NCBI RefSeq assembly: GCF_036924535.1
Contig: NZ_JAZHRT010000001.1
Coordinates: 2,418,001-2,482,000, forward strand
DNA length: 64,000 bases
Source of the DNA: Bradyrhizobium sp. AZCC 2262
GTDB taxonomy: Bacteria; Pseudomonadota; Alphaproteobacteria; Rhizobiales; Xanthobacteraceae
Reading direction: 5' to 3'
This document shows positions 1-64,000 of the stretch, one piece after another; the stretch's first letter is position 1, and each line of letters opens with the position of its first letter. The translations under genes and the position numbers were made by a program. Under the pieces are notes generated by a model. That model was not told the origin of the DNA. It did no database searches and worked only from the letters and a program-made list of their open reading frames with translations.

Positions 1-1
1 C

Positions 2-394
2 TTGGGCTTTTTGTTCAGACTCATCCTGTGGAGCTGCTGTCTACTGGCGGGTCTGCCACTCCAGGCGCAAGAGGGTAAAGGTCACGCTACCCTCCATCAT
101 CCTCCACAAGACCAGTGGCTGCACGAAAAATTCTATTCAAACTGGCGCATGCCCGACAATCCATCGGCTAGCTGTTGCAACGACGCGGATTGTTACCCGA
201 CTGAAATCCAGTACATTGACGGAAACATCTACGCCAAGCGTAGAGAAGACGGGAAGTACATTCTGATTCCGCCCGAAAAGGTGGAACGCAATAGGGATAA
301 TCCGGATGGACGAAATCACTTGTGCGCACCGCCGCCCAATCCCTTGCTCCCGTTTGATACCGTATACTGCTTCGCATTGGGAGGCGCCACATGA
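2..394 (+). CDS. exported cysteine-containing hypothetical protein, possibly 5'-truncated
   Basis: A reading frame of 130 codons begins with TTG at the very edge of the window, so the true start may lie outside it. The first 23 residues look like a signal peptide: a hydrophobic core followed by LPLQAQ, a plausible signal peptidase site. The mature part has Cys at about 58, 59 and 64 and two more near the C-terminus, which would suit disulfides in the periplasm. I recall similar short exported proteins from rhizobia but know no function. It ends about 130 bases before the FixJ-type regulator on the same strand. Confidence 0.55.
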   Translation: MGFLFRLILWSCCLLAGLPLQAQEGKGHATLHHPPQDQWLHEKFYSNWRMPDNPSASCCNDADCYPTEIQYIDGNIYAKRREDGKYILIPPEKVERNRDNPDGRNHLCAPPPNPLLPFDTVYCFALGGAT

Positions 395-523
395 CGCCCC
401 AGCGGCGCCTCTCAGAGTAGAATTCCGCGGACCAATCGCCATGGGTTGTCGGGGGAATCCGCAAAAGAAAATGCTGTGACGATACGGTCGGTTGGACTCT
501 AACAAGTATGGCGGTAACAATTC

Positions 524-1297
524 ATGACCGTTGACCAAGCCTTAATTGCTATTATCGACAGCGACGACTCCATGCGAGCGCGATTGCGGATCTTGCTCGA
601 GGCGGCGGGCCTGAAAATCGAGCTCTTCAAATCGGCCGAAGAATATTTGAAGAGAAGCAAGTCTCATCCACCCAATTGCATCGTGCTAGACGTGCGGTTG
701 CCCGGCATAAGCGGTCTCGATTTTCAGTCCAGACAAGCAAAGACCGGACGCAAAACACCTTTAGTGTTTCTTACCGCTCAGAACGAAGTAAGGACATCCG
801 TTCGGGCGATGAAGGCTGGGGCCATAGAGTTTCTTACCAAGCCCTTTCAAGATGAAGAGCTGCTCGACGCGGTGAGAAGCGGCATAGAGCGTGATGTCGC
901 AGCGCGTTTGCAAAAGCAGATCTTGGACGAGCTTCGAACCCGGCTTGCATCGCTTTCGCTTCGCGAAAGGGAGACGATGGTGTTGCTTTCAGCAGGACAG
1001 GGACCCAAGCAGATCGCGGGCCAATTGGGTGTCTGCACGCATACGGCTCGCGTTCACAGTGGTCGAGTTCTGGTCAAGATGGGGGCACGCTCAGTAGCCG
1101 ATCTGGTGCGAATGGTGGATAGGCTGGAACATCTGTCTCGCGAAGGAAAAGAGCTTCGCTTTCGAGCTAACGCTAAGTGCCGTGTGACCAACCGCGACGG
1201 CGCTACCGTCCGACGTTCAGGCGCCCACACATGTCCTGATGGCCACTCAGTTGAGATCCGCGGCCAATTTATGCCGCCGGTCCCCTCACTATCCTGA
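524..1297 (+). CDS. FixJ/StyR/TodT-type response regulator with C-terminal extension
   Basis: A 257-residue two-domain regulator. The receiver (about 5-120) has the acidic pocket DSDD, phospho-acceptor Asp56 in VLDVRLPG, and Lys in FLTKPF. The LuxR-type helix-turn-helix follows (about 140-200, LSLRERETMVLL and KQIAGQLGV). Oddities: the recognition-helix region reads VHSGRVLVKMGARS where its paralogues here have VHR, and about 45 unrecognised residues follow the HTH. This family is phosphorylated by PAS-type histidine kinases and activates transcription. The kinase at 9716 and the kinase-hydroxylase fusion at 6116 are candidate partners (inference). Confidence 0.85.
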   Translation: MTVDQALIAIIDSDDSMRARLRILLEAAGLKIELFKSAEEYLKRSKSHPPNCIVLDVRLPGISGLDFQSRQAKTGRKTPLVFLTAQNEVRTSVRAMKAGAIEFLTKPFQDEELLDAVRSGIERDVAARLQKQILDELRTRLASLSLRERETMVLLSAGQGPKQIAGQLGVCTHTARVHSGRVLVKMGARSVADLVRMVDRLEHLSREGKELRFRANAKCRVTNRDGATVRRSGAHTCPDGHSVEIRGQFMPPVPSLS

Positions 1298-1343
1298 GGT
1301 CAGGACATTCTCGCCGGTGCGCGCTGGCCTGTGAACAGCGGAA

Positions 1344-1648
1344 TTAGATCACAAATGACTTCGGCATGGGACGCAGCTTGGCACCCTTTGGAAGAATTGC
1401 GAGGATTAGGTCATCAACGCCGAGCCCTCACCGTTGATCTGTTCTTTGATTGCTTCTGGACTGCCGGCGAACGCGAATCGTGGCACCAACTCGTCGGGAA
1501 TCAGCTGCGTAAGCTTAGCTTTCGTATGCCTGTCTCGCTCCAACTTGTAGGCTGTCCCCACATCTTCTGTTACACGTCGTGTCAGTCGGTCGACCGGCCC
1601 GGAATTGTCGCGCCTCTGATGGCGGCGCCTCGTCTCATTTCTCCGCAA
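1344..1648 (-). pseudogene. C-terminal remnant of a luciferase-like (LLM) flavin monooxygenase
   Basis: Read on the minus strand from 1648, the sequence contains DELVPRFAFAGSPEAIKEQI, the typical near-C-terminal motif of LLM-class flavin-dependent oxidoreductases. At about 1410 the frame shifts, and the alternative frame continues with GVDDLILAILPKGAKLRP to a stop at 1344-1346, which fits the usual C-terminal strand. The N-terminal three quarters are absent. It lies antisense in the region before the ammonium transporter, so it is a fossil rather than a working gene. Confidence 0.55.
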
Positions 1649-1795
1649 GAGAACTTCAACAGCGACAAGTTAACGAAAGCAGATTTTCACAAGCCTGCTA
1701 ATCATAAACAGATAAGTACTTTCCGACCTTGGCGGGTTACAACGTGGCGAGTTCGTTCTTGTCCACGGCTCCGCCAGCGCCCACGGGATAGCACC

Positions 1796-3187
1796 ATGTC
1801 GTTCCTGCTGAGAGGCGTCGGTTGGCGCTATGTGTCCGCGCTGATGGTGTCGTGCATCATCGCCTCGCCAGCCTGTGCCGGCGGAGCAAAGGCGCCCGAC
1901 ACGGGTGACACGGCTTGGGTGTTGGTCGCGTCGGCGCTCGTGCTGTTCATGACGCTTCCCGGGCTCGCGTTGTTCTACGGCGGCCTGGTGCGCGCGCGGA
2001 ATCTGCTCTCCGTACTGATGCATTGCTTCGTCATTTGCTGCGTGGTCTCGCTGCTCTGGGCAGCATTCGGCTACAGTCTTAGCTTCGGTCACGGCGGGGT
2101 GTTGATCGGTCCGCTCGACAACCCTTTCCTCGTCCATCTCGGCAACAAGGCGCTGCGCGGCAACTTGCCGGAGGCGGTGTTCGCACTGTTTCAGATGACC
2201 TTCGCCGTCATCACCCCTGCGCTCATAATCGGCGCGTTCCCGGAACGCGTGCGCTTTCCGTTTGTCCTGCTGTTCACGATGGGATGGTTCGTTATCGTCT
2301 ATTTGCCGGTTGCGCATTGGGTTTGGGGGGGCGGCTGGGCCGCGGCCGCGGGCGTCATCGATTTCGCCGGAGGCATCGTTGTCCACACCACCGCCGGCGT
2401 CAGTGCGCTGGTCGCGGCCCTCATGGTCGGCGCGCGCGCCGGCTTCCCGCGCCACGTGTTGCCGCCGCACAACCCGGGCATGACTGTGGCAGGCGCGGGC
2501 ATGCTGTGGGTCGGCTGGTTCGGCTTCAACGGCGGCAGCGCATTGGCGGCCGACGGCTCGGCCGGCATGGCCATTCTTGCCACGCATTTTGCCGCATCGG
2601 CGGCAGCGCTCACCTGGATGGCGGTCGAATGGCTTTGCGCAGGCAGACCGAGCTCGATCGGTCTCGTGACCGGCGCCGTCGCCGGCCTTGCCACCATCAC
2701 GCCGGCGGCGGGCTTCGTCGGGCCGACGAGTGCTATCGCCATCGGCGTGGCCGGCGGCGCCGTCTGCTTCCTGACCACGATTTTTGTCAAGCATCGGCTG
2801 CACATCGACGATTCGCTCGACGTCTTCTCCGTGCATGGCGTCGGCGGCATGCTCGGCTCCTTGCTGGTGGCGGTGTTCGTGGCGCGCACGCTGGGTGGCG
2901 TTGGCTACGCTGGCACGAACTTAGCAGGCCAGCTCGGCGCGCAAACGATCGGTATAGCCGCAGCGGCGGCGTGGTCGGCGCTGGCCACCGTCGCGCTCGT
3001 TAAGTTGGTCGGCGCCGCCGTCGGCGTCCGCGTCGAGGCGCAGGACGAATATGAAGGATTAGACTTCGCCTCGCACGGCGAGCGCGCCTACGACTACGGA
3101 CACTCCTCCGCGAGAAAGCCCCTTCGCCTTATGAGCCCCGAAGCGGAAACAGACCACTCTGCGGAGGTCAAGAAGAACCGCAGGTGA
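1796..3187 (+). CDS. amt: Amt/MEP/Rh-family ammonium transporter
   Basis: A 463-residue polytopic membrane protein for NH4+/NH3 uptake across the inner membrane. It begins with a signal-like hydrophobic segment ending near PACAGG, then shows the family hallmarks: LPGLALFYGGLVRARN in the first core helix, AVFALFQMTFAVITPALI, and the HTTAGVSALVAALMVG and GWFGFNGGSAL segments, with the C-terminal SVHGVGGMLGSLL helix. I chose ATG 1796 because the open frame further upstream (from 1331) reads unlike protein and overlaps an antisense LLM remnant. No glnK lies next to it, which is unusual for Amt. The cytoplasmic tail is long and charged. Confidence 0.9.
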   Translation: MSFLLRGVGWRYVSALMVSCIIASPACAGGAKAPDTGDTAWVLVASALVLFMTLPGLALFYGGLVRARNLLSVLMHCFVICCVVSLLWAAFGYSLSFGHGGVLIGPLDNPFLVHLGNKALRGNLPEAVFALFQMTFAVITPALIIGAFPERVRFPFVLLFTMGWFVIVYLPVAHWVWGGGWAAAAGVIDFAGGIVVHTTAGVSALVAALMVGARAGFPRHVLPPHNPGMTVAGAGMLWVGWFGFNGGSALAADGSAGMAILATHFAASAAALTWMAVEWLCAGRPSSIGLVTGAVAGLATITPAAGFVGPTSAIAIGVAGGAVCFLTTIFVKHRLHIDDSLDVFSVHGVGGMLGSLLVAVFVARTLGGVGYAGTNLAGQLGAQTIGIAAAAAWSALATVALVKLVGAAVGVRVEAQDEYEGLDFASHGERAYDYGHSSARKPLRLMSPEAETDHSAEVKKNRR

Positions 3188-3435
3188 ACGTCAGGAGCAA
3201 GTCATGACGGACAATAAGATACAATCGGCCACTTGCCGCGGAAGATGTGGGCGATGCTGGTTGGAATCTCACACGCGCGGAAAAGGAGGTTGCCGCGGTG
3301 GAGCTCAATGGCGCTGTCGCTCCTGCCCAGCCGCGGCTGCTTGTCACTGCTCACGCCATGAAGCAGGCGAGGCGTTGAATCTGCCGCAACTTCCGTAAGT
3401 CTGGAGGAATCTTCCACGTTCGTGACGAGGGTTCC

Positions 3436-3451
3436 TAGTACTCAGGTACTA
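3436..3451. promoter_or_regulatory. palindrome, candidate operator
   Basis: TAGTAC-TCAG-GTACTA is a perfect inverted repeat with 6-bp arms and a 4-bp spacer. It lies in the gap (3188-3540) between amt and the decayed receiver gene; I see no convincing gene in that gap. A dimeric regulator such as a FixJ/NarL-type protein could bind it, but no regulator is established. Confidence 0.3.
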
Positions 3452-3540
3452 TATCCAGGATAGCTGTTCCGTGACATCATCACTTTCGCTTCTAGAGAAC
3501 GTGAGAGCCGGTTATTTGTTACCGAGGATCGGACGAGCGG

Positions 3541-3726
3541 TTGAGAAAAATCCCGCTTGCAGCGATGATCGACGACGACTCTTTAACTCGGGCCGCCATT
3601 GATGGTCTCGTTAGGTAGCTTGGATTTTCAGCCAGCACGTTCGCATTGCCGAATCGTTTCTGCAGTCATCTTCGATGGGGAAACGGGATGCCTGATATTG
3701 GACGTGCAAATGCCAAAAATGCGCGG
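3541..3726 (+). pseudogene. decayed tandem copy of the receiver gene that follows
   Basis: These 186 bases repeat the first part of the receiver gene at 3727, from TTG through the phospho-acceptor segment. The copy has a TAG stop after about 25 codons (at VR*LGF) and two single-base losses relative to the intact copy, so it cannot encode a receiver. Both copies share long identical stretches such as the run encoding LILDVQMPK. It is a partial tandem duplication with one copy decaying. Confidence 0.8.
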
Positions 3727-4122
3727 TTGACAGAAATCCCGCTTATCTCGATCGTCGACGACCACTCTTTGATCCGGTCGGCCATTGAAGATCTCGTGAG
3801 ATCGCTCGGATTTTCAGCGTGCACCTTCGCATCAGCTGAATCGTTTCTGCAGTCATCATCGATGAGGGAAACGGGATGCCTGATATTGGACGTGCAAATG
3901 CCAAAAATGAGCGGGATAGACCTGCAGGACCACTTGTCTCAAAACGGCTTTGACATTCCGATTATCTTCATCACGGCCTATTCCGACGAGGCCACTAAGG
4001 AGCGCGCGCTGAGCGCCGGAGCTATCTGCTTCCTCCGAAAGCCATTAGACATCGGGCGTCGCCTTATCGACTGTCTTCACGCGGCGCTCGACAGAGGCAG
4101 GGGACCTGCTCCGGTGAACTAG
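3727..4122 (+). CDS. single-domain CheY-like response regulator
   Basis: A 131-residue receiver without output domain when started at TTG 3727. That start is preferred because the upstream part of the frame belongs to the decayed duplicate and reads out of phase with the receiver fold. Features: acidic pair in SIVDDHS, Asp55 in LILDVQMPK, Thr in IFITAYS and Lys in FLRKPL, so all switch residues are present. It points towards the 3' end of the minus-strand monooxygenase operon. It may act as a phosphate sink or relay for the kinases nearby (inference). Its closest relative in the window is the receiver at 13011. Confidence 0.8.
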   Translation: MTEIPLISIVDDHSLIRSAIEDLVRSLGFSACTFASAESFLQSSSMRETGCLILDVQMPKMSGIDLQDHLSQNGFDIPIIFITAYSDEATKERALSAGAICFLRKPLDIGRRLIDCLHAALDRGRGPAPVN

Positions 4123-4175
4123 TCCCTCAGTTGTTCAGGCGAACGAACGGCCTCCACGCGTCTCCTGCTCACCGT

Positions 4176-5201
4176 TCAGATCTCAACCGTATTGAGGCCG
4201 CATCGAGTCAAGAGGGCGTGGTGCGCTGTCCGCACTTTCGTTGCAACAGCCTGGGGTTGCAGCGGACGAGGTGCTTGTACAAACAGCTCGACCAAGCCTT
4301 CCATTCCCCGATACGCCAGCGGCGCCCAATGCTTGACCCACTGGTTGAGCAACTCTGTATTGGCGGGACGCTGCGCCACAGCATATTGGACCAGAGCTGT
4401 GGTCCAATCGCGGCTCCGCTCACTGTCAAGCTCAAAATCGTCAAGCATCAAGGCGAGCAGAGCATCTCCTTGAGCACGTGCCAGCTCAGCGAGCTGCACG
4501 TTGAAGAGGGCGTCGAAAACTGGCTTTACCGTCAGATTGAGCGCCGCAAAAGCCTCACCCCAGTCGTACGCGATAAGCATTTTTTCCACGGTTTCGCGCA
4601 GCGGTTGCCAAGCCGGATCTTCCTCCCAGCACTGCCGGGCGTGTGCGCTTGAGGCTAACTCCGCGTCATGCTCGAGTGAGAGCGACTTGGCCCGGTAGGC
4701 CACCCATTGAATACGGCGTAGCTCATCAGCGGCCTGAAAGTAGCCGGCGTTAGCGATGAATGATGAAGGTGCCAACTGCGCCATGTAGAGGCCGGTCATT
4801 TGCAAGGCATGCATGGGGAAGCGGGCAGGCAGATAAAGCCGCTTCAATAGGCGTACCCACTCTGTCTGAAGACTGGCATCGTGGTTGCGGCGTTCAAATT
4901 CTTCCACCAAGCTGCCTACGTAGCCCTCACGCTCGGCTTGTCGCTGCACGTAGACCTGATAGGTGAGCTGGTGTGGATCACGGAAGCCTTCCCAATCATC
5001 GGTGTGCAGGGGAGAACCTTCCCGATACTTTAGATACCAGGCGTTGATGGGCGTGTTTGGGTCAAGTTCAAAGGGAGCAGGCTGGCGGCCATAATGGTAG
5101 TGCAACCTGGCCGTGACGACCTCGTACTCAGTGGGTTTTCGGCGCACGTCGCCAAACAGACTCCACGTTTTGGCGGGCTCTCGCCTACGAGCCATTGCCA
5201 T
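4176..5201 (-). CDS. tmoE: toluene/alkene monooxygenase hydroxylase beta subunit (TmoE-like)
   Basis: The small structural subunit of a soluble diiron monooxygenase hydroxylase (alpha-beta-gamma dimer). Its 341 residues match the family length of about 330. The N-terminal KTWSLFGDVRRKPTEYEVVT block is characteristic, followed by the helical ferritin-like fold (QRQAEREGYVGSLVEEFERR) with no diiron ligands, as expected for beta. ATG 5201 is preferred over upstream in-frame codons because GGGAGG sits 7 bases before it, overlapping the end of tmoD. It is the last gene of the minus-strand operon; no reductase gene (tmoF) follows. Confidence 0.88.
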   Translation of the reverse strand: MAMARRREPAKTWSLFGDVRRKPTEYEVVTARLHYHYGRQPAPFELDPNTPINAWYLKYREGSPLHTDDWEGFRDPHQLTYQVYVQRQAEREGYVGSLVEEFERRNHDASLQTEWVRLLKRLYLPARFPMHALQMTGLYMAQLAPSSFIANAGYFQAADELRRIQWVAYRAKSLSLEHDAELASSAHARQCWEEDPAWQPLRETVEKMLIAYDWGEAFAALNLTVKPVFDALFNVQLAELARAQGDALLALMLDDFELDSERSRDWTTALVQYAVAQRPANTELLNQWVKHWAPLAYRGMEGLVELFVQAPRPLQPQAVATKVRTAHHALLTRCGLNTVEI

Positions 5202-5203
5202 GG

Positions 5204-5524
5204 CTAATCCTCCCGTTCGAGATACCACTCGAGTGCCTCATCGCCCACATAGCGCATCCGGCCGGCAAACCCGGACAAGGAACGTTCCAGATCGGCCAGT
5301 CGAAAGGAACGCCCCAACACGGCTTCCAGACTCTTACGGGTTACCCGGCAAAGCCGGGGAGTGTGGATACGCACATACCCGCCGCGGTCCTCGTACAGGA
5401 GTTCGGCGTCAGGATTGTCATCCTCAATAGCTATCAGCATTGCCTCGATGATCTCCTGGTCCATGCCACGTAGCACCGGGCCCACGAACCTTTGCGGTCG
5501 AACCGTTTCCATCGCCTTTCTCAT
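5204..5524 (-). CDS. tmoD: monooxygenase effector/coupling protein (TmoD-like)
   Basis: A 106-residue cofactorless effector that binds the hydroxylase and tunes its active site for O2 activation. The family signature appears as VGPVLRGMDQEIIEAMLIAI, EDNP-type acidic turn, GGYVRIHTP and a C-terminal LERSLSGFAGRM. The ATG overlaps the tmoC stop (ATGA, 5521-5524), so translation is probably coupled. tmoE starts 3 bases after the stop. Length and order match TmoD/TouD/TbuV-type proteins. Confidence 0.88.
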   Translation of the reverse strand: MRKAMETVRPQRFVGPVLRGMDQEIIEAMLIAIEDDNPDAELLYEDRGGYVRIHTPRLCRVTRKSLEAVLGRSFRLADLERSLSGFAGRMRYVGDEALEWYLERED

Positions 5525-5862
5525 CTGCTGCCCTGAGGAATACCCACGGAGATTGTCGAATCCTCTACCTTGACCGGGTAACGATGGAGCTGACAGTGTT
5601 TTGGATTCACGCCTTCGCCCGTCGACACATCGAACTGCCAAAAGTGGGCTGCGCAGGTAAGAATGTGCCCGTCGAGCTCTCCATCGGCGAGGATTGTCTT
5701 CTGGTGGGGACAATGTCCCTGATAGGCACAAATATTGCCACCGGCCAAGTGGACGAGGAGGATCAACTCGTCTCCTACTTGGACATCAGTTATATCACCT
5801 TCCCAAAGATCCCCCAGAGTAGTTACCGGAATCCACTGCAGTGTCGTATCCTGAGGCATCAT
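5521..5862 (-). CDS. tmoC: Rieske-type ferredoxin of the monooxygenase (TmoC-like)
   Basis: A 113-residue [2Fe-2S] Rieske protein that passes electrons from a reductase to the diiron hydroxylase. Ligands are visible: Cys51 and His53 in CPHQ, Cys70 and His73 in CAAHFWQFD. The FWQF stretch after the second pair matches the TmoC family. ATG 5862 follows GGAGGT by 5 bases. Its 5' end overlaps the 3' end of tmoB by 68 bases, much longer than usual. The stop overlaps the tmoD start. The missing partner is a FAD/[2Fe-2S] reductase (TmoF). Confidence 0.9.
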   Translation of the reverse strand: MMPQDTTLQWIPVTTLGDLWEGDITDVQVGDELILLVHLAGGNICAYQGHCPHQKTILADGELDGHILTCAAHFWQFDVSTGEGVNPKHCQLHRYPVKVEDSTISVGIPQGSR

Positions 5863-6100
5863 AAAACACCTCCACAAAACTCATCGACGGCATTACCGCC
5901 TGGGCAACCGTTTGGTCGGGCAGCAAGACCAAGCCATTATGTTGCACGCGCAGGGACGCATCTTGCGGCGGCAAGCGTCGGCCAATCACGTGATAGGCTA
6001 CCTTCTGAGCAACGACCTCCATCGTGTCCTCGTCATCTACTAGCACGAGCAACGTCGCAAAATCGCCGCGGAAAGCCGCCTGAAGCGGAACTGTGGCCAT
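5795..6100 (-). CDS. tmoB: monooxygenase hydroxylase gamma subunit (TmoB-like)
   Basis: A 101-residue protein with the ubiquitin-like fold of the TmoB family: VPLQAAFRGDFATLLVLVDD, VAQKVAYHVIGRRLPP and a C-terminal FVEVFYD strand. It forms the gamma part of the hydroxylase. Compared with TmoB (about 84 residues) it carries about 15 extra residues after VEVFYD, and these overlap tmoC in another frame; the extension may come from loss of the original stop. AAGGAGCG precedes the ATG, just after the alpha-subunit stop at 6116. Confidence 0.85.
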   Translation of the reverse strand: MATVPLQAAFRGDFATLLVLVDDEDTMEVVAQKVAYHVIGRRLPPQDASLRVQHNGLVLLPDQTVAQAVMPSMSFVEVFYDASGYDTAVDSGNYSGGSLGR

Positions 6101-6115
6101 ACGCTTCGCTCCTTG

Positions 6116-9076
6116 TTAGCCGGCGGACGCGGCTGCAGGTTGCTGCTGTTCAAAGGCCCAGGCATAGTTCATCGCGTCATCCCCTTGTTCGGCAGGGGAA
6201 AGGCCCATATAGGCCCGAACGCCCGCCATGTCAGGTGGCTGAATATGGCCGGCCACAAAGCGGTCAACGATCGACAGGTGGCCTGCGTAGCGTGCCGGAT
6301 TTTGCGCGAAGATCCACTTGCAGGGGTCTGAACAGAAAGTGTAGACGCGCCCGTTGTGCGTAACCTGCCGAGGGGGTGCACCGACCGTCGGGCTACACAC
6401 CGGCAGTTGGCAGATGTTGCACACACTCAAAAGCGTTTCCTGATGTGTGTGGCCGATGGTTCCCCGGCGCACATTCTCGGCGATGGTATGCCAATAGGTG
6501 CCAAATCGGTCGTGCCAGCCGGGGTACTTGGCTTCCAACCACTCACGCTCCGCCACGCTCACGCCTGCATCCGGATTCCACCAGACGGTGGGTCGCTTGA
6601 ACCAGACCCCCAAGTGGTATGAGTGGTGGAGCCAGTCCAATTCTTGCAGGAAAAGCTTCCAATACCACGGACGCTCCAGCCCGAGGTCTCGAAACTGATC
6701 AGTGAATTGTTTGACTATCCAGTCAAGCATAAACTCTTTGAAGGACATCCTGCGATGCTCAAGGGGCGTGTAATAATCCATGGACATGCCCGTCAAAAAG
6801 GCGAAGACACGCCACGAGCGCCAGAACGCCACATCGATCAACCGCTGGGCCTCGGCCTTCTTACCCTGCTGGATCAGCACGCGCAGTGTCGGCTCGCCCT
6901 GCTGAGCGTGGCGGGCTTCGTCGGTTTGGATGCTGGAGATCAGAGCGCCGAATGCTACATCACCTGTCTCCATGGCGTCGGCAGCCATGCCCAAAAATTG
7001 CAGGTTCGTGAATCCGGTTTCCACGGTAAAGGAGAGTTGGAGCGCTGTGGAGACAGCGTCGTTCGAAGTAAACACGTCATCAAAAAAATGACGGATGGCA
7101 ATCACACCCCACTCATTGGTGTGATGGCTTTTGTGCGCCCAGTCGAAGCGCGGCTCTTTGTTGAGCAGGGCGTGAGGAAAGGAGAGCTGAATTTGGCCGT
7201 GGCGCACTTCGTCCAACGTACCGAACAACGCCATGTTACGCCAAGCCGCGGCGCGCCCAAATCGGCCCATGCGAGCCTCACCGATGGAGGCCAGGTACTC
7301 GGGCATTGTGATGGCCCCGTAGTGCAAGATGATCGCGGATTTCCAGCCCGGGTCCAGGTTCTCAAAAAGCCTGGAGCGCACGATAGCTGACCGGACGGAG
7401 TACACCGCGGCGTCCTTCTCGGCCTGATTGCGGACGTACTCACCGTAACTGATCTTGTAAGGCTCATCCCAGGTCCACCAAGCGGCAGCGGGTATGCCAT
7501 GGCTCTGCGAGAGCGCTTCAGGGAAAACTTCTGCCTCTGACACGTACTTGAAGCGCCAATTCATGTCACGGCAGAGGTCGTACCACTCCGAGCGTTCAAG
7601 CTTCGGCTGCCGGCGATCAATTTGTTCGGTGCTTGGAAAGCCAGGAGGCTTGCCGCGCTCGCGAGTCACTCTCCCCTGTGTCGGTAACGTGAACTGAAAA
7701 GTCGCACCGGGGCCGTCATGAGAGGCGGTCCACAAGCGGCCGCCATGCGCTTCAACAATCGACCGGCAGATCGACAGGCCCATTCCCATGCCGCCGGGCT
7801 TGGTGGTGTAGAACGCGTCGAACAGGCGGTCTAAACTGTCCGGGCTCAGTCCAGGGCCGGAATCCTGGACGGTGACGAGCACCCCGCCCGATGCATCTTT
7901 CCTTGTCCCGATCAGCAACTGTCGCGAACCGTCACTTATGCAAGTCATCGCTTCGACGGCGTTGATGATCAAATTGAGCATCACTTGTTGCAGTTGCACC
8001 CGATCGCCTTGAACGAGCGGTAAGCTGTCTCCGAGTTGCGTTTGTACCGAGACTTTGTTCTTCAATACTTCGCCACGGGTCAGGGCGATAATCTCAAGTA
8101 CCGCTTCGTTGATTTTGAACGGATCTTTTCGAGGGGGCGCCTTCTTATAGAGGTCTCGAATCCGCTCGATGAAGTCGGTGGCTTGGGTGCCGGCGTCGAC
8201 GACACGACTGAGCGCCTGCCGCACTTCCTCCAGTGCTGGAGGCCGCTTGCCAAGCCAGTTGAACGCGGCCTCGGCACTGCCGACTGCCACCGCGATTGGC
8301 TGCTTGATTTCATGAGCAATGGACGCCGCTAGCTGCCCCATTGTGGCGACGCGATTGACATGCGCTAGCCCTGTCTGCGCCTCATGCAACGCTGCCGAAG
8401 CCTGCGTTAATTGGGCGGTCCGCTCCGCGACACGTTGTTCGAGTTCCTCATTGAGTCGCGCGATTTCAGCCTTCGCTCGCTTCAGTGTGGCGGTTTCGAT
8501 AATGTCCCAACCGCCAGATCGCCTTGCGATGGCAAACTGGTGCGTGCGCACCGTATCCAGGATTTCAAAAGGTCCGCACTCGCTAAGTGGGTACGTGCAA
8601 AGCACGGAGAGGCGCTGGTCGCCGATAAGCCCGTTGATACTCTCTTCGAGTTTGCAAAAATGTGCCCAATCCTTGTTGGTGAGCCAGCTCGTATCCCCAG
8701 TCACCCGCACACCCGTATAGCCCTTGCCCGATGTGCTAACGAGTTTCTCCTGCATCGTGGCTGCTACTCGTTTATCGTCAAAGGTGCCGCCCTGGAGAAA
8801 CAAGTCGCGCGAAGCTATGATTTCTATGCTGGACTTCGCCAAACAATGATCAAGATCGGGCACTACCTTTTGTAGAGCCCGCCTTGCCTGTTCAATTGTC
8901 AAGGGCTCAGCGACGATCCACAGGCAGTACTCCCCCCGCTCCAAACCCAACTTGCAGTATGAGACCAACGCGTCGAGGAGATCCTCTTTCGTCTCATAGA
9001 AGAGACAAAAGTGGCCGCCCCACGACACCATATCGCCAACGGCGTCGATTCCGCTCTTCGGTATGTCGATTGCCAT
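6116..9076 (-). CDS. MEDS-domain histidine kinase fused to monooxygenase hydroxylase alpha subunit (TmoA-like)
   Basis: A 986-residue single frame. Residues about 20-190 form a MEDS sensory domain (GHFCLFYETKEDLLDALV, LERGEYCLWI). A short coiled coil (195-240) leads to a complete histidine kinase core: His255 in SIAHEIKQP, N-box LNLIINAVEAM (368-378), DSGPGL (405-410), GMGLSICRSIV, ending near residue 466. A Met-free linker follows, then a full TmoA-type hydroxylase (about 495-986) with every diiron ligand by T4MO alignment: Glu593, Glu623, His626, Glu686, Glu720, His723, plus the gate Thr690. The first gene of operon A-B-C-D-E. An in-frame GTG at 7669 just after AGGGGAGA could also start a free 517-residue hydroxylase. 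The fusion is read directly; its function is inference. Confidence 0.85.
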   Translation of the reverse strand: MAIDIPKSGIDAVGDMVSWGGHFCLFYETKEDLLDALVSYCKLGLERGEYCLWIVAEPLTIEQARRALQKVVPDLDHCLAKSSIEIIASRDLFLQGGTFDDKRVAATMQEKLVSTSGKGYTGVRVTGDTSWLTNKDWAHFCKLEESINGLIGDQRLSVLCTYPLSECGPFEILDTVRTHQFAIARRSGGWDIIETATLKRAKAEIARLNEELEQRVAERTAQLTQASAALHEAQTGLAHVNRVATMGQLAASIAHEIKQPIAVAVGSAEAAFNWLGKRPPALEEVRQALSRVVDAGTQATDFIERIRDLYKKAPPRKDPFKINEAVLEIIALTRGEVLKNKVSVQTQLGDSLPLVQGDRVQLQQVMLNLIINAVEAMTCISDGSRQLLIGTRKDASGGVLVTVQDSGPGLSPDSLDRLFDAFYTTKPGGMGMGLSICRSIVEAHGGRLWTASHDGPGATFQFTLPTQGRVTRERGKPPGFPSTEQIDRRQPKLERSEWYDLCRDMNWRFKYVSEAEVFPEALSQSHGIPAAAWWTWDEPYKISYGEYVRNQAEKDAAVYSVRSAIVRSRLFENLDPGWKSAIILHYGAITMPEYLASIGEARMGRFGRAAAWRNMALFGTLDEVRHGQIQLSFPHALLNKEPRFDWAHKSHHTNEWGVIAIRHFFDDVFTSNDAVSTALQLSFTVETGFTNLQFLGMAADAMETGDVAFGALISSIQTDEARHAQQGEPTLRVLIQQGKKAEAQRLIDVAFWRSWRVFAFLTGMSMDYYTPLEHRRMSFKEFMLDWIVKQFTDQFRDLGLERPWYWKLFLQELDWLHHSYHLGVWFKRPTVWWNPDAGVSVAEREWLEAKYPGWHDRFGTYWHTIAENVRRGTIGHTHQETLLSVCNICQLPVCSPTVGAPPRQVTHNGRVYTFCSDPCKWIFAQNPARYAGHLSIVDRFVAGHIQPPDMAGVRAYMGLSPAEQGDDAMNYAWAFEQQQPAAASAG

Positions 9077-9715
9077 CGGGTCGTCCTCCGCTCTTCAGCT
9101 GAATAACGGCGAGGAGACAAACGCGCCTTTGCATGCAAACAAATTCGGAATCCCGTCCACGGCATACTGTCAATGAGTGCGTCAAATCGGGCGGCGAGAT
9201 CCTGAAGGAGCGCGACGATCTGGGGAAGGATCGCGCCTAAGAGGTGCGTCCGCATCGAGCCACGCACAGTTCCCTCCGTGGGCAAATTCCAGCTCCAACG
9301 AGTTCTGGGATGCCACGGCGGACTACTGGTCATTTTGTCGCAGATTAACAAATTTTCGGCGACCCAACCAGTGCTGGCCGAGCGGTTCCACGAAATAAGA
9401 GCAGGCCGTCAATGGCGCATCCAATGTCGACTTTCCGATGGTAAGATGTACGCTATCGCCAAAGTTGGATCGGAACGCTTCAATTCATTGGTTGGGCGAT
9501 TCTGTCAGGATCAATCGCTGCCGTTCAAGGGTGACGCCCACAACAAGGGCCCTTCGAACCTGAGTGGGATCTGCGCCTGCTCCTTGCGCTAGATTCATGA
9601 TACGTCGCACGAGGCAGAACCGACGCGCGCCGAAAGGAGATTGGTATGTAACTTGAGGACAAGCGTGACGGTTAAATAGTCTCTGCGCGGATACTGGACA
9701 CGAGATCAGCCACAA
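9077..9715. other. 640-base divergent intergenic region between the monooxygenase operon and the kinase gene
   Basis: Short frames exist on both strands, but none has a recognisable domain or a good ribosome binding site. This stretch must hold the promoters of the minus-strand monooxygenase operon (start 9076) and probably of the plus-strand kinase-regulator pair (start 9716). I could not assign a sigma-54 or FixJ-type site with confidence. Confidence 0.4.
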
Positions 9716-11920
9716 ATGACTCGTTTGAAGTCCAAGTCGAAGAAGAAAACGCGGACGGTAATCGGACGCTCAGATGCAACGCGCCAAAGGGGGCGATATT
9801 CCAAGAAAAAGATTGTGGTCGATGATCGCCACGTAGATTCCTCTAAACTGAGCGGAATTCGGCAGGGCCAAGGGGAGCCTTGGGACCAAGGCGGCCTAAC
9901 GCCCGAGCGGATCCGCAGCGTAAAGAAAAACATTATGGCTCAACGACGAGCCCAACGTCGTCGCATGGACGAGGTTAGAACCGCTTCGGAAGCCCTTTCG
10001 CACGAAATAGAGCAGTATAAACAAGTTCTGGACCGATCGCGGTTGCACCTCGAGGTCCTGCATAAATTGCCCGCGGTCGCATGGACGGTTACGCGGCATG
10101 GCAGCTGTGACTTTGTGAATCAATTCTACCTGGATGCGACCGGCCTATCGGCGGATTATTGCACGGCGCCGCTCAAAACGGGGAGAAAGACTCCGAGCGA
10201 TCTTCCGCCCTTTCTTTCCGTTTTGCATCCGGACCATCAGGAACGTGTGTCCCAAATATTTTGGGACGGCGTCCGATCAGGCGGAGGCTGGACGTTTGAG
10301 GCACCGTTTCTTCATGCAGACGGTTCCTATCATTGGCACTTTGATCGTGCGGTCCCGGTGCGGGACGCCCAAGGCAAGGTTCTCCGGTTCGTCGGCTCTA
10401 GTTCCGATATCCAGGAGTTGAGGTCGGAGAGGGACTCGTTGGTAGACAGGGAGAGACGCCTTCTCGCAATCATCGATGGTAGCCCCAACCCGATCTTTCT
10501 TAAGGACCCTGATGGTCGCTTTTTGCTGGTCAACAGAGAATTTGAAAGGATCACCGGCGTCTCCCGCGATCAGATTATTGGTAAAACTGAGGATGGCCTA
10601 TCTAGATTGCGCGAGGCGGGCGCGCTTCGAACGAACGATCGAGAAGTGCCTCTGTCGGGCGAGGTGATGCTCGAGGAGCTTGCTACAACCGATATGGGTA
10701 CACGCTGGGGCGCAGTTCAAAAGTTCCCAATCGTCGATGGGGACGGTCGAATCTATGCGACCGCTCACTTCACGACGGATGTCACAGCACACAAAAGAAC
10801 GGAGGAGCACCTCCGCCTGGCCGAGGACCAAACGCGGTCGATTTTGGATTCCTCCCTCGACGCTGTCATCACGATTGATGCACGTGATACAATTACCGGC
10901 TGGAGCAAAAGCGCCGAAGACATATTTGGATGGTCTTGCGAGGAAGCGGTCGGCAAGCGAATCGTGGATACGATCATCCCCATGCAGTATCGCGAGGCTC
11001 ATTCGCGAGGGTGTGAGCATTTTCTCGCTACCGGCGAAGGCCCGATACTAAACAGACGCATCGAAATAACGGCGCTCCATAGGGCTGGACATGAATTCCC
11101 CGTCGAGCTGACTGTCACGGCTATTCGGCTGGAATCTTGGCACTTCACCGCCTTTGTGCGCGACTTGACGGATAAGAGACGAGTAGAGGAGGCGCTACGC
11201 GGAGCGCGGGAAGAGCTGACCCGGGTGAACCGTCTTACCGCGATGGGGCAGCTGTCTGCGTCCATCGCTCACGAGATCAACCAACCTCTGACGGCCATTG
11301 CGGCCAATAGCGATACGTGCCTCCACTGGTTGAGCACGGAGGAGCCGGATCTCACCAAAGCGAGGGCAGCTGCCCAGCGGTTGGCCAAGGACGCGCGACG
11401 CGCGAGCGAGATAATCACCCGCATAAAGGCGTTGATGAACAAAACCCCGGTTGAAAAGGCCCCGCTCGATATTATGGACGCGATTCGTGATGTCATGAAG
11501 CTAACGCAAGGGGAATTTCGCAAGCATCGCATTACGACGCTTGCGGATCTGCACGAGTTGGTTCCGCGGATCAACGGCGACCGTGTCCAATTGGAGCAAG
11601 TCATTCTGAATCTCGTATTGAACAGTATCGAATCAATGATGCTTGTGGAGGATCGTCCAAGGACCCTTTCGATAAGGTCTCGGGTGCTGGATGACAGAAT
11701 GGTTGAGATCTCATTCCACGACACTGGCGTTGGACTCGATTCGACCGTGGCCGATCGACTCTTCGATGCGTTCTTCACGACGAAACACAATGGAACGGGT
11801 ATGGGCTTGGCAATTTGTCGTTCGATAATCGAAGCCCACGACGGACAGATTTCGGCGACCCCAGGTGCTCCATTTGGCGCAGTTTTCCAATTCAGCTTAC
11901 CCGTTGCAGATAGACCATGA
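9716..11920 (+). CDS. multi-PAS sensor histidine kinase
   Basis: A 734-residue cytoplasmic kinase with no membrane segment. The basic N-terminus is followed by a helical segment (about 80-110) and three PAS/PAC domains: about 115-235 (AVAWTVTRHGSCDFVNQFYL), 245-365 (PNPIFLKDPDGRFLLVN) and 375-490 (DAVITIDARDTITGWSKSAE). The kinase core has His519 in SIAHEINQPLTA, N-box LEQVILNLVLNSIESM, DTGVGL and GTGMGLAICRSII. No FixL-type heme-binding His is obvious. The stop overlaps the start of the FixJ-type regulator (ATGA), a strong sign that they are partners. The kinase core closely resembles the one fused to the hydroxylase. Confidence 0.9.
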   Translation: MTRLKSKSKKKTRTVIGRSDATRQRGRYSKKKIVVDDRHVDSSKLSGIRQGQGEPWDQGGLTPERIRSVKKNIMAQRRAQRRRMDEVRTASEALSHEIEQYKQVLDRSRLHLEVLHKLPAVAWTVTRHGSCDFVNQFYLDATGLSADYCTAPLKTGRKTPSDLPPFLSVLHPDHQERVSQIFWDGVRSGGGWTFEAPFLHADGSYHWHFDRAVPVRDAQGKVLRFVGSSSDIQELRSERDSLVDRERRLLAIIDGSPNPIFLKDPDGRFLLVNREFERITGVSRDQIIGKTEDGLSRLREAGALRTNDREVPLSGEVMLEELATTDMGTRWGAVQKFPIVDGDGRIYATAHFTTDVTAHKRTEEHLRLAEDQTRSILDSSLDAVITIDARDTITGWSKSAEDIFGWSCEEAVGKRIVDTIIPMQYREAHSRGCEHFLATGEGPILNRRIEITALHRAGHEFPVELTVTAIRLESWHFTAFVRDLTDKRRVEEALRGAREELTRVNRLTAMGQLSASIAHEINQPLTAIAANSDTCLHWLSTEEPDLTKARAAAQRLAKDARRASEIITRIKALMNKTPVEKAPLDIMDAIRDVMKLTQGEFRKHRITTLADLHELVPRINGDRVQLEQVILNLVLNSIESMMLVEDRPRTLSIRSRVLDDRMVEISFHDTGVGLDSTVADRLFDAFFTTKHNGTGMGLAICRSIIEAHDGQISATPGAPFGAVFQFSLPVADRP

Positions 11921-12648
11921 ATGACAGTGACCAGCCCATCGTTGCCGTCATAGACGATGACGAATCCGTCCGCGAAAGTTTGGGTGCACTTCTGGAAACT
12001 ATCTCCTTGAAGGTCGCGCTCTTCAAGTCAGTTGAGGCGTTTTTGGGCGCCAACCCTCCGGTACTACCGAGCTGTATCGTTCTGGATGTAAGACTTCCAG
12101 GAGCAAGCGGCTTCGAGCTGCAAAAACAGCTAGTCGCAGCTCACGTCGATACGCCGATTGTATTCATTACCGGCCATGGAGATATCCCGATGTCGGTACG
12201 GGCCATGAAAGCAGGTGCAATAGAGTTCTTGTCAAAACCTTTCCGGGAGCAAGAGCTACTCGACGCGGTACGCCAAGGGATCGAACGCCACCGTGCGCTC
12301 GCCGCGCAACGACGCGCCTCGGCGCAAATCCACGAGCGATTTGCGGGCTTGACCGATCGCGAAAAGGAAATCATGACCTTGCTTGCAAAGGGGCGCGTAA
12401 GCAAGCAGATTGCCGGCCAACTTGGCGTCAGCGAAGTGACTGTCCGCGTTCATCGTAACCAAATCATGCAAAAAATGGGCGCTCGCTCGCTGGCGGATTT
12501 GGTACGAATTGCGGACCGGCTCAAGACGGATGACGAAAACTCCTTGGACCCGGTCGCTGAAGGCCCCTACGATGAGCTGCCCCGCACGAGCCGCACAGCG
12601 AAGCACGTCACAAGGAAACAGAAGGGACGCGGCAATCTGGCGAAGTAA
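11917..12648 (+). CDS. FixJ/StyR/TodT-type response regulator
   Basis: A 243-residue regulator translationally coupled to the kinase gene before it. Receiver: DDDES pocket, Asp58 in VLDVRLPG, Thr in FITGHGD, Lys in FLSKPF. LuxR-type HTH: LTDREKEIMTLLAKG, KQIAGQLGVSEVTVRVHR, KMGARSLADLV. About 35 basic residues trail the HTH. Regulators of this type activate aromatic and alkene oxygenase operons in other bacteria (TodT, StyR, TmoT), so the minus-strand monooxygenase operon is the natural candidate target (inference). Confidence 0.92.
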   Translation: MNDSDQPIVAVIDDDESVRESLGALLETISLKVALFKSVEAFLGANPPVLPSCIVLDVRLPGASGFELQKQLVAAHVDTPIVFITGHGDIPMSVRAMKAGAIEFLSKPFREQELLDAVRQGIERHRALAAQRRASAQIHERFAGLTDREKEIMTLLAKGRVSKQIAGQLGVSEVTVRVHRNQIMQKMGARSLADLVRIADRLKTDDENSLDPVAEGPYDELPRTSRTAKHVTRKQKGRGNLAK

Positions 12649-13010
12649 CTCTCTGACCATCCCCGGGTAACCCATCGATGTGATTGCGGTGCGTTCCTCT
12701 CCGACCCCGTCACAGGCCTTGGATGGCTCCTCCATCTGGCGACACATTTTGCCCGGACTGCCTCGGCTTCGCGTCGCGCTCCCAATGAGTCCACCGCCAG
12801 GCCCCACGGGTCCGCGTCAGCTGATGAACTGAGGCCGGCGTTTTGCTTATGGCGGATAAGCGAAGTGGCGCGGGTTCTGAACTCGATCGTAGTTTGCCTA
12901 AACGATACGAAAGGGCTTTCCTCTCATTGTTTATTTACGACCACAAAATGGTGGGTACCGAAAGCCGGCTATGCGAGTTAAGTCAAGAGCTCCGAACATG
13001 GAGAACTCCG

Positions 13011-13448
13011 TTGAATACACTGCAGCTAATAGCAATCGTAGATGACGACGAGAACGTGTTGATAGCGATGCAGGGACTCGTCGAAACATTTGGTTACCGA
13101 ACTGCTGCCTTCGGCTCAGCGAACGAATTTCTGACGTCGGATGCGATAAATGATGCCGCCTGTCTGATCGTCGATGTGCAAATGCCTCAACTGAGCGGGA
13201 TCGAGCTTTTTCACACGCTCACGGCGACCAGATATCCGATGCCTGCGATATTCATCGCGGCCAATCCGAATCCCAAGGCCGAAAAGCGACTGCTCGAAGA
13301 AGGAGCGATCGCCTATTTGGCCAAACCTGTTAGAACGGAGGCCCTGCGTGCAAGCCTCCGTATGACAGCGCATCGAGCACCAGGGAGTGACAGTCATGAC
13401 AACGATTGGCGAAACTGCCCAATCCGCAAGCCGCATCAGCACCGCTGA
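13011..13448 (+). CDS. single-domain receiver protein with altered switch residue
   Basis: A CheY-like protein of 145 residues if started at TTG 13011, which has GGAGAA 6 bases upstream; earlier in-frame ATGs (such as 12948) add residues outside the receiver fold. Asp55 lies in LIVDVQMPQ and Lys in YLAKPV. The conserved Thr/Ser of strand beta-4 is Ala here (IFIAANP, against IFITAYS in the 3727 paralogue), which should weaken the normal phosphorylation switch. The last 17 or so codons overlap the next regulator gene. Upstream 12649-13010 holds no other gene I can support. Confidence 0.72.
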
Positions 13449-14082
13449 AGTCATTGTTCAGCCCATGGTCTACGTCGTTGACGATGATCGTCTCATCCGC
13501 GAGACGCTCAGCAGCCTGTTTCGATCGGTTGGCTTGCAAGTTCGGCTATTTGAGTCCGCTCAGGAATTATTGCGATCTAAACTGGAGGATGCTCCCAGTT
13601 GTCTCGTTCTCGACATCAGAATGCCACGTCTGAGCGGCTTTGATCTTCAAGCTGAATTGGCTAAGTCCAATATTTGGATCCCAATTATCTTTCTGACCGG
13701 GCACGGGGATATTTCAACGTCGGTAAGGGCGATGAAGGCTGGCGCGGTCGACTTTCTGACCAAGCCTTTCCGCGAGCAGGAGATGCTTGATGCGGTTACT
13801 GCCGCGCTCGAACGCGATCAAAAACGGTGCAACGAAGAGCGAGCCAACTCGGGTCTCCGAGATCGGTTCTCCATATTAAGCGTCCGCGAGCGCCAGATTA
13901 TGGCATTGGTGACGGGCGGCCTTATGAACAAGCAGGTCGCGAACAAGATCGGTTTAGCCCAGCAGACAGTGAAGATCCATCGGGGCAATCTCATGCGAAA
14001 AATGCACGCTAAATCGCTGGCCGATCTAGTTCTGATGGCAGAAAATCTCGGGATCCGTGGACGGGAGAAAGAGGAGAGCTAA
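13396..14082 (+). CDS. FixJ-type response regulator
   Basis: A 228-residue regulator starting at ATG 13396, preferred over GTG 13387 because AGGGAG lies 8 bases before the ATG. Receiver: VVDDDRL pocket, Asp73 in [11 protein letters not shown], Thr in FLTGHGD, Lys in FLTKPF. The HTH ([42 protein letters not shown]) matches NodW/NwsB/FixJ-type proteins of rhizobia. It overlaps the receiver gene in front by 53 bases, so the two are probably one transcript. Its cognate kinase could be either kinase in this region. Confidence 0.9.
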
Positions 14083-14465
14083 GCGGTAGCTGGTAGGTCG
14101 GGGCGCTCCGCCAACGCGGCGATAACAGGTCATGGCGTGGGCAGCAGAGACATCGTTGTCATTCCTAGAGCAGCACCTGTCTGGTGCGGAGCGGAAAGAT
14201 AATCTTTTCTCATCGGGGGCTCCAGTCTGTCACAGTAGACAGTTCAACCAAATCGCTTCCACCACTAAATGGATCGTGCGACCGACCGCTAGCTTTCAGG
14301 AGCGCTGATCCCTGCCGGAAAAAGAGCTGGATCCTGAGATGCCGCCTCTTTCGGGCGTTCCCTCCTCATCACTTAGGCCGCATCATTGCTAATCTGAGAC
14401 GCGCTCGCTGATGACGCTCGTGCGGCGTTGCTTCACCTGGTTCAATTTGGCGTCGATCTGTGCAT

Positions 14466-14479
14466 TTGACACAGTTCAA
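14466..14479. promoter_or_regulatory. FixK/FNR-like box upstream of the crotonase gene
   Basis: TTGAC-ACAG-TTCAA resembles the TTGAT-N4-ATCAA consensus of FNR/FixK proteins with one mismatch in the second half, and is symmetric as TTTGA-N6-TCAAA. It lies 137 bases before the ATG at 14616, within a 533-base region (14083-14615) in which I see no gene. Rhizobia use FixK boxes for micro-oxic control. Chance occurrence is possible. Confidence 0.35.
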
Positions 14480-14615
14480 AAGTGTTTATGGTCGAGCACC
14501 ACAAATCGAAAAAAATTCGAGCAATCCAGGTCAATTCATCTGCGCATGAGATCGTTAGGCTTGCGCGCGGGCCTGGTGGCCCATCTGCAAATTCGAAACT
14601 GGATGGAGTTTCACC

Positions 14616-15374
14616 ATGTCCCGCTTTGACGCCTATCGCGACAGATTCCCTAATGCTCGCCTGAACCGTTCGAAAACAGGCGTGATGGAAGTGGCGCTTC
14701 ACACCGATGGTGGCACGGTGGTGTTCAACGGCCATACCCATGAACAATTCGTCGACCTGTTTCATGCGATCGCCTCCGATCCCGATAACCGCGTCGTCAT
14801 CCTGACCGGCAGCGGCGCAGCGTTTATGGAGTCTATCAGCCTAGAGGGCTTCGACTTCTTTACTCCGCGAGGCTACGACAAGATCTATAGCGAGGGCAAA
14901 AAAGTTCTCATGAACATCCTCGACATCGAAGTGCCGCTCATTGCTGCGGTGAATGGCCCGGTGCGGCTGCACTCGGAATACATCCTGCTCTCCGATATTG
15001 TCCTGGCCACTCCGTCGACCGTTTTTCAGGATAAGCCACACTTCGAATTTGGCATCGTTCCCGGGGATGGCGTCCATCTGCTGTGGCCAGAAGTGATTGG
15101 CACGGTACGGGGCCGTTACTTCCTATTGACCCGCCAGGAGCTCGATGCGCAAACGGCCAAAGAATGGGGCGCAATCAACGAAATTGTGCCGGCCGACAAG
15201 CTGCTTGCCCGCGCCCGCGATATTGCCGAAGAGCTCGCGAAGCTGCCGCGGCTCACCACGCGGTACACACGCATCGCGCTGACCCAGAAACTGCGACGCA
15301 TCATCGACGAGGGCGTCGGATACGGGCTTGCATTGGAGGGCATTAGCGCTGCCGACGTCGCGCGGGCCAAATGA
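14616..15374 (+). CDS. enoyl-CoA hydratase/isomerase (crotonase) family protein
   Basis: A 252-residue protein of crotonase length. The N-terminal beta strands (VMEVALHTDGGTVVFNG), the expected VVILTGSGAAFM block and LIAAVNGPVRLHSEYILLSDIVLA place it in the superfamily. The oxyanion-hole and acid positions are not textbook: the segment normally reading GxGxxLxxxxD is altered (GPVRLHSEY), so it may act as a hydrolase or isomerase rather than a hydratase. ATG 14616 has GGATGGAG upstream. It stands alone, 219 bases before hemA. Confidence 0.8.
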   Translation: MSRFDAYRDRFPNARLNRSKTGVMEVALHTDGGTVVFNGHTHEQFVDLFHAIASDPDNRVVILTGSGAAFMESISLEGFDFFTPRGYDKIYSEGKKVLMNILDIEVPLIAAVNGPVRLHSEYILLSDIVLATPSTVFQDKPHFEFGIVPGDGVHLLWPEVIGTVRGRYFLLTRQELDAQTAKEWGAINEIVPADKLLARARDIAEELAKLPRLTTRYTRIALTQKLRRIIDEGVGYGLALEGISAADVARAK

Positions 15375-15593
15375 GCAAGATGCCGAGGTCGGCGGCATCG
15401 CGCAGGCTTGAGTTAGGAGGTTCGGCCCGCGGGCATTGCGCAATCTCCGCGAAGTCCGAGCAATGCGGCAACAGACGGCATACTCTAGCTGGAATACCGT
15501 GCCGGTTGGGTAGCTTCGCTCCTACCGTTGGCCCGAATAGCATCGGCGAGGAGCATAGGTTGAACCTGCATCGATTCCAGGTCTGGGTGCACC

Positions 15594-16901
15594 ATGAATT
15601 ATGACGCGTACTTCTGCAAACGACTCGATGAACTGCGTAGGGAAGGTCGGTACAGAGTCTTCGCCGATCTGGAACGCAAGGTAGGCAGATTTCCTCGTGC
15701 AACGCTCCATTCCGCCCACGGGAAAAAGGAGGTGACGGTCTGGTGTTCTAACGACTATCTTGGAATGGGACAGCATCCAGTCGTGCTGGCAGCTATGCAC
15801 GAGGCACTCGACAGCTGTGGCGCGGGTGCCGGCGGTACACGCAATATCTCGGGCACCAATCACTACCATGTCCTCCTCGAACGCGATCTGGCCGATCTTC
15901 ACCAGAAAGAGGCAGCGCTTCTGTTTACTTCAGGCTATGTCTCGAACTGGGCTGCGCTTGGCACGCTAGCGTCATGCATCCCGGGTTGCGTCGTGCTTTC
16001 TGACCAACTGAATCATGCTTCTATGATCGAAGGCATTCGAGGTAGCCGTGCTCCGGTTAGGATCTTCGCACATAATGATCCCGCTGATCTTGCGCGTAAA
16101 CTCGCGGACGTCGACGCTGATGCGCCCAAGCTGGTGGCGTTTGAATCAGTCTATTCCATGGACGGGGATATCGCGCCGATCGCTGAGCTGTGTGACGTTG
16201 CCGACGCATATGGCGCTATGACCTATTTAGACGAGGTGCATGCCGTAGGTCTCTATGGACCGCATGGCGGTGGCGTGGCTGCGCAACAGGGTCTGAGCCA
16301 TCGGCTGACGGTGATTGAAGGTACGCTGGCCAAGGGCTTTGGGATCGTCGGCGGCTATATCGCAGGATCAACAGCATTGTGCGATTTTGTGCGTAGCTGT
16401 TCGTCGGGCTTTATTTTTACAACGGCACTGCCGCCACACGTCGCGGCGGGCGCGTTAGCCAGCGTGCGCTACCTCAAATCAAGTGCGATGGAGCGGGAAG
16501 CCATGCACAGTCGGGTCGCCTTGCTCAGGAGTCGACTTGATGACATTGGGGTACCACATCTGCGAAATCCTAGTCACATTGTGCCGGTAATGGTAGGAAA
16601 CGCCGACCTCTGCAGGCAGATCAGCGATGTCCTGCTGAACGAATATGATATCTACATTCAACCCATAAACTACCCAACGGTCGCGCGCGGTACAGAACGA
16701 CTTCGTATCACCGCGTCACCTTTTCACTCCGAGACGGATATCGAACACCTAACCACCGCGCTCGCCGAAATCTGGTCGAGCCCCTCGGTCGAGTATTTCG
16801 CTTTTCGCGACGTTGGCACAGGGTCGTGGAGAGAGCGGGCAGCGTTCCGCAGCGTCGGGCTTCCGGCGCCTCACGTCGCGGAAACAATCGGTGTCAGTTG
16901 A
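15594..16901 (+). CDS. hemA: 5-aminolevulinate synthase
   Basis: Condenses glycine and succinyl-CoA to 5-aminolevulinate, the first step of heme synthesis in alphaproteobacteria (Shemin pathway); PLP-dependent, cytosolic. The 435-residue protein has the family landmarks: [13 protein letters not shown] near 50, [13 protein letters not shown] (80-92), [14 protein letters not shown] (136-149), [12 protein letters not shown] (211-222) and the PLP lysine Lys247 in GTLAKGFG. The C-terminus is about 25 residues longer than usual, with an unrecognised tail after AEIWS. The ribosome binding site is weak. The neighbouring ccm genes use heme. Rhizobia normally carry a core hemA, so this may be an extra copy. 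Confidence 0.93.
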
Positions 16902-17015
16902 ACCATGGGCGGCTTGTTGGAATTGTTGCTTCAACATTGTTTGGAGTCCGTCACCGCTATCCAAGAGCGAGAGGCAGCGAAGGTACGTGGCAGTTGCGAC
17001 GGCTACCGAAAAGCC

Positions 17016-17783
17016 ATGACGCTGATCGACCTTGCCAATCCGACCAGATTCCTGTCGTTGACGGCGCGGCTGTTGCCCTTTCTCGCGGCGGCAACCACCA
17101 TCCTACTCCTGGTCGGCCTCTATCTGTCGGCGGCCGCACCGGACGACTACCAGCAGGGCGCGACCGTCAAGATCATGTTCATCCACGTGCCCAGCGCCTG
17201 GCTATCGATGTTCGTCTGGGCTGTGATGACCAGCGCCGCGCTCGGCACCCTGGTTTGGCGCCATCCACTCGCCGACGTCGCCGCCAAGACCGCAACGCCA
17301 ATCGGCGCCAGCTTGACCTTTCTCGCGCTGGTGACGGGCTCGCTGTGGGGCCGCCCGATGTGGGGCACCTATTGGGAATGGGATGCGCGGCTGACCTCGG
17401 TGCTGATCCTGCTCCTGATGTATCTCGGCCTGATGGCGCTGTGGCGCGCCGTGGAGGATCCTTCGCGCGCCGCACGTGCTGCCGCGGTGCTCACGCTCGT
17501 CGGCGTGATCAATCTTCCCATCGTCAAATTCTCGGTCGACTGGTGGAACACGCTGCATCAGCCGGCCTCGGTCCTTCGGATGGGTGGCCCGACACTCGAT
17601 CGCACCTTGCTGATCCCGTTGTTGGTGATGGCCAGCGGCTTCACGCTGCTGTTCGTCACGCTGCACGTGGCCGCGATGCGTAACGAAATCCTGCGGCGGC
17701 GTGTGCGCGCCCTTCAAATGATGCAGGCACGCGCCTCGTCAAGCGACGTGAGCGCGGCTTCGCCTGCCTCGCAACCGGCATAA
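17016..17783 (+). CDS. ccmC: heme exporter/handling protein CcmC
   Basis: An inner-membrane protein that loads heme onto the chaperone CcmE for cytochrome c maturation. The 255 residues carry six hydrophobic segments and the WWD heme signature (GSLWGRPMWGTYWEWD), with periplasmic His in FIHVPSAW and TLHQPASV. Start ATG 17016 gives the usual family N-terminus; the frame is open further upstream to 16905 but that part is not conserved. It is followed by ccmD and ccmG in close order, while ccmA and ccmB, which usually precede it, are absent. Confidence 0.92.
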   Translation: MTLIDLANPTRFLSLTARLLPFLAAATTILLLVGLYLSAAAPDDYQQGATVKIMFIHVPSAWLSMFVWAVMTSAALGTLVWRHPLADVAAKTATPIGASLTFLALVTGSLWGRPMWGTYWEWDARLTSVLILLLMYLGLMALWRAVEDPSRAARAAAVLTLVGVINLPIVKFSVDWWNTLHQPASVLRMGGPTLDRTLLIPLLVMASGFTLLFVTLHVAAMRNEILRRRVRALQMMQARASSSDVSAASPASQPA

Positions 17784-17789
17784 CGCACC

Positions 17790-17969
17790 ATGTCGCTCGG
17801 GCCGTACGCCTCCTTTATCGTGACCTCCTACCTTGCCACCGCACTGGTAGTTGCGCTTCTGACCACCTGGATCGCGATCGACTACCTCAACCAGAAGCGG
17901 CGCCTGCGTGAGCTCGAGGAGAGCGGGGTGGTGCGGCGCTCCGGCGCAGCGCAACGGAGCCGTAGATGA
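17790..17969 (+). CDS. ccmD: heme exporter accessory protein CcmD
   Basis: A 59-codon gene of the CcmD family: [20 protein letters not shown] begins a single membrane helix, followed by the basic tail [13 protein letters not shown]. CcmD holds CcmC with CcmE and helps release holo-CcmE. It starts 6 bases after the ccmC stop, and its own stop overlaps the ccmG start (ATGA at 17966-17969). Confidence 0.88.
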
Positions 17970-18577
17970 CCGACCAGGTGACATCCGAAGCAAGCCCGCA
18001 GCGCCGCTTATGGCTGATGGTGCTGCCGCTGATCGTCTTTCTCGCGCTGGCCGCTCTGTTTTGGCTCCGGCTCGGCGATGGTGATCCCTCGCGGATTCCC
18101 TCTGCCCTGATCGGACATCACGCACCACAGACGTCGTTGCCGCCGCTGCACGGCTTGCTCAGCAACGGCGCGCAAGTGCCGGGACTGGATCCAGCAAAAT
18201 TCGAGGGGAAGGTCAGCGTCGTGAATGTCTGGGCGTCCTGGTGCGTGCCCTGCCATGACGAGGCACCGCTTCTCACCGAGCTCGCCAAGGACAACCGACT
18301 GCAGCTGATCGGCATCAACTACAAGGACGCGCCCGACAACGCTCGGCGCTTCCTCAGCCGCTATGGCAACCCGTTTGCCTCGATCGGCGTCGACGGCAAC
18401 GGCCGCGCTGCGATCGAATGGGGCGTCTACGGCGTGCCGGAAACGTTTATCGTCGGCCGTGATGGCAAGATCGTCTACAAACTGGTTGGCCCAATCACGC
18501 CGGACAACGTCGACAGCGTGCTCATGGCCGAGATCGACAAGGCGGTCAATGCAGCTTCGATCTCGCGAAAACTCTGA
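17966..18577 (+). CDS. ccmG: thiol:disulfide interchange protein CcmG/DsbE/CycY
   Basis: A membrane-anchored periplasmic thioredoxin-like protein that reduces apocytochrome c CXXCH motifs before heme attachment. Of 203 residues, one N-terminal helix (about 15-35) precedes the thioredoxin fold. The active site is Cys93-Cys96 in [11 protein letters not shown], and the cis-Pro segment is [10 protein letters not shown], both typical of CcmG. It overlaps ccmD by 4 bases and closes the ccmC-D-G operon. Confidence 0.93.
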
Positions 18578-18600
18578 TCAGCTGAGCAGGCGCCAGGTTC

Positions 18601-18616
18601 TGTCCTAATTAGGACA
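18601..18616. promoter_or_regulatory. 16-bp perfect palindrome between ccmG and a small exported-protein gene
   Basis: TGTCCTAATTAGGACA is fully symmetric. Its half TTAGGAC recurs at 18631-18637 and 18950-18956; the last two copies share the longer ATTAGGACGCT. It could be an operator for the small gene at 18749 or a relic of mobile DNA next to the IS5 element. No binding protein is known to me. Confidence 0.35.
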
Positions 18617-18748
18617 CTCGCTCTGACACATTAGGACGCTTAATTGGAGCGCATGCCATTGGTCGCTGGCTTCATGGCATCGTTGGCGCAAACTCCCGCT
18701 AGGTGGTAAGCTGAAGCCTCACGATGTGATCGCCAGGAGGGCCTAGCA

Positions 18749-18961
18749 ATGAATCGCTTTGCAATCCCCTGCATCGCGCTCATACTCCTACTCTGGGTCG
18801 CACCAGCTTCCGCCCATGGCTGTCATCACGGTCGGCAATATGCCGCTAAAGAGGGCTGGCATAGACACGGAACGCAGTGCGAGCTGCGCCACGGAATCGG
18901 AGTCAAGCACAAAGCCGCGCGGCAAGCGGCCGACGCTCGTGACGCGGAATTAGGACGCTAA
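18749..18961 (+). CDS. small exported His-rich hypothetical protein
   Basis: A 70-residue product with a clear signal peptide (FAIPCIALILLLWVAPASA, cleavage after ASA). The mature part of about 48 residues begins HGCHHGRQYAAKEGWHRHG, with several His and two Cys, which suggests metal or heme contact (inference). AGGAGGGCC lies 7-8 bases before the ATG, so translation is well supported. The stop is 15 bases from the left end of the IS5 element. Confidence 0.65.
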   Translation: MNRFAIPCIALILLLWVAPASAHGCHHGRQYAAKEGWHRHGTQCELRHGIGVKHKAARQAADARDAELGR

Positions 18962-18975
18962 TCTGTCGCCCGTGA

Positions 18976-20509
18976 AGAACCCCGTAAGAGCTTGATCGGG
19001 GATTCAATTTTTTGGCGAAGGGGCTTTTGGATTTGCAAGCTTTCGGGGTGCGGAGCCTCGGAAGCTTGCAATTTCATTTTCAAGATTCCCTCGAATCGCC
19101 GGGCACGATTCCGTGGCTGCATCGGAGGGGACGATGCGACCGAAGAAGCCGAAGACGACGGGAGAAGGTGATCTGTTTCGCGCCCGGCTCGACCAAGTCA
19201 TCAACATGAAGCACGAGCTGGTGCAGCTCACCGGCAAGATCGACTGGGACTGGATCGATCGCGAGATCGCGCCGCTCTATAGCGACAAGGGCCGGCCTGG
19301 GATCGAGACCCGTTTCATGTTCGGGCTTCTTCTGCTCAAGCACATCTACGGTTTGTCCGACGAAGCCGTATGCGAGCGTTGGGTCTATGATCCGTATTTC
19401 CAGCACTTCACCGGCGAAGAGTTTTTCCAGCATGAGTTCCCGCACGAGCGAAGTGACCTGAGCCATTGGAGGAAGCGGCTCGGCGACAAGCTGGAGCTGT
19501 TGCTTGCCGAGAGTTTAAGGGTCGCGCACCAGACCGGCGCGCTGCGCACGCGCGACCTCAAGCGGGTTACGGTGGACACCACCGTGCAGCCCAAGGCCAT
19601 CGGCTTCCCGACCGATGCCAAGCTGCTGCATGCGGCAATTAAGGGGCTCAACCGGCTGGCGCGCAAATGCGGGGTGCGGCTACGGCAGTCCTATCTGCGC
19701 ATCGCCAAGCGTGCGGCCATGATGGCTTCCCGCTATGGCCACGCCAAGCAGTTCCGGCGCCACCATCGCCAACTGCGCCTGCTGCGCAGCCGGCTCGGCC
19801 GGATCGTCCGCGACATCCGCCGCAAGATCGCAGGCCAAGGAGACCTCGAGGCAGCCTTCGAAGGGCCGCTCGCGCGCGCTGCGCAGATCCGATCGCAGCA
19901 GCAGCGCCAGCGCGGATGGAAGCTCTATTCCTTCCACGCACCCGAGGTCGAATGCATCGGTATGGGCAAGGCCGCGGCTCCTTACGAGTTCGGCGTCAAA
20001 GCCTCGATCGTCACTACCAACGCCTGCGCCCCCCGGTGGCCAGTTCGTGCTCCACGCAAAGGCGCTGCCGGGCAACCCCTATGACGGGCATACGCTCGGC
20101 AGCGTCATTGATGCCACCGAGACGCTCATCGGCTGCGAGATCGAGCGCGCCTACGTCGACAAGGGCTATCGCGGCCACAACACAGCCAATCCGCGTCGCG
20201 TCTTCATCTCTGGTCAGAAGCGCGGCGTCTTTGGCGTCATCAAGCGCGAACTGCGGCGGCGCTCGGCTATCGAACCCGTCATCGGACACATGAAGAGTGA
20301 TGGCCACCTCGGCCGCTGCCATCTCAAAGGCCGCGACGGCGACGCCGCAAACGTCATCCTCACCGCCGTCGGACACAATCTCCGCCGCGTTCTCGCCTGG
20401 CTGAGGGCTCTGCTGCGGCAAATCCTGCTCGCTCTATGGCCGCCTCTCGCCGCCATCGCCCACAGTCAAATCGACTTCTTAACGGCCGACTAATCTGTTC
20501 AGGGGCTCT
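18976..20509 (+). mobile_element. IS5-family insertion sequence, about 1.53 kb
   Basis: The ends are proposed from imperfect terminal inverted repeats: left AGAACCCCGTAAGAGCTT, right (complement) AGAGCCCCTGAACAGATT, about 17 of 24 positions matching overall. I could not find a clear target duplication. A 9-bp direct repeat CTAATCTGT occurs just outside the left end (18958-18966) and inside the right end (20490-20498), which may mark an older insertion of a related element. The single transposase gene is frameshifted. Confidence 0.65.
19134..20493 (+). pseudogene. IS5-family DDE transposase, disrupted by one frameshift
   Basis: Starts with MRPKKPKTTGEGDLFRARL, typical of a rhizobial IS5 transposase, with the DUF772-type N-terminal part, RFMFGLLLLKHIYGLSDE, and the first catalytic Asp in VTVDTTVQPKAI. 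After GVKASIVTTNA a run of six C residues (20029-20034) breaks the frame. The expected APGGQFVLHAKALPGNPYDG, the second Asp in AYVDKGYRG and Glu in SAIEPVIGHMK continue in another frame to 20493. Adding or removing one C would restore about 453 residues, so the element decayed recently or the base is an error. Confidence 0.88.
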
Positions 20510-20587
20510 TTGTGGAGAGATTCATAAACCTGAATGACATCCTCCCGCTCCTCCGGTTTCAGATATTCCACCTCTCAAGTGTGTTAG

Positions 20588-21070
20588 CTAGGTTGGCTCC
20601 CCCGATTTCTCCTCCTCGAAGGTAACTGCGGTGGCCGCGACCGCCGACAGCCGCACCATCTGGCCCTCGATATCCGCGACCAGTCCCAGGTCAATATAGT
20701 GATGGTGGCCCTTATGTCGCCCTTCGCCGCCGTCGTTCTTGGTCAGCCTGATCCTGCCCGCTGTGATGCGATCCACAGTTCCGATGTGAACACCATCAGC
20801 TCCGATCACCTCCATCTTCTCCTTGATCCGACTTTTCGTCATGTCTCTTCTCTTCGTATCAGAGTTTGTGCTTTGCAGAACTTCTTCGCGCCATTCGGTC
20901 ATAAGTTCAAGCCGCGCTTCCTGATCGGCAATACGTTGCGCCACCAGATCATCGTCTGCAGCACCGGAGTAGGCGGCCGCCTGCTCGATCAGCTCGCGAA
21001 GGTTCTCCCTTGCGACAGCGATCTGGTCGTCGATGTCAGCGGTATCGGCGATGATGTCGGGCATGGACAT
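20588..21070 (-). CDS. DUF2171 protein with N-terminal helical extension
   Basis: The C-terminal 84 residues (from Met at 20842, MTKSRIKEKMEVIGADGVHI) are a DUF2171 domain, a small beta-barrel family of unknown function; GRHKGHHHYIDLGLVADIEG is its hallmark. An internal AGAAGAGAC sequence precedes that Met, so it may be made alone. The frame is open to 21070 and adds 76 acidic, helical residues (ADIDDQIAVARENLRELIEQ), a sequence I recall as a separate small rhizobial protein. Either this is a fusion of two small genes or two coupled starts in one frame. Confidence 0.7.
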   Translation of the reverse strand: MSMPDIIADTADIDDQIAVARENLRELIEQAAAYSGAADDDLVAQRIADQEARLELMTEWREEVLQSTNSDTKRRDMTKSRIKEKMEVIGADGVHIGTVDRITAGRIRLTKNDGGEGRHKGHHHYIDLGLVADIEGQMVRLSAVAATAVTFEEEKSGEPT

Positions 21071-21319
21071 CTCCTCTTTAAGCTCGACCGCACCGGCAAA
21101 GATAGAAATGCGGCCGGCCGCATATCGACCGGCCGCAGCGACCCGGTCTGGGGGCGGAAGGAAACGCCGGGCGCCCGTAAAGCTACTCGGCGAGCCCGAT
21201 CGGCGCTTTTTCGATATTGCCGAGATTTGAGTCCTTTTGCGGCAATTCGGAGAGCTGCATTTGCCCTTGCGCTCTCCATATGTGTGCCGGCGGCGGCATC
21301 AGCCGCTTTTGCGCTACCA

Positions 21320-21586
21320 TTAGAATCGCAGGTATCGCGCGCCGGTCATCTCGAGCCACAGACCGCGCGGCGTATCAACCGCTCTCATCAGATCGCTCTG
21401 GCAGTCTGCACACTTCAGAACCGCTCCCATCGGAGATGCATGCAAGGTCAGAGATCCCACACCGCTTACCCAATCGCATGAATCGCATCGAATCTTCGCG
21501 AGTGTGATGTCAAGAGTGAAGATCCGCTGAAGGAGACATGCCGCGACATTACCGTCGAGCACAAGATCGGAGACGTTATTAGCCAT
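21320..21586 (-). CDS. DUF6510-family zinc-ribbon protein
   Basis: An 88-residue protein with two Cys pairs, CDSC and CADC, spaced as in a zinc ribbon, and the closing ETP-like motif VDTPRGLWLEMTGARYL. Its DGNVAACLLQRIFTLDIT start is typical of the family. DUF6510 genes are commonly next to a ferredoxin reductase and a sulfite-oxidase-like gene, exactly as here, so it probably serves that complex. It starts 5 bases after the reductase stop. Confidence 0.78.
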   Translation of the reverse strand: MANNVSDLVLDGNVAACLLQRIFTLDITLAKIRCDSCDWVSGVGSLTLHASPMGAVLKCADCQSDLMRAVDTPRGLWLEMTGARYLRF

Positions 21587-21591
21587 GGCAT

Positions 21592-22353
21592 CTATCCTCC
21601 TGATGGACCGAATCGTTCTGTCTTGATGCTGAGAGGGTCAAATCCGAGTTCTACAAGAAGACCGGCAGCGGTCTCGACGAAGGTAGTGGGACCGCAAACA
21701 TAGATTTTCGGGTTGTGTGCGGGTGGAAACCAATTTGCTGAAAGCAAGCCTTTGTTGATTCTTCCCCGGTGGCCCGTCCAGTCCTTTGGTTGCTGGCGGG
21801 TAAGCGCGTAAGCAAGGCGAAAGCTGGAATCACGGCTCATCATCGCCGCAAGCTCGTCTCGGTAGACTATATCTTCCCAACTTCTAGCCGAGTAAATCAG
21901 CAAGGCTGGCGGGCGGCTTGGCCGCCTGTCGCGGTGACGAAGCATCGACATCAACGGCGTGATACCCGTTCCACCAGCGAGAAGATAAACCGGCTCCCTT
22001 GTTGCGCCAGTCCAGACGAAATATCCGCCGATAGGTCCCCGAAGCTCAAGTTGGTCGCCGACGCGTAGCTCATCCAGAAGATAGGGGGAAACCTCGCCAT
22101 CTTTCACTCGCTCCACGGTCAGCGCAAGCAATTCGTCTTCAGGTGGAGAGGCAATGGAATAGCTGCGCTGCGCTTGGTAGCCATCCTCGGCTGTGAGCCT
22201 GATATCGACGTGCTGACCCGGCAGGTGTCCTGGCCAGCTGACTGGCTGCAGCATGAGGCTCTTTACGCGGCGCGTTTCCACCACGACGTCGCGCACCTGA
22301 ACGAATTGCCACTCAAGCCGTTTGGGTGGAGAAGCGGGATTAGTCCCCGTCAT
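21592..22353 (-). CDS. FAD/NAD(P)-binding oxidoreductase
   Basis: A 253-residue reductase of the ferredoxin-NADP+ reductase family with no [2Fe-2S] domain. FAD site: RSYSIASPP. NAD-binding fold: LLAGGTGITPLMSML and the C-terminal KIYVCGPTTFVETAAGLL. It overlaps the 3' end of the molybdopterin gene by 14 bases and is followed by the DUF6510 gene. It presumably shuttles electrons between NAD(P)H and the molybdenum partner. It is also the only reductase in the window that might serve the monooxygenase, but its neighbours argue against that. Confidence 0.87.
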   Translation of the reverse strand: MTGTNPASPPKRLEWQFVQVRDVVVETRRVKSLMLQPVSWPGHLPGQHVDIRLTAEDGYQAQRSYSIASPPEDELLALTVERVKDGEVSPYLLDELRVGDQLELRGPIGGYFVWTGATREPVYLLAGGTGITPLMSMLRHRDRRPSRPPALLIYSARSWEDIVYRDELAAMMSRDSSFRLAYALTRQQPKDWTGHRGRINKGLLSANWFPPAHNPKIYVCGPTTFVETAAGLLVELGFDPLSIKTERFGPSGG

Positions 22354-22960
22354 ATCTCTGCTCTTTCCAGGGGTCGCCGTAGTTGTGATATCCCAGTGAC
22401 TCCCAAAAGCCGCGTTCGTCCTTCGGCATAAATCGGATCCTGCGCACCCATTTGGCGCTCTTCCAGAAGTAAAGATGCGGCACCAACAGGCGAGCTGGCC
22501 CGCCGTGAGCGGACGGGATCGGTAGGCCGTCGTAACGAGTAACGATCATGCCATTGCCCCCGACCAGATCAGCAATAGGGACGTTCGTTGAATAGCCACC
22601 ATCGCAATGAGCCATGACATAAGGTTCGGGAGGCTCCGAAAGCCCGGCTGCTTTCAACAGATCATCGAAGGTCACGCCCTGCCATGTCGTATCGAGCTTC
22701 GACCATTTCGTGACGCAATGAATATCGGTCTTGACCGTAGTCTGCGGCAGCGCCTCGAACTCGGCCCAACTCCACGCCCGGAGCGGGGAACTGCCAAGCT
22801 GTAGGGCAAAATTCCAGTTTGCCACTTTGGTTTGTGGCGTTGGGCCGGCCGAAAGGACCGGGAAATCGGTTGTCACGTATTGCCCAGGCGGCACACGATC
22901 CTTGGTCGTTTGCTCGTGTCGCTTTGACCCAAACCCGCGAGAGATGTGAGCCTCATCCAT
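22340..22960 (-). CDS. sulfite-oxidase-like molybdopterin oxidoreductase
   Basis: A 206-residue protein of the SuoX/YedY-like molybdopterin family. The Mo-ligating Cys is in DIHCVTKWSKLDTTWQGV. MAHCDGGYSTNVPIADL and GGPARLLVPHLYFWKSAKWV are the following family blocks. There is no signal peptide, so it is probably cytosolic, unlike MsrP. It heads the minus-strand trio with the FAD reductase and DUF6510 protein. The substrate is unknown. Confidence 0.88.
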   Translation of the reverse strand: MDEAHISRGFGSKRHEQTTKDRVPPGQYVTTDFPVLSAGPTPQTKVANWNFALQLGSSPLRAWSWAEFEALPQTTVKTDIHCVTKWSKLDTTWQGVTFDDLLKAAGLSEPPEPYVMAHCDGGYSTNVPIADLVGGNGMIVTRYDGLPIPSAHGGPARLLVPHLYFWKSAKWVRRIRFMPKDERGFWESLGYHNYGDPWKEQRYDGD

Positions 22961-23229
22961 GGAATCATGCCTTTCCTAGGCGTGGGTCCGCCGCGCGAGA
23001 AGAACTCGGACGCTTTTATCCGGTCGCCCGCCGATCGTTCGGCCTATACTTGATACAAAAGCATTCGCCCGTCGATGGGCGCTAAGCCAAATGCATCAAG
23101 ATTGAAAAAACCAGAGCATTCGCCGACGCGCACGGCACGCACCAGCCCTGTATCTCCTGTTTCATTCACGATGAGAAAGCTCATCACCGACGCGACCCCG
23201 CGTCCGGCGAAGTCTCAGGAGAGAAAGCG

Positions 23230-23826
23230 ATGCGAATCGGATTTCGGACAGCAGCAGTTGTCGTTGCGAGCAGTGCGATTGCAACAACCTTGTTCTTCGG
23301 ATCTCTTAAAAATGGCAACGCGCAGACCATAACGCGCCAGCTGCCTGAATACACGGCCGATGGGCAACTCCTTCTGCCGAAGGATTGGAACCATTGGGTG
23401 TACCTCGGATCTCCGCTTACGCCGAATGCGCTGAATGACGGCCATGCTAACTTTCCGGAATTTCACAACGTCTACATCGAGCCGGGTTCATATGAGATTT
23501 ACATGAAGACCGGTCAATTTCCCGAAGGAACGATCTTCTTCAAGGAGCTTCAGCTTACGCTGCCTGGCGAGAATCCAGACGGATCGCGAACCGAGCCATC
23601 GGGAAGAGGCTACTTCCCCGGGCCTTTCAACGGCGCCGATGTCACGGTCAAGGATTCCAAGCGTTTCGCCGAGACCAACGGATGGGGATATTTCAATTTC
23701 AATCATCATGAGCCAAAGGCTCCGATGGCGAAAGTGAAGGCGAAGGGGGAATGCGCGTATTGCCACATCGCAAGCGCGAAAAAGGATGAGGTGTGGACCC
23801 AATTCTATCCCCTGTTGGACAAGTGA
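23230..23826 (+). CDS. cytochrome P460-family protein (first of two)
   Basis: A 198-residue periplasmic c-type heme protein. A signal peptide (about 1-32, ending NAQT) precedes the P460 fold: KDWNHWVYLGSPLTP, EPGSYEIYMKTGQFPEGT, and the heme motif Cys175-AY-Cys178-His179. Lys105 in TIFFKE sits where the P460 heme-crosslinking Lys is expected, but I infer this only from position. In ammonia oxidisers cytochrome P460 oxidises hydroxylamine; in heterotrophs the role is unknown. GGAG-type RBS precedes the ATG. Confidence 0.85.
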   Translation: MRIGFRTAAVVVASSAIATTLFFGSLKNGNAQTITRQLPEYTADGQLLLPKDWNHWVYLGSPLTPNALNDGHANFPEFHNVYIEPGSYEIYMKTGQFPEGTIFFKELQLTLPGENPDGSRTEPSGRGYFPGPFNGADVTVKDSKRFAETNGWGYFNFNHHEPKAPMAKVKAKGECAYCHIASAKKDEVWTQFYPLLDK

Positions 23827-23867
23827 CGTGCATCGCTCGACGTTGGCCGCACAGCAAGGACTGAGTC

Positions 23868-24449
23868 ATGAGAATCGTTCGCGCCTTTACTCTCGGCATT
23901 TCCGGAGTTGCCGCAGCCATTGCGATCGCCGCGCTGGGTCCAATGCAGGCGATTTCAATTAGCAGCGCTTCACAAACGCAGGCAGCAGTCGATGCCGAGG
24001 GTAACCTGCACGTTCCGCCTGACTATCGGACTGCTTATGAGGCGCTCGGGAGTTGGGCTATAGCGGCTGATGAGGGCCGAGGCTCGAAGGAGCTGCACGT
24101 CGTGCTCGCATCACCGGGATCTATCGAGGCCTATCGCAAGGACGGCCGATTTCCCGACGGAACGGTGCTCGTGAAAGAGGTGTTCGAAACCGCTACAAAG
24201 GACATGACGACCGGTACTGTCAGCCACGCAGAGAAGTTGAAAGGCTGGTTCGTCATGGTGAAGGACGGTGCCGGCCGCCATCCGGGCCACGCCTTGTGGG
24301 GCGATGGGTGGGGCTGGTCTTGGTTCGATGCTGCCAACCCCACAAAGACAACTTCCACCGACTACAGATTGAATTGCAAATCCTGTCACGTGCCGGCGCG
24401 CACGACTGATTGGATCTACGTCGATGGATACCCTGCATTGAAGCGATAG
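23868..24449 (+). CDS. cytochrome P460-family protein (second of two)
   Basis: A 193-residue paralogue of the gene 41 bases upstream. Signal peptide of about 30 residues; fold motifs DYRTAYEALGSWAIA, ASPGSIEAYRKDGRFPDGT with Lys103 in LVKEVFE; heme motif Cys170-KS-Cys173-His174 near the C-terminus. The two proteins are clearly divergent, so the duplication is old or they were acquired together. They may form a heterodimer or act on different substrates (inference). Export and heme ligation would rely on the Ccm system. Confidence 0.85.
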   Translation: MRIVRAFTLGISGVAAAIAIAALGPMQAISISSASQTQAAVDAEGNLHVPPDYRTAYEALGSWAIAADEGRGSKELHVVLASPGSIEAYRKDGRFPDGTVLVKEVFETATKDMTTGTVSHAEKLKGWFVMVKDGAGRHPGHALWGDGWGWSWFDAANPTKTTSTDYRLNCKSCHVPARTTDWIYVDGYPALKR

Positions 24450-24513
24450 AGGGGACGCTTCGTGGAGAGTGAGACCTGACCCCTGTATTTAAGATCAACC
24501 AAAGGAGTAGCAG

Positions 24514-25788
24514 ATGGCAAAAGAGGCGATGATGAAGGACATGTCTGTGGCGAAAGGAAAGCCCGGACATCTCTACATGCAAACCAACGAAATCGAGAAT
24601 GCGATCATTCACTACGAGCGGAGTTCAACGGGTGCGCTTACTGAGGTGGAACGCATCAAAACGGGTGGTGCCGGCTCCGGCGAATTCAAGCCGATCAGCG
24701 GCCAAGAAAGCGCTCCCAACGCGTTTGAGGGAGCGGGCAGCATCATCTTCACACCGGATCGACGCTTTCTGTTCACGACAAATGGTGGAGACAATTCCGT
24801 TTCGACCTTCCGTATAAGCGAAGACGGTCGTCTCTCGCTGATCGACGTCAAGCCGACGGGTAACCCTGTGGAAGGAAGAAGTGGAACCGCCAAATCACTC
24901 GCATTTGCTCCTTCTACTCGAACGCTCTTCGTCTTGCACTCGTTCGGCCCCGATCACCTCCGGTTGATGTCTGTTGACGCCGAAGGCAAGCTCACGGCGC
25001 GCCCGGAAGGGTACACGGTCAATACGTATAGCAAGAGGAACCGCGTGGCCACCATGGTTGTGGTCTCGCCTAACGAGGAGCTCGTTCTTGTCGGGACCAC
25101 TTTCGACGAGCCAATCGCGCTCACGGGCTTGTATCCAGATGGGTCGCCTATTCTCTGGGTCCAGCGGGCTGGCGGCGCGTTCCACTCAATCGCATCGAAT
25201 GCGCCAGATCCCGACGGCCTCGCCGCATTCCCCCTGCAAAAGGATGGTTCGCTCGGCACGGCCAGGTTCTATGACGCGAAAGGCGGCTCTCCGTTCTACA
25301 TCGGCTTCCTGCACGAGCGGCCGGATACCTTCGTCATCGCATACGCCGTCGGTGACGGATGCGCCATGGGCACCATCGAGAAAGGCGGCACGGTCAACAT
25401 CGGCCCGCTCGTAAAGATCGACACGAGCGCAGGCGTGCCGTCCGAGCTGTGCTGGCTGGCGGTCTCCCCGGATGATCGAACGGTGTACGCGACGAACTTC
25501 GGCTACAGCAACATCAGCAGCTACCACATCAATGGCCGCGGCCTGGAAATCGCGTGCGATCCCGCGTGCCCGAGGGTTCCGGGGGACGGCACCGCCAGGG
25601 GGCTGAACGGAACGGTGACCAGCGGCCCCGCCGATAGCTGGATCACGTCGGACGGCGCGTATCTCTATCAGATCTACGGGAATGCCGCGAAGCTGGTTGG
25701 CTACGCAACTCAGTCGGACGGTTCGCTGACGGAGATCACCAGCGTCAAGATTCCCTACAACAGTCCGCAAGGGCTTGCGGGGTTCTGA
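24514..25788 (+). CDS. beta-propeller lactonase-family protein
   Basis: A 424-residue protein with repeated blades of the YVTN/lactonase (Pgl-like) type: IIFTPDRRFLFTTNGGDNSV, LAVSPDDRTVYATNFGYSNI and the closing SVKIPYNSPQGLAGF. There is no signal peptide despite the exported P460 genes upstream. AAAGGAG lies before the ATG. Members hydrolyse sugar lactones, but many are only structural homologues, so the activity is open. It ends before a strong hairpin at 25812. Confidence 0.8.
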   Translation: MAKEAMMKDMSVAKGKPGHLYMQTNEIENAIIHYERSSTGALTEVERIKTGGAGSGEFKPISGQESAPNAFEGAGSIIFTPDRRFLFTTNGGDNSVSTFRISEDGRLSLIDVKPTGNPVEGRSGTAKSLAFAPSTRTLFVLHSFGPDHLRLMSVDAEGKLTARPEGYTVNTYSKRNRVATMVVVSPNEELVLVGTTFDEPIALTGLYPDGSPILWVQRAGGAFHSIASNAPDPDGLAAFPLQKDGSLGTARFYDAKGGSPFYIGFLHERPDTFVIAYAVGDGCAMGTIEKGGTVNIGPLVKIDTSAGVPSELCWLAVSPDDRTVYATNFGYSNISSYHINGRGLEIACDPACPRVPGDGTARGLNGTVTSGPADSWITSDGAYLYQIYGNAAKLVGYATQSDGSLTEITSVKIPYNSPQGLAGF

Positions 25789-25811
25789 TTCCACTCTCGC
25801 AACACGGGTTC

Positions 25812-25842
25812 GGGCGTGACCGCTTAGGTAATTGTCACGCCC
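25812..25842 (+). terminator. hairpin between the lactonase-like gene and ureD
   Basis: GGGCGTGAC and GTCACGCCC form a perfect 9-bp stem with a 13-base loop, followed by a pyrimidine-rich tail (ACCCTTCCTTCCTTTT). It sits between two same-strand genes and so could end the P460-lactonase transcript before the urease operon. Confidence 0.6.
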
Positions 25843-25898
25843 ACCCTTCCTTCCTTTTGCCGGCGTCAAACCGCTCACTTTCAAGATTTGTGGAGCCG

Positions 25899-26810
25899 AT
25901 GTTCGAAGCAACACACCAGGGCAATTCTGGCGAGGACCTGAGTGATCCTGGAGCCTTCGGCGTGCGCGGAGGAAATGTGCGCGACGTCGATCTAGAGCGG
26001 GCTAACGGAGCCGGCCGGATCGTACTCACTGGCTCCGCGAACAGTACGCGAATCTCCGAAGTTTATCAGAAGTTTCCCATAGGCTTGATGTTTCCAAGGA
26101 TAGGAGACGAGATGGTGACAGAGGCCGTCATCGTAAACTCTTCAGGCGGCATCGCCGGCGGTGATCGTCTCGAAATTGAAGTGGTGGCGCTCAACAATGC
26201 ATCGGTCGCGGTCACAACACAGGCCGCGGAAAAGGTCTACAGGGCGTTGGATCGACCCGCGCGTATCGGGACAAAGTTGAAAGTGTGCAGCAGGGCAAAG
26301 CTCGCTTGGCTCCCGCAAGAAACGATTGTCTTTAATCAGGCGCGCATTCGTCGGCAGACGGAGATTGATCTTTGCTCAGGAGCCGAAGTGATTGCGCTCG
26401 AATGGATGGTACTCGGTCGTGCTGCGCGCGGAGAGGAAGTCGTCAGCGGGTATATATCGGACAGCTGGCGCATCAAAAAGGACGGCCACCTCATCTGGGT
26501 GGACGGCTTCCGCGTCTCAGACGAGGTGTTCGCGCAGCTGCACAGAAAGGCATTGCTCTCCAACTGGAAGGCCGTTGCAACGCTCATCTACTTCGGACCT
26601 GGTCTTGATACACGGCTGAGGATCTTGCGCGAGATAGCGACTTCGCTCGATTGCAGCTGCGCCGCTACGATCGTCGGGGCGATCATCATTGTGCGCGTCG
26701 CCGCGGCGGCAAGCTCCGATCTTCGACGGGGACTTCGTAGCTTGCTGGAACAATTCAGTCGAGAGCTAGGGCCAGGCCCTTTCGGAGTGCCGAAAATGTG
26801 GTCGTGTTAG
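25899..26810 (+). CDS. ureD: urease accessory protein UreD
   Basis: A scaffold that binds apo-urease and, with UreF and UreG, delivers nickel. ATG 25899 is chosen because GGAG lies just upstream; the open frame to 25857 adds nothing conserved. The 303 residues include [20 protein letters not shown] and [12 protein letters not shown], the conserved UreD core, and [17 protein letters not shown]. It is the first gene of the operon ureD-A-J-B-C-F-G. The C-terminus ([11 protein letters not shown]) is typical. Confidence 0.93.
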
Positions 26811-26835
26811 CGGCCGTTATGGAACGGAGAAGGCC

Positions 26836-27138
26836 TTGAATCTTACACCACGGGAAAAGGACAAGCTAATGATAGCTGTCGCAGCGATGGTTGCGCGAGG
26901 GCGGCTCGCGAGAGGCCTCAAGCTCAATTATCCCGAGAGTATCGCACTGATTGCGGACTTCATCCTGGAGGGAGCGCGCGACGGGAAATCGGTCGCCGAA
27001 CTCATGTCCCAGAGCGGCCGAGTACTGACTCAGGACCAAGTCATGGAGGGCATTCCCGAAATGATTCGCGAGATGCAGGTCGAAGCCACATTCCCTGACG
27101 GAACGAAGCTTGTGCCGGTACACAGTCCGATTCGATAG
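26836..27138 (+). CDS. ureA: urease gamma subunit
   Basis: A 100-residue structural subunit with the whole family pattern: [40 protein letters not shown] and [19 protein letters not shown]. The start is TTG 26836, with GGAGAAGG 5 bases upstream; no ATG fits the conserved N-terminus. It lies 25 bases after ureD. Unlike most bacteria, the next gene is a nickel permease, not ureB. Confidence 0.96.
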
Positions 27139-27147
27139 GAGCTCTCG

Positions 27148-27720
27148 ATGCGGTTAGTCCTGATCTGCATTATGTTGTCCGAAGCGTTGATCTTCCCGGC
27201 CTGCGCCCATACCGGTGTTGGGCCCGGTAATTCGTTCAGCTCCGGAGTTGCGCATCCTCTGAACGGGGCAGATCACCTCATCGCTATGACGATGGTAGGC
27301 CTCTGGAGTGTGTTCACAGGTCCCCGTGCCGTTGTGATGTGGCCGGCAACCTTCGTTGCAGCGATGTTGGGCGGCTTTGCAGCAGCGAGCTTGGGTTTGC
27401 AAATCGTTTTCGTCGAGCCGGCCATCTGCTGGTCGGTCGTCTTGCTGGGAGTGCTCGTTGCGCTCGGAGTACGGGCGCCGGTAGCCCTGGGGGCCGTGAT
27501 CGTCGGTCTCTTCGCGTTCTTCCATGGGCACGCTCATGGAACGGAGGCAGCGGCAGCCAGGCTTATCCCTTATGCAGCAGGTTTCGTGCTCGCAACCTCT
27601 GCGCTCCTTGCTGTCGGCATCGGAGCTGGTTTCTGCGTGCGGGGCTTGGTCGGAGGGCTCTTGCTGCGCGCAGCGGGTGGATGCGCGGCGGTGGTCGGAT
27701 TGTCGCTATTGGGAGGCTGA
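27148..27720 (+). CDS. HupE/UreJ-family nickel permease
   Basis: A 190-residue membrane protein with a signal-like first helix and about six helices. The HupE/UreJ motif [19 protein letters not shown] and the histidine cluster [11 protein letters not shown] are clear. Such proteins supply nickel to hydrogenase or urease. Its insertion between ureA and ureB, with 9 bases before it and GTG of ureB 1 base after it, shows that it belongs to the urease operon. It may compensate for the missing nickel chaperone UreE (inference). Confidence 0.9.
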
Positions 27721-27721
27721 C

Positions 27722-28063
27722 GTGATCCCTGGTGAGGTCTTTCCAGCATTCGGTGAGATTGTCCTGAACAAGGATAGGACAGCTATCTCCATTGAGGTCG
27801 CCAATACCGGCGATCGGCCTATTCAAGTGGGCAGCCACTATCATTTCGCCGAGACAAATGCGGCTCTCGCTTTCGATCGGAACGCCGCTGTCGGTTGTCG
27901 CCTCGATATCCCGGCCGGGACGGCCGTGCGATTTGAGCCGGGGCAGTCTCGCGAAGTTTCATTGATCCCCTATGGCGGCGCCCGCGTGGTCTATGGTTTT
28001 GGCGGCCAGGTCATGGGGGCTTTGCCGCCGGTACGCGGCATTGCGGCCGCTTCTGGCGATTGA
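27722..28063 (+). CDS. ureB: urease beta subunit
   Basis: A 113-residue structural subunit starting at GTG 27722, with GGGAGG 6 bases before it inside the end of the permease gene. The family blocks are complete: [55 protein letters not shown] and [15 protein letters not shown]. ureC follows after 9 bases. Confidence 0.95.
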
Positions 28064-28072
28064 GGTAACAAA

Positions 28073-29776
28073 ATGCCCCATACAATGCGCCGTGGCGCCT
28101 ACGCGCAGATGTTCGGCCCGACGGTCGGGGACAAGGTTCGTCTCGCAGATACTGATCTGCTCATCGAGGTAGAGAAAGACTTCACGACCTATGGTGAGGA
28201 GGTGAAATTCGGCGGCGGGAAGGTCATTCGTGACGGCATGGGACAGTCGCAGCGTACGCGTAGCGAGGGAGCGGTTGATACGGTCATCACCAACGCGCTG
28301 ATTCTTGATCATTGGGGGGTCGTGAAGGCGGACATCGCTATCAAGGATGGGCTCATTTCGAGGATCGGAAAGGCCGGCAATCCCGATGTGCAGCCCAACG
28401 TCGACATAATCATCGGACCTGGGACCGAGATCATCGCAGGAGAAAGCAAGATCATCACCGCGGGGGGGATCGACACCCATATACACTACATTTGCCCGCA
28501 ACAGATCGAGGAGGCGCTCTATTCAGGTCTAACAACTATGATGGGTGGGGGAACCGGACCGGCGGTAGGTACGGCGGCAACAACCTGCACGCCAGGCCCT
28601 TGGCATATCCGGCGGATGCTCGAGGCGGCCGATGCTTTCCCGATGAACCTCGGTATTTTCGGTAAAGGTAACGCGAGCCTGGCCGCCGGCCTCATCGAGC
28701 AGATCGAGGCCGGTGCGTGCGGCCTCAAGCTGCACGAAGACTGGGGCGCGACGCCTGCGGTTATTGATTGCTGCCTTTCTGTCGCGGACGACATGGATGT
28801 GCAAATCCTGATCCATACCGACTCTCTTAATGAGGGAGGTTATGTGGAAAAAACCGTCGCAGCATTCAAGGGCAGAACGATCCATACCTTTCACACTGAG
28901 GGCGCCGGAGGCGGACATGCGCCGGATATCATAAAGGTGTGTGGCGAAGGGAACGTTATCCCGGCTTCGACAAATCCAACGCGGCCCTACACGGTGAATA
29001 CGCTCGATGAAGCGCTCGACATGCTCATGGTTACACATAATCTCGATCGTCGTATTCCGGAAGATGTCGCCTTCGCTGAGAGCCGCATACGCAAGGAGAC
29101 CATAGCCGCGGAAGACATTCTGCACGATCTGGGAGCACTCTCAATCGTCTCGTCAGACAGCCAGGCGATGGGGCGCGTCGGTGAGGTGATTACCCGTACC
29201 TGGCAGACAGCCGATAAGATGAAAAATCAGTTCGGGAGATTGGCTGAAGAGAATGGTGGTAACGATAACTTCCGAGCGCGGCGCTACGTTGCGAAATACA
29301 CGATCAATCCCGCGATAGCCCAGGGCATTTCCACCTACATCGGCTCGATTGAAGTCGGGAAGCTCGCGGACATCGTAATCTGGGATCCGGCCTTTTTCGG
29401 CGTAAAACCCGACATTGTTCTGAAATCCGGCACGATCGCCGCGGCTATCATGGGCGATCCCAACGCTTCTATTCCCACACCTCAACCTCAATACTATCGG
29501 CCGATGTTCGGCGCGTTCGGCCGTTCCCTGGGCAAGAGTTCGGTGACCTTTGTCAGCCAGGCTTCGCTGGAAAGGACAAGGCAGCTCGGGCTTGCGAAGC
29601 AACTGCTTCCTGTCTCGAACACGCGCAAGATCGGTAAGCATTCGATGATTCTCAACAACGCGGTCCCCCGCATGGAGGTCGATCCGGAAACCTATGAGGT
29701 GCGCGCAGATGGCCGGCTGCTCACTTGCGAACCCGCGAAGGTGCTGCCAATGGCTCAACGCTACTTTATGTACTGA
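28073..29776 (+). CDS. ureC: urease alpha (catalytic) subunit with Thr in the flap Cys position
   Basis: Hydrolyses urea to ammonia and carbamate at a dinickel centre; 567 residues, the usual length. Nickel ligands are all present: His136 and His138 ([13 protein letters not shown]), carbamylated Lys219 ([10 protein letters not shown]), His248, His274 and Asp362 ([12 protein letters not shown]). The mobile flap reads MLMVTHNLD where most ureases have MVCHHLD: Thr321 replaces the Cys (Cys319 in Klebsiella numbering), the catalytic flap His322 is kept, and the next His is Asn. The enzyme should be active but less sensitive to thiol-reactive inhibitors (inference from Klebsiella Cys mutants). Confidence 0.96.
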
Positions 29777-29815
29777 TATGCCGACGCGTGCTCATAAGCG
29801 CAATGGACGAATATC

Positions 29816-30514
29816 ATGACGAGCGAGGAGTGCTCATGCTCGCCTCTATCCTTTTTGCGACTGCAAAGCTGGCTTTCGCCGACCTTCCCGAACGGCGCAT
29901 ACAGTTACTCGCACGGGCTCGAATGGGCCGTCGAAGCTGGTCACATCCATGACCGGCCAAGCCTAGTCGATTGGCTCGAGGCCGATCTTTGCTACGGATC
30001 CGGGCGGAATGAAGCAGTGTTTTTCAGCGAGGCATATCGCTGCGCGGTCAACGACGACAGGGTTAAACTGATGCAGGTCGCAGAGGTGGCGGCGGCCTGC
30101 CGCGGGACGTCAGAGTTCGCGCTTGAATCGTCCCAGCAGGCGACGGCTTGCCTCAACACCCTCCGCCAAGTGTGGCCCGATCGTATACTGGACTTCTTCT
30201 TGGGGATTCAGTTTCAGCCGGTACTGGCCGTTGTTCTTGGCGCTCGCTCAGCAAGGGAGCCGATTCCGGCGCGCGTGGCGCAACCGGCATTTCTGCACAG
30301 CTATGTTGCCAATTTGGTAACCGCCGGCGTGAGGCTAATCCCCCTCGGGCAAACCGACGGTCAACTCGCCATTGCGGAGCTAGAGAACGCGGTTTTGTCC
30401 GTCAGTGCGCAAGGAGCCTGCGCCACACTCGACGACCTGGGCTCCGCGGGATTCATGGTCGAACTCGCCTCTATTGCCCATGAAACCCAATATACGAGGT
30501 TATTCCGGTCATGA
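29816..30514 (+). CDS. ureF: urease accessory protein UreF
   Basis: A helical GTPase-regulating protein of the UreDFG nickel-insertion complex. The 232 residues carry [20 protein letters not shown], the conserved UreF start, and [20 protein letters not shown]. ureE, normally between ureC and ureF in rhizobia, is missing: only 39 bases separate the genes. The start at 29816 is chosen from the open frame; a later start would remove part of the conserved N-terminus. Its stop overlaps ureG (ATGA). Confidence 0.93.
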
Positions 30515-31182
30515 AGACGGTTGAAAGCGAAACGCCCCTTCTCCCCAACAGGTCCGCTCCGGCACATCACGGCCCGCTTCGCGTCGGGATCGGGGGCCCA
30601 GTCGGCTCGGGCAAGACGGCGCTCATCGAGGCACTATGCAAGCATCTTCGAGATATTTACGACATCTATGTAGTTACCAACGACATCTATACCAAGGAAG
30701 ATCAGCTCATCCTGACCCGTGCACAAGCACTGCCGGCAGAGCGAATCATGGGCGTCGAGACAGGAGGCTGCCCGCATACGGCGATACGTGAGGACGCGTC
30801 TATGAACCTCGCGGCGATCAAGGATATGAATTTGAAATTCCCGCGGGCAGAGCTGTGTTTCGTGGAGTCGGGTGGCGACAATCTCGCGGCAACCTTCAGT
30901 CCGGAGCTTGCGGACCTGACTATCTACGTGATCGACGTCGCTGCGGGCGAAAAGATCCCACGCAAAGGCGGACCTGGCATAACGCGCTCCGACCTGCTCG
31001 TGATCAACAAGATCGATCTGGCTCCCCTGGTGGGTGCCAATCTTCAGGTTATGGAATCGGACGCCCGACGCATGCGAACTACGAGACCATTCATTTTTTC
31101 CAATCTGAAGAGCGGTCAGGGCGTCGATGAAATCGCCGGCTTCATTCTCGAGAAGGGCGGGTTGGCCGCAACGACCCTTTAA
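30511..31182 (+). CDS. ureG: urease accessory GTPase UreG
   Basis: A SIMIBI GTPase powering nickel delivery to urease; 223 residues. P-loop [18 protein letters not shown], the metal-site motif [17 protein letters not shown], switch [18 protein letters not shown] and guanine-specific NKIDL are all present. The N-terminus lacks the His-rich stretch seen in some UreG proteins. It overlaps ureF by 4 bases and ends the operon; no clear terminator follows. Confidence 0.96.
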
Positions 31183-31254
31183 GCTTGAAGCTGCTTACCC
31201 GGCAACTCCACGCCACCAGCAAGTTCGATCTCCTGACGCTGTTTGTCCAGATTC

Positions 31255-31686
31255 TCAACACGCAGTCCCACCGCTGTCACGGGCGAGCTTTGCGGCGTCG
31301 AGCGCCTCGGTCGCGCCGACATAGCAGATGGGTTGTTTGTTAGCATCGTTGATCATGCGCCAGAGAACGCCCTTCGCACTCACTTGCCGGTACTGCGCGT
31401 ACCACGTGTCCCTGACTTCCGGCGTTTTGCCGGGGAAAGCACGAATACCTTCGCCGCCCGAATAGAGCGTGACGGCGCCTGGAGGTGGAGCGTCGAAGCC
31501 GAATTCCTTGCGAGCTTCGCGGAAGTTCAGCTCCTCGGCGCCTTGAGCCTTACGCTCGGCATTCTTTTCGGCCCAGACGACACAGAAATAAGCGTCAGAC
31601 ATTTGGTTGGCTCGTTGGCGTAGGCTCAAGCAGCGACGGACCGTCATGATGACAACCCGACCGGTCTCTTTCGCGGTGCCTATCAT
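31255..31686 (-). CDS. hypothetical protein coupled to the HWE kinase
   Basis: A 143-residue protein I do not recognise. Its ATG (31686) overlaps the stop of the kinase gene (ATGA at 31683-31686), so the two are translated together. A later start at 31602 (MSDAYFCVVWAEKNAERKAQ) is also possible and would give a 115-residue protein. No signal peptide or membrane segment. By position it could be a partner or target of the kinase (inference). Confidence 0.6.
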   Translation of the reverse strand: MIGTAKETGRVVIMTVRRCLSLRQRANQMSDAYFCVVWAEKNAERKAQGAEELNFREARKEFGFDAPPPGAVTLYSGGEGIRAFPGKTPEVRDTWYAQYRQVSAKGVLWRMINDANKQPICYVGATEALDAAKLARDSGGTAC

Positions 31687-32363
31687 GGATCGATTTCAAC
31701 CAGAAGGCGGCAAAGAAGGCCGGCCGGAGCGAAGTCCATATCGACCTGTGCACCAGCCAGCACTTTTGAGATGAGGCGCAGGCCGAACCCCTTGTGCCGA
31801 GGCTTGTGCACCTCCGGTCCACCGTGCTCGCGCCACTGCACGGCGAGAGCGTGACCCTCACCGTCGGAACGAACATCCCAAAGCACTTCAACTCCTCCGA
31901 ACGTAGACGTCAGGGCGCCGTGCTTGCTCGCGTTAGTCGCAAGTTCGTGAAAGATCATGTGAAGCGACAAAGCAAGGCGTGGTTCAAGAACGATATCTGG
32001 CCCACCGACGAGGATTCGATCGTTCAGAAAGGTGGCGTGTGGCTTAAGCGTTCGATCGAGCAGCTCCGCCAGAGAGACGCGATTGTCGCGCGCGCTCTCA
32101 ATCAGGCTGTAGGCGTCCGATAGATTTGCGAGTCTCGCCATGAGGGCGAAGCGATAGTCATCTGCCGTGCTCGCCTCAGTGCTGTTGACGAAACATTGAA
32201 CTACCGTGAGAAGATTGCGGATGCGATGCTGAAGTTCTCTGATCAGCAGTTCAAGTGACGCGTCGCGCTCTGAATGGGCAACCTCGTAAGGCGGAATTAC
32301 TGTCGCGCGCTCGAATGAATCGGAGATGGTCGGTCTCATATGTTTCACTTGTTGCTGGGGCAT
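31683..32363 (-). CDS. HWE-family sensor histidine kinase (kinase core only)
   Basis: A 226-residue soluble kinase of the HWE/HisKA_2 type common in rhizobia. His46 lies in IRELQHRIRNLLTVVQ, the N-box reads IFHELATNASKHGAL, and the G-box GFGLRLISKVL closes the ATPase fold. HWE motif: the family His is in the N-box region, and the WRE variant appears as VQWREHGG. There is no PAS or membrane sensor, so input must come from another protein. Coupled with the small gene at 31255. Confidence 0.86.
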   Translation of the reverse strand: MPQQQVKHMRPTISDSFERATVIPPYEVAHSERDASLELLIRELQHRIRNLLTVVQCFVNSTEASTADDYRFALMARLANLSDAYSLIESARDNRVSLAELLDRTLKPHATFLNDRILVGGPDIVLEPRLALSLHMIFHELATNASKHGALTSTFGGVEVLWDVRSDGEGHALAVQWREHGGPEVHKPRHKGFGLRLISKVLAGAQVDMDFAPAGLLCRLLVEIDP

Positions 32364-32372
32364 ACAATGTGG

Positions 32373-32639
32373 CTAACAACCACGACAGATGGTCAGCTTC
32401 TTTCTATCGAACCAAGCGTCCAGAACCCCCTGCGTGGCGTTGAAAATCGTGATGGACTTTTGTACGGCATCGACTTCCGCAGAGTTCGGAGCAAAGGTTC
32501 TCCCCCGCGGCTGTACGCGTACGCTCTCGGCTACGCCTGCGCCAGCCACAGGTGGCGGAGCCGAGGCTGGTTCAGCCATTGCGGCTAGAGGTGTTACACT
32601 GAAGGCCAGGAGAACCGTAAGTCGTGAGGGTAAATGCAT
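32373..32639 (-). CDS. small exported hypothetical protein
   Basis: An 88-residue frame with a signal peptide (LTVLLAFSVTPLAAMAEPAS, cleavage near AMA). The mature part is Pro/Ala-rich at first, then TFAPNSAEVDAVQKSITIFN. No domain recognised. It stops 9 bases before the HWE kinase start on the same strand, so it may lead that operon. Confidence 0.5.
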   Translation of the reverse strand: MHLPSRLTVLLAFSVTPLAAMAEPASAPPPVAGAGVAESVRVQPRGRTFAPNSAEVDAVQKSITIFNATQGVLDAWFDRKKLTICRGC

Positions 32640-32737
32640 GATCGTACCTTGGAAGATAGATGACCCATTCTCATCGCGCTGAAGTCACTCTCTAAGGGGA
32701 CGAAACCGGCCGCATGGCATTGATTTCGCGCCTGCAA

Positions 32738-32962
32738 CTAGTGACCGGCGGGAGCCGATTCCGCACCGTTTATTAGATGTGTCCACCATGGATCGGCACG
32801 CTGCGACACTGCCGCATTGGCGTCCCAGGGGCGGCATTGCGAGATAATCTGCCTATGATGATGCTTGTGTGCGTGATGCGGTGCGGCTGTTGCTGATTGC
32901 ATGGTCAAGACAAAACCTAGCGCCGCACAGATGGCTTGCAGTGCTGCTGATCTCACAGACAT
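32738..32962 (-). CDS. small exported His-rich hypothetical protein
   Basis: A 74-residue frame with a signal peptide (SAALQAICAALGFVLTMQSA, then TAAPHH). The mature N-terminus is HHAHKHHHRQ, possibly metal-binding. One Cys. No family recognised. The 465 bases upstream (32963-33427) hold no gene that I can support. Confidence 0.5.
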   Translation of the reverse strand: MSVRSAALQAICAALGFVLTMQSATAAPHHAHKHHHRQIISQCRPWDANAAVSQRADPWWTHLINGAESAPAGH

Positions 32963-33436
32963 TTCCTAACCTCAGTTAATGGGGGCGGAAGCCTGCGTAT
33001 TATGGGTGGATTCGATCCTGCCCGCTTTTTCAGGATTGTTGCGGTTGAAGCCATCTTGTCAGATTAGCGCGCGCCGCGAACATACTCCCGCCGCTAGAAT
33101 GGGCTCAGTGCCGTTGCCATCCAAAAATGCTGACAGGTTCCAGTCACTTCGCGCGCCGAAATCCATTTTGAGTAGCAGCTATAGCTTTTCCTAGCGACAT
33201 GGTTGCAGTGTCGCCCATTGATAAATTGTCCAGCGATCGAGGTGGCGTAGCCAGAAACTGACAATGGAATTTGCCTCTCGACGGCTATTTCCGGGGAAAG
33301 CGCCAAAGATGGACCTTGGTTTGTGTGACTAAAACCAAACGGGAGCTGGGAGCAACCTAGGTCGGAATAGCGCGGTGCGAAGCCTCGGGCCTATGATCTC
33401 GGATGTTGCATAAGAAGTAGTCAGCAGGTGAGATCG

Positions 33437-34438
33437 ATGATGACGAGCACGCCGAGCGTTAGTCCCGGAAGGGTGAAGTCGCCACATGGTGGTGCAGATC
33501 GAGCTGAAATTGACTTTCGAGATTTGGAGCAGATCAGACCGCCGGACGGGATCAAATCCGGGCAGTCAAGTGGCGGTAGGTTTCCTCATCCCACTGTCCA
33601 AATTGCGCCGGTCGATTTCGTAAAGCGTCTCGGTACGGGTCGTCCCGGTTGGTTCGTGGAGAGCGTACATGCGACGATTGGGAGGAGGATCGAACTTCAA
33701 TTTCAAGGTCCTGTTCACCTCTTGGCAATGTACAATAAGGGAGCCCGTCGGGACGGAGAAACTTCAATTGACGGATTTGCGCCATCCAAGATTCGGAATT
33801 TTGCGAACAAGCTCACGTTCGTTCCGGCCGGCTGCGGCTATCGAGAGTGGTTTGAAACGGCTGCGTCCACCCGCTTGACGTTTCTATATTTGGATCCAAC
33901 CGTTCTCCGAAACGATGGAGGAAACGACTATGCGGCGAGAATGCATTTTGAGGACTCCGTCGTTTGGGAAACCGCAGCCAAGTTGAAGAGTGCGATCGAG
34001 AATGGGCAAGCAAAGAGAACGCTCTACCTGTCCGCTCTCTCTAGCGTGCTCGCAATTGAGCTGTCCCGTTGTGACGATAGCGCTGCGCGTGATACGTCCC
34101 TGAATCGTGGAGGCCTTGCTTCTTGGCAAAAGCGCGCTGTCGTGGGCTATATTGAAGAACATCTAGGCGAGCAAATTTCTCTCGGTACGCTTGCGCAACT
34201 CGCCCGTCTAAGCCAACACCATTTTTGTCGGGCCTTCAAACAATCTTTCGGGGTTCCGCCGCATCATTACCACGTACAAAGGCGCGTTGAACAAGCCAAA
34301 CTGCTCTTGGCAGATCGATCAATCTCGATCACTGACATCGGGTTTACGCTTGGCTACTCTCAAACGAGCTCGTTCAGCGTGGCTTTTCGCAAGAATACAG
34401 GCTGGACACCGAGCGAATATCGCAAGGAGTTCAAATAG
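33437..34438 (+). CDS. AraC-family transcriptional regulator
   Basis: A 333-residue activator. The C-terminal 100 residues form the double HTH of AraC/XylS: LAQLARLSQHHFCRAFKQSF, then ITDIGFTLGYSQTSSFSVAF and GWTPSEYRKEF. The N-terminal 220 residues are an unrecognised ligand-binding part. ATG 33437 is preferred over GTG 33428 because AGGTGAG precedes it. It is followed by a catabolic gene set (34773-39208) and is its likely regulator (inference). Confidence 0.88.
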   Translation: MMTSTPSVSPGRVKSPHGGADRAEIDFRDLEQIRPPDGIKSGQSSGGRFPHPTVQIAPVDFVKRLGTGRPGWFVESVHATIGRRIELQFQGPVHLLAMYNKGARRDGETSIDGFAPSKIRNFANKLTFVPAGCGYREWFETAASTRLTFLYLDPTVLRNDGGNDYAARMHFEDSVVWETAAKLKSAIENGQAKRTLYLSALSSVLAIELSRCDDSAARDTSLNRGGLASWQKRAVVGYIEEHLGEQISLGTLAQLARLSQHHFCRAFKQSFGVPPHHYHVQRRVEQAKLLLADRSISITDIGFTLGYSQTSSFSVAFRKNTGWTPSEYRKEFK

Positions 34439-34772
34439 GGCGACAACACGCGTCACCCCCTCGCGCGAGCTGCTTAAGCCTGAGTTAGGTTGGGCCAAAT
34501 GTTCATTCCGGGGCGGAATAAGCCCTAATCCACCGACCTAACTACCTATCGCGAAAGTCTCCTTTAGGTTCTTCGCACGAATTCGACGAACGAAGGCCTG
34601 TCGCGCGCACCGAGACGCAGCAGGCGTATGCCAGAGGCTAGCCGTATTCGAACCGCCCCACCGTCACGGAGGAAGGAAAGCAGATTCCGATTCGGACAGA
34701 TGTCGGGCAGAGCGTCGGTGGCCTAGCGAACGAGACGAAACGTCATCCCACATGATTGAGGAGAAGATTGTG

Positions 34773-35316
34773 ATGAAGTCCTCGTTGGAGCAACAGCAGG
34801 CGGCCGAGCATCGGTCCATCGATCAGAGCAAGATTGCTTACCAAAAGCCCCAGCCCGCGGGCATGGCGCCGGATGTATTCGTTGGCTCTGCGCTGGAGCT
34901 TGACGGAGACGAGCGCGAATGGGTCCCGCAGTCGCCGACCGTCGCCTTCAGACCGCTCGTCCTGAATGTGAGCCAAGGCTACTACATCAACATCCTTCGG
35001 GTCCGGTCCTCGGGCGTGTTGTCGCGTCACCGCCATTCCGGACCGGTGCATGCCTTTACGTTGCGCGCGGAAGATGGCGCTACCTCGAACATGACTGGGT
35101 CGCTTCCCGGGTGACTACGCGTTCGAGCCGCCGGGCGAGACGCACACCCTGGTCGTTGCGGACGACGTGAAGGAAATGGCCACGCTGTCTTACGTGACCG
35201 GCGGATACACCTACGTTGATCCCTACGGCGAAGCGCTCGGATACGAAGACGTTTTCACCAAGCTCGAGCATGCGACCAGGCACTATGAAGCCGTCGGGCT
35301 CGGCAAGGAATATTGA
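34773..35316 (+). pseudogene. cupin dioxygenase (2,4'-dihydroxyacetophenone dioxygenase-like), frameshifted
   Basis: Starts MKSSLEQQQA after GAGGAG and reads normally through NILRVRSSGVLSRHRHSGPV, the cupin metal-binding block of the 2,4'-dihydroxyacetophenone dioxygenase-like family. Near 35068 the frame shifts to give RGRWRYLEHDW, and near 35110 again to give DYAFEPPGETHTLVVADDV and the conserved end TGGYTYVDPYGEALGYEDVF, stopping at 35316. Two single-base changes would restore about 180 residues. Such enzymes cleave the C-C bond of hydroxylated acetophenones. It heads the gene set that follows. Confidence 0.78.
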
Positions 35317-35329
35317 AGAGGATCGTCCG

Positions 35330-36154
35330 ATGACGAAACGCGAGACTGTTGATGTAGGCGGCGTTCCGATCAGCTATCTGACCGCCGGCAAGGGCGGTTC
35401 CCTGGTTCTCCTGCTTCATGGCACCTATTGGAGCCGTGTCTGGCGGCCCGTGCTCGACGGCATCGCCGCGGCCGGCCTTCGCCCAGTGGCGGTCGATTTC
35501 CCCGGCTTCGGCCGCTCGGGAGGCGAGCTCACCGTAAGAGAGGCTTCGGTCCCGCGTCTCTCCGCTTGGCTCGTGCAATTCCTAGATGCGCTCGGGCATA
35601 ACGGCCCGGTCATGGTCGCTGGCCACGACATCGGCGGAGGCGTGGCGCAGCATCTTATGCTCGCAGGAGCGGTGCAGGTGCCGCGTGCGGCGGTAGTGAA
35701 CGGCATCATGTACGACTCATGGCCGGTGCCCGGCGTTGCCCGCTTCCGGGATCCGGCAGTGGCCGCCGCGACAACTCGGGATGATGTACTGGCCGCGCGC
35801 CGCGTGTCCGTCGTAAAGGCGCTCGGGCGTCCGGCAAGCGGGGCGGAGATCGCCGAATATCTCGACCCCTGGACAGACCCGAGGGTTGCCCGCTCTTGGC
35901 TGGCGCTCGCGGGCGCCGCGGACCATCGCTACACCATGGAGATGCTGCCGGCTTTGCAGCGGTCCAAGACGCCGAAGCTCTTGGTGTGGGGCGAGGACGA
36001 CCCATTTCAGACGATCGACTATGCCGAACGCTATGCACGCGAGATCCCGAACACGCGGCTCGTCCGGATCAAGTCGGCAGGACACATTCCGATGGAAAAC
36101 GACCCTAAAGCCGTAGCGGGAGCTCTAGGCAAGTTCTTTGCCGGCAAGCAGTGA
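35330..36154 (+). CDS. alpha/beta hydrolase with Asp nucleophile
   Basis: A 274-residue hydrolase starting at ATG 35330, 13 bases after the cupin remnant. The fold is complete: LHGTYWSRVWRPVLDG, DFPGFGRSG, nucleophile elbow GHDIGGG with Asp100 in place of Ser, acid loop VWGEDDPFQ and His252 in SAGHIPMENDP. Asp at the elbow is found in haloalkane dehalogenases and epoxide hydrolases. That points to dehalogenation or epoxide opening rather than ester hydrolysis, but the substrate is unknown. Operon with the dehydrogenase downstream. Confidence 0.85.
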   Translation: MTKRETVDVGGVPISYLTAGKGGSLVLLLHGTYWSRVWRPVLDGIAAAGLRPVAVDFPGFGRSGGELTVREASVPRLSAWLVQFLDALGHNGPVMVAGHDIGGGVAQHLMLAGAVQVPRAAVVNGIMYDSWPVPGVARFRDPAVAAATTRDDVLAARRVSVVKALGRPASGAEIAEYLDPWTDPRVARSWLALAGAADHRYTMEMLPALQRSKTPKLLVWGEDDPFQTIDYAERYAREIPNTRLVRIKSAGHIPMENDPKAVAGALGKFFAGKQ

Positions 36155-36167
36155 AGGAGGGGAGCCA

Positions 36168-37109
36168 ATGAAGGTTGCGATCCTCGACGACTACCAGAAT
36201 GTTGCGCTGCAGCTCGCCGACTGGTCGGGCGTCCGTCGGCACGCCGAGATCACCGTGTTCAACGACCACGTGGCCGACGCGTCGGCAGTCGTCGAACGGT
36301 TGCAGCCGTTCGACGCGATATGCGTCATGCGCGAACGCACGCCGCTTACGAGGGAGATCCTGCGGCAGCTCCCGAACCTCAAGCTGATCGCGTCGACCGG
36401 ACTACGAAACGCCTCCATCAACAGCCAGACCGCGACCGATCTCGGTATCGCGGTCACGGCGACCGGCTATGACTCCGCACCCACCATCGAGTTCACCTGG
36501 TCGCTGATTCTCGCCAGCATGCGGGGCATCGACCGGGAAGCCGCCTCACTCAAGGCAGGGGGATGGCAAACGAGCCTCGGCGCAAATCTGAGGGGTAAGA
36601 GCCTGGGCGTTGTCGGGCTGGGCAACATCGGAAGAGAAGTGGCGCGCATCGGCCTCGCGTTCGGCATGAAGGTGATCGCCTGGAGCCAGAACCTTACTGA
36701 GGAGAAATCAAGCGCCGCCGGTGCCACCCTCGTGGACAAGCAGACGTTGTTCCGCGAGGCCGACATCGTGACAGTCCATCTCGTCCTGAGCAGTCGCACC
36801 AAAGGCCTGATCGGGGCGCCCGAGTTCGCCCTAATGAAGCCGACGGCGAAACTCGTTAACACATCGCGCGGTCCGATCGTCGACGAAGCGGCGCTGGTCG
36901 AAGCGCTACAGGCGCGGCGGATCGCCGGCGCCGCGGTCGATGTATTCGACGTGGAGCCGCTGCCTCCCGATCATCCCTTCCGGAAGCTTAAGAACGTCCT
37001 CGCAACGCCTCACATCGGCTACGTCACCGAAGATCTTTATCGGACCTTCTACGGCGATGCCGCGGCCAGCATCGCGAAATGGCTCGAGGCCAGCGCAGCG
37101 TCGGCATAG
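36168..37109 (+). CDS. D-isomer-specific 2-hydroxyacid dehydrogenase
   Basis: A 313-residue NAD(P)-dependent oxidoreductase. Rossmann motif GVVGLGNIGREVARIG; catalytic Arg in NTSRGPIVDE, Glu in DVFDVEPLPPDHP, His in ATPHIGYVT. ATG 36168 follows AAGGAGGGGAG and lies 13 bases after the hydrolase. Related SerA-like proteins reduce 2-ketoacids. Its job in this set is probably oxidation or reduction of a hydroxyacid formed from ring or ketone cleavage (inference). Confidence 0.9.
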   Translation: MKVAILDDYQNVALQLADWSGVRRHAEITVFNDHVADASAVVERLQPFDAICVMRERTPLTREILRQLPNLKLIASTGLRNASINSQTATDLGIAVTATGYDSAPTIEFTWSLILASMRGIDREAASLKAGGWQTSLGANLRGKSLGVVGLGNIGREVARIGLAFGMKVIAWSQNLTEEKSSAAGATLVDKQTLFREADIVTVHLVLSSRTKGLIGAPEFALMKPTAKLVNTSRGPIVDEAALVEALQARRIAGAAVDVFDVEPLPPDHPFRKLKNVLATPHIGYVTEDLYRTFYGDAAASIAKWLEASAASA

Positions 37110-37155
37110 CCATCTGCGGCGAACAATCTACTCATCAACACGAGGTGTACCAATC

Positions 37156-38271
37156 ATGAGCGCGAGCAACGGAAAAAAGAGCGGTCGGAACAAGGTCCTG
37201 GTCACGGGTGCAAGCGGCCTGCTGGGGGTCGCCGCGATCGAGAAGTTTCTTTCCGCGGGCTGGGAGGTGGTCGGCGTCTCGCGCCGCAAGCCCGAGCTAC
37301 CCAGCGGCCGCGACGTCCAATTTCTATCCGTCGATCTGCGGGACGAGGGAAAGGCCCGTGCCGCGTTCGAGCCGCTGACCGACATCACCCACATTGCCTA
37401 CACGGCCCTGCATGAGAAGCCCGAGCTGGTCGCTGGCTGGTCGAGCAAGGATCAGATCGAGACCAACAACGCCATGCTGCGCAACGTGGTGGAGCCAGTC
37501 GTGCGTACCGCCTCCAATTTCCAGCACATCAGCATTTTGCAGGGAACGAAGGTCTACGGCGTGCACCTGCACCCGATCCCGATCCCGGCCCGCGAACGTG
37601 ATGCCCGCAAAGATCACCCGAACTTCTTCTTCGACCAGGAAGCCTATGTGGGTGAGATGGGTGCCAAGCATGGCTTCAATTATACGGCGCTGCGCCCCCA
37701 GCTCGTCACCGGTCCGACCCCAGGCGCATTGAACGTTATCCCCGCCATTGGCGTCTACGCGGCGATCCGGCGCGAGAAGGATGAACCGTTCGGCTTTCCC
37801 GGCGGTCCGTCGTTCGTTTGGGAAGCCGCCGATGCAGACCTCGTCGCGGACGTGATGGTCTGGGCTGCACAGTCGCCTCGGGCGGCGAACGAGGCGTTCA
37901 ACATCACGAACGGCGACGTGTTCGAGTGGCGCAATGTGTGGCCAGCCATGGCCGAAACCCTCGGCGTCGAAACCGGGCCGGACATGCCAACGAGCGTGAC
38001 AGTCTACCTCGATGAAAACGCGGACGTCTGGGACCGGATCGTCGCAAAGTACGATCTTCGCTCGCGGAACCTGCGGCAGTTGGTTGGCCATGGGGACCAG
38101 CACGCGGATTTCGCATTCGCTTATGGCGCCCCGGAAGGACCTCGGGCCTTTGTGAGCACCGTCAAGTTGCGCCAAGCCGGGTTCACGAAGACAATTGATA
38201 CCGAGGTCTCGTTTCGCAACGCGCTGCGGTCTCTGATTGACCACAAGCTCCTGCCGCCAGCGGCGAAGTAG
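37156..38271 (+). CDS. SDR-family oxidoreductase, PRISE/progesterone 5-beta-reductase-like
   Basis: A 371-residue extended short-chain dehydrogenase. The NADP-binding motif is VLVTGASGLLGVAAIEKF. The block HISILQGTKVYGVH carries the lysine and aligns with the unusual catalytic motif of PRISE-type (iridoid synthase-like) enzymes, in place of the classic YxxxK. RPQLVTGPTPGALNVIPAIG is also typical. Members reduce activated C=C bonds of enones. ATG 37156 is used; the frame upstream overlaps the dehydrogenase gene. Confidence 0.85.
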   Translation: MSASNGKKSGRNKVLVTGASGLLGVAAIEKFLSAGWEVVGVSRRKPELPSGRDVQFLSVDLRDEGKARAAFEPLTDITHIAYTALHEKPELVAGWSSKDQIETNNAMLRNVVEPVVRTASNFQHISILQGTKVYGVHLHPIPIPARERDARKDHPNFFFDQEAYVGEMGAKHGFNYTALRPQLVTGPTPGALNVIPAIGVYAAIRREKDEPFGFPGGPSFVWEAADADLVADVMVWAAQSPRAANEAFNITNGDVFEWRNVWPAMAETLGVETGPDMPTSVTVYLDENADVWDRIVAKYDLRSRNLRQLVGHGDQHADFAFAYGAPEGPRAFVSTVKLRQAGFTKTIDTEVSFRNALRSLIDHKLLPPAAK

Positions 38272-38342
38272 TCCGGATGATCGCGGCCTTGGATGGGCTG
38301 AAGAATCAAAGGGTCTTGCCTTGAACACCTACCGAGATTGAA

Positions 38343-39208
38343 ATGACTCTCCTCGTCACAAGCGCGGCTGGCGCAAACGGTGCAGGCCATGGAAAAATTC
38401 TTGCCTTCACTGATGACGGCAAGCCGATCGGCGTGTTCGGCGACGATCCGCGCATTTCCGACCCACGCGGGCTTGGGATCGACCCTGTCGACGGGCTGCT
38501 TTTCGTCAACAGCGGCTCAAATGGATTCTCGCGCTCGACCGCAACGGACAGATCGTACGCGCAAGCAGAGCCGTGGAGGGACTGAACCCGGGCGGCGGCA
38601 ATTTTGGGCCGGACGGCCGCTATTATGTCGGCCTGCGCAGCGAGCGCACCATCATGGCGTTTGCGCAGCAGCTCGACAGGGCGGGCGAATATATCCTGCC
38701 GCCGCAGGTCGTGCCGTTTCCGCGCGGCTTCGCGTTTGGCCCCGATGGCACGCTGTTTCTCGGATCCGGCATCGGTCCGGGCGGGGAAGGCGACAACATC
38801 ATTCTGGCGTTCGATTCCGATCGCCGGATGCTGCCATCATGGAAGGTGAGAGATCCGGAGCTCAGTCCGCTCGATGTTGCGATTGCGCCAAGCGGCAACA
38901 TCGTCGTGAGCAGCGAGCATCCGTTCGGTGCCGCGGATGCGGTTGCGACCATTCGAGAATATGATCGTGCTGACGGGCATCTCATCCGTGTTCTCCTGCC
39001 ACGCAATGACTTGAGATTCCAGAAGCCGCGGGGGTTGCGGTTTGGGCCTCAAGGCCGGCTCTACTGCGTGACCCAAGACGAAGCGGTGGCCTTTGATTTT
39101 GCAACCGGGAAGTGCCTCGGTGCCGTTGTCAAGCTACCCGGCCTCAACGGCCAAGCCGTCATTTTCTTTCCACAAGGTGTGGATCGGCAGCAAGGAGAAA
39201 CGCAGTGA
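38343..39208 (+). pseudogene. NHL/SMP-30-like beta-propeller gene, one frameshift
   Basis: The first 57 codons give a good blade (GIDPVDGLLFVNSGSN), then the frame changes near 38519 and continues ILALDRNGQIVRASR and GNFGPDGRYYVGLRSERTI through RGLRFGPQGRLYCVTQDEAV to 39208. Restored length is about 288 residues with NHL-type repeats and no signal peptide. The body reads well, so the break is recent or an error. It closes the catabolic gene set as a possible lactonase or hydrolase. Confidence 0.75.
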
Positions 39209-39419
39209 AGCCGGACCGAGCAGGGTCGCGAGACCTTGCAATTTGAAACCCCAGCAGAGAGATTTAACGCCTGTGTTGCGTCGACCGGTTAGAATCGGTT
39301 CTCCTCCAGGAATGCCGATCAACCCTTCAACCGGGCAAGCACGTTTTCGACGGCCGCGATAGCCCCGGCCTGATCGCCCTTGGTTAGGTCGACCAGCAGC
39401 CGAAAGCCGTCTCGAACGA

Positions 39420-39518
39420 ATGGTTACGGTGATGGTCATCACTTGTCCCCATGCGCTCGGTCTCGCGGTGCCGCTAGTCGTGGCAGCCAGCACGCGGCTC
39501 TCGGTGGAGAGCGGCCTT
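39420..39518 (+). pseudogene. fragment of a CPx-type P-type ATPase
   Basis: Thirty-three codons ([32 protein letters not shown]) match the sixth-helix CPH motif of copper-type P1B ATPases. Nothing before or after continues the protein, so it is a small relic. Confidence 0.7.
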
Positions 39519-39543
39519 CAAGCCGGCGCCGCAGTTGTACCAT

Positions 39544-39768
39544 ATGGCCGCAGAGGAGTTGTTTGTACCGACGTCTGCGATTTGCATGGTATCGACCCAT
39601 GTGTGGGATAATCTCGGGGCGCAGAACGTTGGTTGTCCGGCAGCGCTTATCGTCAGACCCGGCAATACTCCGTCGCCCGCACTGGCGGTGCCTGGGTGGC
39701 CGGCGCCGGCAGCCGTCGGTCCAAATCTTCCGAGCGTGGCCGCGCAACTGATCAAGCTCTGGCGTTGA
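39544..39768 (+). pseudogene. C-terminal fragment of a type II haloacid dehalogenase
   Basis: Seventy-four codons starting [20 protein letters not shown] resemble the last third of L-2-haloacid dehalogenases ([19 protein letters not shown], then GPNLPSVAAQLIKLW). The N-terminal two thirds with the nucleophile Asp are absent. It directly follows the P-type ATPase relic. The rest of 39769-40272 holds no gene I can support. Confidence 0.6.
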
Positions 39769-40272
39769 TGGGGTTGTTGGCGCCGAACTCGGCGCGGGCA
39801 AGAAGCCGTTTGGAACTGACGGCGTGCGCTGTTGCCGAAGGCGCGTTGTTCATGGGCCTTGTCTTTCGTGAAGAATCCGCCTGGCATTACGTCGGCGGGC
39901 CGAAATCCTCCGTTGCGCTCTCGCGAGGCTCCTAGTCAACTCGTGACCAATGAAAAGTTCAATCATGCGAAGTTTGCGCAAATTCAAGCAAATTCAAGCA
40001 ACGTCCGATCGATAAGCCGCACTATATTGCTGACTGTCGATGGCTCGCCCAGAAGCTTGGAGGAAGAGAGGCAACCTAGTGTGAGGCGACGGCCGGTCGG
40101 CACATTCGCCAGAACCGTTCGATCTCGACCGCAAGACCGCCTGCATACGGGACTAACCCGTCGCGGCCGGGTCTCGGTCGGGCGGGGCAGCGCGATCGAT
40201 GGCAGGCCGCTTTTGTCAAATCGCATGCGATCATCGCTGCACAATTCACTCCCCAAACACTCATTGATACCG

Positions 40273-40902
40273 ATGGTGCGACATTTGAAACGGCCCAATA
40301 TCGCCTCGGTCATCGCCCATTGGGCCGCAGCCTTGGCAATGATCCTAGCGCTGTATTTCGGCTATGGGAATGGTCCGCGCCAGGAGGCATTCGTCGCGCA
40401 CGCCTACGCCGGCCTCACCGTGCTGGGTCTTGTGGTTGTCAGGCTCTTCCTGCGGACGCTGTTGCCATGGCCCGACGAGGAGAGCGGCGGCTCTCGCATT
40501 TCTAGGCTCGTCGCAGAGGCCATGCATTGGACGCTCTACGCCTTGATGTTGCTGACGCCACTGACCGGCTGGATCGTCGCCTCAGAGGTGGGATGCACGG
40601 CCGTTCCTAGGCTGCCGAACATCGATCGTCTTGGCTCCAGCTTTTCCATCGGCCATCCGGTCAGCGCGATGACGTACCACGTTCATGTTTTCTTTGTTTG
40701 GTCGCTTCTAGCGCTGATTTCTCTCCACGTGACGGCGGCGCTTTTGCACCATTTTGTGTTTCGGGACACCATTCTGGCCAGAATGATTCCAGTCCTTGGA
40801 CAGCGCGCCGGATCGGTATCGGATTCATACCCGACCGCGAATTCGCGACCTCACCGGCTGAAAAAGCCGGGGAGCAACATCGTAAGAACGGAGAAATGCT
40901 GA
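40273..40902 (+). CDS. cytochrome b561-family membrane protein
   Basis: A 209-residue four-helix heme b protein. Helices: ASVIAHWAAALAMILALYFG, AYAGLTVLGLVVVRLFL, HWTLYALMLLTPLTGWIVAS and FFVWSLLALISLHVTAALLH, with His residues placed as axial ligands. ATG 40273 gives the family start (RPNIASVIAHW). Members move electrons from the quinone pool. The soluble tail of about 30 residues is unusual. It is an intact gene among remnants. Confidence 0.85.
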   Translation: MVRHLKRPNIASVIAHWAAALAMILALYFGYGNGPRQEAFVAHAYAGLTVLGLVVVRLFLRTLLPWPDEESGGSRISRLVAEAMHWTLYALMLLTPLTGWIVASEVGCTAVPRLPNIDRLGSSFSIGHPVSAMTYHVHVFFVWSLLALISLHVTAALLHHFVFRDTILARMIPVLGQRAGSVSDSYPTANSRPHRLKKPGSNIVRTEKC

Positions 40903-40924
40903 GACCAGCTAGAGTCCAGCCTCA

Positions 40925-41409
40925 GCAGCAGCCTATGCCCGCTTTCACAACCCTGCGGTGATTCGATAGCACGGCAATTAGATGCACCGAAGGCAATGCT
41001 TCACGAAGTAAGGACAAGCCCTTGACCTCAAGTTGGGCGCGATCAGGCGCCGTGACGTTGCGGCCCGGGTGGGCCTGGCGCGAACCGGGCGTACCTGTTG
41101 GTGCGGCGACAATCGGGATCGTGTTCGTTGCACGGCCGCATGAAGCGCCCAATCGGATGCGGCGATGATGACATCGGCCTTGTAACCAACGAGAGCCTGC
41201 GCCAGCTCCGGCATTTGCTCCTTCGTCCCCACACGAACATCAACGACGAGATTGCGACCTTCCACGAAGCCGCGCGTCACCAGATAAGGCAGTATGACAG
41301 ACCGCATGATTTGCCGCGATCTCAGTGAATGCGACGACGCTACGATTTGCCTCTCTCGAAGGGGGGAGCGAAACCGCATTTTCCCTCCAAACAGGTCACG
41401 AATGATCAA
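40925..41409 (-). pseudogene. ABC-type substrate-binding protein (TrpX/PF04392-like) remnant
   Basis: Minus-strand segments from the middle of an ABC substrate-binding protein: TRGFVEGRNLVVDVRVGTKE and YKADVIIAASDWALHAA in one frame, then AIPIVAAPTGTP-like and AQLEVKGLSLLREALPSVHL in other frames. At least two frameshifts, and both ends are missing. Confidence 0.68.
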
Positions 41410-41686
41410 GATCGCTTTGGGTGTGTTCTATGTGGAGAGCACGATCGCCTACATCGTCGAGCTAATCGAAGTCTCGCATGGAGAAGTGGTCGGCTTTCGA
41501 GTGCCATAAACCTTCGTATCGTTCCGTGACCACCTTGGATGCCCGACGAGTACCCACGTTCAATTGTGTCGGTGAAAGCGATCGTCTTAGGCTGGATGAG
41601 TTGGAAAAGCGCACGGGCTCATGAAGTGCGACGGTGAAAGAAGGTTGATCGACGAACAGCGACGATAATGCCAAGAGGAGACTGCA

Positions 41687-41908
41687 ATGCTGAACCGCTC
41701 CGAAAGTCTCATAGGTGGCAGAGCCGCGCGATGCGCAGTTTGTGATGGCAAGTTTGGTCTCGTCCGGTATTACTCGTGGCGAGCCCCCCTTTGTTCGAAG
41801 AAGTGCGTCGATCGGTTCAGAGCTCGCCGGGCAAGTGACCGGAATTGGCTGCCCTGGCACCAAATCGCCTTAGACCAAGCGACAGAGAAACGCGCGAGGG
41901 CCCTATGA
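41687..41908 (+). CDS. small putative zinc-ribbon protein
   Basis: A 73-residue protein with a CAVC pair and a second pair in PLCSKKC, spaced like a treble-clef zinc site, flanked by basic residues. AGGAGA lies 6 bases before the ATG. The stop overlaps the next start (ATGA). No family name known to me; the Cys pattern suggests a zinc or nucleic-acid role (inference). Confidence 0.6.
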   Translation: MLNRSESLIGGRAARCAVCDGKFGLVRYYSWRAPLCSKKCVDRFRARRASDRNWLPWHQIALDQATEKRARAL

Positions 41909-42123
41909 CATTTCAGCAGATCTCACAACGAGGCAAGGAGTACTTAAAAACAGCAGAGACTTTGCTTCGCGCTGCCAAAACCATGACCGACCAAGCGGTT
42001 GCGGGTCAGCTTAAGGCCCTTGCCGACGACTACCAGCGGCGAGCTGAGAAAGCCTCGCATGTTGACGCGGCCAAAGCATTCGCTCGATCGGCTGCGAACG
42101 CTGAAGGCGAGTGGCGTACATGA
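41905..42123 (+). CDS. small helical hypothetical protein
   Basis: A 72-residue product, MTFQQISQRGKEYLKTAETL and onward, predicted all helical and rich in Ala, Lys and Glu. Its ATG overlaps the stop of the zinc-ribbon gene by 4 bases, so both are translated together. It resembles short rhizobial proteins of unknown function. Confidence 0.6.
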   Translation: MTFQQISQRGKEYLKTAETLLRAAKTMTDQAVAGQLKALADDYQRRAEKASHVDAAKAFARSAANAEGEWRT

Positions 42124-42253
42124 CCTCATGGGCAGCATCACAGCCCAACCTGCGGAAGAAATGCGGTGAACGTTGGGATGCCCGGCGCGCGGCCCTAAAT
42201 CAAGGTGAGATGTTTATCTGGCGGAAGTTCTCTAACTGCGAACTCCTTCTCCA

Positions 42254-42448
42254 ATGTCTGGAGCGAATTTGGGCGAAATTATTCGATTTGTTACAAAGTC
42301 TGAGCGCGAGCGAGCCCGACTAATTCGAGAAGCCCGCGCGATATACGACAGCATCTTCCCGCCGGCTGATTCAGTCAGCGAGAAACAGAACAAGGTACGG
42401 GTTAGCGGCCCCAGTGCCCATCGTAGCGACGGGGTTCTCCTGTCGTGA
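42254..42448 (+). CDS. small hypothetical protein
   Basis: A 64-residue frame: SGANLGEIIRFVTKSERERA starts a basic helix that fits short rhizobial proteins I recall. The stop overlaps the GTG of the next gene (GTGA). The ribosome binding site is poor, so the call is tentative. Confidence 0.42.
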   Translation: MSGANLGEIIRFVTKSERERARLIREARAIYDSIFPPADSVSEKQNKVRVSGPSAHRSDGVLLS

Positions 42449-42654
42449 TCAAGATCATCGCCGTGCTCTGCGGTCTCTCCTCTCCGGCAAACTGCCACGA
42501 GCAGACCGTCACCACCTCGGACTTTGCTGAGGTCTCAATGCAATCCTGCCTGATGGGCGCGCCGCAGCTCGCGGAGTGGATGAAGGAGCATCCCGCCGAG
42601 CGCCTGGCGGCATGGCGCTGCGTGATCGGCAAACGGGATGGCAGGCGAGTTTAG
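42445..42654 (+). CDS. small hypothetical protein, rhizobial type
   Basis: A 69-residue protein starting at GTG 42445, coupled to the gene before it. The sequence CLMGAPQLAEWMKEHPAERL followed by AAWRCVIGKRD matches a small protein family I recall from Bradyrhizobium, with three Cys. Function unknown. The 543 bases after it (42655-43197) show no gene that I trust. Confidence 0.6.
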   Translation: MIKIIAVLCGLSSPANCHEQTVTTSDFAEVSMQSCLMGAPQLAEWMKEHPAERLAAWRCVIGKRDGRRV

Positions 42655-43197
42655 GGTGGAAAGTGGCTTCCTCGAGAGTTCGCGGCCAATCCGATCGGCG
42701 CCGAATGTCGGTATCGCGTATTGCCTCATCTGAGGACGTTACTTTCGCTTGACGGATGTAGCGCTGACGGACGGTCTGTCCGAGGTTTGGTCAATGCTCG
42801 GAGGATCGGAGGGGCTGGGGGCGTCGCGGAGTGCCCATCACACGCAGCGTCGCACCCGGTCCCGGGATCACCGACCGGTGCCGCACCCTTAGTCATGTGC
42901 AGGATGATCGTCTCGGCGGCTTTAATTGGTGACTACGCTGTCCCCTGTCGTTTGCAGCACCGCTCTAGAGCGCGCGCGCATTTTCTCCGTCGGCCCGACT
43001 CCGCGATTGCCACTGCAGCCGACGCAATGCTCGCAATTCGTCGCCTCGTATCGGGTGTGTACTGGGTGATCCGTTCTTCACCCTCCGCACCGCCAATGTC
43101 GCAGCCTCGAATGCCGCAATTTTGAACACGCTTCTCGCAGCCTTTCGACTAAAGTTCGTTCGGGCAGGAAGAGAACCCGAACTGCGGAGATTTTCCT

Positions 43198-43419
43198 ATG
43201 GCTACGCAGATTGTGATGGACCAATCAGGCGACACCCGTCATCACTTCGATGCAAAGGATGTGAAAGCTCTGTCCGACGCGGAGCGTCGCTTCAAGGCGC
43301 TGACGGGAGCAGGCTTTACGGCTGCGGTTCGAAATGCAAACGGCGAAGTGTCACTCGTCCGGTCTTTCGATCCCAATGCAGAGGAAACTGTTTTCTTTCC
43401 CCGTTTGGTCGGCGGCTGA
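43198..43419 (+). CDS. small conserved hypothetical protein
   Basis: A 73-residue protein (MATQIVMDQSGDTRHHFDAK, ERRFKALTGAGFTAAVR) with GGAGA 8 bases before the ATG. It belongs to a short rhizobial family of unknown function in which a compact fold ends with FDPNAEETVFFPRL. It starts a pair with the broken gene at 43427, 7 bases downstream; the two are usually adjacent, as far as I recall. Confidence 0.65.
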   Translation: MATQIVMDQSGDTRHHFDAKDVKALSDAERRFKALTGAGFTAAVRNANGEVSLVRSFDPNAEETVFFPRLVGG

Positions 43420-43426
43420 TTGATCC

Positions 43427-43817
43427 ATGGCTATCGGGTTGTTGAAGACGGCTGCAACCTGCGTTGTGCGCCCGATCCATCACATAATCCGCCTGGTCCA
43501 GCTCGCGCAGAGCTGGCGCCAAGCGCAATACGAAGGTAGGGCAGCGCGCGGCAACACTCTCCTAAGAGAGTGGTTGTCGCCGAAGCAAAAGGCGCAGTTT
43601 GACACCATCAAGTCCTTTGACGTCGTTGGCTGCAACACTGGTAAGTCCTATCGTATCCAGTGCGGCGTAAGCGCCAACGTTGTCGAGCTGGACGATGCTG
43701 GCCGACACCATGGGTTGGTGCTTTGTCCCGACGGGCAATCTTGTGCCTGGAGACGTAATGCTTGCTCAGAAGATCGCGTTGGAAGCCGACGAGCGCCGCG
43801 CATTAGCCGTTGCATGA
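43427..43817 (+). pseudogene. small conserved hypothetical gene, one frameshift
   Basis: The first part, with LLREWLSPKQKAQFDTIKSF and GCNTGKSYRIQCG, follows a rhizobial family I recall. Near 43700 the frame shifts; the alternative frame gives MGWCFVPTGNLVPGDVMLAQ and KIALEADERRALAVA to the stop at 43817, which is the expected end. A single indel would restore about 130 residues. Confidence 0.6.
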
Positions 43818-43999
43818 CAGTTCCTTGTGGCGCAGTTACCTTCCCGGTTGTTGACTGGGCCGTAAGACCAAAACTCCGGTCTGGCGACCTCGTCCGTCGT
43901 GGCGCTGCACGCTATGTCGCTCGCGGGGCCCGTCGGTTCGGCAATATTTCGCTGCGCTGTGGAATTTAGTCGCTATCGGGCCATAGCGGACTCTAGTCT

Positions 44000-44158
44000 T
44001 CAACCTCCCGACCTTATCCTGCCCTTACCGCCGCACTTCGTGCAGCGCGGAGGGTAAATCCTTTTGCCGGGCGCAGGCCGGGTAATAACCGGCAGGAAGC
44101 CCGTGCCGTTGCAGGCCGGGCATATTTCTTCGACTACCTCTGACTTTATTGACTTCAT
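44000..44158 (-). CDS. 52-residue DnaJ-type zinc-finger protein
   Basis: A very short minus-strand gene beginning MKSIKSEVVEEICPACNGTG, with a second motif CTKCGGKGRIRSGG. The two CxxCxGxG motifs are those of the DnaJ cysteine-rich zinc finger, but J and substrate domains are absent. Similar mini-proteins are common in rhizobia. The function is unknown. Confidence 0.6.
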   Translation of the reverse strand: MKSIKSEVVEEICPACNGTGFLPVITRPAPGKRIYPPRCTKCGGKGRIRSGG

Positions 44159-44216
44159 TATGCGTGCGGCTCCGGCGACAAACTACCAGAGCGATTAATT
44201 ACATTTTTCCAAAATT

Positions 44217-44257
44217 GCGCAATCAATTGCGCGGAGTAACCTTGAACAACAAGGTTA
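44217..44257. promoter_or_regulatory. two adjacent perfect inverted repeats
   Basis: GCGCAAT-CA-ATTGCGC (44217-44232) has 7-bp arms, and TAACCTTG-AACAA-CAAGGTTA (44237-44257) has 8-bp arms. They are 4 bases apart and 34 bases before the small gene at 44291. They could be operators or a leader hairpin pair; neither has a U-run, so a terminator is less likely. Confidence 0.45.
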
Positions 44258-44290
44258 AGTTGAACCTGGTCTTGATCGGCTCGCCCGCAA

Positions 44291-44560
44291 TTGAATATGT
44301 GCATTATGGCGTGTGGCGATGATAGCTACGTATTGGATTCCGATGGCAACCGCATCCTCATCGGATTAACCCTGGACGAGACTCGAGAGTTCGAATGTCT
44401 CGACGAGTTGATTTCGAGTCTCAGTCCTGCACCGACCAACGATAGCCGTTCGCTAAACGAACGGCGCTGGCTTGTGCTTTATGATAAGCACGAGGCTGCG
44501 GTACGCATATACTTATCAACGCTGAACGCAAAAGCGCTAAAGGCATCCCGAACGGAGTGA
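44291..44560 (+). CDS. small hypothetical protein
   Basis: An 89-residue frame from TTG 44291 (alternatives ATG 44297 and ATG 44306). The core LDSDGNRILIGLTLDETREF and ERRWLVLYDKHEAAVRIYL reads like a real protein with an acidic strand-turn-helix; I recall similar rhizobial entries without function. The inverted repeats at 44217-44257 lie just upstream. Confidence 0.55.
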   Translation: MNMCIMACGDDSYVLDSDGNRILIGLTLDETREFECLDELISSLSPAPTNDSRSLNERRWLVLYDKHEAAVRIYLSTLNAKALKASRTE

Positions 44561-44642
44561 GCGTCGTGAAGGGCGCTTGATGGTATTCCAGCGTCACGCC
44601 AACCCGGCACTTCCCTCCCAGGTGACCCTAAGAGCATGCTTC

Positions 44643-45020
44643 CTATGGTGCTATTCGAAGATCCACCTCTGGGGCCGACCTGGGCGTCAGACCCGCCAGA
44701 ACGTTTTTGAAGCGGGTTGGGGACAGGTCGGTGTAACGAACGGTGTGCTGGATATTCTTGTGCCCCAGGTACGCCTGCAAAGCCCGTGTGTCGTGGCCCT
44801 TGGCAGCCAGCGCGAAACCGCAGGCGTGCCGCAGCATGTGCGGGTGCGCCTTAAAACCCGCTTCCTTGCCCGCCCGCTCGACCACACCCGCGCAAAGCCT
44901 GCCATCGTGAAGGGCGAACCCTGCTCGGATGTGAACACAGGGGGAGACTTCGGCTCCTGGTCACGCTGCAGCCGGCGCAGCCAGCGCAGCTCGGGATGGT
45001 ATCTTTGTGGTCTTGTCCTT
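44643..45020 (-). pseudogene. C-terminal part of a tyrosine recombinase (integrase), frameshifted
   Basis: Minus-strand reading gives LRWLRRLQRDQEPKSPP, VFTSEQGSPFTMAGFARV, then after a one-base shift near 44880 HPHMLRHACGFALAAKGHDT and LQAYLGHKNIQHTVRYTDLS. These hold the HxxR, His and Tyr of the catalytic site. The tail is shifted again, and the N-terminal half is missing. It marks former mobile DNA. Confidence 0.8.
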
Positions 45021-45035
45021 TTCTAGCGCCGCAAG

Positions 45036-45560
45036 TCACGGTTCGCCGAACGTGGCAATCCGATCAATGCCGCAGACAAACAAGACGCGCTTTTCATCGA
45101 TCTTCGGATCGCGCAGTGCATAGGGGCCAGGCTTGCCGGTGTACTTGGTCCAGATGCGGTCGAGCTGTTTGGTCACGTATTCGCCGCCCGGTTCCCACTC
45201 CCGCATCTCCTTCTCCACAGTGCACTTTATCTGCACCCAGTGGTAGGGGTTGTTGGGATTGACCAGTAGTATCGTTAGGCGCGGATTCTTGCGGATCCAT
45301 TCGCACTTGTGCCGATGCGACGCGGTGTTTACCAGGATCTTGTCGCCCTCATAGTCGAACCACATCGGCGTGAGACCGATCCGGTCGTCCGGACCGATCA
45401 AACCCAGAGTCATAGTGACCGGCTCATCGAGCAACCGTTTGTACTTTGGATCGAGATCACGCAGGCCCGACGCCTTCTTGCGCTCGCCGACCGCAAACTG
45501 GCCCTCCTGCAGGCCGTGAGCAACACTACGAAAATTGGCTATCGTGAAGCCTTCCGACAT
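45036..45560 (-). CDS. pyridoxamine-phosphate-oxidase-like (PPOX) flavin/F420-binding protein
   Basis: A 174-residue split-barrel protein. GGAGG lies 5 bases before ATG 45560, which fixes the start; the open frame to 45602 is not needed. RIGLTPMWFDYEGDKILVNT and HKCEWIRKNPRLTILLVNPN are the flavin- or F420-binding strands of the PPOX class. Such proteins reduce or bind small substrates and are often annotated as TIGR03618-like. The specific role is unknown. Confidence 0.8.
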   Translation of the reverse strand: MSEGFTIANFRSVAHGLQEGQFAVGERKKASGLRDLDPKYKRLLDEPVTMTLGLIGPDDRIGLTPMWFDYEGDKILVNTASHRHKCEWIRKNPRLTILLVNPNNPYHWVQIKCTVEKEMREWEPGGEYVTKQLDRIWTKYTGKPGPYALRDPKIDEKRVLFVCGIDRIATFGEP

Positions 45561-45635
45561 CGTTTCCTCCATCGAACTCGCGCTTATGCCGCGCGCGATC
45601 AATATGGAAGATCAAAACAGCCCACGAAACAATAC

Positions 45636-46160
45636 CTAGATATTGTCGGTCGTGCTTAAACTCAACATCCTGTCAGTGGCGGGTTTTGCTCGCTCACTGC
45701 TGTCCAGAAGCGCCGGTGCATACTGCGGATTCATAAGGATGATGTCAGTCAGAATTCCCCTAAGATGTCTGAGACCCCTGAAGATTCCCTCCTGAACATC
45801 CTCTAGAAAATAATCCTTCCAGGCGGCGTTTGTACCGACCTGCCAAATTACGAGGGAAGGATTCTTTGCGATTACGTCTGTCTTAAATCTAGCGGCCTCG
45901 TCGGGCGCCTCCTGGCCGCCAATACCGAGATTGAGCACATAAATCCTGGGTCGCGAGAAAGTTGACGCGAGTGCGGCGCTTAATCGGCTTGGATAAGATG
46001 TGGGTGGGCTAGCCCCTTCACCCGCGGTCGATGATGAGCCTATGGCAACGACGTTAAACGCATCTAGTTCACGTAACGCTTTTGCCAAGTTGGGGAGATG
46101 CACCCCAAGTTTGCAGAGCTCGGGTGGCGTGTTGCAGCAATCAAGCGCAGATGAGGCCAT
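45636..46160 (-). CDS. SGNH/GDSL-like hydrolase, C-terminally truncated
   Basis: From ATG 46160 the 174-residue product has block I as VVAIGSSSTAGEGAS (nucleophile Ser within SSS), block II LNLGIGGQEAPDEAARF and block III WQVGTNAAW. The family continues about 40 residues further to the DxxH catalytic pair, which is absent: the frame ends right after TDRMLSL with an unrelated STTDNI. It is likely inactive or a recent truncation. The block I Asp is also replaced. Confidence 0.65.
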   Translation of the reverse strand: MASSALDCCNTPPELCKLGVHLPNLAKALRELDAFNVVAIGSSSTAGEGASPPTSYPSRLSAALASTFSRPRIYVLNLGIGGQEAPDEAARFKTDVIAKNPSLVIWQVGTNAAWKDYFLEDVQEGIFRGLRHLRGILTDIILMNPQYAPALLDSSERAKPATDRMLSLSTTDNI

Positions 46161-46276
46161 GACAAGCGTCTCCTGATAACAATGATGCAACTGAAAGCAA
46201 TATAATAAAATTGCCAATTCTCGCAGGGCAATTTTTGCAGCCCGTTGTCGCGGCGCGAGCGCGAATCGACGTTCCT

Positions 46277-46480
46277 AGACAATCGGGAGCGCAAGAGCGG
46301 AATGGGCAGGCCGGTCTTCTCCTCCATCGGCAGCGCGTCAAGCTCGGTGCGCACCATGATGGTCGGACCGTCGCCATTTTTGTAGAGCGCATCGAGTTTT
46401 GGATATTCGCTCTCGAAGGAGATCTCGATCGATTGCTTTAGGCTTTCGTCGATCTCCGCCTGCGCCGGCAGCGCAACCAT
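46277..46480 (-). pseudogene. N-terminal fragment of an M20-family amidohydrolase
   Basis: The minus-strand segment reads KNGDGPTIMVRTELDALPME followed by EKTGLP, the first metal-binding region of M20 peptidases and amidohydrolases. The rest of the enzyme is missing. No gene is apparent in 46481-47064. Confidence 0.62.
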
Positions 46481-47064
46481 GCGCTGCCGAAGAACGCTCT
46501 GCGTGACTGCCGCGAGTTGCCGAGGCAGGCCTTTTCAGTCGCACTTCCAGTGGACTTGCTCCGCGAATTGCAAACGATCAGTAGGACGTACGTCGGGTCA
46601 GTCTTGCCCTTCGTCGGGCACGGGTCATGAACATCGTCGGCATCAACCACTAATCGCCCCAGAAGACTGCCAAAACCTCGGACCAACGATACCGCCAATA
46701 CTCTGGCTCCCTCGAGGTGATCGAATGATGTTGCCCCTTGCTGCGTTGCATGAGCCTGGAAGTAGCCCGTCGCGACTTTGCAGTGCCGAGCCAGCTTGGT
46801 CGCTTCTCTAATCGGCCGGTTGAGGTCAAGCACTTTCAGACTGTTTCTACCTTCACGGTATGGGTGTCACCTGCGGGCACGTGCTTCTCTCCGGAATTGG
46901 CACACAGGCCCTTCCATCATGGGATCCGAGGACGAGGGGGCCGCAAGTTAGGAGACGGACATCTGCCTCGCCCGACGTGCGACCCTGTTACCTTGCTACC
47001 AGGGCATAATGCGGCCTGCACGTTCGACGCTTACCGAGGGCGGTAATTCGAGAACCAGGCCGCA

Positions 47065-47355
47065 CTAACGGACACGTGCGTCGCGCACGTATCCTCTAAT
47101 CTGTTCCTTGTAACCACGGCCGTTAAAGTCGCGGACGCGAACCGCAGCCCAACCCAGCTGGCTCATCATCTTTGCAAGGTGCCGATAGTTACCTGCAGTC
47201 CGCTTAGCGTCCACATAGGGCGCCGGATCAGAAGCGAACCTCACGAGGTCCCAACCGACACCAATATGAATCGGGCAGGGCGCCCGAGTCGGTGAATCAT
47301 GGGTTAATTTTCCGGCAAATTTCGGCGCTCGGCAGCCAAGCGACTCAGTCTATGA
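47065..47355 (-). pseudogene. start-less hypothetical fragment
   Basis: An open minus-strand stretch of about 95 codons that reads like protein at its end: APYVDAKRTAGNYRHLAKMM, then GWAAVRVRDFNGRGYKEQIR. There is no plausible start codon in phase near the conserved part, so it is probably the 3' end of a broken gene. Function unknown. Confidence 0.4.
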
Positions 47356-47391
47356 CGTCTTCGTCGCACGGGAAAATGCGGGTGCACACTA

Positions 47392-47535
47392 ATGCCAAAC
47401 TCGAACGACGTCGCGAGCAACAAGATGCTTTGGGAGCGTGTCCTGTCCCTGCTCGTCGTGGGTGCCAGCGTGTTGGGCGGAAGCGCCGTTTTGCTGATAC
47501 AGGCGTTGCCACCAATAGTTCACGGATTTCCATAG
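47392..47535 (+). CDS. 47-residue putative single-span membrane protein
   Basis: A short frame, MPNSNDVASNKMLWERVLSL followed by a hydrophobic helix LVVGASVLGGSAVLLIQALP. No clear ribosome binding site. It is too short to place in a family; the call rests only on the membrane segment. Confidence 0.3.
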   Translation: MPNSNDVASNKMLWERVLSLLVVGASVLGGSAVLLIQALPPIVHGFP

Positions 47536-47678
47536 AGGCGGAATCGCTTTTGAGTGGCACACGACTGAGCGGCGACGGGCTGTGCAATGAAACGTCCAAC
47601 AAAACGTCCAACAATGAAAATTGCCCTCAAACGTAAGTTATTGGTATTACTTAGAAAAATAGAAAGAAAAATTTGAGA

Positions 47679-47699
47679 CGGAGCGCTTCACCCGCTCCG
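47679..47699. terminator. hairpin with A/T-rich flanks
   Basis: CGGAGCG-CTTCACC-CGCTCCG has a perfect 7-bp stem followed by ATTTTCT and preceded by an A-rich run. It can act as a terminator in either direction. The rest of 47536-48075 holds no gene I can support. Confidence 0.5.
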
Positions 47700-48075
47700 A
47701 TTTTCTACGCTACTCTACTATTTAGCGCGATTTAGCACGCTTTTGAACGCCGTGCTCACCGGCCGACGTCTAAACAAGCCTTCTCGACCACTTGTAGCTG
47801 CCGGCAGTCTTCTTGAATTGATGTGGACGCGCTGGAGTGGAGACCGTCGGCGATATGCCAGGTGCGGGCGAGATCGGCGGAGGCGATCCTTAGTGATTGC
47901 TCTGTCTAGGGACCACTATCTGCACAGGATCAGCAGCCGCGGCAGGTCTGACATGCCGTCTCGCAATTCTTGGAAGAATTGTTGTGAGAGACGGTTTTGG
48001 GGAGGATTTCTAAGAACGATCGTTCCGAGATCCTCCTCAGTTTCACGATGGCGTGTTGCATCGATGCCCCTCGGA

Positions 48076-49104
48076 TCACCAGATCCAATTGATCGGCACC
48101 CACCGGTAGGCCTGGCCTTGCCTCACCACATGTCCGAGAGCCGGGAACGGAAAATGATATCCCATCGCCAGGAGTCGATCGGATGCAACACGATCCAGGA
48201 TCGACCTGCGCGTCTTGATCGCCAGAACAGGGTCGTAGTCGAAAACCGGTCTCCATTCCGGGTGCTGAAGGCTGGTGACCGGGTTGTGGACGACATCCGC
48301 CATGTGCAGGAACTGCTCGTTCTTGGAGGTGAAGAGAATCGCTGCGTGTGCGGGAGAATGGCCTGGCGCCGAAACATAGTTCACGCCGGTTGCAATTTCG
48401 CCACCCTGCTTCACGAAGCGGGATCTGGAGGCTATCGGAGGAAGGTTATCCTTTGCGGCGGACACAATGCCTTGCTTGAACGCATCGGGCATCGGCGATT
48501 TCGCCACCTCTGCCTCGAACTGTTTACCCGTCCAGTAATTCCACTCGGTGTCCACGAACACGAAAGTAGCCTTGGGGAAGGCGGGCACGCCGGACTTGGT
48601 AACGAGACCGCCGATATGGTCGAGGTGCCCATGCGACACGACCACGAGATCGATGCTGTCGGGGGCAATTCCGGCGCGCTGAAGGTTGGTTTGAAGTTTC
48701 GGGAAATTGCCGAAGGCCGGGCCAAGCTTCTCTCCCCAGCCACTGTCGATGAGGATGCGTTCGCGCCCCGTGTCGACCACAAGAATGTTGCTGGTGCCTT
48801 GAGCCATGGGCACTATGAAGTTGGCCTTGAGCGCGGCCTTAAACTCCGCTTCAGACGCATTGGGAGCGAAAATCGGTTGGAGCGGGACTTCGCCAAACCC
48901 GTCGGAGATCACGGTGGCCTGGAAGTCACCGACCTTGAAGCGATAGAAGCCGCTACCGTTAGTCTGCGATGTATCGGCTTGCCCTCCGGTTTCGGCTCTG
49001 CTCTTCCCGGGCAGCATTGACGACAATGCTGCAGCGGAGGTGGCGACTCCAGTAGCGACACTCAGTAGAGTGCGGCGGTCAAAGGTCAATGAAGGCTTGG
49101 TCAT
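48076..49104 (-). CDS. exported MBL-fold metallo-hydrolase (lactonase-like)
   Basis: A 342-residue metallo-beta-lactamase-fold hydrolase. The N-terminus MTKPSLTFDRRTLLSVATGV carries a twin Arg, suggesting Tat export, with cleavage near SRAETG. Zinc motif VVVSHGHLDHIGGL (HxHxDH) and further His in SAPGHSPAHAAI and PVTSLQHPEW. The family includes N-acyl homoserine lactonases and other lactonases and esterases. A later Met than the first in-frame one is used because it starts the Tat signal properly. The GlxA regulator at 49387 lies upstream on the same strand. Confidence 0.85.
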   Translation of the reverse strand: MTKPSLTFDRRTLLSVATGVATSAAALSSMLPGKSRAETGGQADTSQTNGSGFYRFKVGDFQATVISDGFGEVPLQPIFAPNASEAEFKAALKANFIVPMAQGTSNILVVDTGRERILIDSGWGEKLGPAFGNFPKLQTNLQRAGIAPDSIDLVVVSHGHLDHIGGLVTKSGVPAFPKATFVFVDTEWNYWTGKQFEAEVAKSPMPDAFKQGIVSAAKDNLPPIASRSRFVKQGGEIATGVNYVSAPGHSPAHAAILFTSKNEQFLHMADVVHNPVTSLQHPEWRPVFDYDPVLAIKTRRSILDRVASDRLLAMGYHFPFPALGHVVRQGQAYRWVPINWIW

Positions 49105-49386
49105 TTTTGTCTCGTGCAACAAGAGTGGACGCTAGAGAGCGATTCGGGTGAATGCGACGACAGTCGTGCCGCAGCTTGTTCTTGCACTCTGGCGGCGGGC
49201 GTCACGATCGAACAATGCAGTCGGCGTACCTTGCCGCAGAAGTGACGTCGGGAGGCCCAATCCAAAGTGCAGAAGCGATGACTGCGTCGGCAGCCACAAT
49301 GATCCGAGAGCGTCACTTCCTAAAGGTCGAATATGCCACCATTTGTGCCAACCGGCTCAACCATGGGCCTCGGCCTTTGCCGGCAT

Positions 49387-50328
49387 CTATTGATCGAGGG
49401 GCTCAGCATTTCTTCGGATGGTTCGCGGTGGCTGGCCGAACGCGCGCAGAAAGGCACGGCGCATTCGTTCCCGGTCTGCAAAGCCCGTTTCGCGCGCCAC
49501 CACGTCGATCGGATGTGCACTTTGCTCCAGCATCAGCCTTGCCGCCTCTACGCGAAGATTTTCAACTGCCTTGGCTGGTGATTGGCCGGTCTCCGCGCGA
49601 AAGGACCGGCTAAACTGCCGAGGGCTCAGCCGAGCAGCTTCGGCCAGTTGCTCTACAGTCAAGGCGTTGCGCAGGTTCTTGCTGGCATAGGTGAGCGCCG
49701 CCTGGATGCGGTCGGACTTCGGCTCAAGTTCGAGCAGCGAGGAATGCTGAGATTGTCCGCCCGCGCGCCGATGGAATATCACCAGCTTTCGCGCCACCGC
49801 CCGCGCCAATTCGGCGCCAGCATCTTTCTCAAGCATCGAAAGCCCCAGATCAATGCCGGCCGTCATCCCTGCAGATGTCCAGATCGGTCCATCAACGACG
49901 AATATGCGATCTTCCTCGACGGTCACCGTGGGAAAGCGAGTCTGAAGCTCGCGCGCCAGGAGCCAGTGTGTGGTCGCGTGCCGTCCGTTCAGCAAGCCGG
50001 CCTCCGCCAGAACGAACGCGCCCGTGCATATCGATGCGATCCGTCGCGAAGATTGCAGCTTGGCCCGCAAGTAGGCCGCCAGCTTGGGCGATGGCTTCGG
50101 CACTTCGGTCCCACCGCAAACGATCAGCGTATCGTAGTGGCGACGTCCGAAGGGCTGGCTGTCTACGGCCACAGCCGCGGACCCCTGAACCTTGCCGCCA
50201 TCCTCGGAAAGTATGTCGACTTGATAGATCGGCGCTCCGTTGGCGATGTTGGCGATCTCGAAGACGGTCGAGGAAGCGAGCCCGATCACCTGGAAGCCTG
50301 GATAAACGATGAATCCAATTCGTTGCAT
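49387..50328 (-). CDS. GlxA-family transcriptional regulator (DJ-1/PfpI + AraC HTH), copy 1
   Basis: A 313-residue protein. The N-terminal DJ-1/PfpI-like domain (IGFIVYPGFQVIGLASSTVF; elbow SICTGAFVLAEAGLLNGR) senses a metabolite, and the C-terminal AraC-type double HTH (VEQLAEAARLSPRQFSRSFR, IDVVARETGFADRERMRRAF) binds DNA. It lies divergent from the NADPH oxidoreductase at 50584 and so probably controls it. A paralogue with the same neighbour is at 61623. Confidence 0.92.
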   Translation of the reverse strand: MQRIGFIVYPGFQVIGLASSTVFEIANIANGAPIYQVDILSEDGGKVQGSAAVAVDSQPFGRRHYDTLIVCGGTEVPKPSPKLAAYLRAKLQSSRRIASICTGAFVLAEAGLLNGRHATTHWLLARELQTRFPTVTVEEDRIFVVDGPIWTSAGMTAGIDLGLSMLEKDAGAELARAVARKLVIFHRRAGGQSQHSSLLELEPKSDRIQAALTYASKNLRNALTVEQLAEAARLSPRQFSRSFRAETGQSPAKAVENLRVEAARLMLEQSAHPIDVVARETGFADRERMRRAFLRAFGQPPRTIRRNAEPLDQ

Positions 50329-50583
50329 TCACGCCTCCCAGGACTGTGATGTCCCAAAAAGTGCAGTCTGGATGATTTAGGCCTAGGTCGCGTCGATCGG
50401 TCCTCCAATGTCATAAATGCCACCATTTAGGACATGGGGCCTTTGCCGTATCGGCCTGGGCCCAAACCAACCGGCGCGAAACGAATGGCTCGAATCGAGG
50501 CCTATCCGACCTTCGTGCCAGGGCCGGACGCGCGTAGAAATCCGTCGACGTCATGTCCATACAAGAACAATCGGGAGAATTTC

Positions 50584-51597
50584 GTGGATAGCTATTCGCA
50601 AATCGTCCTCGCCTCACGACCGAGCGGCCCACCCACGTCTCAAAATTTCCGGATTGAGAGAGGGGAAATACCGAAGCCTTTGGACGGTCAGGTCCTGCTG
50701 GGTACACAATATTTGTCGCTCGATCCTTACATGCGCGGCCGGATGAACGACGCGAAATCGTATTCGCCGCCTGTCAGTATCGGCGGGGTCATGGAGGGCG
50801 AAGTTGTCGCGACCGTTCTGGAATCCAGGCACGCGGACTATCGCGCGGGAGATCTGGTGCAGGGGCGGATCGGCTGGCGCACGCACGCTGCCGTCGTAGC
50901 TTCGGATCTGAAACGGGTTGATACGGGAGGCAGTCCCCTTACGACGGCACTAGGCGTTTTGGGCATGCCGGGCTTTACTGCCTATTCCGGGATGAAGGTG
51001 ATCGGGCGGCCGAAGTCCGGCGAGACCGTGGTCGTCGCTGCAGCGACCGGGCCCGTCGGTTCGTTGGTAGGTCAGCTTGCGCAACTCGCGGGCGCTCGCG
51101 CCATCGGTATAGCGGGCGGACCTGAAAAATGCGCTTATTTGCGCGACGAACTCAAGTTCGACGGGGTTCTCGATCACCGCGACGACAAGATGGCAGAGCA
51201 ACTTGCGGAACTATGTCCGGACGGCATCGATGTCTATTTCGAGAACGTAGGTGGACCGATCTGGCAGGCTGTCCTTCCTCTTCTTAACCGCTACGCGCGG
51301 GTGCCCGCCTGCGGCATGATCGCCTACTACAACGGCCAAGGGCCTGCGGAAGAAGGCTTGCTCTCACAAACAATGATCGCCGTGGTGAGGCGCAGTCTTC
51401 AGATTCGCGGATACATCAATTTTGAATTCGTCGAAGAGTATTACGATGAATTCATCAAGGAGCTCGCGCCCAAAGTCGCTTCTGGCCGGATCAAATATCG
51501 TGAGGATGTCGTTTCCGGTTTGGAAAATGCTCCAGAGGCCTTCATCGGGATGCTGGAGGGGCGCAACTTCGGCAAGCTTCTGATCAAGGTGAGCTGA
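50584..51597 (+). CDS. NADP-dependent oxidoreductase, CurA/PTGR-like, copy 1
   Basis: A 337-residue zinc-free medium-chain reductase that should reduce enone or enal C=C bonds with NADPH. GTG 50584 follows GGGAG by 6 bases and matches the family N-terminus (VDSYSQIVLASRPSG). Motifs: LSLDPYMRGRMND, GMPGFTAYSGMKVIG, the nucleotide fold AAATGPVGSLVGQLAQLAGA and DVYFENVGGPIW. It is about two thirds identical by eye to copy 2 at 62887 and of the same length. Confidence 0.92.
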   Translation: MDSYSQIVLASRPSGPPTSQNFRIERGEIPKPLDGQVLLGTQYLSLDPYMRGRMNDAKSYSPPVSIGGVMEGEVVATVLESRHADYRAGDLVQGRIGWRTHAAVVASDLKRVDTGGSPLTTALGVLGMPGFTAYSGMKVIGRPKSGETVVVAAATGPVGSLVGQLAQLAGARAIGIAGGPEKCAYLRDELKFDGVLDHRDDKMAEQLAELCPDGIDVYFENVGGPIWQAVLPLLNRYARVPACGMIAYYNGQGPAEEGLLSQTMIAVVRRSLQIRGYINFEFVEEYYDEFIKELAPKVASGRIKYREDVVSGLENAPEAFIGMLEGRNFGKLLIKVS

Positions 51598-51712
51598 CTG
51601 CGACGAAGAAAGCCAAGAGCAACGAAGTCGACCCATTACCCCATCGCGAAGAGCGTGCACTAGGTATTGTCCGGTAGCGTCGCTGCGGAACCCTTGGAGA
51701 TTATGTGACACA

Positions 51713-52426
51713 ATGCCAAGCCGGACCACCGAATTTGACGTTGAGAGCAGGCTCCAGTTGACGTTCGCGGTGGCCACCAGCAGCATCGACCCTCTACTGC
51801 CATCTGGTTGGACGAGCACCGAAACGGCGGCTGGCCCCACGCGCGGGGCCACGATGACTCTGACGTTTCGGGCTCGCCTGCTTACGTCGATAATTGGCGA
51901 CAACCGCCAAGAGACACCGGGCGAAAGAGATGTCGGCGCACTCATAACAGTGGGCATGCGTAACCGATCTACCGGGGAGCACGCGACATGCGTGCTGCAC
52001 AGTTTCAGCGCCAATGCGAAGAGCCTGCCTGGCCCCTACAAGAATTCCGTACTGGCCGAAGTCGCTCGTCAGCAAGCGCACTTGCAGGGCGTTGAAGGAA
52101 ATGCCCGCTGCGCGGAAGACTGGCGGCTTTCCATGCTGGGCGCCGCGGTGTTGGGCGTCGATCTTGCCTATGCGCCTACGAGAATCCAGACGGTTCATTC
52201 GGAAATGAAGGTCTATGGCGGGCCTGATCCGAGCTTCTTTCGCAGATATCACGTCGAAAAGGGTGTCGAACTAATTCTGAGTCGTCCCGACGGGGTCGAT
52301 AGGCTCTCATCACTTGGAATTCTCAACGAAATGTCCGGGGTAGGTGGACTGATGCAGCGTGACAAATGCGTCAGTGTCATCTCAGAACCATGGTATCGAC
52401 GATTCGTTTCGTCGGACGATGCCTAG
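51713..52426 (+). CDS. hypothetical protein, paralogue of the gene at 54445
   Basis: A 237-residue cytosolic protein I cannot name. The segment VATSSIDPLLPSGWTSTETA, followed by GPTRGATMTLTF, aligns with a similar pattern in the exported protein at 54445, where the same spacing of LMPKGW and GPLKGAN occurs. The pattern is loosely like the acetoacetate-decarboxylase fold, but I would not call it that. ATG 51713; no strong RBS. It follows the CurA-like gene by 115 bases. Confidence 0.7.
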   Translation: MPSRTTEFDVESRLQLTFAVATSSIDPLLPSGWTSTETAAGPTRGATMTLTFRARLLTSIIGDNRQETPGERDVGALITVGMRNRSTGEHATCVLHSFSANAKSLPGPYKNSVLAEVARQQAHLQGVEGNARCAEDWRLSMLGAAVLGVDLAYAPTRIQTVHSEMKVYGGPDPSFFRRYHVEKGVELILSRPDGVDRLSSLGILNEMSGVGGLMQRDKCVSVISEPWYRRFVSSDDA

Positions 52427-52662
52427 ATCACTTGGCCCGCGAAATAAGCGGTCGCCCGCATCTGCGCAGGACCGGCGAAGTGACGGTCACCCGCACCCCC
52501 GAAATTCGCAGGTGGCGGACCATCATGTCCCAAACCGTGGTGAATATGACATTCGCTCCGAAGCCGGAGAACTCTAGATTCGCGCGATAGCTGGCCGTCT
52601 AGCGGTCGGGCCCAGTGTCTCGATTACCCCAAGGAGGCGGCAACAAGTCCCGAGAACCAACC

Positions 52663-53925
52663 ATGACCCAGGACGACGCATCGCCTTCATTTTCTGATGT
52701 CCAGCACAGCATGATGGTGGCGGCCGACGAACTCGTGACGCGCCTAACGTTTTGCATCGCTGTCGATCGCGATCTGGGCCTGCGTCGTCGTCTGCGTGCT
52801 TTGGGCTCACCGATCGCCGAGACTCAAAAGTTGTTCGTGCAACCGCCGGACGCTCGCGTTTGGCTAGCGATCGGCCACGATGGACCGATGAAAGTCGTCC
52901 GCGATCTTCCGATCGGAGCACATCGATTGGACGTGAACGATCTGATCGATGGCCATGATGACTTTTGGCGCGAACTGCTGGTAGCAAGCGAGCGCTGCAA
53001 AGCACAAACGACGGCATGGGAGCTGTTGGCGCCTGTCTTCGACCACGGCATTCCGCTCACAGGCCCCCGCATTGCAGAGATCACAAGTTGGGCGCCTGTC
53101 ATCGAAGTGGTGGCCTATCAATACTTCACCAATGCCGGTATTCTCCTCGACAACATACGTCGACCGATCCTGGCAGACGGCGTCTCGTCTGCCGACCGGG
53201 ATTCTCGACTGATCGGCTATTGGAGCGTCCTGCATACAATGGGGCATCTCCTCACGGTCGCCTCAAGTACCGGTGCCAGGCCTTGGCTGACCCAGATGGC
53301 GATGTCGTTTGAATGGCGGACTTGGAGCCCGACATTTACCCTTTCGAGGGAGCGCACTCTTTGGCTGATGGCGGCTGCGGTCAAATCAGCGGTGGCGTTC
53401 GGGGAAGCGGTTGTCGAAAAGTATCTCAAGAAACTTTCCGCGTCGGACCATCCAGTCAAGAGCTTTGATGCACTCGCAGGATTGGTCGCCATAGGATTAG
53501 ACCAGCCGAATTCTTCGGGTCACATTCTCACGGAACTTCTGGCCGCCGGAACGCACACGCTTCGAAGCGAGGCGGGCGCCGCTTATGTCGAACTCATGCT
53601 AAAAGCAGCGATCGAGACGCTGCGTGATCCAGGAGCGTCCGAACAGCGGTACACAAACCTAATTTGCGACAACAGCAAACGGTCGAGTAGTCGCGTCAAT
53701 CTGCTCGGTCCTGACGCGCTCTGGCGCGATCCCGCCGAAATCCTGCCTACAGGTCACATCCTGGGGATCACAGCGCTTCCGCTCATTGTTCGATCGAAGC
53801 CAAGCGAATATTACCCACGGAACGGGAAGGAAGGCTACATGATCCGACCTTGCGAAATCCTGCAGATTCTCAAGCGCGCATGGATACCCGATGTGCCGTC
53901 TCCCGCGTCACAGACGCTGCACTAA
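52663..53925 (+). CDS. large hypothetical protein
   Basis: A 420-residue product from ATG 52663 (an open frame exists from 52615, so the start is uncertain; AGGAGG lies about 28 bases ahead). It is helical and has no signal peptide. Recurrent features are FDHGIPLTGPRIAEITSWAP and EWRTWSPTFTLSRERTLWLM. No family recognised. Codon use looks normal for this region, so it is likely real. It lies between two genes of the hypothetical-paralogue pair. Confidence 0.68.
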   Translation: MTQDDASPSFSDVQHSMMVAADELVTRLTFCIAVDRDLGLRRRLRALGSPIAETQKLFVQPPDARVWLAIGHDGPMKVVRDLPIGAHRLDVNDLIDGHDDFWRELLVASERCKAQTTAWELLAPVFDHGIPLTGPRIAEITSWAPVIEVVAYQYFTNAGILLDNIRRPILADGVSSADRDSRLIGYWSVLHTMGHLLTVASSTGARPWLTQMAMSFEWRTWSPTFTLSRERTLWLMAAAVKSAVAFGEAVVEKYLKKLSASDHPVKSFDALAGLVAIGLDQPNSSGHILTELLAAGTHTLRSEAGAAYVELMLKAAIETLRDPGASEQRYTNLICDNSKRSSSRVNLLGPDALWRDPAEILPTGHILGITALPLIVRSKPSEYYPRNGKEGYMIRPCEILQILKRAWIPDVPSPASQTLH

Positions 53926-53930
53926 CGTCG

Positions 53931-54375
53931 TCAATCGCTTTCGCGGCGCATGGTTGGACGCGCATCGAGGGCAGGTCGCAGCATGAGACGACGTGAATGA
54001 CCACACAAGTTCCGTTGTTTGAGGTAGCCGAAACGCTGCGTCGGCAGAGTTGTACTACGGCGCAGCCGCCTGACGCTTCCGGGGCGGTCGAGATGAGCGT
54101 CGCTGATCGGCATAGCGGGTTTCGTCGAGTCAAGCAGGGTGATGTCGAAAGCTTCCCTCAGTCTCCCGAAGTTTCGGTCGATCACGATGAGCGCGAACAG
54201 CTCCTTCGAACGAAAGTGGCTTCTGAAACTGCCCATGGGCACGCTCAGCCTCGGCGGCGATATCGCGAACGTTGGAGCCGTGATTGCCATGGCTCTCAAA
54301 GACGCTGACTCCGGCGGCGATAATCTTGTCACGGTGTGAGGTACGAGCATGTCGCGATAAGGGGGCGTTCTTTCT
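53931..54375 (-). pseudogene. TetR-family regulator remnant, frameshifted
   Basis: Minus-strand text gives the TetR HTH as HRDKIIAAGVSVFESHGNHG and SNVRDIAAEAERAHG in one frame, then SFRSHFRSKELFALIVIDRN in the next frame, the second being the typical helix 3-4 region. The ligand domain is not recognisable, and no start codon fits the N-terminus. Confidence 0.7.
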
Positions 54376-54444
54376 GGGCTGTCACGATTGGCAATATCCA
54401 TAGGCCCGCCTTAAGGGCTCTCATGGATCGCCGGCAAAAAATGC

Positions 54445-55224
54445 TCAATCCGGCAATGAGACGGTTCTGGAGTAGACAGGTGTGGAGATTATCCCGACCA
54501 GTTGCTCCGTTCCGTCAAAGATCTCGGTCAACTTAGGTCCCGAAGCACGAAAAATGAATGCTTCGGCTCGATCGACGCTTTCCGCCGCGCTGCGAACGAT
54601 CTCGGTCGCCTGATCAACCCGGTAGATGCGATAATAGTCTGGATTCGTACCGGACCGGGTGCGAGCGTCTGTCTTGCTCCGCGATGCCAAGCTACGTTTG
54701 AACTGAACGTTAACTTGCAATTCGTTGCCGTCATCGGAAGTCAGCTGCCAGTTCTCCCGGATGATCATTTCCCCGTTGGACAGTTTGGAAGTGCGTTCGA
54801 TGGCAGCTTTTCCACTAACGTATACGGCATAGGCTCCAGGGGCCTGTTCTTTCGTCGTTATGCCGAAGACGATCAAGTTACCGGCAATCTCCGTTTCCTG
54901 CTTCCTTGCCGGCAAGGCCAGTACAAAACCAGAGAATGGTGGACGGGGCTTTTCGTCGGCATCAGATGCAAAGTAAGAATCAATAAGAACGACGGTAGCG
55001 TTGGCTCCCTTGAGGGGGCCCGTCGCGATGGGATTCGAGACCCATCCTTTCGGCATGAGCTTGCCGATGACTGCATCAGAAGCCCGGAAAGCGACCGTTG
55101 TTCGTTTATCGATATTGGTGCCAGATAGCCGTTCGGCGGCGAAAGCTGCTTCAGGCGCGAGCAGCATCGCGACCGACAGGATAGCGAGGCGCGACGCCGC
55201 GTGAACAGACTGTAACGATCTCAT
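54445..55224 (-). CDS. exported hypothetical protein, paralogue of the gene at 51713
   Basis: A 259-residue protein starting at ATG 55224 with a signal peptide (RLAILSVAMLLAPEAAFAAE). The mature part has LMPKGWVSNPIATGPLKGAN and later EMIIRENWQLTSDDGNELQV. The first block matches the pattern in the cytosolic protein at 51713. No family name recognised; a periplasmic substrate-binding or enzyme role is possible. It lies directly downstream of the frameshifted MBL gene on the same strand. Confidence 0.72.
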   Translation of the reverse strand: MRSLQSVHAASRLAILSVAMLLAPEAAFAAERLSGTNIDKRTTVAFRASDAVIGKLMPKGWVSNPIATGPLKGANATVVLIDSYFASDADEKPRPPFSGFVLALPARKQETEIAGNLIVFGITTKEQAPGAYAVYVSGKAAIERTSKLSNGEMIIRENWQLTSDDGNELQVNVQFKRSLASRSKTDARTRSGTNPDYYRIYRVDQATEIVRSAAESVDRAEAFIFRASGPKLTEIFDGTEQLVGIISTPVYSRTVSLPD

Positions 55225-55252
55225 GTTAATTGGCTCCCATTTCGTCGTTGCC

Positions 55253-56799
55253 CTATCGAGAACGCCCGGGTTTCCCGGAACGGGCATTGAGTTCTTCCAT
55301 CGAGGAAGCCCTTCCATGGAGAGGCAGGATCCGGTCCACACTGAGTCTCAGCCGTTGGATGTTCTCGATGAGGTTCATCTCCGTAGCGACAGGAAGTGGG
55401 CGGAGCATGTTGTCCTGCGGTCGAATGTGGAAGGGGTCCCCTTCAATCAGAATCTTCTCTTGCGGCAGGTAGACCATGACGAAGCCGCGCGCATGCAGGC
55501 TGTCGGGAATCTCGTGAACTTCGACCGTCCGCATAGGGTCGGAAAATACGTGCCGTGTACCGACGCCGACGATTCTTGGTGTTTTCCCGCTTTGCGCGAG
55601 GCTGTCCGGTGCGATGCGATTTGGATTCATCAGCACCCGCTCATAATACGGCTTCGCGATCGCACTGACGAACAAGGTTGCGTCTTGGCTGGCGGCGTAT
55701 CTCAGGCCCCCTGTGTGGTCGAAATGATGGTGCGTAACGACCACACTGCGGACGGTTTTCCCGGGCACCAGCCCGTTTGCCTTCGCGAACAGTTGCGTCG
55801 CGAAGCCGTCGGAGAGCGGCGCTTCCACCAGGAGGATGTGATCAGCCATTTCGATGGCGACGCTATTGTGCGTGACACCTCTCAGGAACCAGACACCATC
55901 TGCGATCTTTTCGACGATCAAGGAAGGTCTCGCGGCTGGCGTCTGTATCGCAGGCGGCACTTCGGTGTCAGACGGAAGATCGAGACGAACGTCACGAACT
56001 GCGATATCGAAGAATTCGCTTCCGCCTTGTGTTTGTCGGATACGTAGAGGAAATTTGATGCCCGATGTCTCGCGATAGTCTTCAAACAGGGTGAGTATCT
56101 CCATATCACCCATGACAGGATTGGGTATTTTTGCGGCGATCTCCGTCACGAGGCCGTTCATGTCGACCCAGACAACTGCCTCCATGACCTTGGGGATGCT
56201 GAAGCTCAGTGTTGAGTATGCTTGTCCGCCTTTGCTGACCGCATCCGCGACTGCGTTAAACCGTTTTGCGGCGAGAATTGCGCCCTGCGGCGATGACGTC
56301 CAAAGATCGTGAACGCGCGTTTCGTAGGAGCCTGACGCAGGCCCCACGAATGTTCCGATCGTCGTCCATGAGAAGCGCTCACGCATAAAGCCGACAGAGG
56401 CTGCATCGCCCTCACCGAACGGGGGATTTCCCCCGCCACCGCGGACTTCCGCACGGCTGCGAATAGAGTCTTCGCGGAAGGGCCCGGCCTCGAAGTCAAG
56501 CACGCGCGTCATCAGGGGAATCGTCAGCTTTGGCCATACCAGATTAGCTCGTAGGCTTGCCCGAACAGGCCTCCGGAGCCGGCCCCGGTAAAAGTAATTG
56601 TCTTCACGTTTGCGCCGCCAAGCGTCGACTGGGCTCGCTGAATGACGGCGTCTGCATCTGCCGGAGCCGCAAATGTAGGTGCGCCAATCGTACACGCGGT
56701 CCAAGCGAGGCAGAGCAGCCGTCCGATGCTTCGTTGGAGACGAGATCGCACGCCAAATCTACGACGTGCGATCGCGTAACATATCTGGATCCCATTCAT
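55253..56799 (-). pseudogene. exported MBL-fold hydrolase with one frameshift
   Basis: Starts at ATG 56799 (GAGGAGACC upstream) with a signal peptide ending PTFAAPAD, then reads AVIQRAQSTLGGANVKTITF to about 56544, where one base is missing. The next frame continues NLVWPKLTIPLMTRVLDFEA and the zinc motif VVVTHHHFDHTGGLRY through to 55253. Restored length is about 515 residues with the MBL domain in the second half. Domain integrity after the shift suggests a recent change or sequencing error. Confidence 0.78.
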
Positions 56800-57050
56800 A
56801 AGTCGGTCTCCTCGAACGTTTTTCGTAGCCATGATTGCGTGAAGCACCTGGCTGTGTTGTTCGCTCAAGCCGTTCAATATGTACGAACGTAGTCCGTATT
56901 GGATGGTGCCGACGGTTGTAAAGGCAGGGCCGAAGTGAATGTCCGGAATCGAGGTGTATTTGACCTGTTCGCGCGAGTTCGTCGAACTAACCTTCGTGCG
57001 TCGATGAATAATACGTTCGACCATATTGAATTGGGTTTGGAGATGTCACG

Positions 57051-58022
57051 GTGGCGCGCGAGCGAAGAACTCACCCGTTCTTGGGGCTGCTGATCGTTGC
57101 CGCCTGCGTTTTCCTCGGGCGCGACGTTCGTGCAGCTGACTATCCCAACAAGCTGATCCGTTTCATTGTGCCTTATGCGGCGGGCGGGACGACCGACCTT
57201 GTTGCGCGTTCAGTCGGGCAGAAAATATCTGAAGTTCTCAAGCAGCCGGTGGTCATTGAGAACAAGGGAGGCGCGGGTGGCAACATCGGGATGGATAGCG
57301 TGGCGAAGGCTTCGCCTGACGGCTACACCATCGGGTTGGGCGCCATTTCGACGAATGCGCTAAATCCTCACATCTACAAGTCGATGGCATTCGACCCACG
57401 TAAGGACTTTACGCCCATCAGTAAGCTGGGCACATCCACGATCGTTCTGGAGGTTTCTGCGACTTCGCCGATCAAATCAGTTTCCGACCTGGTGGCCGCT
57501 GCTAGGAAGAATCCAGGGATGCCATATGGAACGCCGGGGATAGGGACATCGATGAACCTTGCCGGTGTCCTGTTCACCCAGATGACGGGGGCTGAGTTGG
57601 TCCACGTACCTTACAGGGGCAGTTCGCCAGCGCTGACAGATATGCTCAGCGGAACCATTGAGGTGATGTTCGACAACCTGCCCGCTTCGCTTCCGCATAT
57701 TCAGGCGGGCAAGATTCGCGCCCTTGCGGTGACAGGAGCCGCCAGATCCGCGTTCTTGCCTGACGTTCCGACTCTGGCGGAAACCGGGCTCAAGGGATAC
57801 GCGATAGATCCCTGGTTTGGTGTTTATGGACCAGCAAATCTGTCGAAGCAGGTAGTTGAAACGCTGAACAAGGCGATCACCGCAGCTTTGGCCGACCCCG
57901 AAGTCAAAGGCAAGCTGACAGCCTCGGGATTCTCACCCAACGGTTCCTCAGCTGACGAGTTGGCCGAACTGACCCAGGCGGAGTACGTCCGCCTTGGGGA
58001 AGTAGCCGCATGGCTAACATGA
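57051..58022 (+). CDS. TctC/Bug-family tripartite tricarboxylate transporter binding protein
   Basis: A 323-residue periplasmic receptor. GTG 57051 starts a signal peptide (FLGLLIVAACVFLGRDVRAA). Family blocks: YPNKLIRFIVPYAAGGTTDL, VVIENKGGAGGNIGMDSVAK, VPYRGSSPALTDMLSGTIEV and DVPTLAETGLKGYAIDPWFG. Bug proteins bind carboxylates, often aromatic acids. No TctAB membrane genes are near, which is common for orphan Bug proteins. The last residues (LGEVAAWLT) differ from the family end, perhaps a small frameshift. Confidence 0.9.
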   Translation: MARERRTHPFLGLLIVAACVFLGRDVRAADYPNKLIRFIVPYAAGGTTDLVARSVGQKISEVLKQPVVIENKGGAGGNIGMDSVAKASPDGYTIGLGAISTNALNPHIYKSMAFDPRKDFTPISKLGTSTIVLEVSATSPIKSVSDLVAAARKNPGMPYGTPGIGTSMNLAGVLFTQMTGAELVHVPYRGSSPALTDMLSGTIEVMFDNLPASLPHIQAGKIRALAVTGAARSAFLPDVPTLAETGLKGYAIDPWFGVYGPANLSKQVVETLNKAITAALADPEVKGKLTASGFSPNGSSADELAELTQAEYVRLGEVAAWLT

Positions 58023-58167
58023 CCAGCGAGTAGTGCAGTTGTCGTGCTGACTGGTCTGACGCTTGAGGGCATCCCGGAAGAGATTCGGATGTTTTTCCAT
58101 CGAGCAAGCCATGGAAGCACCGCGGAAGGATACGTCTGGTGAAGGCCACAGCTCTAGAGGAACGGTC

Positions 58168-59331
58168 ATGACATTCTTCTGCCCGCCGTCGGAGGTTGGC
58201 ATGGACGAATCGAAGCTCATCTTGCTTCGAAGATCGATCGAAACCGATATTGAGAAGTGGGTGTCCGACGGCTCTGTGGTCCTGGTCGCCCGCGGCGGTC
58301 GTATCGTCATGCATGAAGCGATTGGTTACTCGGACAAGCGCAGCGGCCGGAAAGCAAAAATCAACGACGTCCTGCCGATCATGTCGCTCACGAAGCAACT
58401 GACGGCCGCCGCACTCTTTCGGTTCATTGATCGAGGCCAGGTTGCGTTGACCACGCGGATCGCGGAAGTGATCCCGGAGTTTGGCAAGAATGGCAAGGAG
58501 CGGGTGACCGTTCGGGAGGCTCTGAGTCATCAGGCCGGTCTGCCGATGCAGCACCCGGTGGAGCAGTGGCGCGACGGTAACGAAGCATATGTCGCCCGAA
58601 TTTGCGAGCTACCGCTCGAGCCAGCGCCGGAAGGGGTGGCAAACTACCACGCCGGAGCGGCGCACGCGATTCTCGGCGAGGTCATGCGGAGGCTGGATGA
58701 GAAAAAGCGACCCATCCATCAGATTATGGCCGAGGAGCTCTTTCAACCCACCGGAATGATTGACACGGCGTTGTCGTTGAAAGGGCGAAGTGACCTCGCC
58801 AAGCGATTGGCTCCGATTGCCGTACGGGACGACTCACCCGACGCGCTTCCGGCACATGATATTGAGCAAATCGCGGAAATCTGCGCCGAAGTTGATTTTC
58901 TCGCCGGGGGCGCTTTCTCGACGGCATACGACCAGTTTCGGTTTGCTGAGATGCTGCGACTTGCGGGCAAAATCGATGATGTGCGCGTTCTTTCTCCAGC
59001 GATCATAGAGGCCGCGACGACAATCCAGTCCGGCAGCAAGCTTCACGGCCTGTTCATGGTGGCGGCCGAGCGGGACCATACCGATGCGTTCCCGGCCAAC
59101 ATCGGCCTTTCACTCTATGTTGGTGGCGAGGGAATTTTCGTTACGAACATGGGTACGCTCAGTTCACCCCGGACTTTTGCCGGGTCTGGCTTCGGAGGGC
59201 AATTGTTTTGCGTGGATCCCAAGCGCGAGTTGACGTTCGTTCACCTCGTATGCGGCTATCCACAGCTCTACGGCGCGCGAAAACGATCGCAACGCATCGC
59301 GGATCTGATCATTTCGTCGGTGGTGGATTAG
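58168..59331 (+). CDS. serine hydrolase (class C beta-lactamase-like)
   Basis: A 387-residue protein of the penicillin-binding-like esterase/beta-lactamase family. Ser73 and Lys76 lie in MSLTKQLTA; the Tyr-Asn position reads NYHAGAAH, so the classic YxN is altered, favouring esterase activity. A GGLP-like segment QAGLPMQHPV and the closing SGFGGQLF are typical. AGAGGAA precedes ATG 58168. No signal peptide, so it is cytosolic. The tautomerase gene starts right at its stop. Confidence 0.86.
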   Translation: MTFFCPPSEVGMDESKLILLRRSIETDIEKWVSDGSVVLVARGGRIVMHEAIGYSDKRSGRKAKINDVLPIMSLTKQLTAAALFRFIDRGQVALTTRIAEVIPEFGKNGKERVTVREALSHQAGLPMQHPVEQWRDGNEAYVARICELPLEPAPEGVANYHAGAAHAILGEVMRRLDEKKRPIHQIMAEELFQPTGMIDTALSLKGRSDLAKRLAPIAVRDDSPDALPAHDIEQIAEICAEVDFLAGGAFSTAYDQFRFAEMLRLAGKIDDVRVLSPAIIEAATTIQSGSKLHGLFMVAAERDHTDAFPANIGLSLYVGGEGIFVTNMGTLSSPRTFAGSGFGGQLFCVDPKRELTFVHLVCGYPQLYGARKRSQRIADLIISSVVD

Positions 59332-59742
59332 ATGCCCACGTTCCACGCACATATCCCCGCAAAGAGGTTCACAAGCCAGGAAAAGCGCGCTCTTGCCGAT
59401 GCGCTCAACCTTGCTCTCCACGAAGCGCTCGGCACACCCATGGACGATCGTTTCATCATCATCAGCGAGCACGGTGAAGACGAACTCTTCATCCACCCGA
59501 CCTTCCCTGGTCTGCAGCGGTCGGAGCGACGGATCATCGTGACAGTAACTTTCGGTACCAGCCGGACGACCGAACAGAAGCGTAAGCTCGCCGAACTCAT
59601 CAGCCGCTATGCCGTCGAGAAGGTCGGCTTAGGCGAGGATGACGTCAATCTCCTCATGTACGCGGTTCCGCTCGAGAACATGAGCTTTGGTCGCGGCAAG
59701 CTGATCTCCGATATCGATCTTGCCATGCCTTGGGTCAGGTAG
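59332..59742 (+). CDS. tautomerase-family (4-oxalocrotonate-tautomerase-like) protein
   Basis: A 136-residue protein whose second residue is Pro (MPTFHAHIPAKRFTSQEKRA), the catalytic Pro after Met removal. It is about twice the size of 4-OT and fits the longer tautomerase_3 group (LMYAVPLENMSFGRGKLISD). It starts on the base after the serine-hydrolase stop, so they are one operon. Such enzymes isomerise enols in aromatic and haloacid degradation. Confidence 0.84.
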   Translation: MPTFHAHIPAKRFTSQEKRALADALNLALHEALGTPMDDRFIIISEHGEDELFIHPTFPGLQRSERRIIVTVTFGTSRTTEQKRKLAELISRYAVEKVGLGEDDVNLLMYAVPLENMSFGRGKLISDIDLAMPWVR

Positions 59743-59880
59743 CGCCGGACAGGCATGCCGTGTCCGAAACGGTGGCAACGCCATGTTCGCCCGCAGCCAA
59801 GGGTGACAGCCCCAGCTATTGTTGCAAGTTTCGATGGCCATCCAGAGAGCAAAGAGGATCCCAACGTGAGTCCAGAGGAT

Positions 59881-60469
59881 ATGCATTACTACGAGCCATC
59901 AAAGGGGCATGGCCTCCGTCACGATCCTTTCAATGCGATCATTGCGCCTCGTCCCATCGGCTGGATCTCCTCGCGGAATTCCAGGGGACAGCTCAATCTG
60001 GCACCTTACAGCTTCTTCAACGCCTTTAACTACGATCCGCCGATCCTAGGTTTTGCATCGATATCCTGGAAGGACAGCGTTCAAAATGTGTCGGAGACCC
60101 GCGAATTTGTCTGGAACCTCGTCACCAAAGAGCTGGGCGAGCAGATGAACAAGACGGCCGCACCGCTGTCCACGGTGTAAGTGAGTTTGCGACTGCTGGA
60201 GTGACGATTGCGCCCGGCCGGCATGTCGGCGTTCCGCGCGTGCGCGAGAGTCGTGCGGCAAGGGAATGCAGGGTTGGCTCGTCCTTGGTGAAGTCGTTGC
60301 GGTCTACATCGATAAATCCCTTATCAAGGATGGCGTCTATCAGACTGCACTCGCCAATCCGATTCTTCGGGCGGGTCGGGGTGGAGACTACGTCGAAGTA
60401 ACCCAGGATCGAATGTTCGAAATGGATCGACCCACCGGCAGCAGCAACCCGGCGTTTCACGGCTCCTAG
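59881..60469 (+). pseudogene. flavin reductase-like (FMN split-barrel) gene, broken
   Basis: From ATG 59881 the reading MHYYEPSKGHGLRHDPFNAI and APRPIGWISSRNSRGQLNLA is a typical flavin reductase-like domain to about 60170. The frame then shifts to SEFATAGVTIAPGRHVGVPR and again to WLVLGEVVAVYIDKSLIKDG. About 15 residues expected between these are missing, so there is at least one real deletion. Not a functional gene. Confidence 0.76.
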
Positions 60470-60505
60470 AGCCGTAACCATCAGATCCATCGACGAGGAG
60501 CATTC

Positions 60506-61582
60506 ATGCCTACACTATTTGATAGTTTCAGAATCGGGGCCCTGGAGCTGCCGAACCGGATTGTCATGGCACTCCTGACTCGAATGCGTGCGTTCGAGGA
60601 GCGAGCGCCGGGGCCGTTGAACCTGGAACACTATGTTCAGCGTGCAAGCGCGGGTCTCATCTTGACCGAAGCGACATCCGTGGCTCCCCATGGCGTCGGC
60701 TATCCCAACACACCGGGCCTTTGGTCGGAATTGCAGGTGCAGCGCTGGACGCAGATAGTGGCGGCGGTCCAACAGGCGGGCGGCAGGATCGTCTCGCAGC
60801 TCTGGCATGTGGGACGTATCTCGGATCCGGTCTACCTGAATGGCGAAAAACCCGTTGCGCCGAGCGCGATCGCTGCAGGTGGCCACGTCAGCATGCTTCG
60901 GCCGCAAAAATCTTATGAAGTACCACGTGCACTCGATACCGACGAAATTCCGGACATTGTCGACGATTTCCGCAAGGCTGCGGCGAACGCGAAACGTGCC
61001 GGCTTCGACGGTATCGAACTGCACGCGGCCAACGGATACCTCTTCGATCAATTCCTGCATGATGGCTCGAACACGCGGAACGACCGGTACGGCGGGCCCG
61101 TGGTCAACCGAGTCCGCTTCCTCCTGGAGACGGTCGATAGCCTCTTGAAGGTGTGGCCGGCCGACCGTATCGGCGTGCACCTCAATCTGATTTCCTCTTC
61201 GCACTCCATGAAGGATTCCGATCCGGCAGCGTTGTTCGGCTGCGTCGCGGAGCAACTCAGCGAGCGCAAGCTGGCCTTTATCTTCGGGCGGGAGTCGCTT
61301 GAAGGCGATACGCCGCGGCTTGCGCCGCTGCTCCGGCAAAAATTCAAGGGTGCCTTCATCGCCAACGAAGGTCTCACCCAGGACACTGCCGAGCGTGTCA
61401 TCGCCGCCGGCGAAGCCGATGCTGCCGCCTTTGGCAAACTTTACATCGCAAATCCAGATCTGGTCGAGCGTTTCCGTCGAAAGGCGCCTCTCAATCCGTT
61501 GAACAGCGCGACAATCTACTCGGGCGATGCAAACGGCTACCACGACTATCCGATCCTGGACACGCGGAGGGACCGCGCTTGA
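60506..61582 (+). CDS. old-yellow-enzyme-family alkene reductase (NemA/XenB-like)
   Basis: A 358-residue FMN-dependent ene-reductase. Motifs: FRIGALELPNRIVMALLTRM (usual Pro in MAPLTRM is Leu here), QLWHVGRIS, the substrate His-Asn pair in ELHAANGYLFDQFLHDGSN, and RNDRYGG. A barrel segment that usually reads GVRLSPNG-like is altered (GVHLNLISSSHSMKDSD). These enzymes reduce enones, maleimides and nitroesters with NADPH. It lies convergent with the GlxA regulator at 61623. Confidence 0.9.
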   Translation: MPTLFDSFRIGALELPNRIVMALLTRMRAFEERAPGPLNLEHYVQRASAGLILTEATSVAPHGVGYPNTPGLWSELQVQRWTQIVAAVQQAGGRIVSQLWHVGRISDPVYLNGEKPVAPSAIAAGGHVSMLRPQKSYEVPRALDTDEIPDIVDDFRKAAANAKRAGFDGIELHAANGYLFDQFLHDGSNTRNDRYGGPVVNRVRFLLETVDSLLKVWPADRIGVHLNLISSSHSMKDSDPAALFGCVAEQLSERKLAFIFGRESLEGDTPRLAPLLRQKFKGAFIANEGLTQDTAERVIAAGEADAAAFGKLYIANPDLVERFRRKAPLNPLNSATIYSGDANGYHDYPILDTRRDRA

Positions 61583-61622
61583 GAAGCGAACGCCCGCGCC
61601 CGCTACCGCGGTCACCGAACGG

Positions 61623-62708
61623 TTAGATGGTCGCCAGCGGGTGCGCCGCGTTGCGAAGGGCTTGGGGCGTGGCACCGAAGGTACGAAGGAAACTGCGCCG
61701 CATTCGCTCGCGATCGCCAAATCCCGTCTCGCGAGCAATTTCCTCGATTGGCAGCCGGCCTTGCTCGAGCATGAACCTCGCGGCCTCGAGGCGCAGGTTT
61801 TCAATTGCCTTCGCCGGCGAAAGGCCGGTCTCTGTCCGGAACACGCGACTAAATTGTCGAGGGCTTAGTCGGGCGGCATCGGCCAACAACTCGACCGTCA
61901 GCGGTTCGCGAAGGTTCTGCTTTGCGAAGGCCAGTGCAATTTGAACGCGATCAGATTTGGCATCGAGCTGCAGCATCGCGGAATGCTGCGATTGACCGCC
62001 GGCGCGGCGATGATGGACGACAAGCACCCTCGCGGTGCGTTGCGCTGCCTGCTGGCCTAAGTCGCGTTCAATAAGACCGAGCGCGAGATCAATCCCGGCC
62101 GTCATCCCAGCGGACGTCCACACGGGACCGTCGGCAATGAATATCCGATCCATTTCGACGGTGATCTTGGGGAATCGCCTGCCAAGTTCCTCGGCACGCA
62201 ACCAGTGCGTGGTTGCGCGCCGGCCGTCCAGAATGCCCGCTTCCGCCAGCGTGAACGCTGCAATGCAGACTGAGGTGATACGCCTTGTCGTTGATACGGC
62301 CTCGCGCAAATAGGCAACCGTGCGTGGCGATGGCGGCACCAAATCCGGCGCCGAGCCCACCATGAGCGTGTCAAAACTGCTCTCGCCCAGCGGTTCGGTA
62401 TTCATCGTCCAGCCGAGCGAGTTTGTAAGTGGCTCACCCGTTTCCGACAGAATTCGGAGATCATAGAAGCGCTCGCCGGCAACGAGATTGGCTGCTTCAA
62501 ATGCCGAGATCGGCGCGAAGCTCATCACGCTGAAGCCTTTCGGCAAGAGGAGCCCAAGCCGCGGAATAGTGGCCTCCCAATCGGCGGACAGGTAACTTCG
62601 GGTGGTCGCCAGGACATGGGGTCGAGCGCCCCGACGTTCAAGCCAAACGAGGATTTCTACTCGAATCCGGACGCTGCCGCAGGACATATTTGCCTCCATT
62701 CGGGACAT
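61623..62708 (-). CDS. GlxA-family transcriptional regulator, copy 2
   Basis: A regulator of up to 361 residues; the first about 45 are not conserved, so the true start is probably internal near the PRLGLLLPKGFSVMSF block. The DJ-1-like domain (SVCIAAFTLAEAGILDGRRA) and AraC HTH (VELLADAARLSPRQFSRVFR, IEEIARETGFGDRERMRRSF) match copy 1 at 49387 closely. It is divergent from the CurA-like gene at 62887, the same arrangement as copy 1. Confidence 0.88.
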   Translation of the reverse strand: MSRMEANMSCGSVRIRVEILVWLERRGARPHVLATTRSYLSADWEATIPRLGLLLPKGFSVMSFAPISAFEAANLVAGERFYDLRILSETGEPLTNSLGWTMNTEPLGESSFDTLMVGSAPDLVPPSPRTVAYLREAVSTTRRITSVCIAAFTLAEAGILDGRRATTHWLRAEELGRRFPKITVEMDRIFIADGPVWTSAGMTAGIDLALGLIERDLGQQAAQRTARVLVVHHRRAGGQSQHSAMLQLDAKSDRVQIALAFAKQNLREPLTVELLADAARLSPRQFSRVFRTETGLSPAKAIENLRLEAARFMLEQGRLPIEEIARETGFGDRERMRRSFLRTFGATPQALRNAAHPLATI

Positions 62709-62886
62709 TTCCCGAGTGGTTCGAACGGTTCGCGCACGATGGTGGCGACGTCTGATCGGCGTGTCTTTAATCGCGGCATCTCCGACCTTTGTGGAACTGA
62801 TGGTGCCATATAGAAGTCACCGGCGACATTGCTGCGGAGTGTTTGAACCTTCCCGTTGTCCAGGGGGCGTGCTCCGGGAGCTTGCG

Positions 62887-63900
62887 ATGGATCCCTACAG
62901 ACAGGTGGTTTTGGCGGCGCGGCCGAAGGGCTTACCTCGGGCGGCTGATTTTCGTCTGGAAACCGGTCCAATGCCCGAGCCGCTTGAGGGACAGGTTCTC
63001 GTGGCGACGAAGTTTCTTTCGCTGGATCCCTACATGCGCGGACGCATGAACGACGCCGAGTCCTATGCCCCACCAGTCAACGTCGGCGGTGTTATGGAGG
63101 GGGAGGTCGTCGCTGAGGTCGTTCGTTCGCGGCATCCATCCTTTAGCCGTGGAGAGCTTGTCCAGGGGCGGATCGGCTGGCGCACACATGCGGCGGTCGC
63201 ACCGCGAGACCTGCAAAGGGTGGAGACCGGGCTTAACCCTCCCGAGACCTCACTGGGTGTCCTGGGAATGCCTGGGTTCACTGCCTATGCAGGCCTTCAG
63301 GCCATCGGGCAACCCAAACCAGGAGAGACAGTCGTCGTCTCGTCCGCGGCAGGCGCAGTTGGATCCGTGGTCGGTCAACTGGCCCAACTAGCGGGCGCCC
63401 GCGCCGTCGGCATCGCCGGAGGCGCGGCAAAGTGCGCGTACGTGCGCGACGAGCTTGGATTCGACGCCGTCGTTGACCACAAGGCCCTCGGCCTCTCAAA
63501 GGCGCTCGCGGCTGCATGCCCCGACGGGATCGACGTCTACTTCGAGAACGTTGGCGGACCGACCTGGAACGCGGTCTTGCCGCTCCTGAACCGCTACGCC
63601 CGCGTTCCTGTCTGCGGCTTGATCGCTCATTACAACGGGGACGCACCGGTCGAGCCGAATTCTGTCGCGGAGACGATGTTGGCGATCCTCCGGCGAAGCC
63701 TGCTGATCAGGGGCTTCATCAACACTGAATTCGCGCCACAACTCTATCGAGCTTTCCTCGCGGAGATAACCCCGTTGGTCCACTCTGGACGCATTCGCTA
63801 TCGGGAGCATGTTGTCGAGGGCTTGGACGCGGCCCCACAGGCATTCATCGGCATGCTCGAGGGACACAACCTTGGCAAAACGCTTGTCCGGGTTTCCTGA
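62887..63900 (+). CDS. NADP-dependent oxidoreductase, CurA/PTGR-like, copy 2
   Basis: A 337-residue medium-chain reductase (MDPYRQVVLAARPKGLPRAA), with GGAG 7 bases before ATG 62887. Motifs LSLDPYMRGRMNDAESY, GMPGFTAYAGLQAIG, SSAAGAVGSVVGQLAQLAGA and DVYFENVGGPTW. Same length and most residues as copy 1 at 50584. The open frame upstream to 62602 is not conserved. Nothing recognisable follows in the last 100 bases. Confidence 0.92.
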   Translation: MDPYRQVVLAARPKGLPRAADFRLETGPMPEPLEGQVLVATKFLSLDPYMRGRMNDAESYAPPVNVGGVMEGEVVAEVVRSRHPSFSRGELVQGRIGWRTHAAVAPRDLQRVETGLNPPETSLGVLGMPGFTAYAGLQAIGQPKPGETVVVSSAAGAVGSVVGQLAQLAGARAVGIAGGAAKCAYVRDELGFDAVVDHKALGLSKALAAACPDGIDVYFENVGGPTWNAVLPLLNRYARVPVCGLIAHYNGDAPVEPNSVAETMLAILRRSLLIRGFINTEFAPQLYRAFLAEITPLVHSGRIRYREHVVEGLDAAPQAFIGMLEGHNLGKTLVRVS

Positions 63901-64000
63901 CGCGGGAGGGCGGTCGGGCGCACCATTGAGAAGAGAGGGGGATTCCGCCGGCCTCGCCGAGTCGGCCGTCTTATCCGGCTATCAGCGACGCCACTTCTTG

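Follow-up and report, generated by a model that had tools for sequence, protein, structure and literature searches.

In the window analysed here (the whole stretch of 64,000 nucleotides from Bradyrhizobium sp. AZCC 2262), a single reading frame joins a hydrocarbon-sensor-like MEDS domain and a histidine kinase of the FixL type to a complete alpha subunit of a TmoA-type diiron hydroxylase. The alpha subunit has lost its own start codon, and the nearest enzymes found carry related kinases fused to their beta subunit, TmoE. In the usual description of hydrocarbon-oxidising bacteria, regulators that are distinct from the enzymes sense the substrates; here enzyme and sensor kinase form one protein, and related operons achieve this in two different ways. 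The preliminary description of this DNA had seen in the fusion a way to couple substrate sensing or the catalytic state to gene regulation, which is plausible. No description of a kinase-TmoA or TmoE-MEDS-kinase fusion was found in the open-access literature searched.

The fused gene and its operon

The uninterrupted frame that had been reported is indeed open over all its 986 codons (Table 1), and both halves of the protein are complete. The physical link between kinase and catalytic subunit is present as had been claimed. The MEDS domain covers the whole PF14417 model (profile positions 2-161 of 161) and the kinase has its phospho-acceptor His255, the N-box Asn372 and the G-box residues Asp405, Gly407 and Gly429/431/433. 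No PAS or receiver domain was detected by Pfam in the fused protein (E 0.001), and the best-scoring solved chains for the kinase part were FixL chimeras (4gcz and 8a3u, 159 bits). The numbering given earlier for the six diiron ligands (Glu593, Glu623, His626, Glu686, Glu720 and His723) proved exact, and all six lie at positions that are at least 90% alike when the protein is aligned with 17 TmoA relatives. The Phenol_Hydrox match spans residues 507-737, and an extra YHS domain that the description had missed lies at residues 892-933. Third-position GC stays between 0.62 and 0.76 throughout the frame, which agrees with both sides of the joint being coding.

Table 1 Features of the fused gene, its operon and the neighbouring regulators (positions in the window)
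Feature	Positions	Strand	Evidence or remark
Fused gene MEDS-histidine kinase-TmoA, 986 aa	6116..9076	minus	Single open frame and Pfam
MEDS sensory domain, residues 22-180	8537..9013	minus	PF14417, E 1.2e-39
HisKA dimerisation/phospho-acceptor domain, residues 246-312, with His255	8141..8341	minus	PF00512
HATPase_c kinase domain, residues 357-467	7676..8008	minus	PF02518
Joint, residues 468-489	7610..7675	minus	
TmoA-type hydroxylase alpha subunit, residues 490-986	6119..7609	minus	Pfam, diiron ligands
Ribosome-binding-like GGAGGA, 7 nt 5' of the ATG at 9076	9084..9089	minus	Read from sequence
TmoB, hydroxylase gamma subunit	5795..6100	minus	PF06234
TmoC, Rieske ferredoxin	5521..5877	minus	PF00355
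TmoD effector	5204..5731	minus	PF02406, MmoB/DmpM domain at residues 82-170
TmoE, hydroxylase beta subunit, unfused, 350-aa ORF	4176..5228	minus	PF02332
Histidine kinase with several PAS domains, divergent from the fused gene	9716..11920	plus	
FixJ/LuxR-type response regulator, candidate partner	11917..12648	plus	
Receiver-only response regulator, candidate partner	12843..13448	plus	
Second FixJ/LuxR-type response regulator, candidate partner	13387..14082	plus	
Receiver-only response regulator, convergent with tmoE, candidate partner	3646..4122	plus	

By its Phenol_Hydrox fold, its six diiron ligands and the presence of TmoB, TmoC, TmoD and TmoE downstream, the alpha subunit belongs to the group-2 SDIMOs, and the operon is predicted to encode a toluene-type (group-2 diiron) monooxygenase. 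The true start of TmoD probably lies inside the frame listed. The operon order A-B-C-D-E had been called normal; genes B to E do lie downstream in the same orientation and show the Pfam domains expected of them, but no TmoF-type reductase was found among the scanned ORFs of the window (a subset of its ORFs), where the nearest FAD/NAD reductase seen (21592-22353) adjoins a molybdopterin oxidoreductase. Neither a sigma-54 pattern nor a whole tod-box was found in 9077-9730, and sigma-70-like sites in 3500-9800 numbered 4 versus 2.4 expected, all of them on the other strand.

At the joint, Gln490 (CAG) occupies the position of the start methionine in the TmoA relatives. The in-frame starts nearby are TTG448, inside the kinase domain, GTG470, with a purine stretch only 1 nt away, ATT486, and ATG505 and GTG512, both inside the alpha domain. 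With its own start lost and no ribosome site for a separate alpha subunit visible at the joint, the hydroxylase is probably produced solely as a fusion to the kinase. Two structure models were obtained, both weak (mean pLDDT 65.4 and 58.6), and the first alone was used, just for the order of elements and for the low-confidence joint; in it pLDDT is below 50 at residues 463-491, and the connection between kinase catalytic domain and hydroxylase is short and probably flexible.

Related fusions and their distribution

The kinase-alpha fusion was found in one of 265 same-genus genomes, among the matches listed (three matches scored per genome), and no second one appeared in a 5.8-billion-protein database, where scoring covered the 8000 candidates with the most words in common. 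A homologue of the same architecture, proposed earlier as a check, was thus not recovered, but the same kind of kinase is found on the beta subunit in 43 clusters, and the idea of a unique oddity was rejected. These are 43 of 51 proteins, all representing clusters from metagenomic and other databases and drawn from the best 120 of 1285 matches, that are full-length TmoE-MEDS-[PAS]-histidine kinase fusions (P0042, P0098 and P0046 are examples), with short joints, PAS domains in some and kinase motifs intact in 43 of 43. They have the same enzyme type and the same MEDS-kinase family as the window, whose gene stands outside this family, its TmoE being a separate ORF: in them the kinase is at the C-terminus of beta, in the window at the N-terminus of alpha. 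Their TmoE parts are 70-81% identical to the window TmoE, the closest kin found, while the MEDS domains are 61-68% and the kinase cores 41-67% identical to those of the window. The fusion persists among TmoE parts whose pairwise identity falls as low as 69%, and these many fusions suggest that the link between sensor and enzyme brings a benefit and is no accident. P0168 combines a TmoE part with PAS domains and a kinase but without MEDS, and this may be another type of hydroxylase-kinase fusion.

The protein searches admitted only matches of 0.55-1.75 times the query length, so that unfused TmoE of this clade fall outside the sample. Genome searches over overlapping genome sets (E up to 1e-110 for the TmoE-kinase query, up to 1e-80 or 1e-60 for the TmoE query) gave no TmoE above 49% identity besides the window's own, and among the tmo loci compared the nearest unfused TmoE was that of L045, with 61%. 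A scan of viral contigs with the TmoE-kinase alignment returned no relative.

Other combinations were found in the protein-database search, where 28 of 40 TmoA matches also had a TmoB domain and others joined TmoA to MmoB (P0022, P0036) or to a Rieske domain (P0038); fusions between neighbouring subunits with no apparent regulatory meaning are common in such operons. P0039 (700 aa) consists of an N-terminal piece of alpha, a C-terminal piece of TmoE and a kinase; it may be a genuine deletion or a misassembly and was excluded from the count of kinase-alpha fusions. P0037 and P0040, judged by eye, look like chimeric or frame-shifted predictions. In nine same-genus tmo operons, tblastn (E up to 1e-5) found no MEDS or kinase match in the flanking 9 kb or so at either end; a kinase of this kind is therefore no regular companion of the operon. 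The unfused same-genus kinases showed no link to tmo genes in ten neighbours analysed by Pfam or in the tblastn map. MEDS matches divergent from tmoA were present in 4 of 17 loci with a full tmoA, and Pfam confirmed the domain in three of the four divergent frames tested.

Origin of the two forms and possible function

The two forms could have arisen by separate fusion or by relocation, both being possible from the trees. In a relocation the kinase would have been first on TmoE and later moved before tmoA, for example by a tandem duplication of the operon with loss of the outer parts, a route that fits any functional reading. The window TmoE is nested in the TmoE-kinase clade (support 100/97; tree without the short pieces P0128, P0039, P0167, P0168, P0082, P0065 and P0069), and the alpha piece of P0039 is 88% identical to the window alpha (86/98 residues). 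The kinase core of the window belongs to a set of 44 rows with SH-aLRT support of 99, whose one TmoE-fused member, P0066, is also close to the window in the TmoE tree. Nesting of the window MEDS in the fused clade was not rejected in the clean tests (p-AU 0.143 for the clade without P0095; 0.054 for P0066/P0039/P0169). On the other hand, one clade of fused TmoE without the window was equally not rejected (p-AU 0.369, without rows L049_11, L066 and L044), the best MEDS tree, for which, as for the MEDS AU tests, P0167, L069 and 63 further rows were removed from the 134 available, keeps the window out of the main fused clade (SH-aLRT 98) with the unfused P0041 as nearest, the kinase core has its highest identities with unfused and same-genus kinases, and no MEDS remnant was found 3' of tmoE. 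We consider relocation improbable. The trees favour, short of proof, a window kinase outside the TmoE-fused group. Supported branches force at least five changes of the label "TmoE-fused" in the kinase-core tree and at least three in the MEDS tree, suggesting that kinase cores have been swapped more often than the TmoE-MEDS joint. The AU tests do not demonstrate a separate origin: in a control, the five fused rows of one test (test B) were a doubtful clade even without the window (p-AU 0.087), the objection extends to a second test (test C), and the clean tests do not reject nesting.

As to function, we tentatively favour, at a little less than even chance, a sensor kinase tethered to its enzyme that would report substrate or product there to FixJ-type regulators. 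A soluble MEDS-histidine kinase would share one polypeptide with the alpha subunit across a short flexible joint. Toluene-type hydroxylases form (alpha-beta-gamma)2 dimers, and histidine kinases also act as dimers; whichever large subunit carried the kinase, each hydroxylase dimer would come with a single kinase dimer. The MEDS domain would bind the hydrocarbon substrate or the oxidised product where it is consumed or made, and the kinase would phosphorylate a nearby FixJ-type regulator to set the expression of the operon; ligand, partner regulator and benefit of the tether are all what we infer here. The complete domains, the want of a good internal start, the intact motifs of the 43 TmoE fusions, the divergent MEDS matches at some tmoA loci and the MEDS regulator EtnR2 as precedent argue for this tethered kinase; the single genome with the alpha form (among the matches listed) and the frequency of TmoB fusions argue against it. 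These last two observations would suit a neutral event, in which a kinase gene and tmoA became one by deletion and the halves work independently with the tether idle, and so would the MmoB and Rieske combinations. We find this unlikely, given MEDS kinases both at the alpha N-terminus and at the beta C-terminus, the latter kept across 43 clusters, and the nine same-genus operons without such a flanking gene.

Alternatively, the hydroxylase itself could be the sensory input: substrate, reduction or TmoD binding would shift the hydroxylase dimer and with it the kinase, as in Ks-Amt5, and turnover would control gene expression. Kinases on hydroxylase subunits in 43 clusters besides the window gene, the short joints of the TmoE form, the MEDS-free kinase of P0168 and the precedent of a transporter module serving as kinase sensor (excerpt of PMC5764959) point this way. 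In the window protein, however, the hydroxylase is C-terminal of the kinase domain and the probably flexible joint is a poor conformational route, which favours tethering over direct reporting of the catalytic state, and a dedicated MEDS sensor is also present; we think it quite unlikely. That an assembly or sequencing artefact joined two genes would agree with the single genome, but is hardly credible in a single-contig genome of 9.48 Mb that is 100% complete, where a base-calling error alone would have to both erase a stop and convert the alpha start to CAG, and with comparable fusions existing elsewhere. An open frame across a joint of some 20 residues is not improbable on its own; three things make the fusion more than a coincidence: two complete halves share one frame, the second half has kept no good start, and comparable fusions number in the dozens. 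Chance and artefact were set aside on the last two grounds.

If the tether matters, a soluble and well-studied system, for which hydroxylase structures have been solved, would allow tests of local product or turnover sensing, and nature would offer a design for hydrocarbon biosensors. A bolder reading, to our mind somewhat unlikely, makes a soluble metabolic enzyme the receptor of a two-component system: turnover or product in the hydroxylase dimer would set kinase output, the alpha and beta fusions would be separate or relocated, and P0168 perhaps another type. Were it true, there would be a general class of enzyme-kinase hydrocarbon sensors.

Comparison with known systems

The window alpha subunit matches ToMOH (1t0q) with 622 bits and T4moA of T4moH (3dhg) with 619 bits over 487 residues, and both systems share the operon order A-B-C-D-E. 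Their alpha is a single protein (about 500 residues in the PDB), whereas the window alpha is fused to a kinase, and no reductase gene was seen alongside the window operon among the ORFs scanned. In TodS/TmoS with TodT/TmoT a sensor kinase runs toluene oxidation genes via a LuxR-type regulator, TodS being a hybrid kinase of several domains, among them PAS sensors and a receiver, that stands apart from the enzyme; the window protein has MEDS instead of PAS, no receiver, and is fused to the enzyme. FixL-type cores are the best match of its kinase, though no PAS was found with it.

MEDS proteins beside SDIMO or other hydrocarbon-oxidation clusters, as in the window, include EtnR1/EtnR2 and DcmR (excerpts of PMC8784404 and PMC11507031). 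EtnR2 has been proposed to regulate the SDIMO etnABCD, and EtnR1/EtnR2 are stated to detect epoxide, the oxidised product (excerpt of PMC8784404); EtnR2 is separate from its enzyme, while the window MEDS is fused. A parallel in design is Ks-Amt5, an ammonium transporter-histidine kinase in which the transporter module acts as sensor, and which like the window protein has a kinase fused to a family that handles the signal molecule (excerpt of PMC5764959). Ks-Amt5, as that excerpt presents it, is a membrane transporter turned sensor, whereas the window protein is a soluble enzyme with all its metal ligands.

The fused gene and its joint

The minus strand at 6116-9076 holds one open frame of 986 residues with a good start, read from the sequence as ATG with GGAGGA seven bases upstream. 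This frame and its Pfam domains bear out the claim of the preliminary description that a kinase and a TmoA-type hydroxylase are joined in frame, and every kinase and diiron residue that it named is present. The operon order described behind the fusion was also recovered by Pfam, with TmoB, Rieske TmoC, TmoD and TmoE downstream on the same strand. The TmoA-type half (alpha part, residues 490-986) matched the hydroxylases of ToMO (1t0q, 622 bits) and T4MO (3dhg, 619 bits) over 487 residues each, while the top-scoring matches of the kinase part were FixL chimeras (159 bits). Five receiver-domain regulators are found around the tmo operon, within 524-14082.

Domains of the fused protein and other features of the window
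Feature	Position	Remark
MEDS	residues 22-180	Pfam
HisKA	residues 246-312	Pfam
HATPase_c	residues 357-467	Pfam
Phenol_Hydrox	residues 507-737	Pfam
YHS	residues 892-933	Pfam
Receiver protein	524-1297	candidate partner regulator, further off
Receiver protein	3646-4122	candidate partner regulator
Receiver protein	11917-12648	candidate partner regulator
Receiver protein	12843-13448	candidate partner regulator
Receiver protein	13387-14082	candidate partner regulator
Partial tandem duplication	3537-3914	within and ahead of receiver gene; copies of 110 nt (79% alike, 186 nt apart) and of 49 nt (98% alike, 188 nt apart)
Urease genes	25857-31182	UreD, urease alpha, UreF, UreG-like

The unfused same-genus kinase L041 aligns with the fused protein up to residue 485, so the fusion cost hardly more than the stop codon of the kinase and the start codon of the alpha subunit. 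The related alpha sequences L045 and P0039 begin with MPKLERS, and in the alignment register Gln490 (CAG) stands at the position of their Met, with no ribosome site visible in the sequence ahead of it. The in-frame start-like codons nearby are poor: TTG448 falls within the kinase domain, GTG470 has a purine stretch just one base off, ATT486 lies near the joint, and ATG505 and GTG512 are both within the alpha domain. It therefore seems unlikely that the alpha subunit is also made on its own.

Distribution of kinase-hydroxylase fusions

Subunit fusions are common in these monooxygenase operons. The preliminary description had pointed to other Bradyrhizobium genomes for the same architecture; in 265 genomes of the genus (three matches scored per genome) the full-length match was listed for this genome alone, but TmoE-MEDS-kinase relatives were present in protein databases. 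Among the matches listed, unfused TmoA proteins with 50-67% identity came from nine other same-genus genomes, and MEDS kinases standing alone (64-68% identity) from three. No MEDS or kinase match was found within ~9 kb on each side of the nine tmo operons (tblastn, E up to 1e-5). The protein search with the alpha part, in which the best 8000 candidates of ~542-1725 residues were scored, gave 40 matches and no kinase-alpha fusion of the window type among them. One of these proteins, P0039, has kinase domains, but its alpha portion is just a 98-residue piece (88% identical), with a TmoE piece after it. A TmoB domain stood beside TmoA in 28 of the 40, and others had an MmoB (P0022, P0036) or a Rieske domain (P0038).

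With the MEDS part as query there were 1285 matches, 120 of them listed. Of the 159 proteins collected by that stage, 42 combined a MEDS kinase with a hydroxylase subunit, and the best-scoring hydroxylase part was TmoE in all 42. Using the TmoE part of one such fusion, P0098, 51 matches were obtained, 43 of which were full-length TmoE-MEDS-(PAS)-kinase proteins; six contained a partial TmoE (P0128, P0082, P0167, P0069, P0065, P0169), and the remaining two were P0039 and P0168. The latter, on a 119-kb contig, combines part of TmoE with PAS domains and a kinase, has no MEDS domain and is possibly a further, independent fusion type. The 43 full-length clusters (such as P0042, P0098 and P0046) had a TmoE 70-81% identical to that of the window, all eight checked kinase positions intact in every one, and -5 to 20 residues between the equivalents of TmoE residue 340 and window residue 1. 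Some carry a database name for one half alone, either "toluene monooxygenase system protein E" or "signal transduction histidine kinase". At some joints the sequence is similar to the leader of a MEDS kinase that stands alone (VTPMATE in P0042, VTPMTTE in L042), which suggests that they arose by read-through fusion of neighbouring genes.

Origin of the fusion

In the TmoE tree, from whose sample the length filter of the protein search kept out unfused members of the clade, the window fell inside the fused clade (35 fused rows and the window, support 100/97); the fused rows as a clade of their own were not rejected (p-AU 0.369). In the best MEDS tree the window was not part of the main TmoE-fused clade (SH-aLRT 98) and lay nearest to the unfused P0041 (72%), and its grouping with that whole clade was weak (92 in one tree, 67 in the other). 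Two tests rejected nesting of the window MEDS in the fused clade (p-AU 0.0019 and 0.0001). This rejection does not stand: in a control, the fused rows of the first test already made a doubtful group when the window was left out (0.087), and nesting was not rejected in clean tests (0.143; 0.054).

By identity the kinase core was closest to same-genus and unfused MEDS kinases (L016 74%, P0084 73%, L041 72%, P0041 72%). It belongs to a supported set of 44 rows whose single TmoE-fused kinase, P0066, also stands close to the window in the TmoE tree. The data are thus compatible both with a separate fusion and with relocation of a P0066-like kinase from TmoE to tmoA; the trees lean towards a separate fusion. 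P0065, P0069 and P0082 form a second small group of MEDS kinases with a TmoE tail, apart from the main TmoE-fused clade in the MEDS tree. The fused label must change at least three times on the supported branches of the MEDS tree and at least five times on those of the kinase-core tree, which suggests that kinase cores were repeatedly fused or exchanged.

Possible role and comparison with known systems

MEDS proteins are linked to hydrocarbon oxidation. EtnR2, whose gene lies ahead of the SDIMO genes etnABCD, has been proposed as a regulator (PMC8784404), and EtnR1/EtnR2 are stated to detect the epoxide product (PMC11507031). Of the 17 loci carrying a full tmoA, 4 had a MEDS match divergent to that gene, all four actinobacterial (L053, L058, L060, L061), and Pfam confirmed MEDS in three of four tested divergent frames.

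Hydroxylases of this type are dimeric and so are histidine kinases, so that either fusion, to alpha or to TmoE, would yield one kinase dimer per enzyme dimer. Local sensing by a kinase tethered at the enzyme is, tentatively, the most likely reading; that the fusion is neutral seems unlikely. In the weak predicted structure of the fused protein (mean pLDDT 65.4) the elements are in the expected order and the joint has pLDDT <50, which in this protein points more to a tether than to a rigid route for signals and counts against true reporting of the catalytic state by the hydroxylase, a reading that we consider about as unlikely as a neutral fusion.

Among the papers listed by searches of open-access literature (few subscription journals or bioRxiv preprints), none was seen to describe a diiron monooxygenase subunit with a histidine kinase fused to it, and the arrangement is notable because it is recurrent. 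Fusions of kinases to other proteins are known, one being the ammonium transporter kinase Ks-Amt5 (PMC5764959); there the kinase is joined to an ammonium transporter, whereas here it is joined to a diiron monooxygenase subunit.
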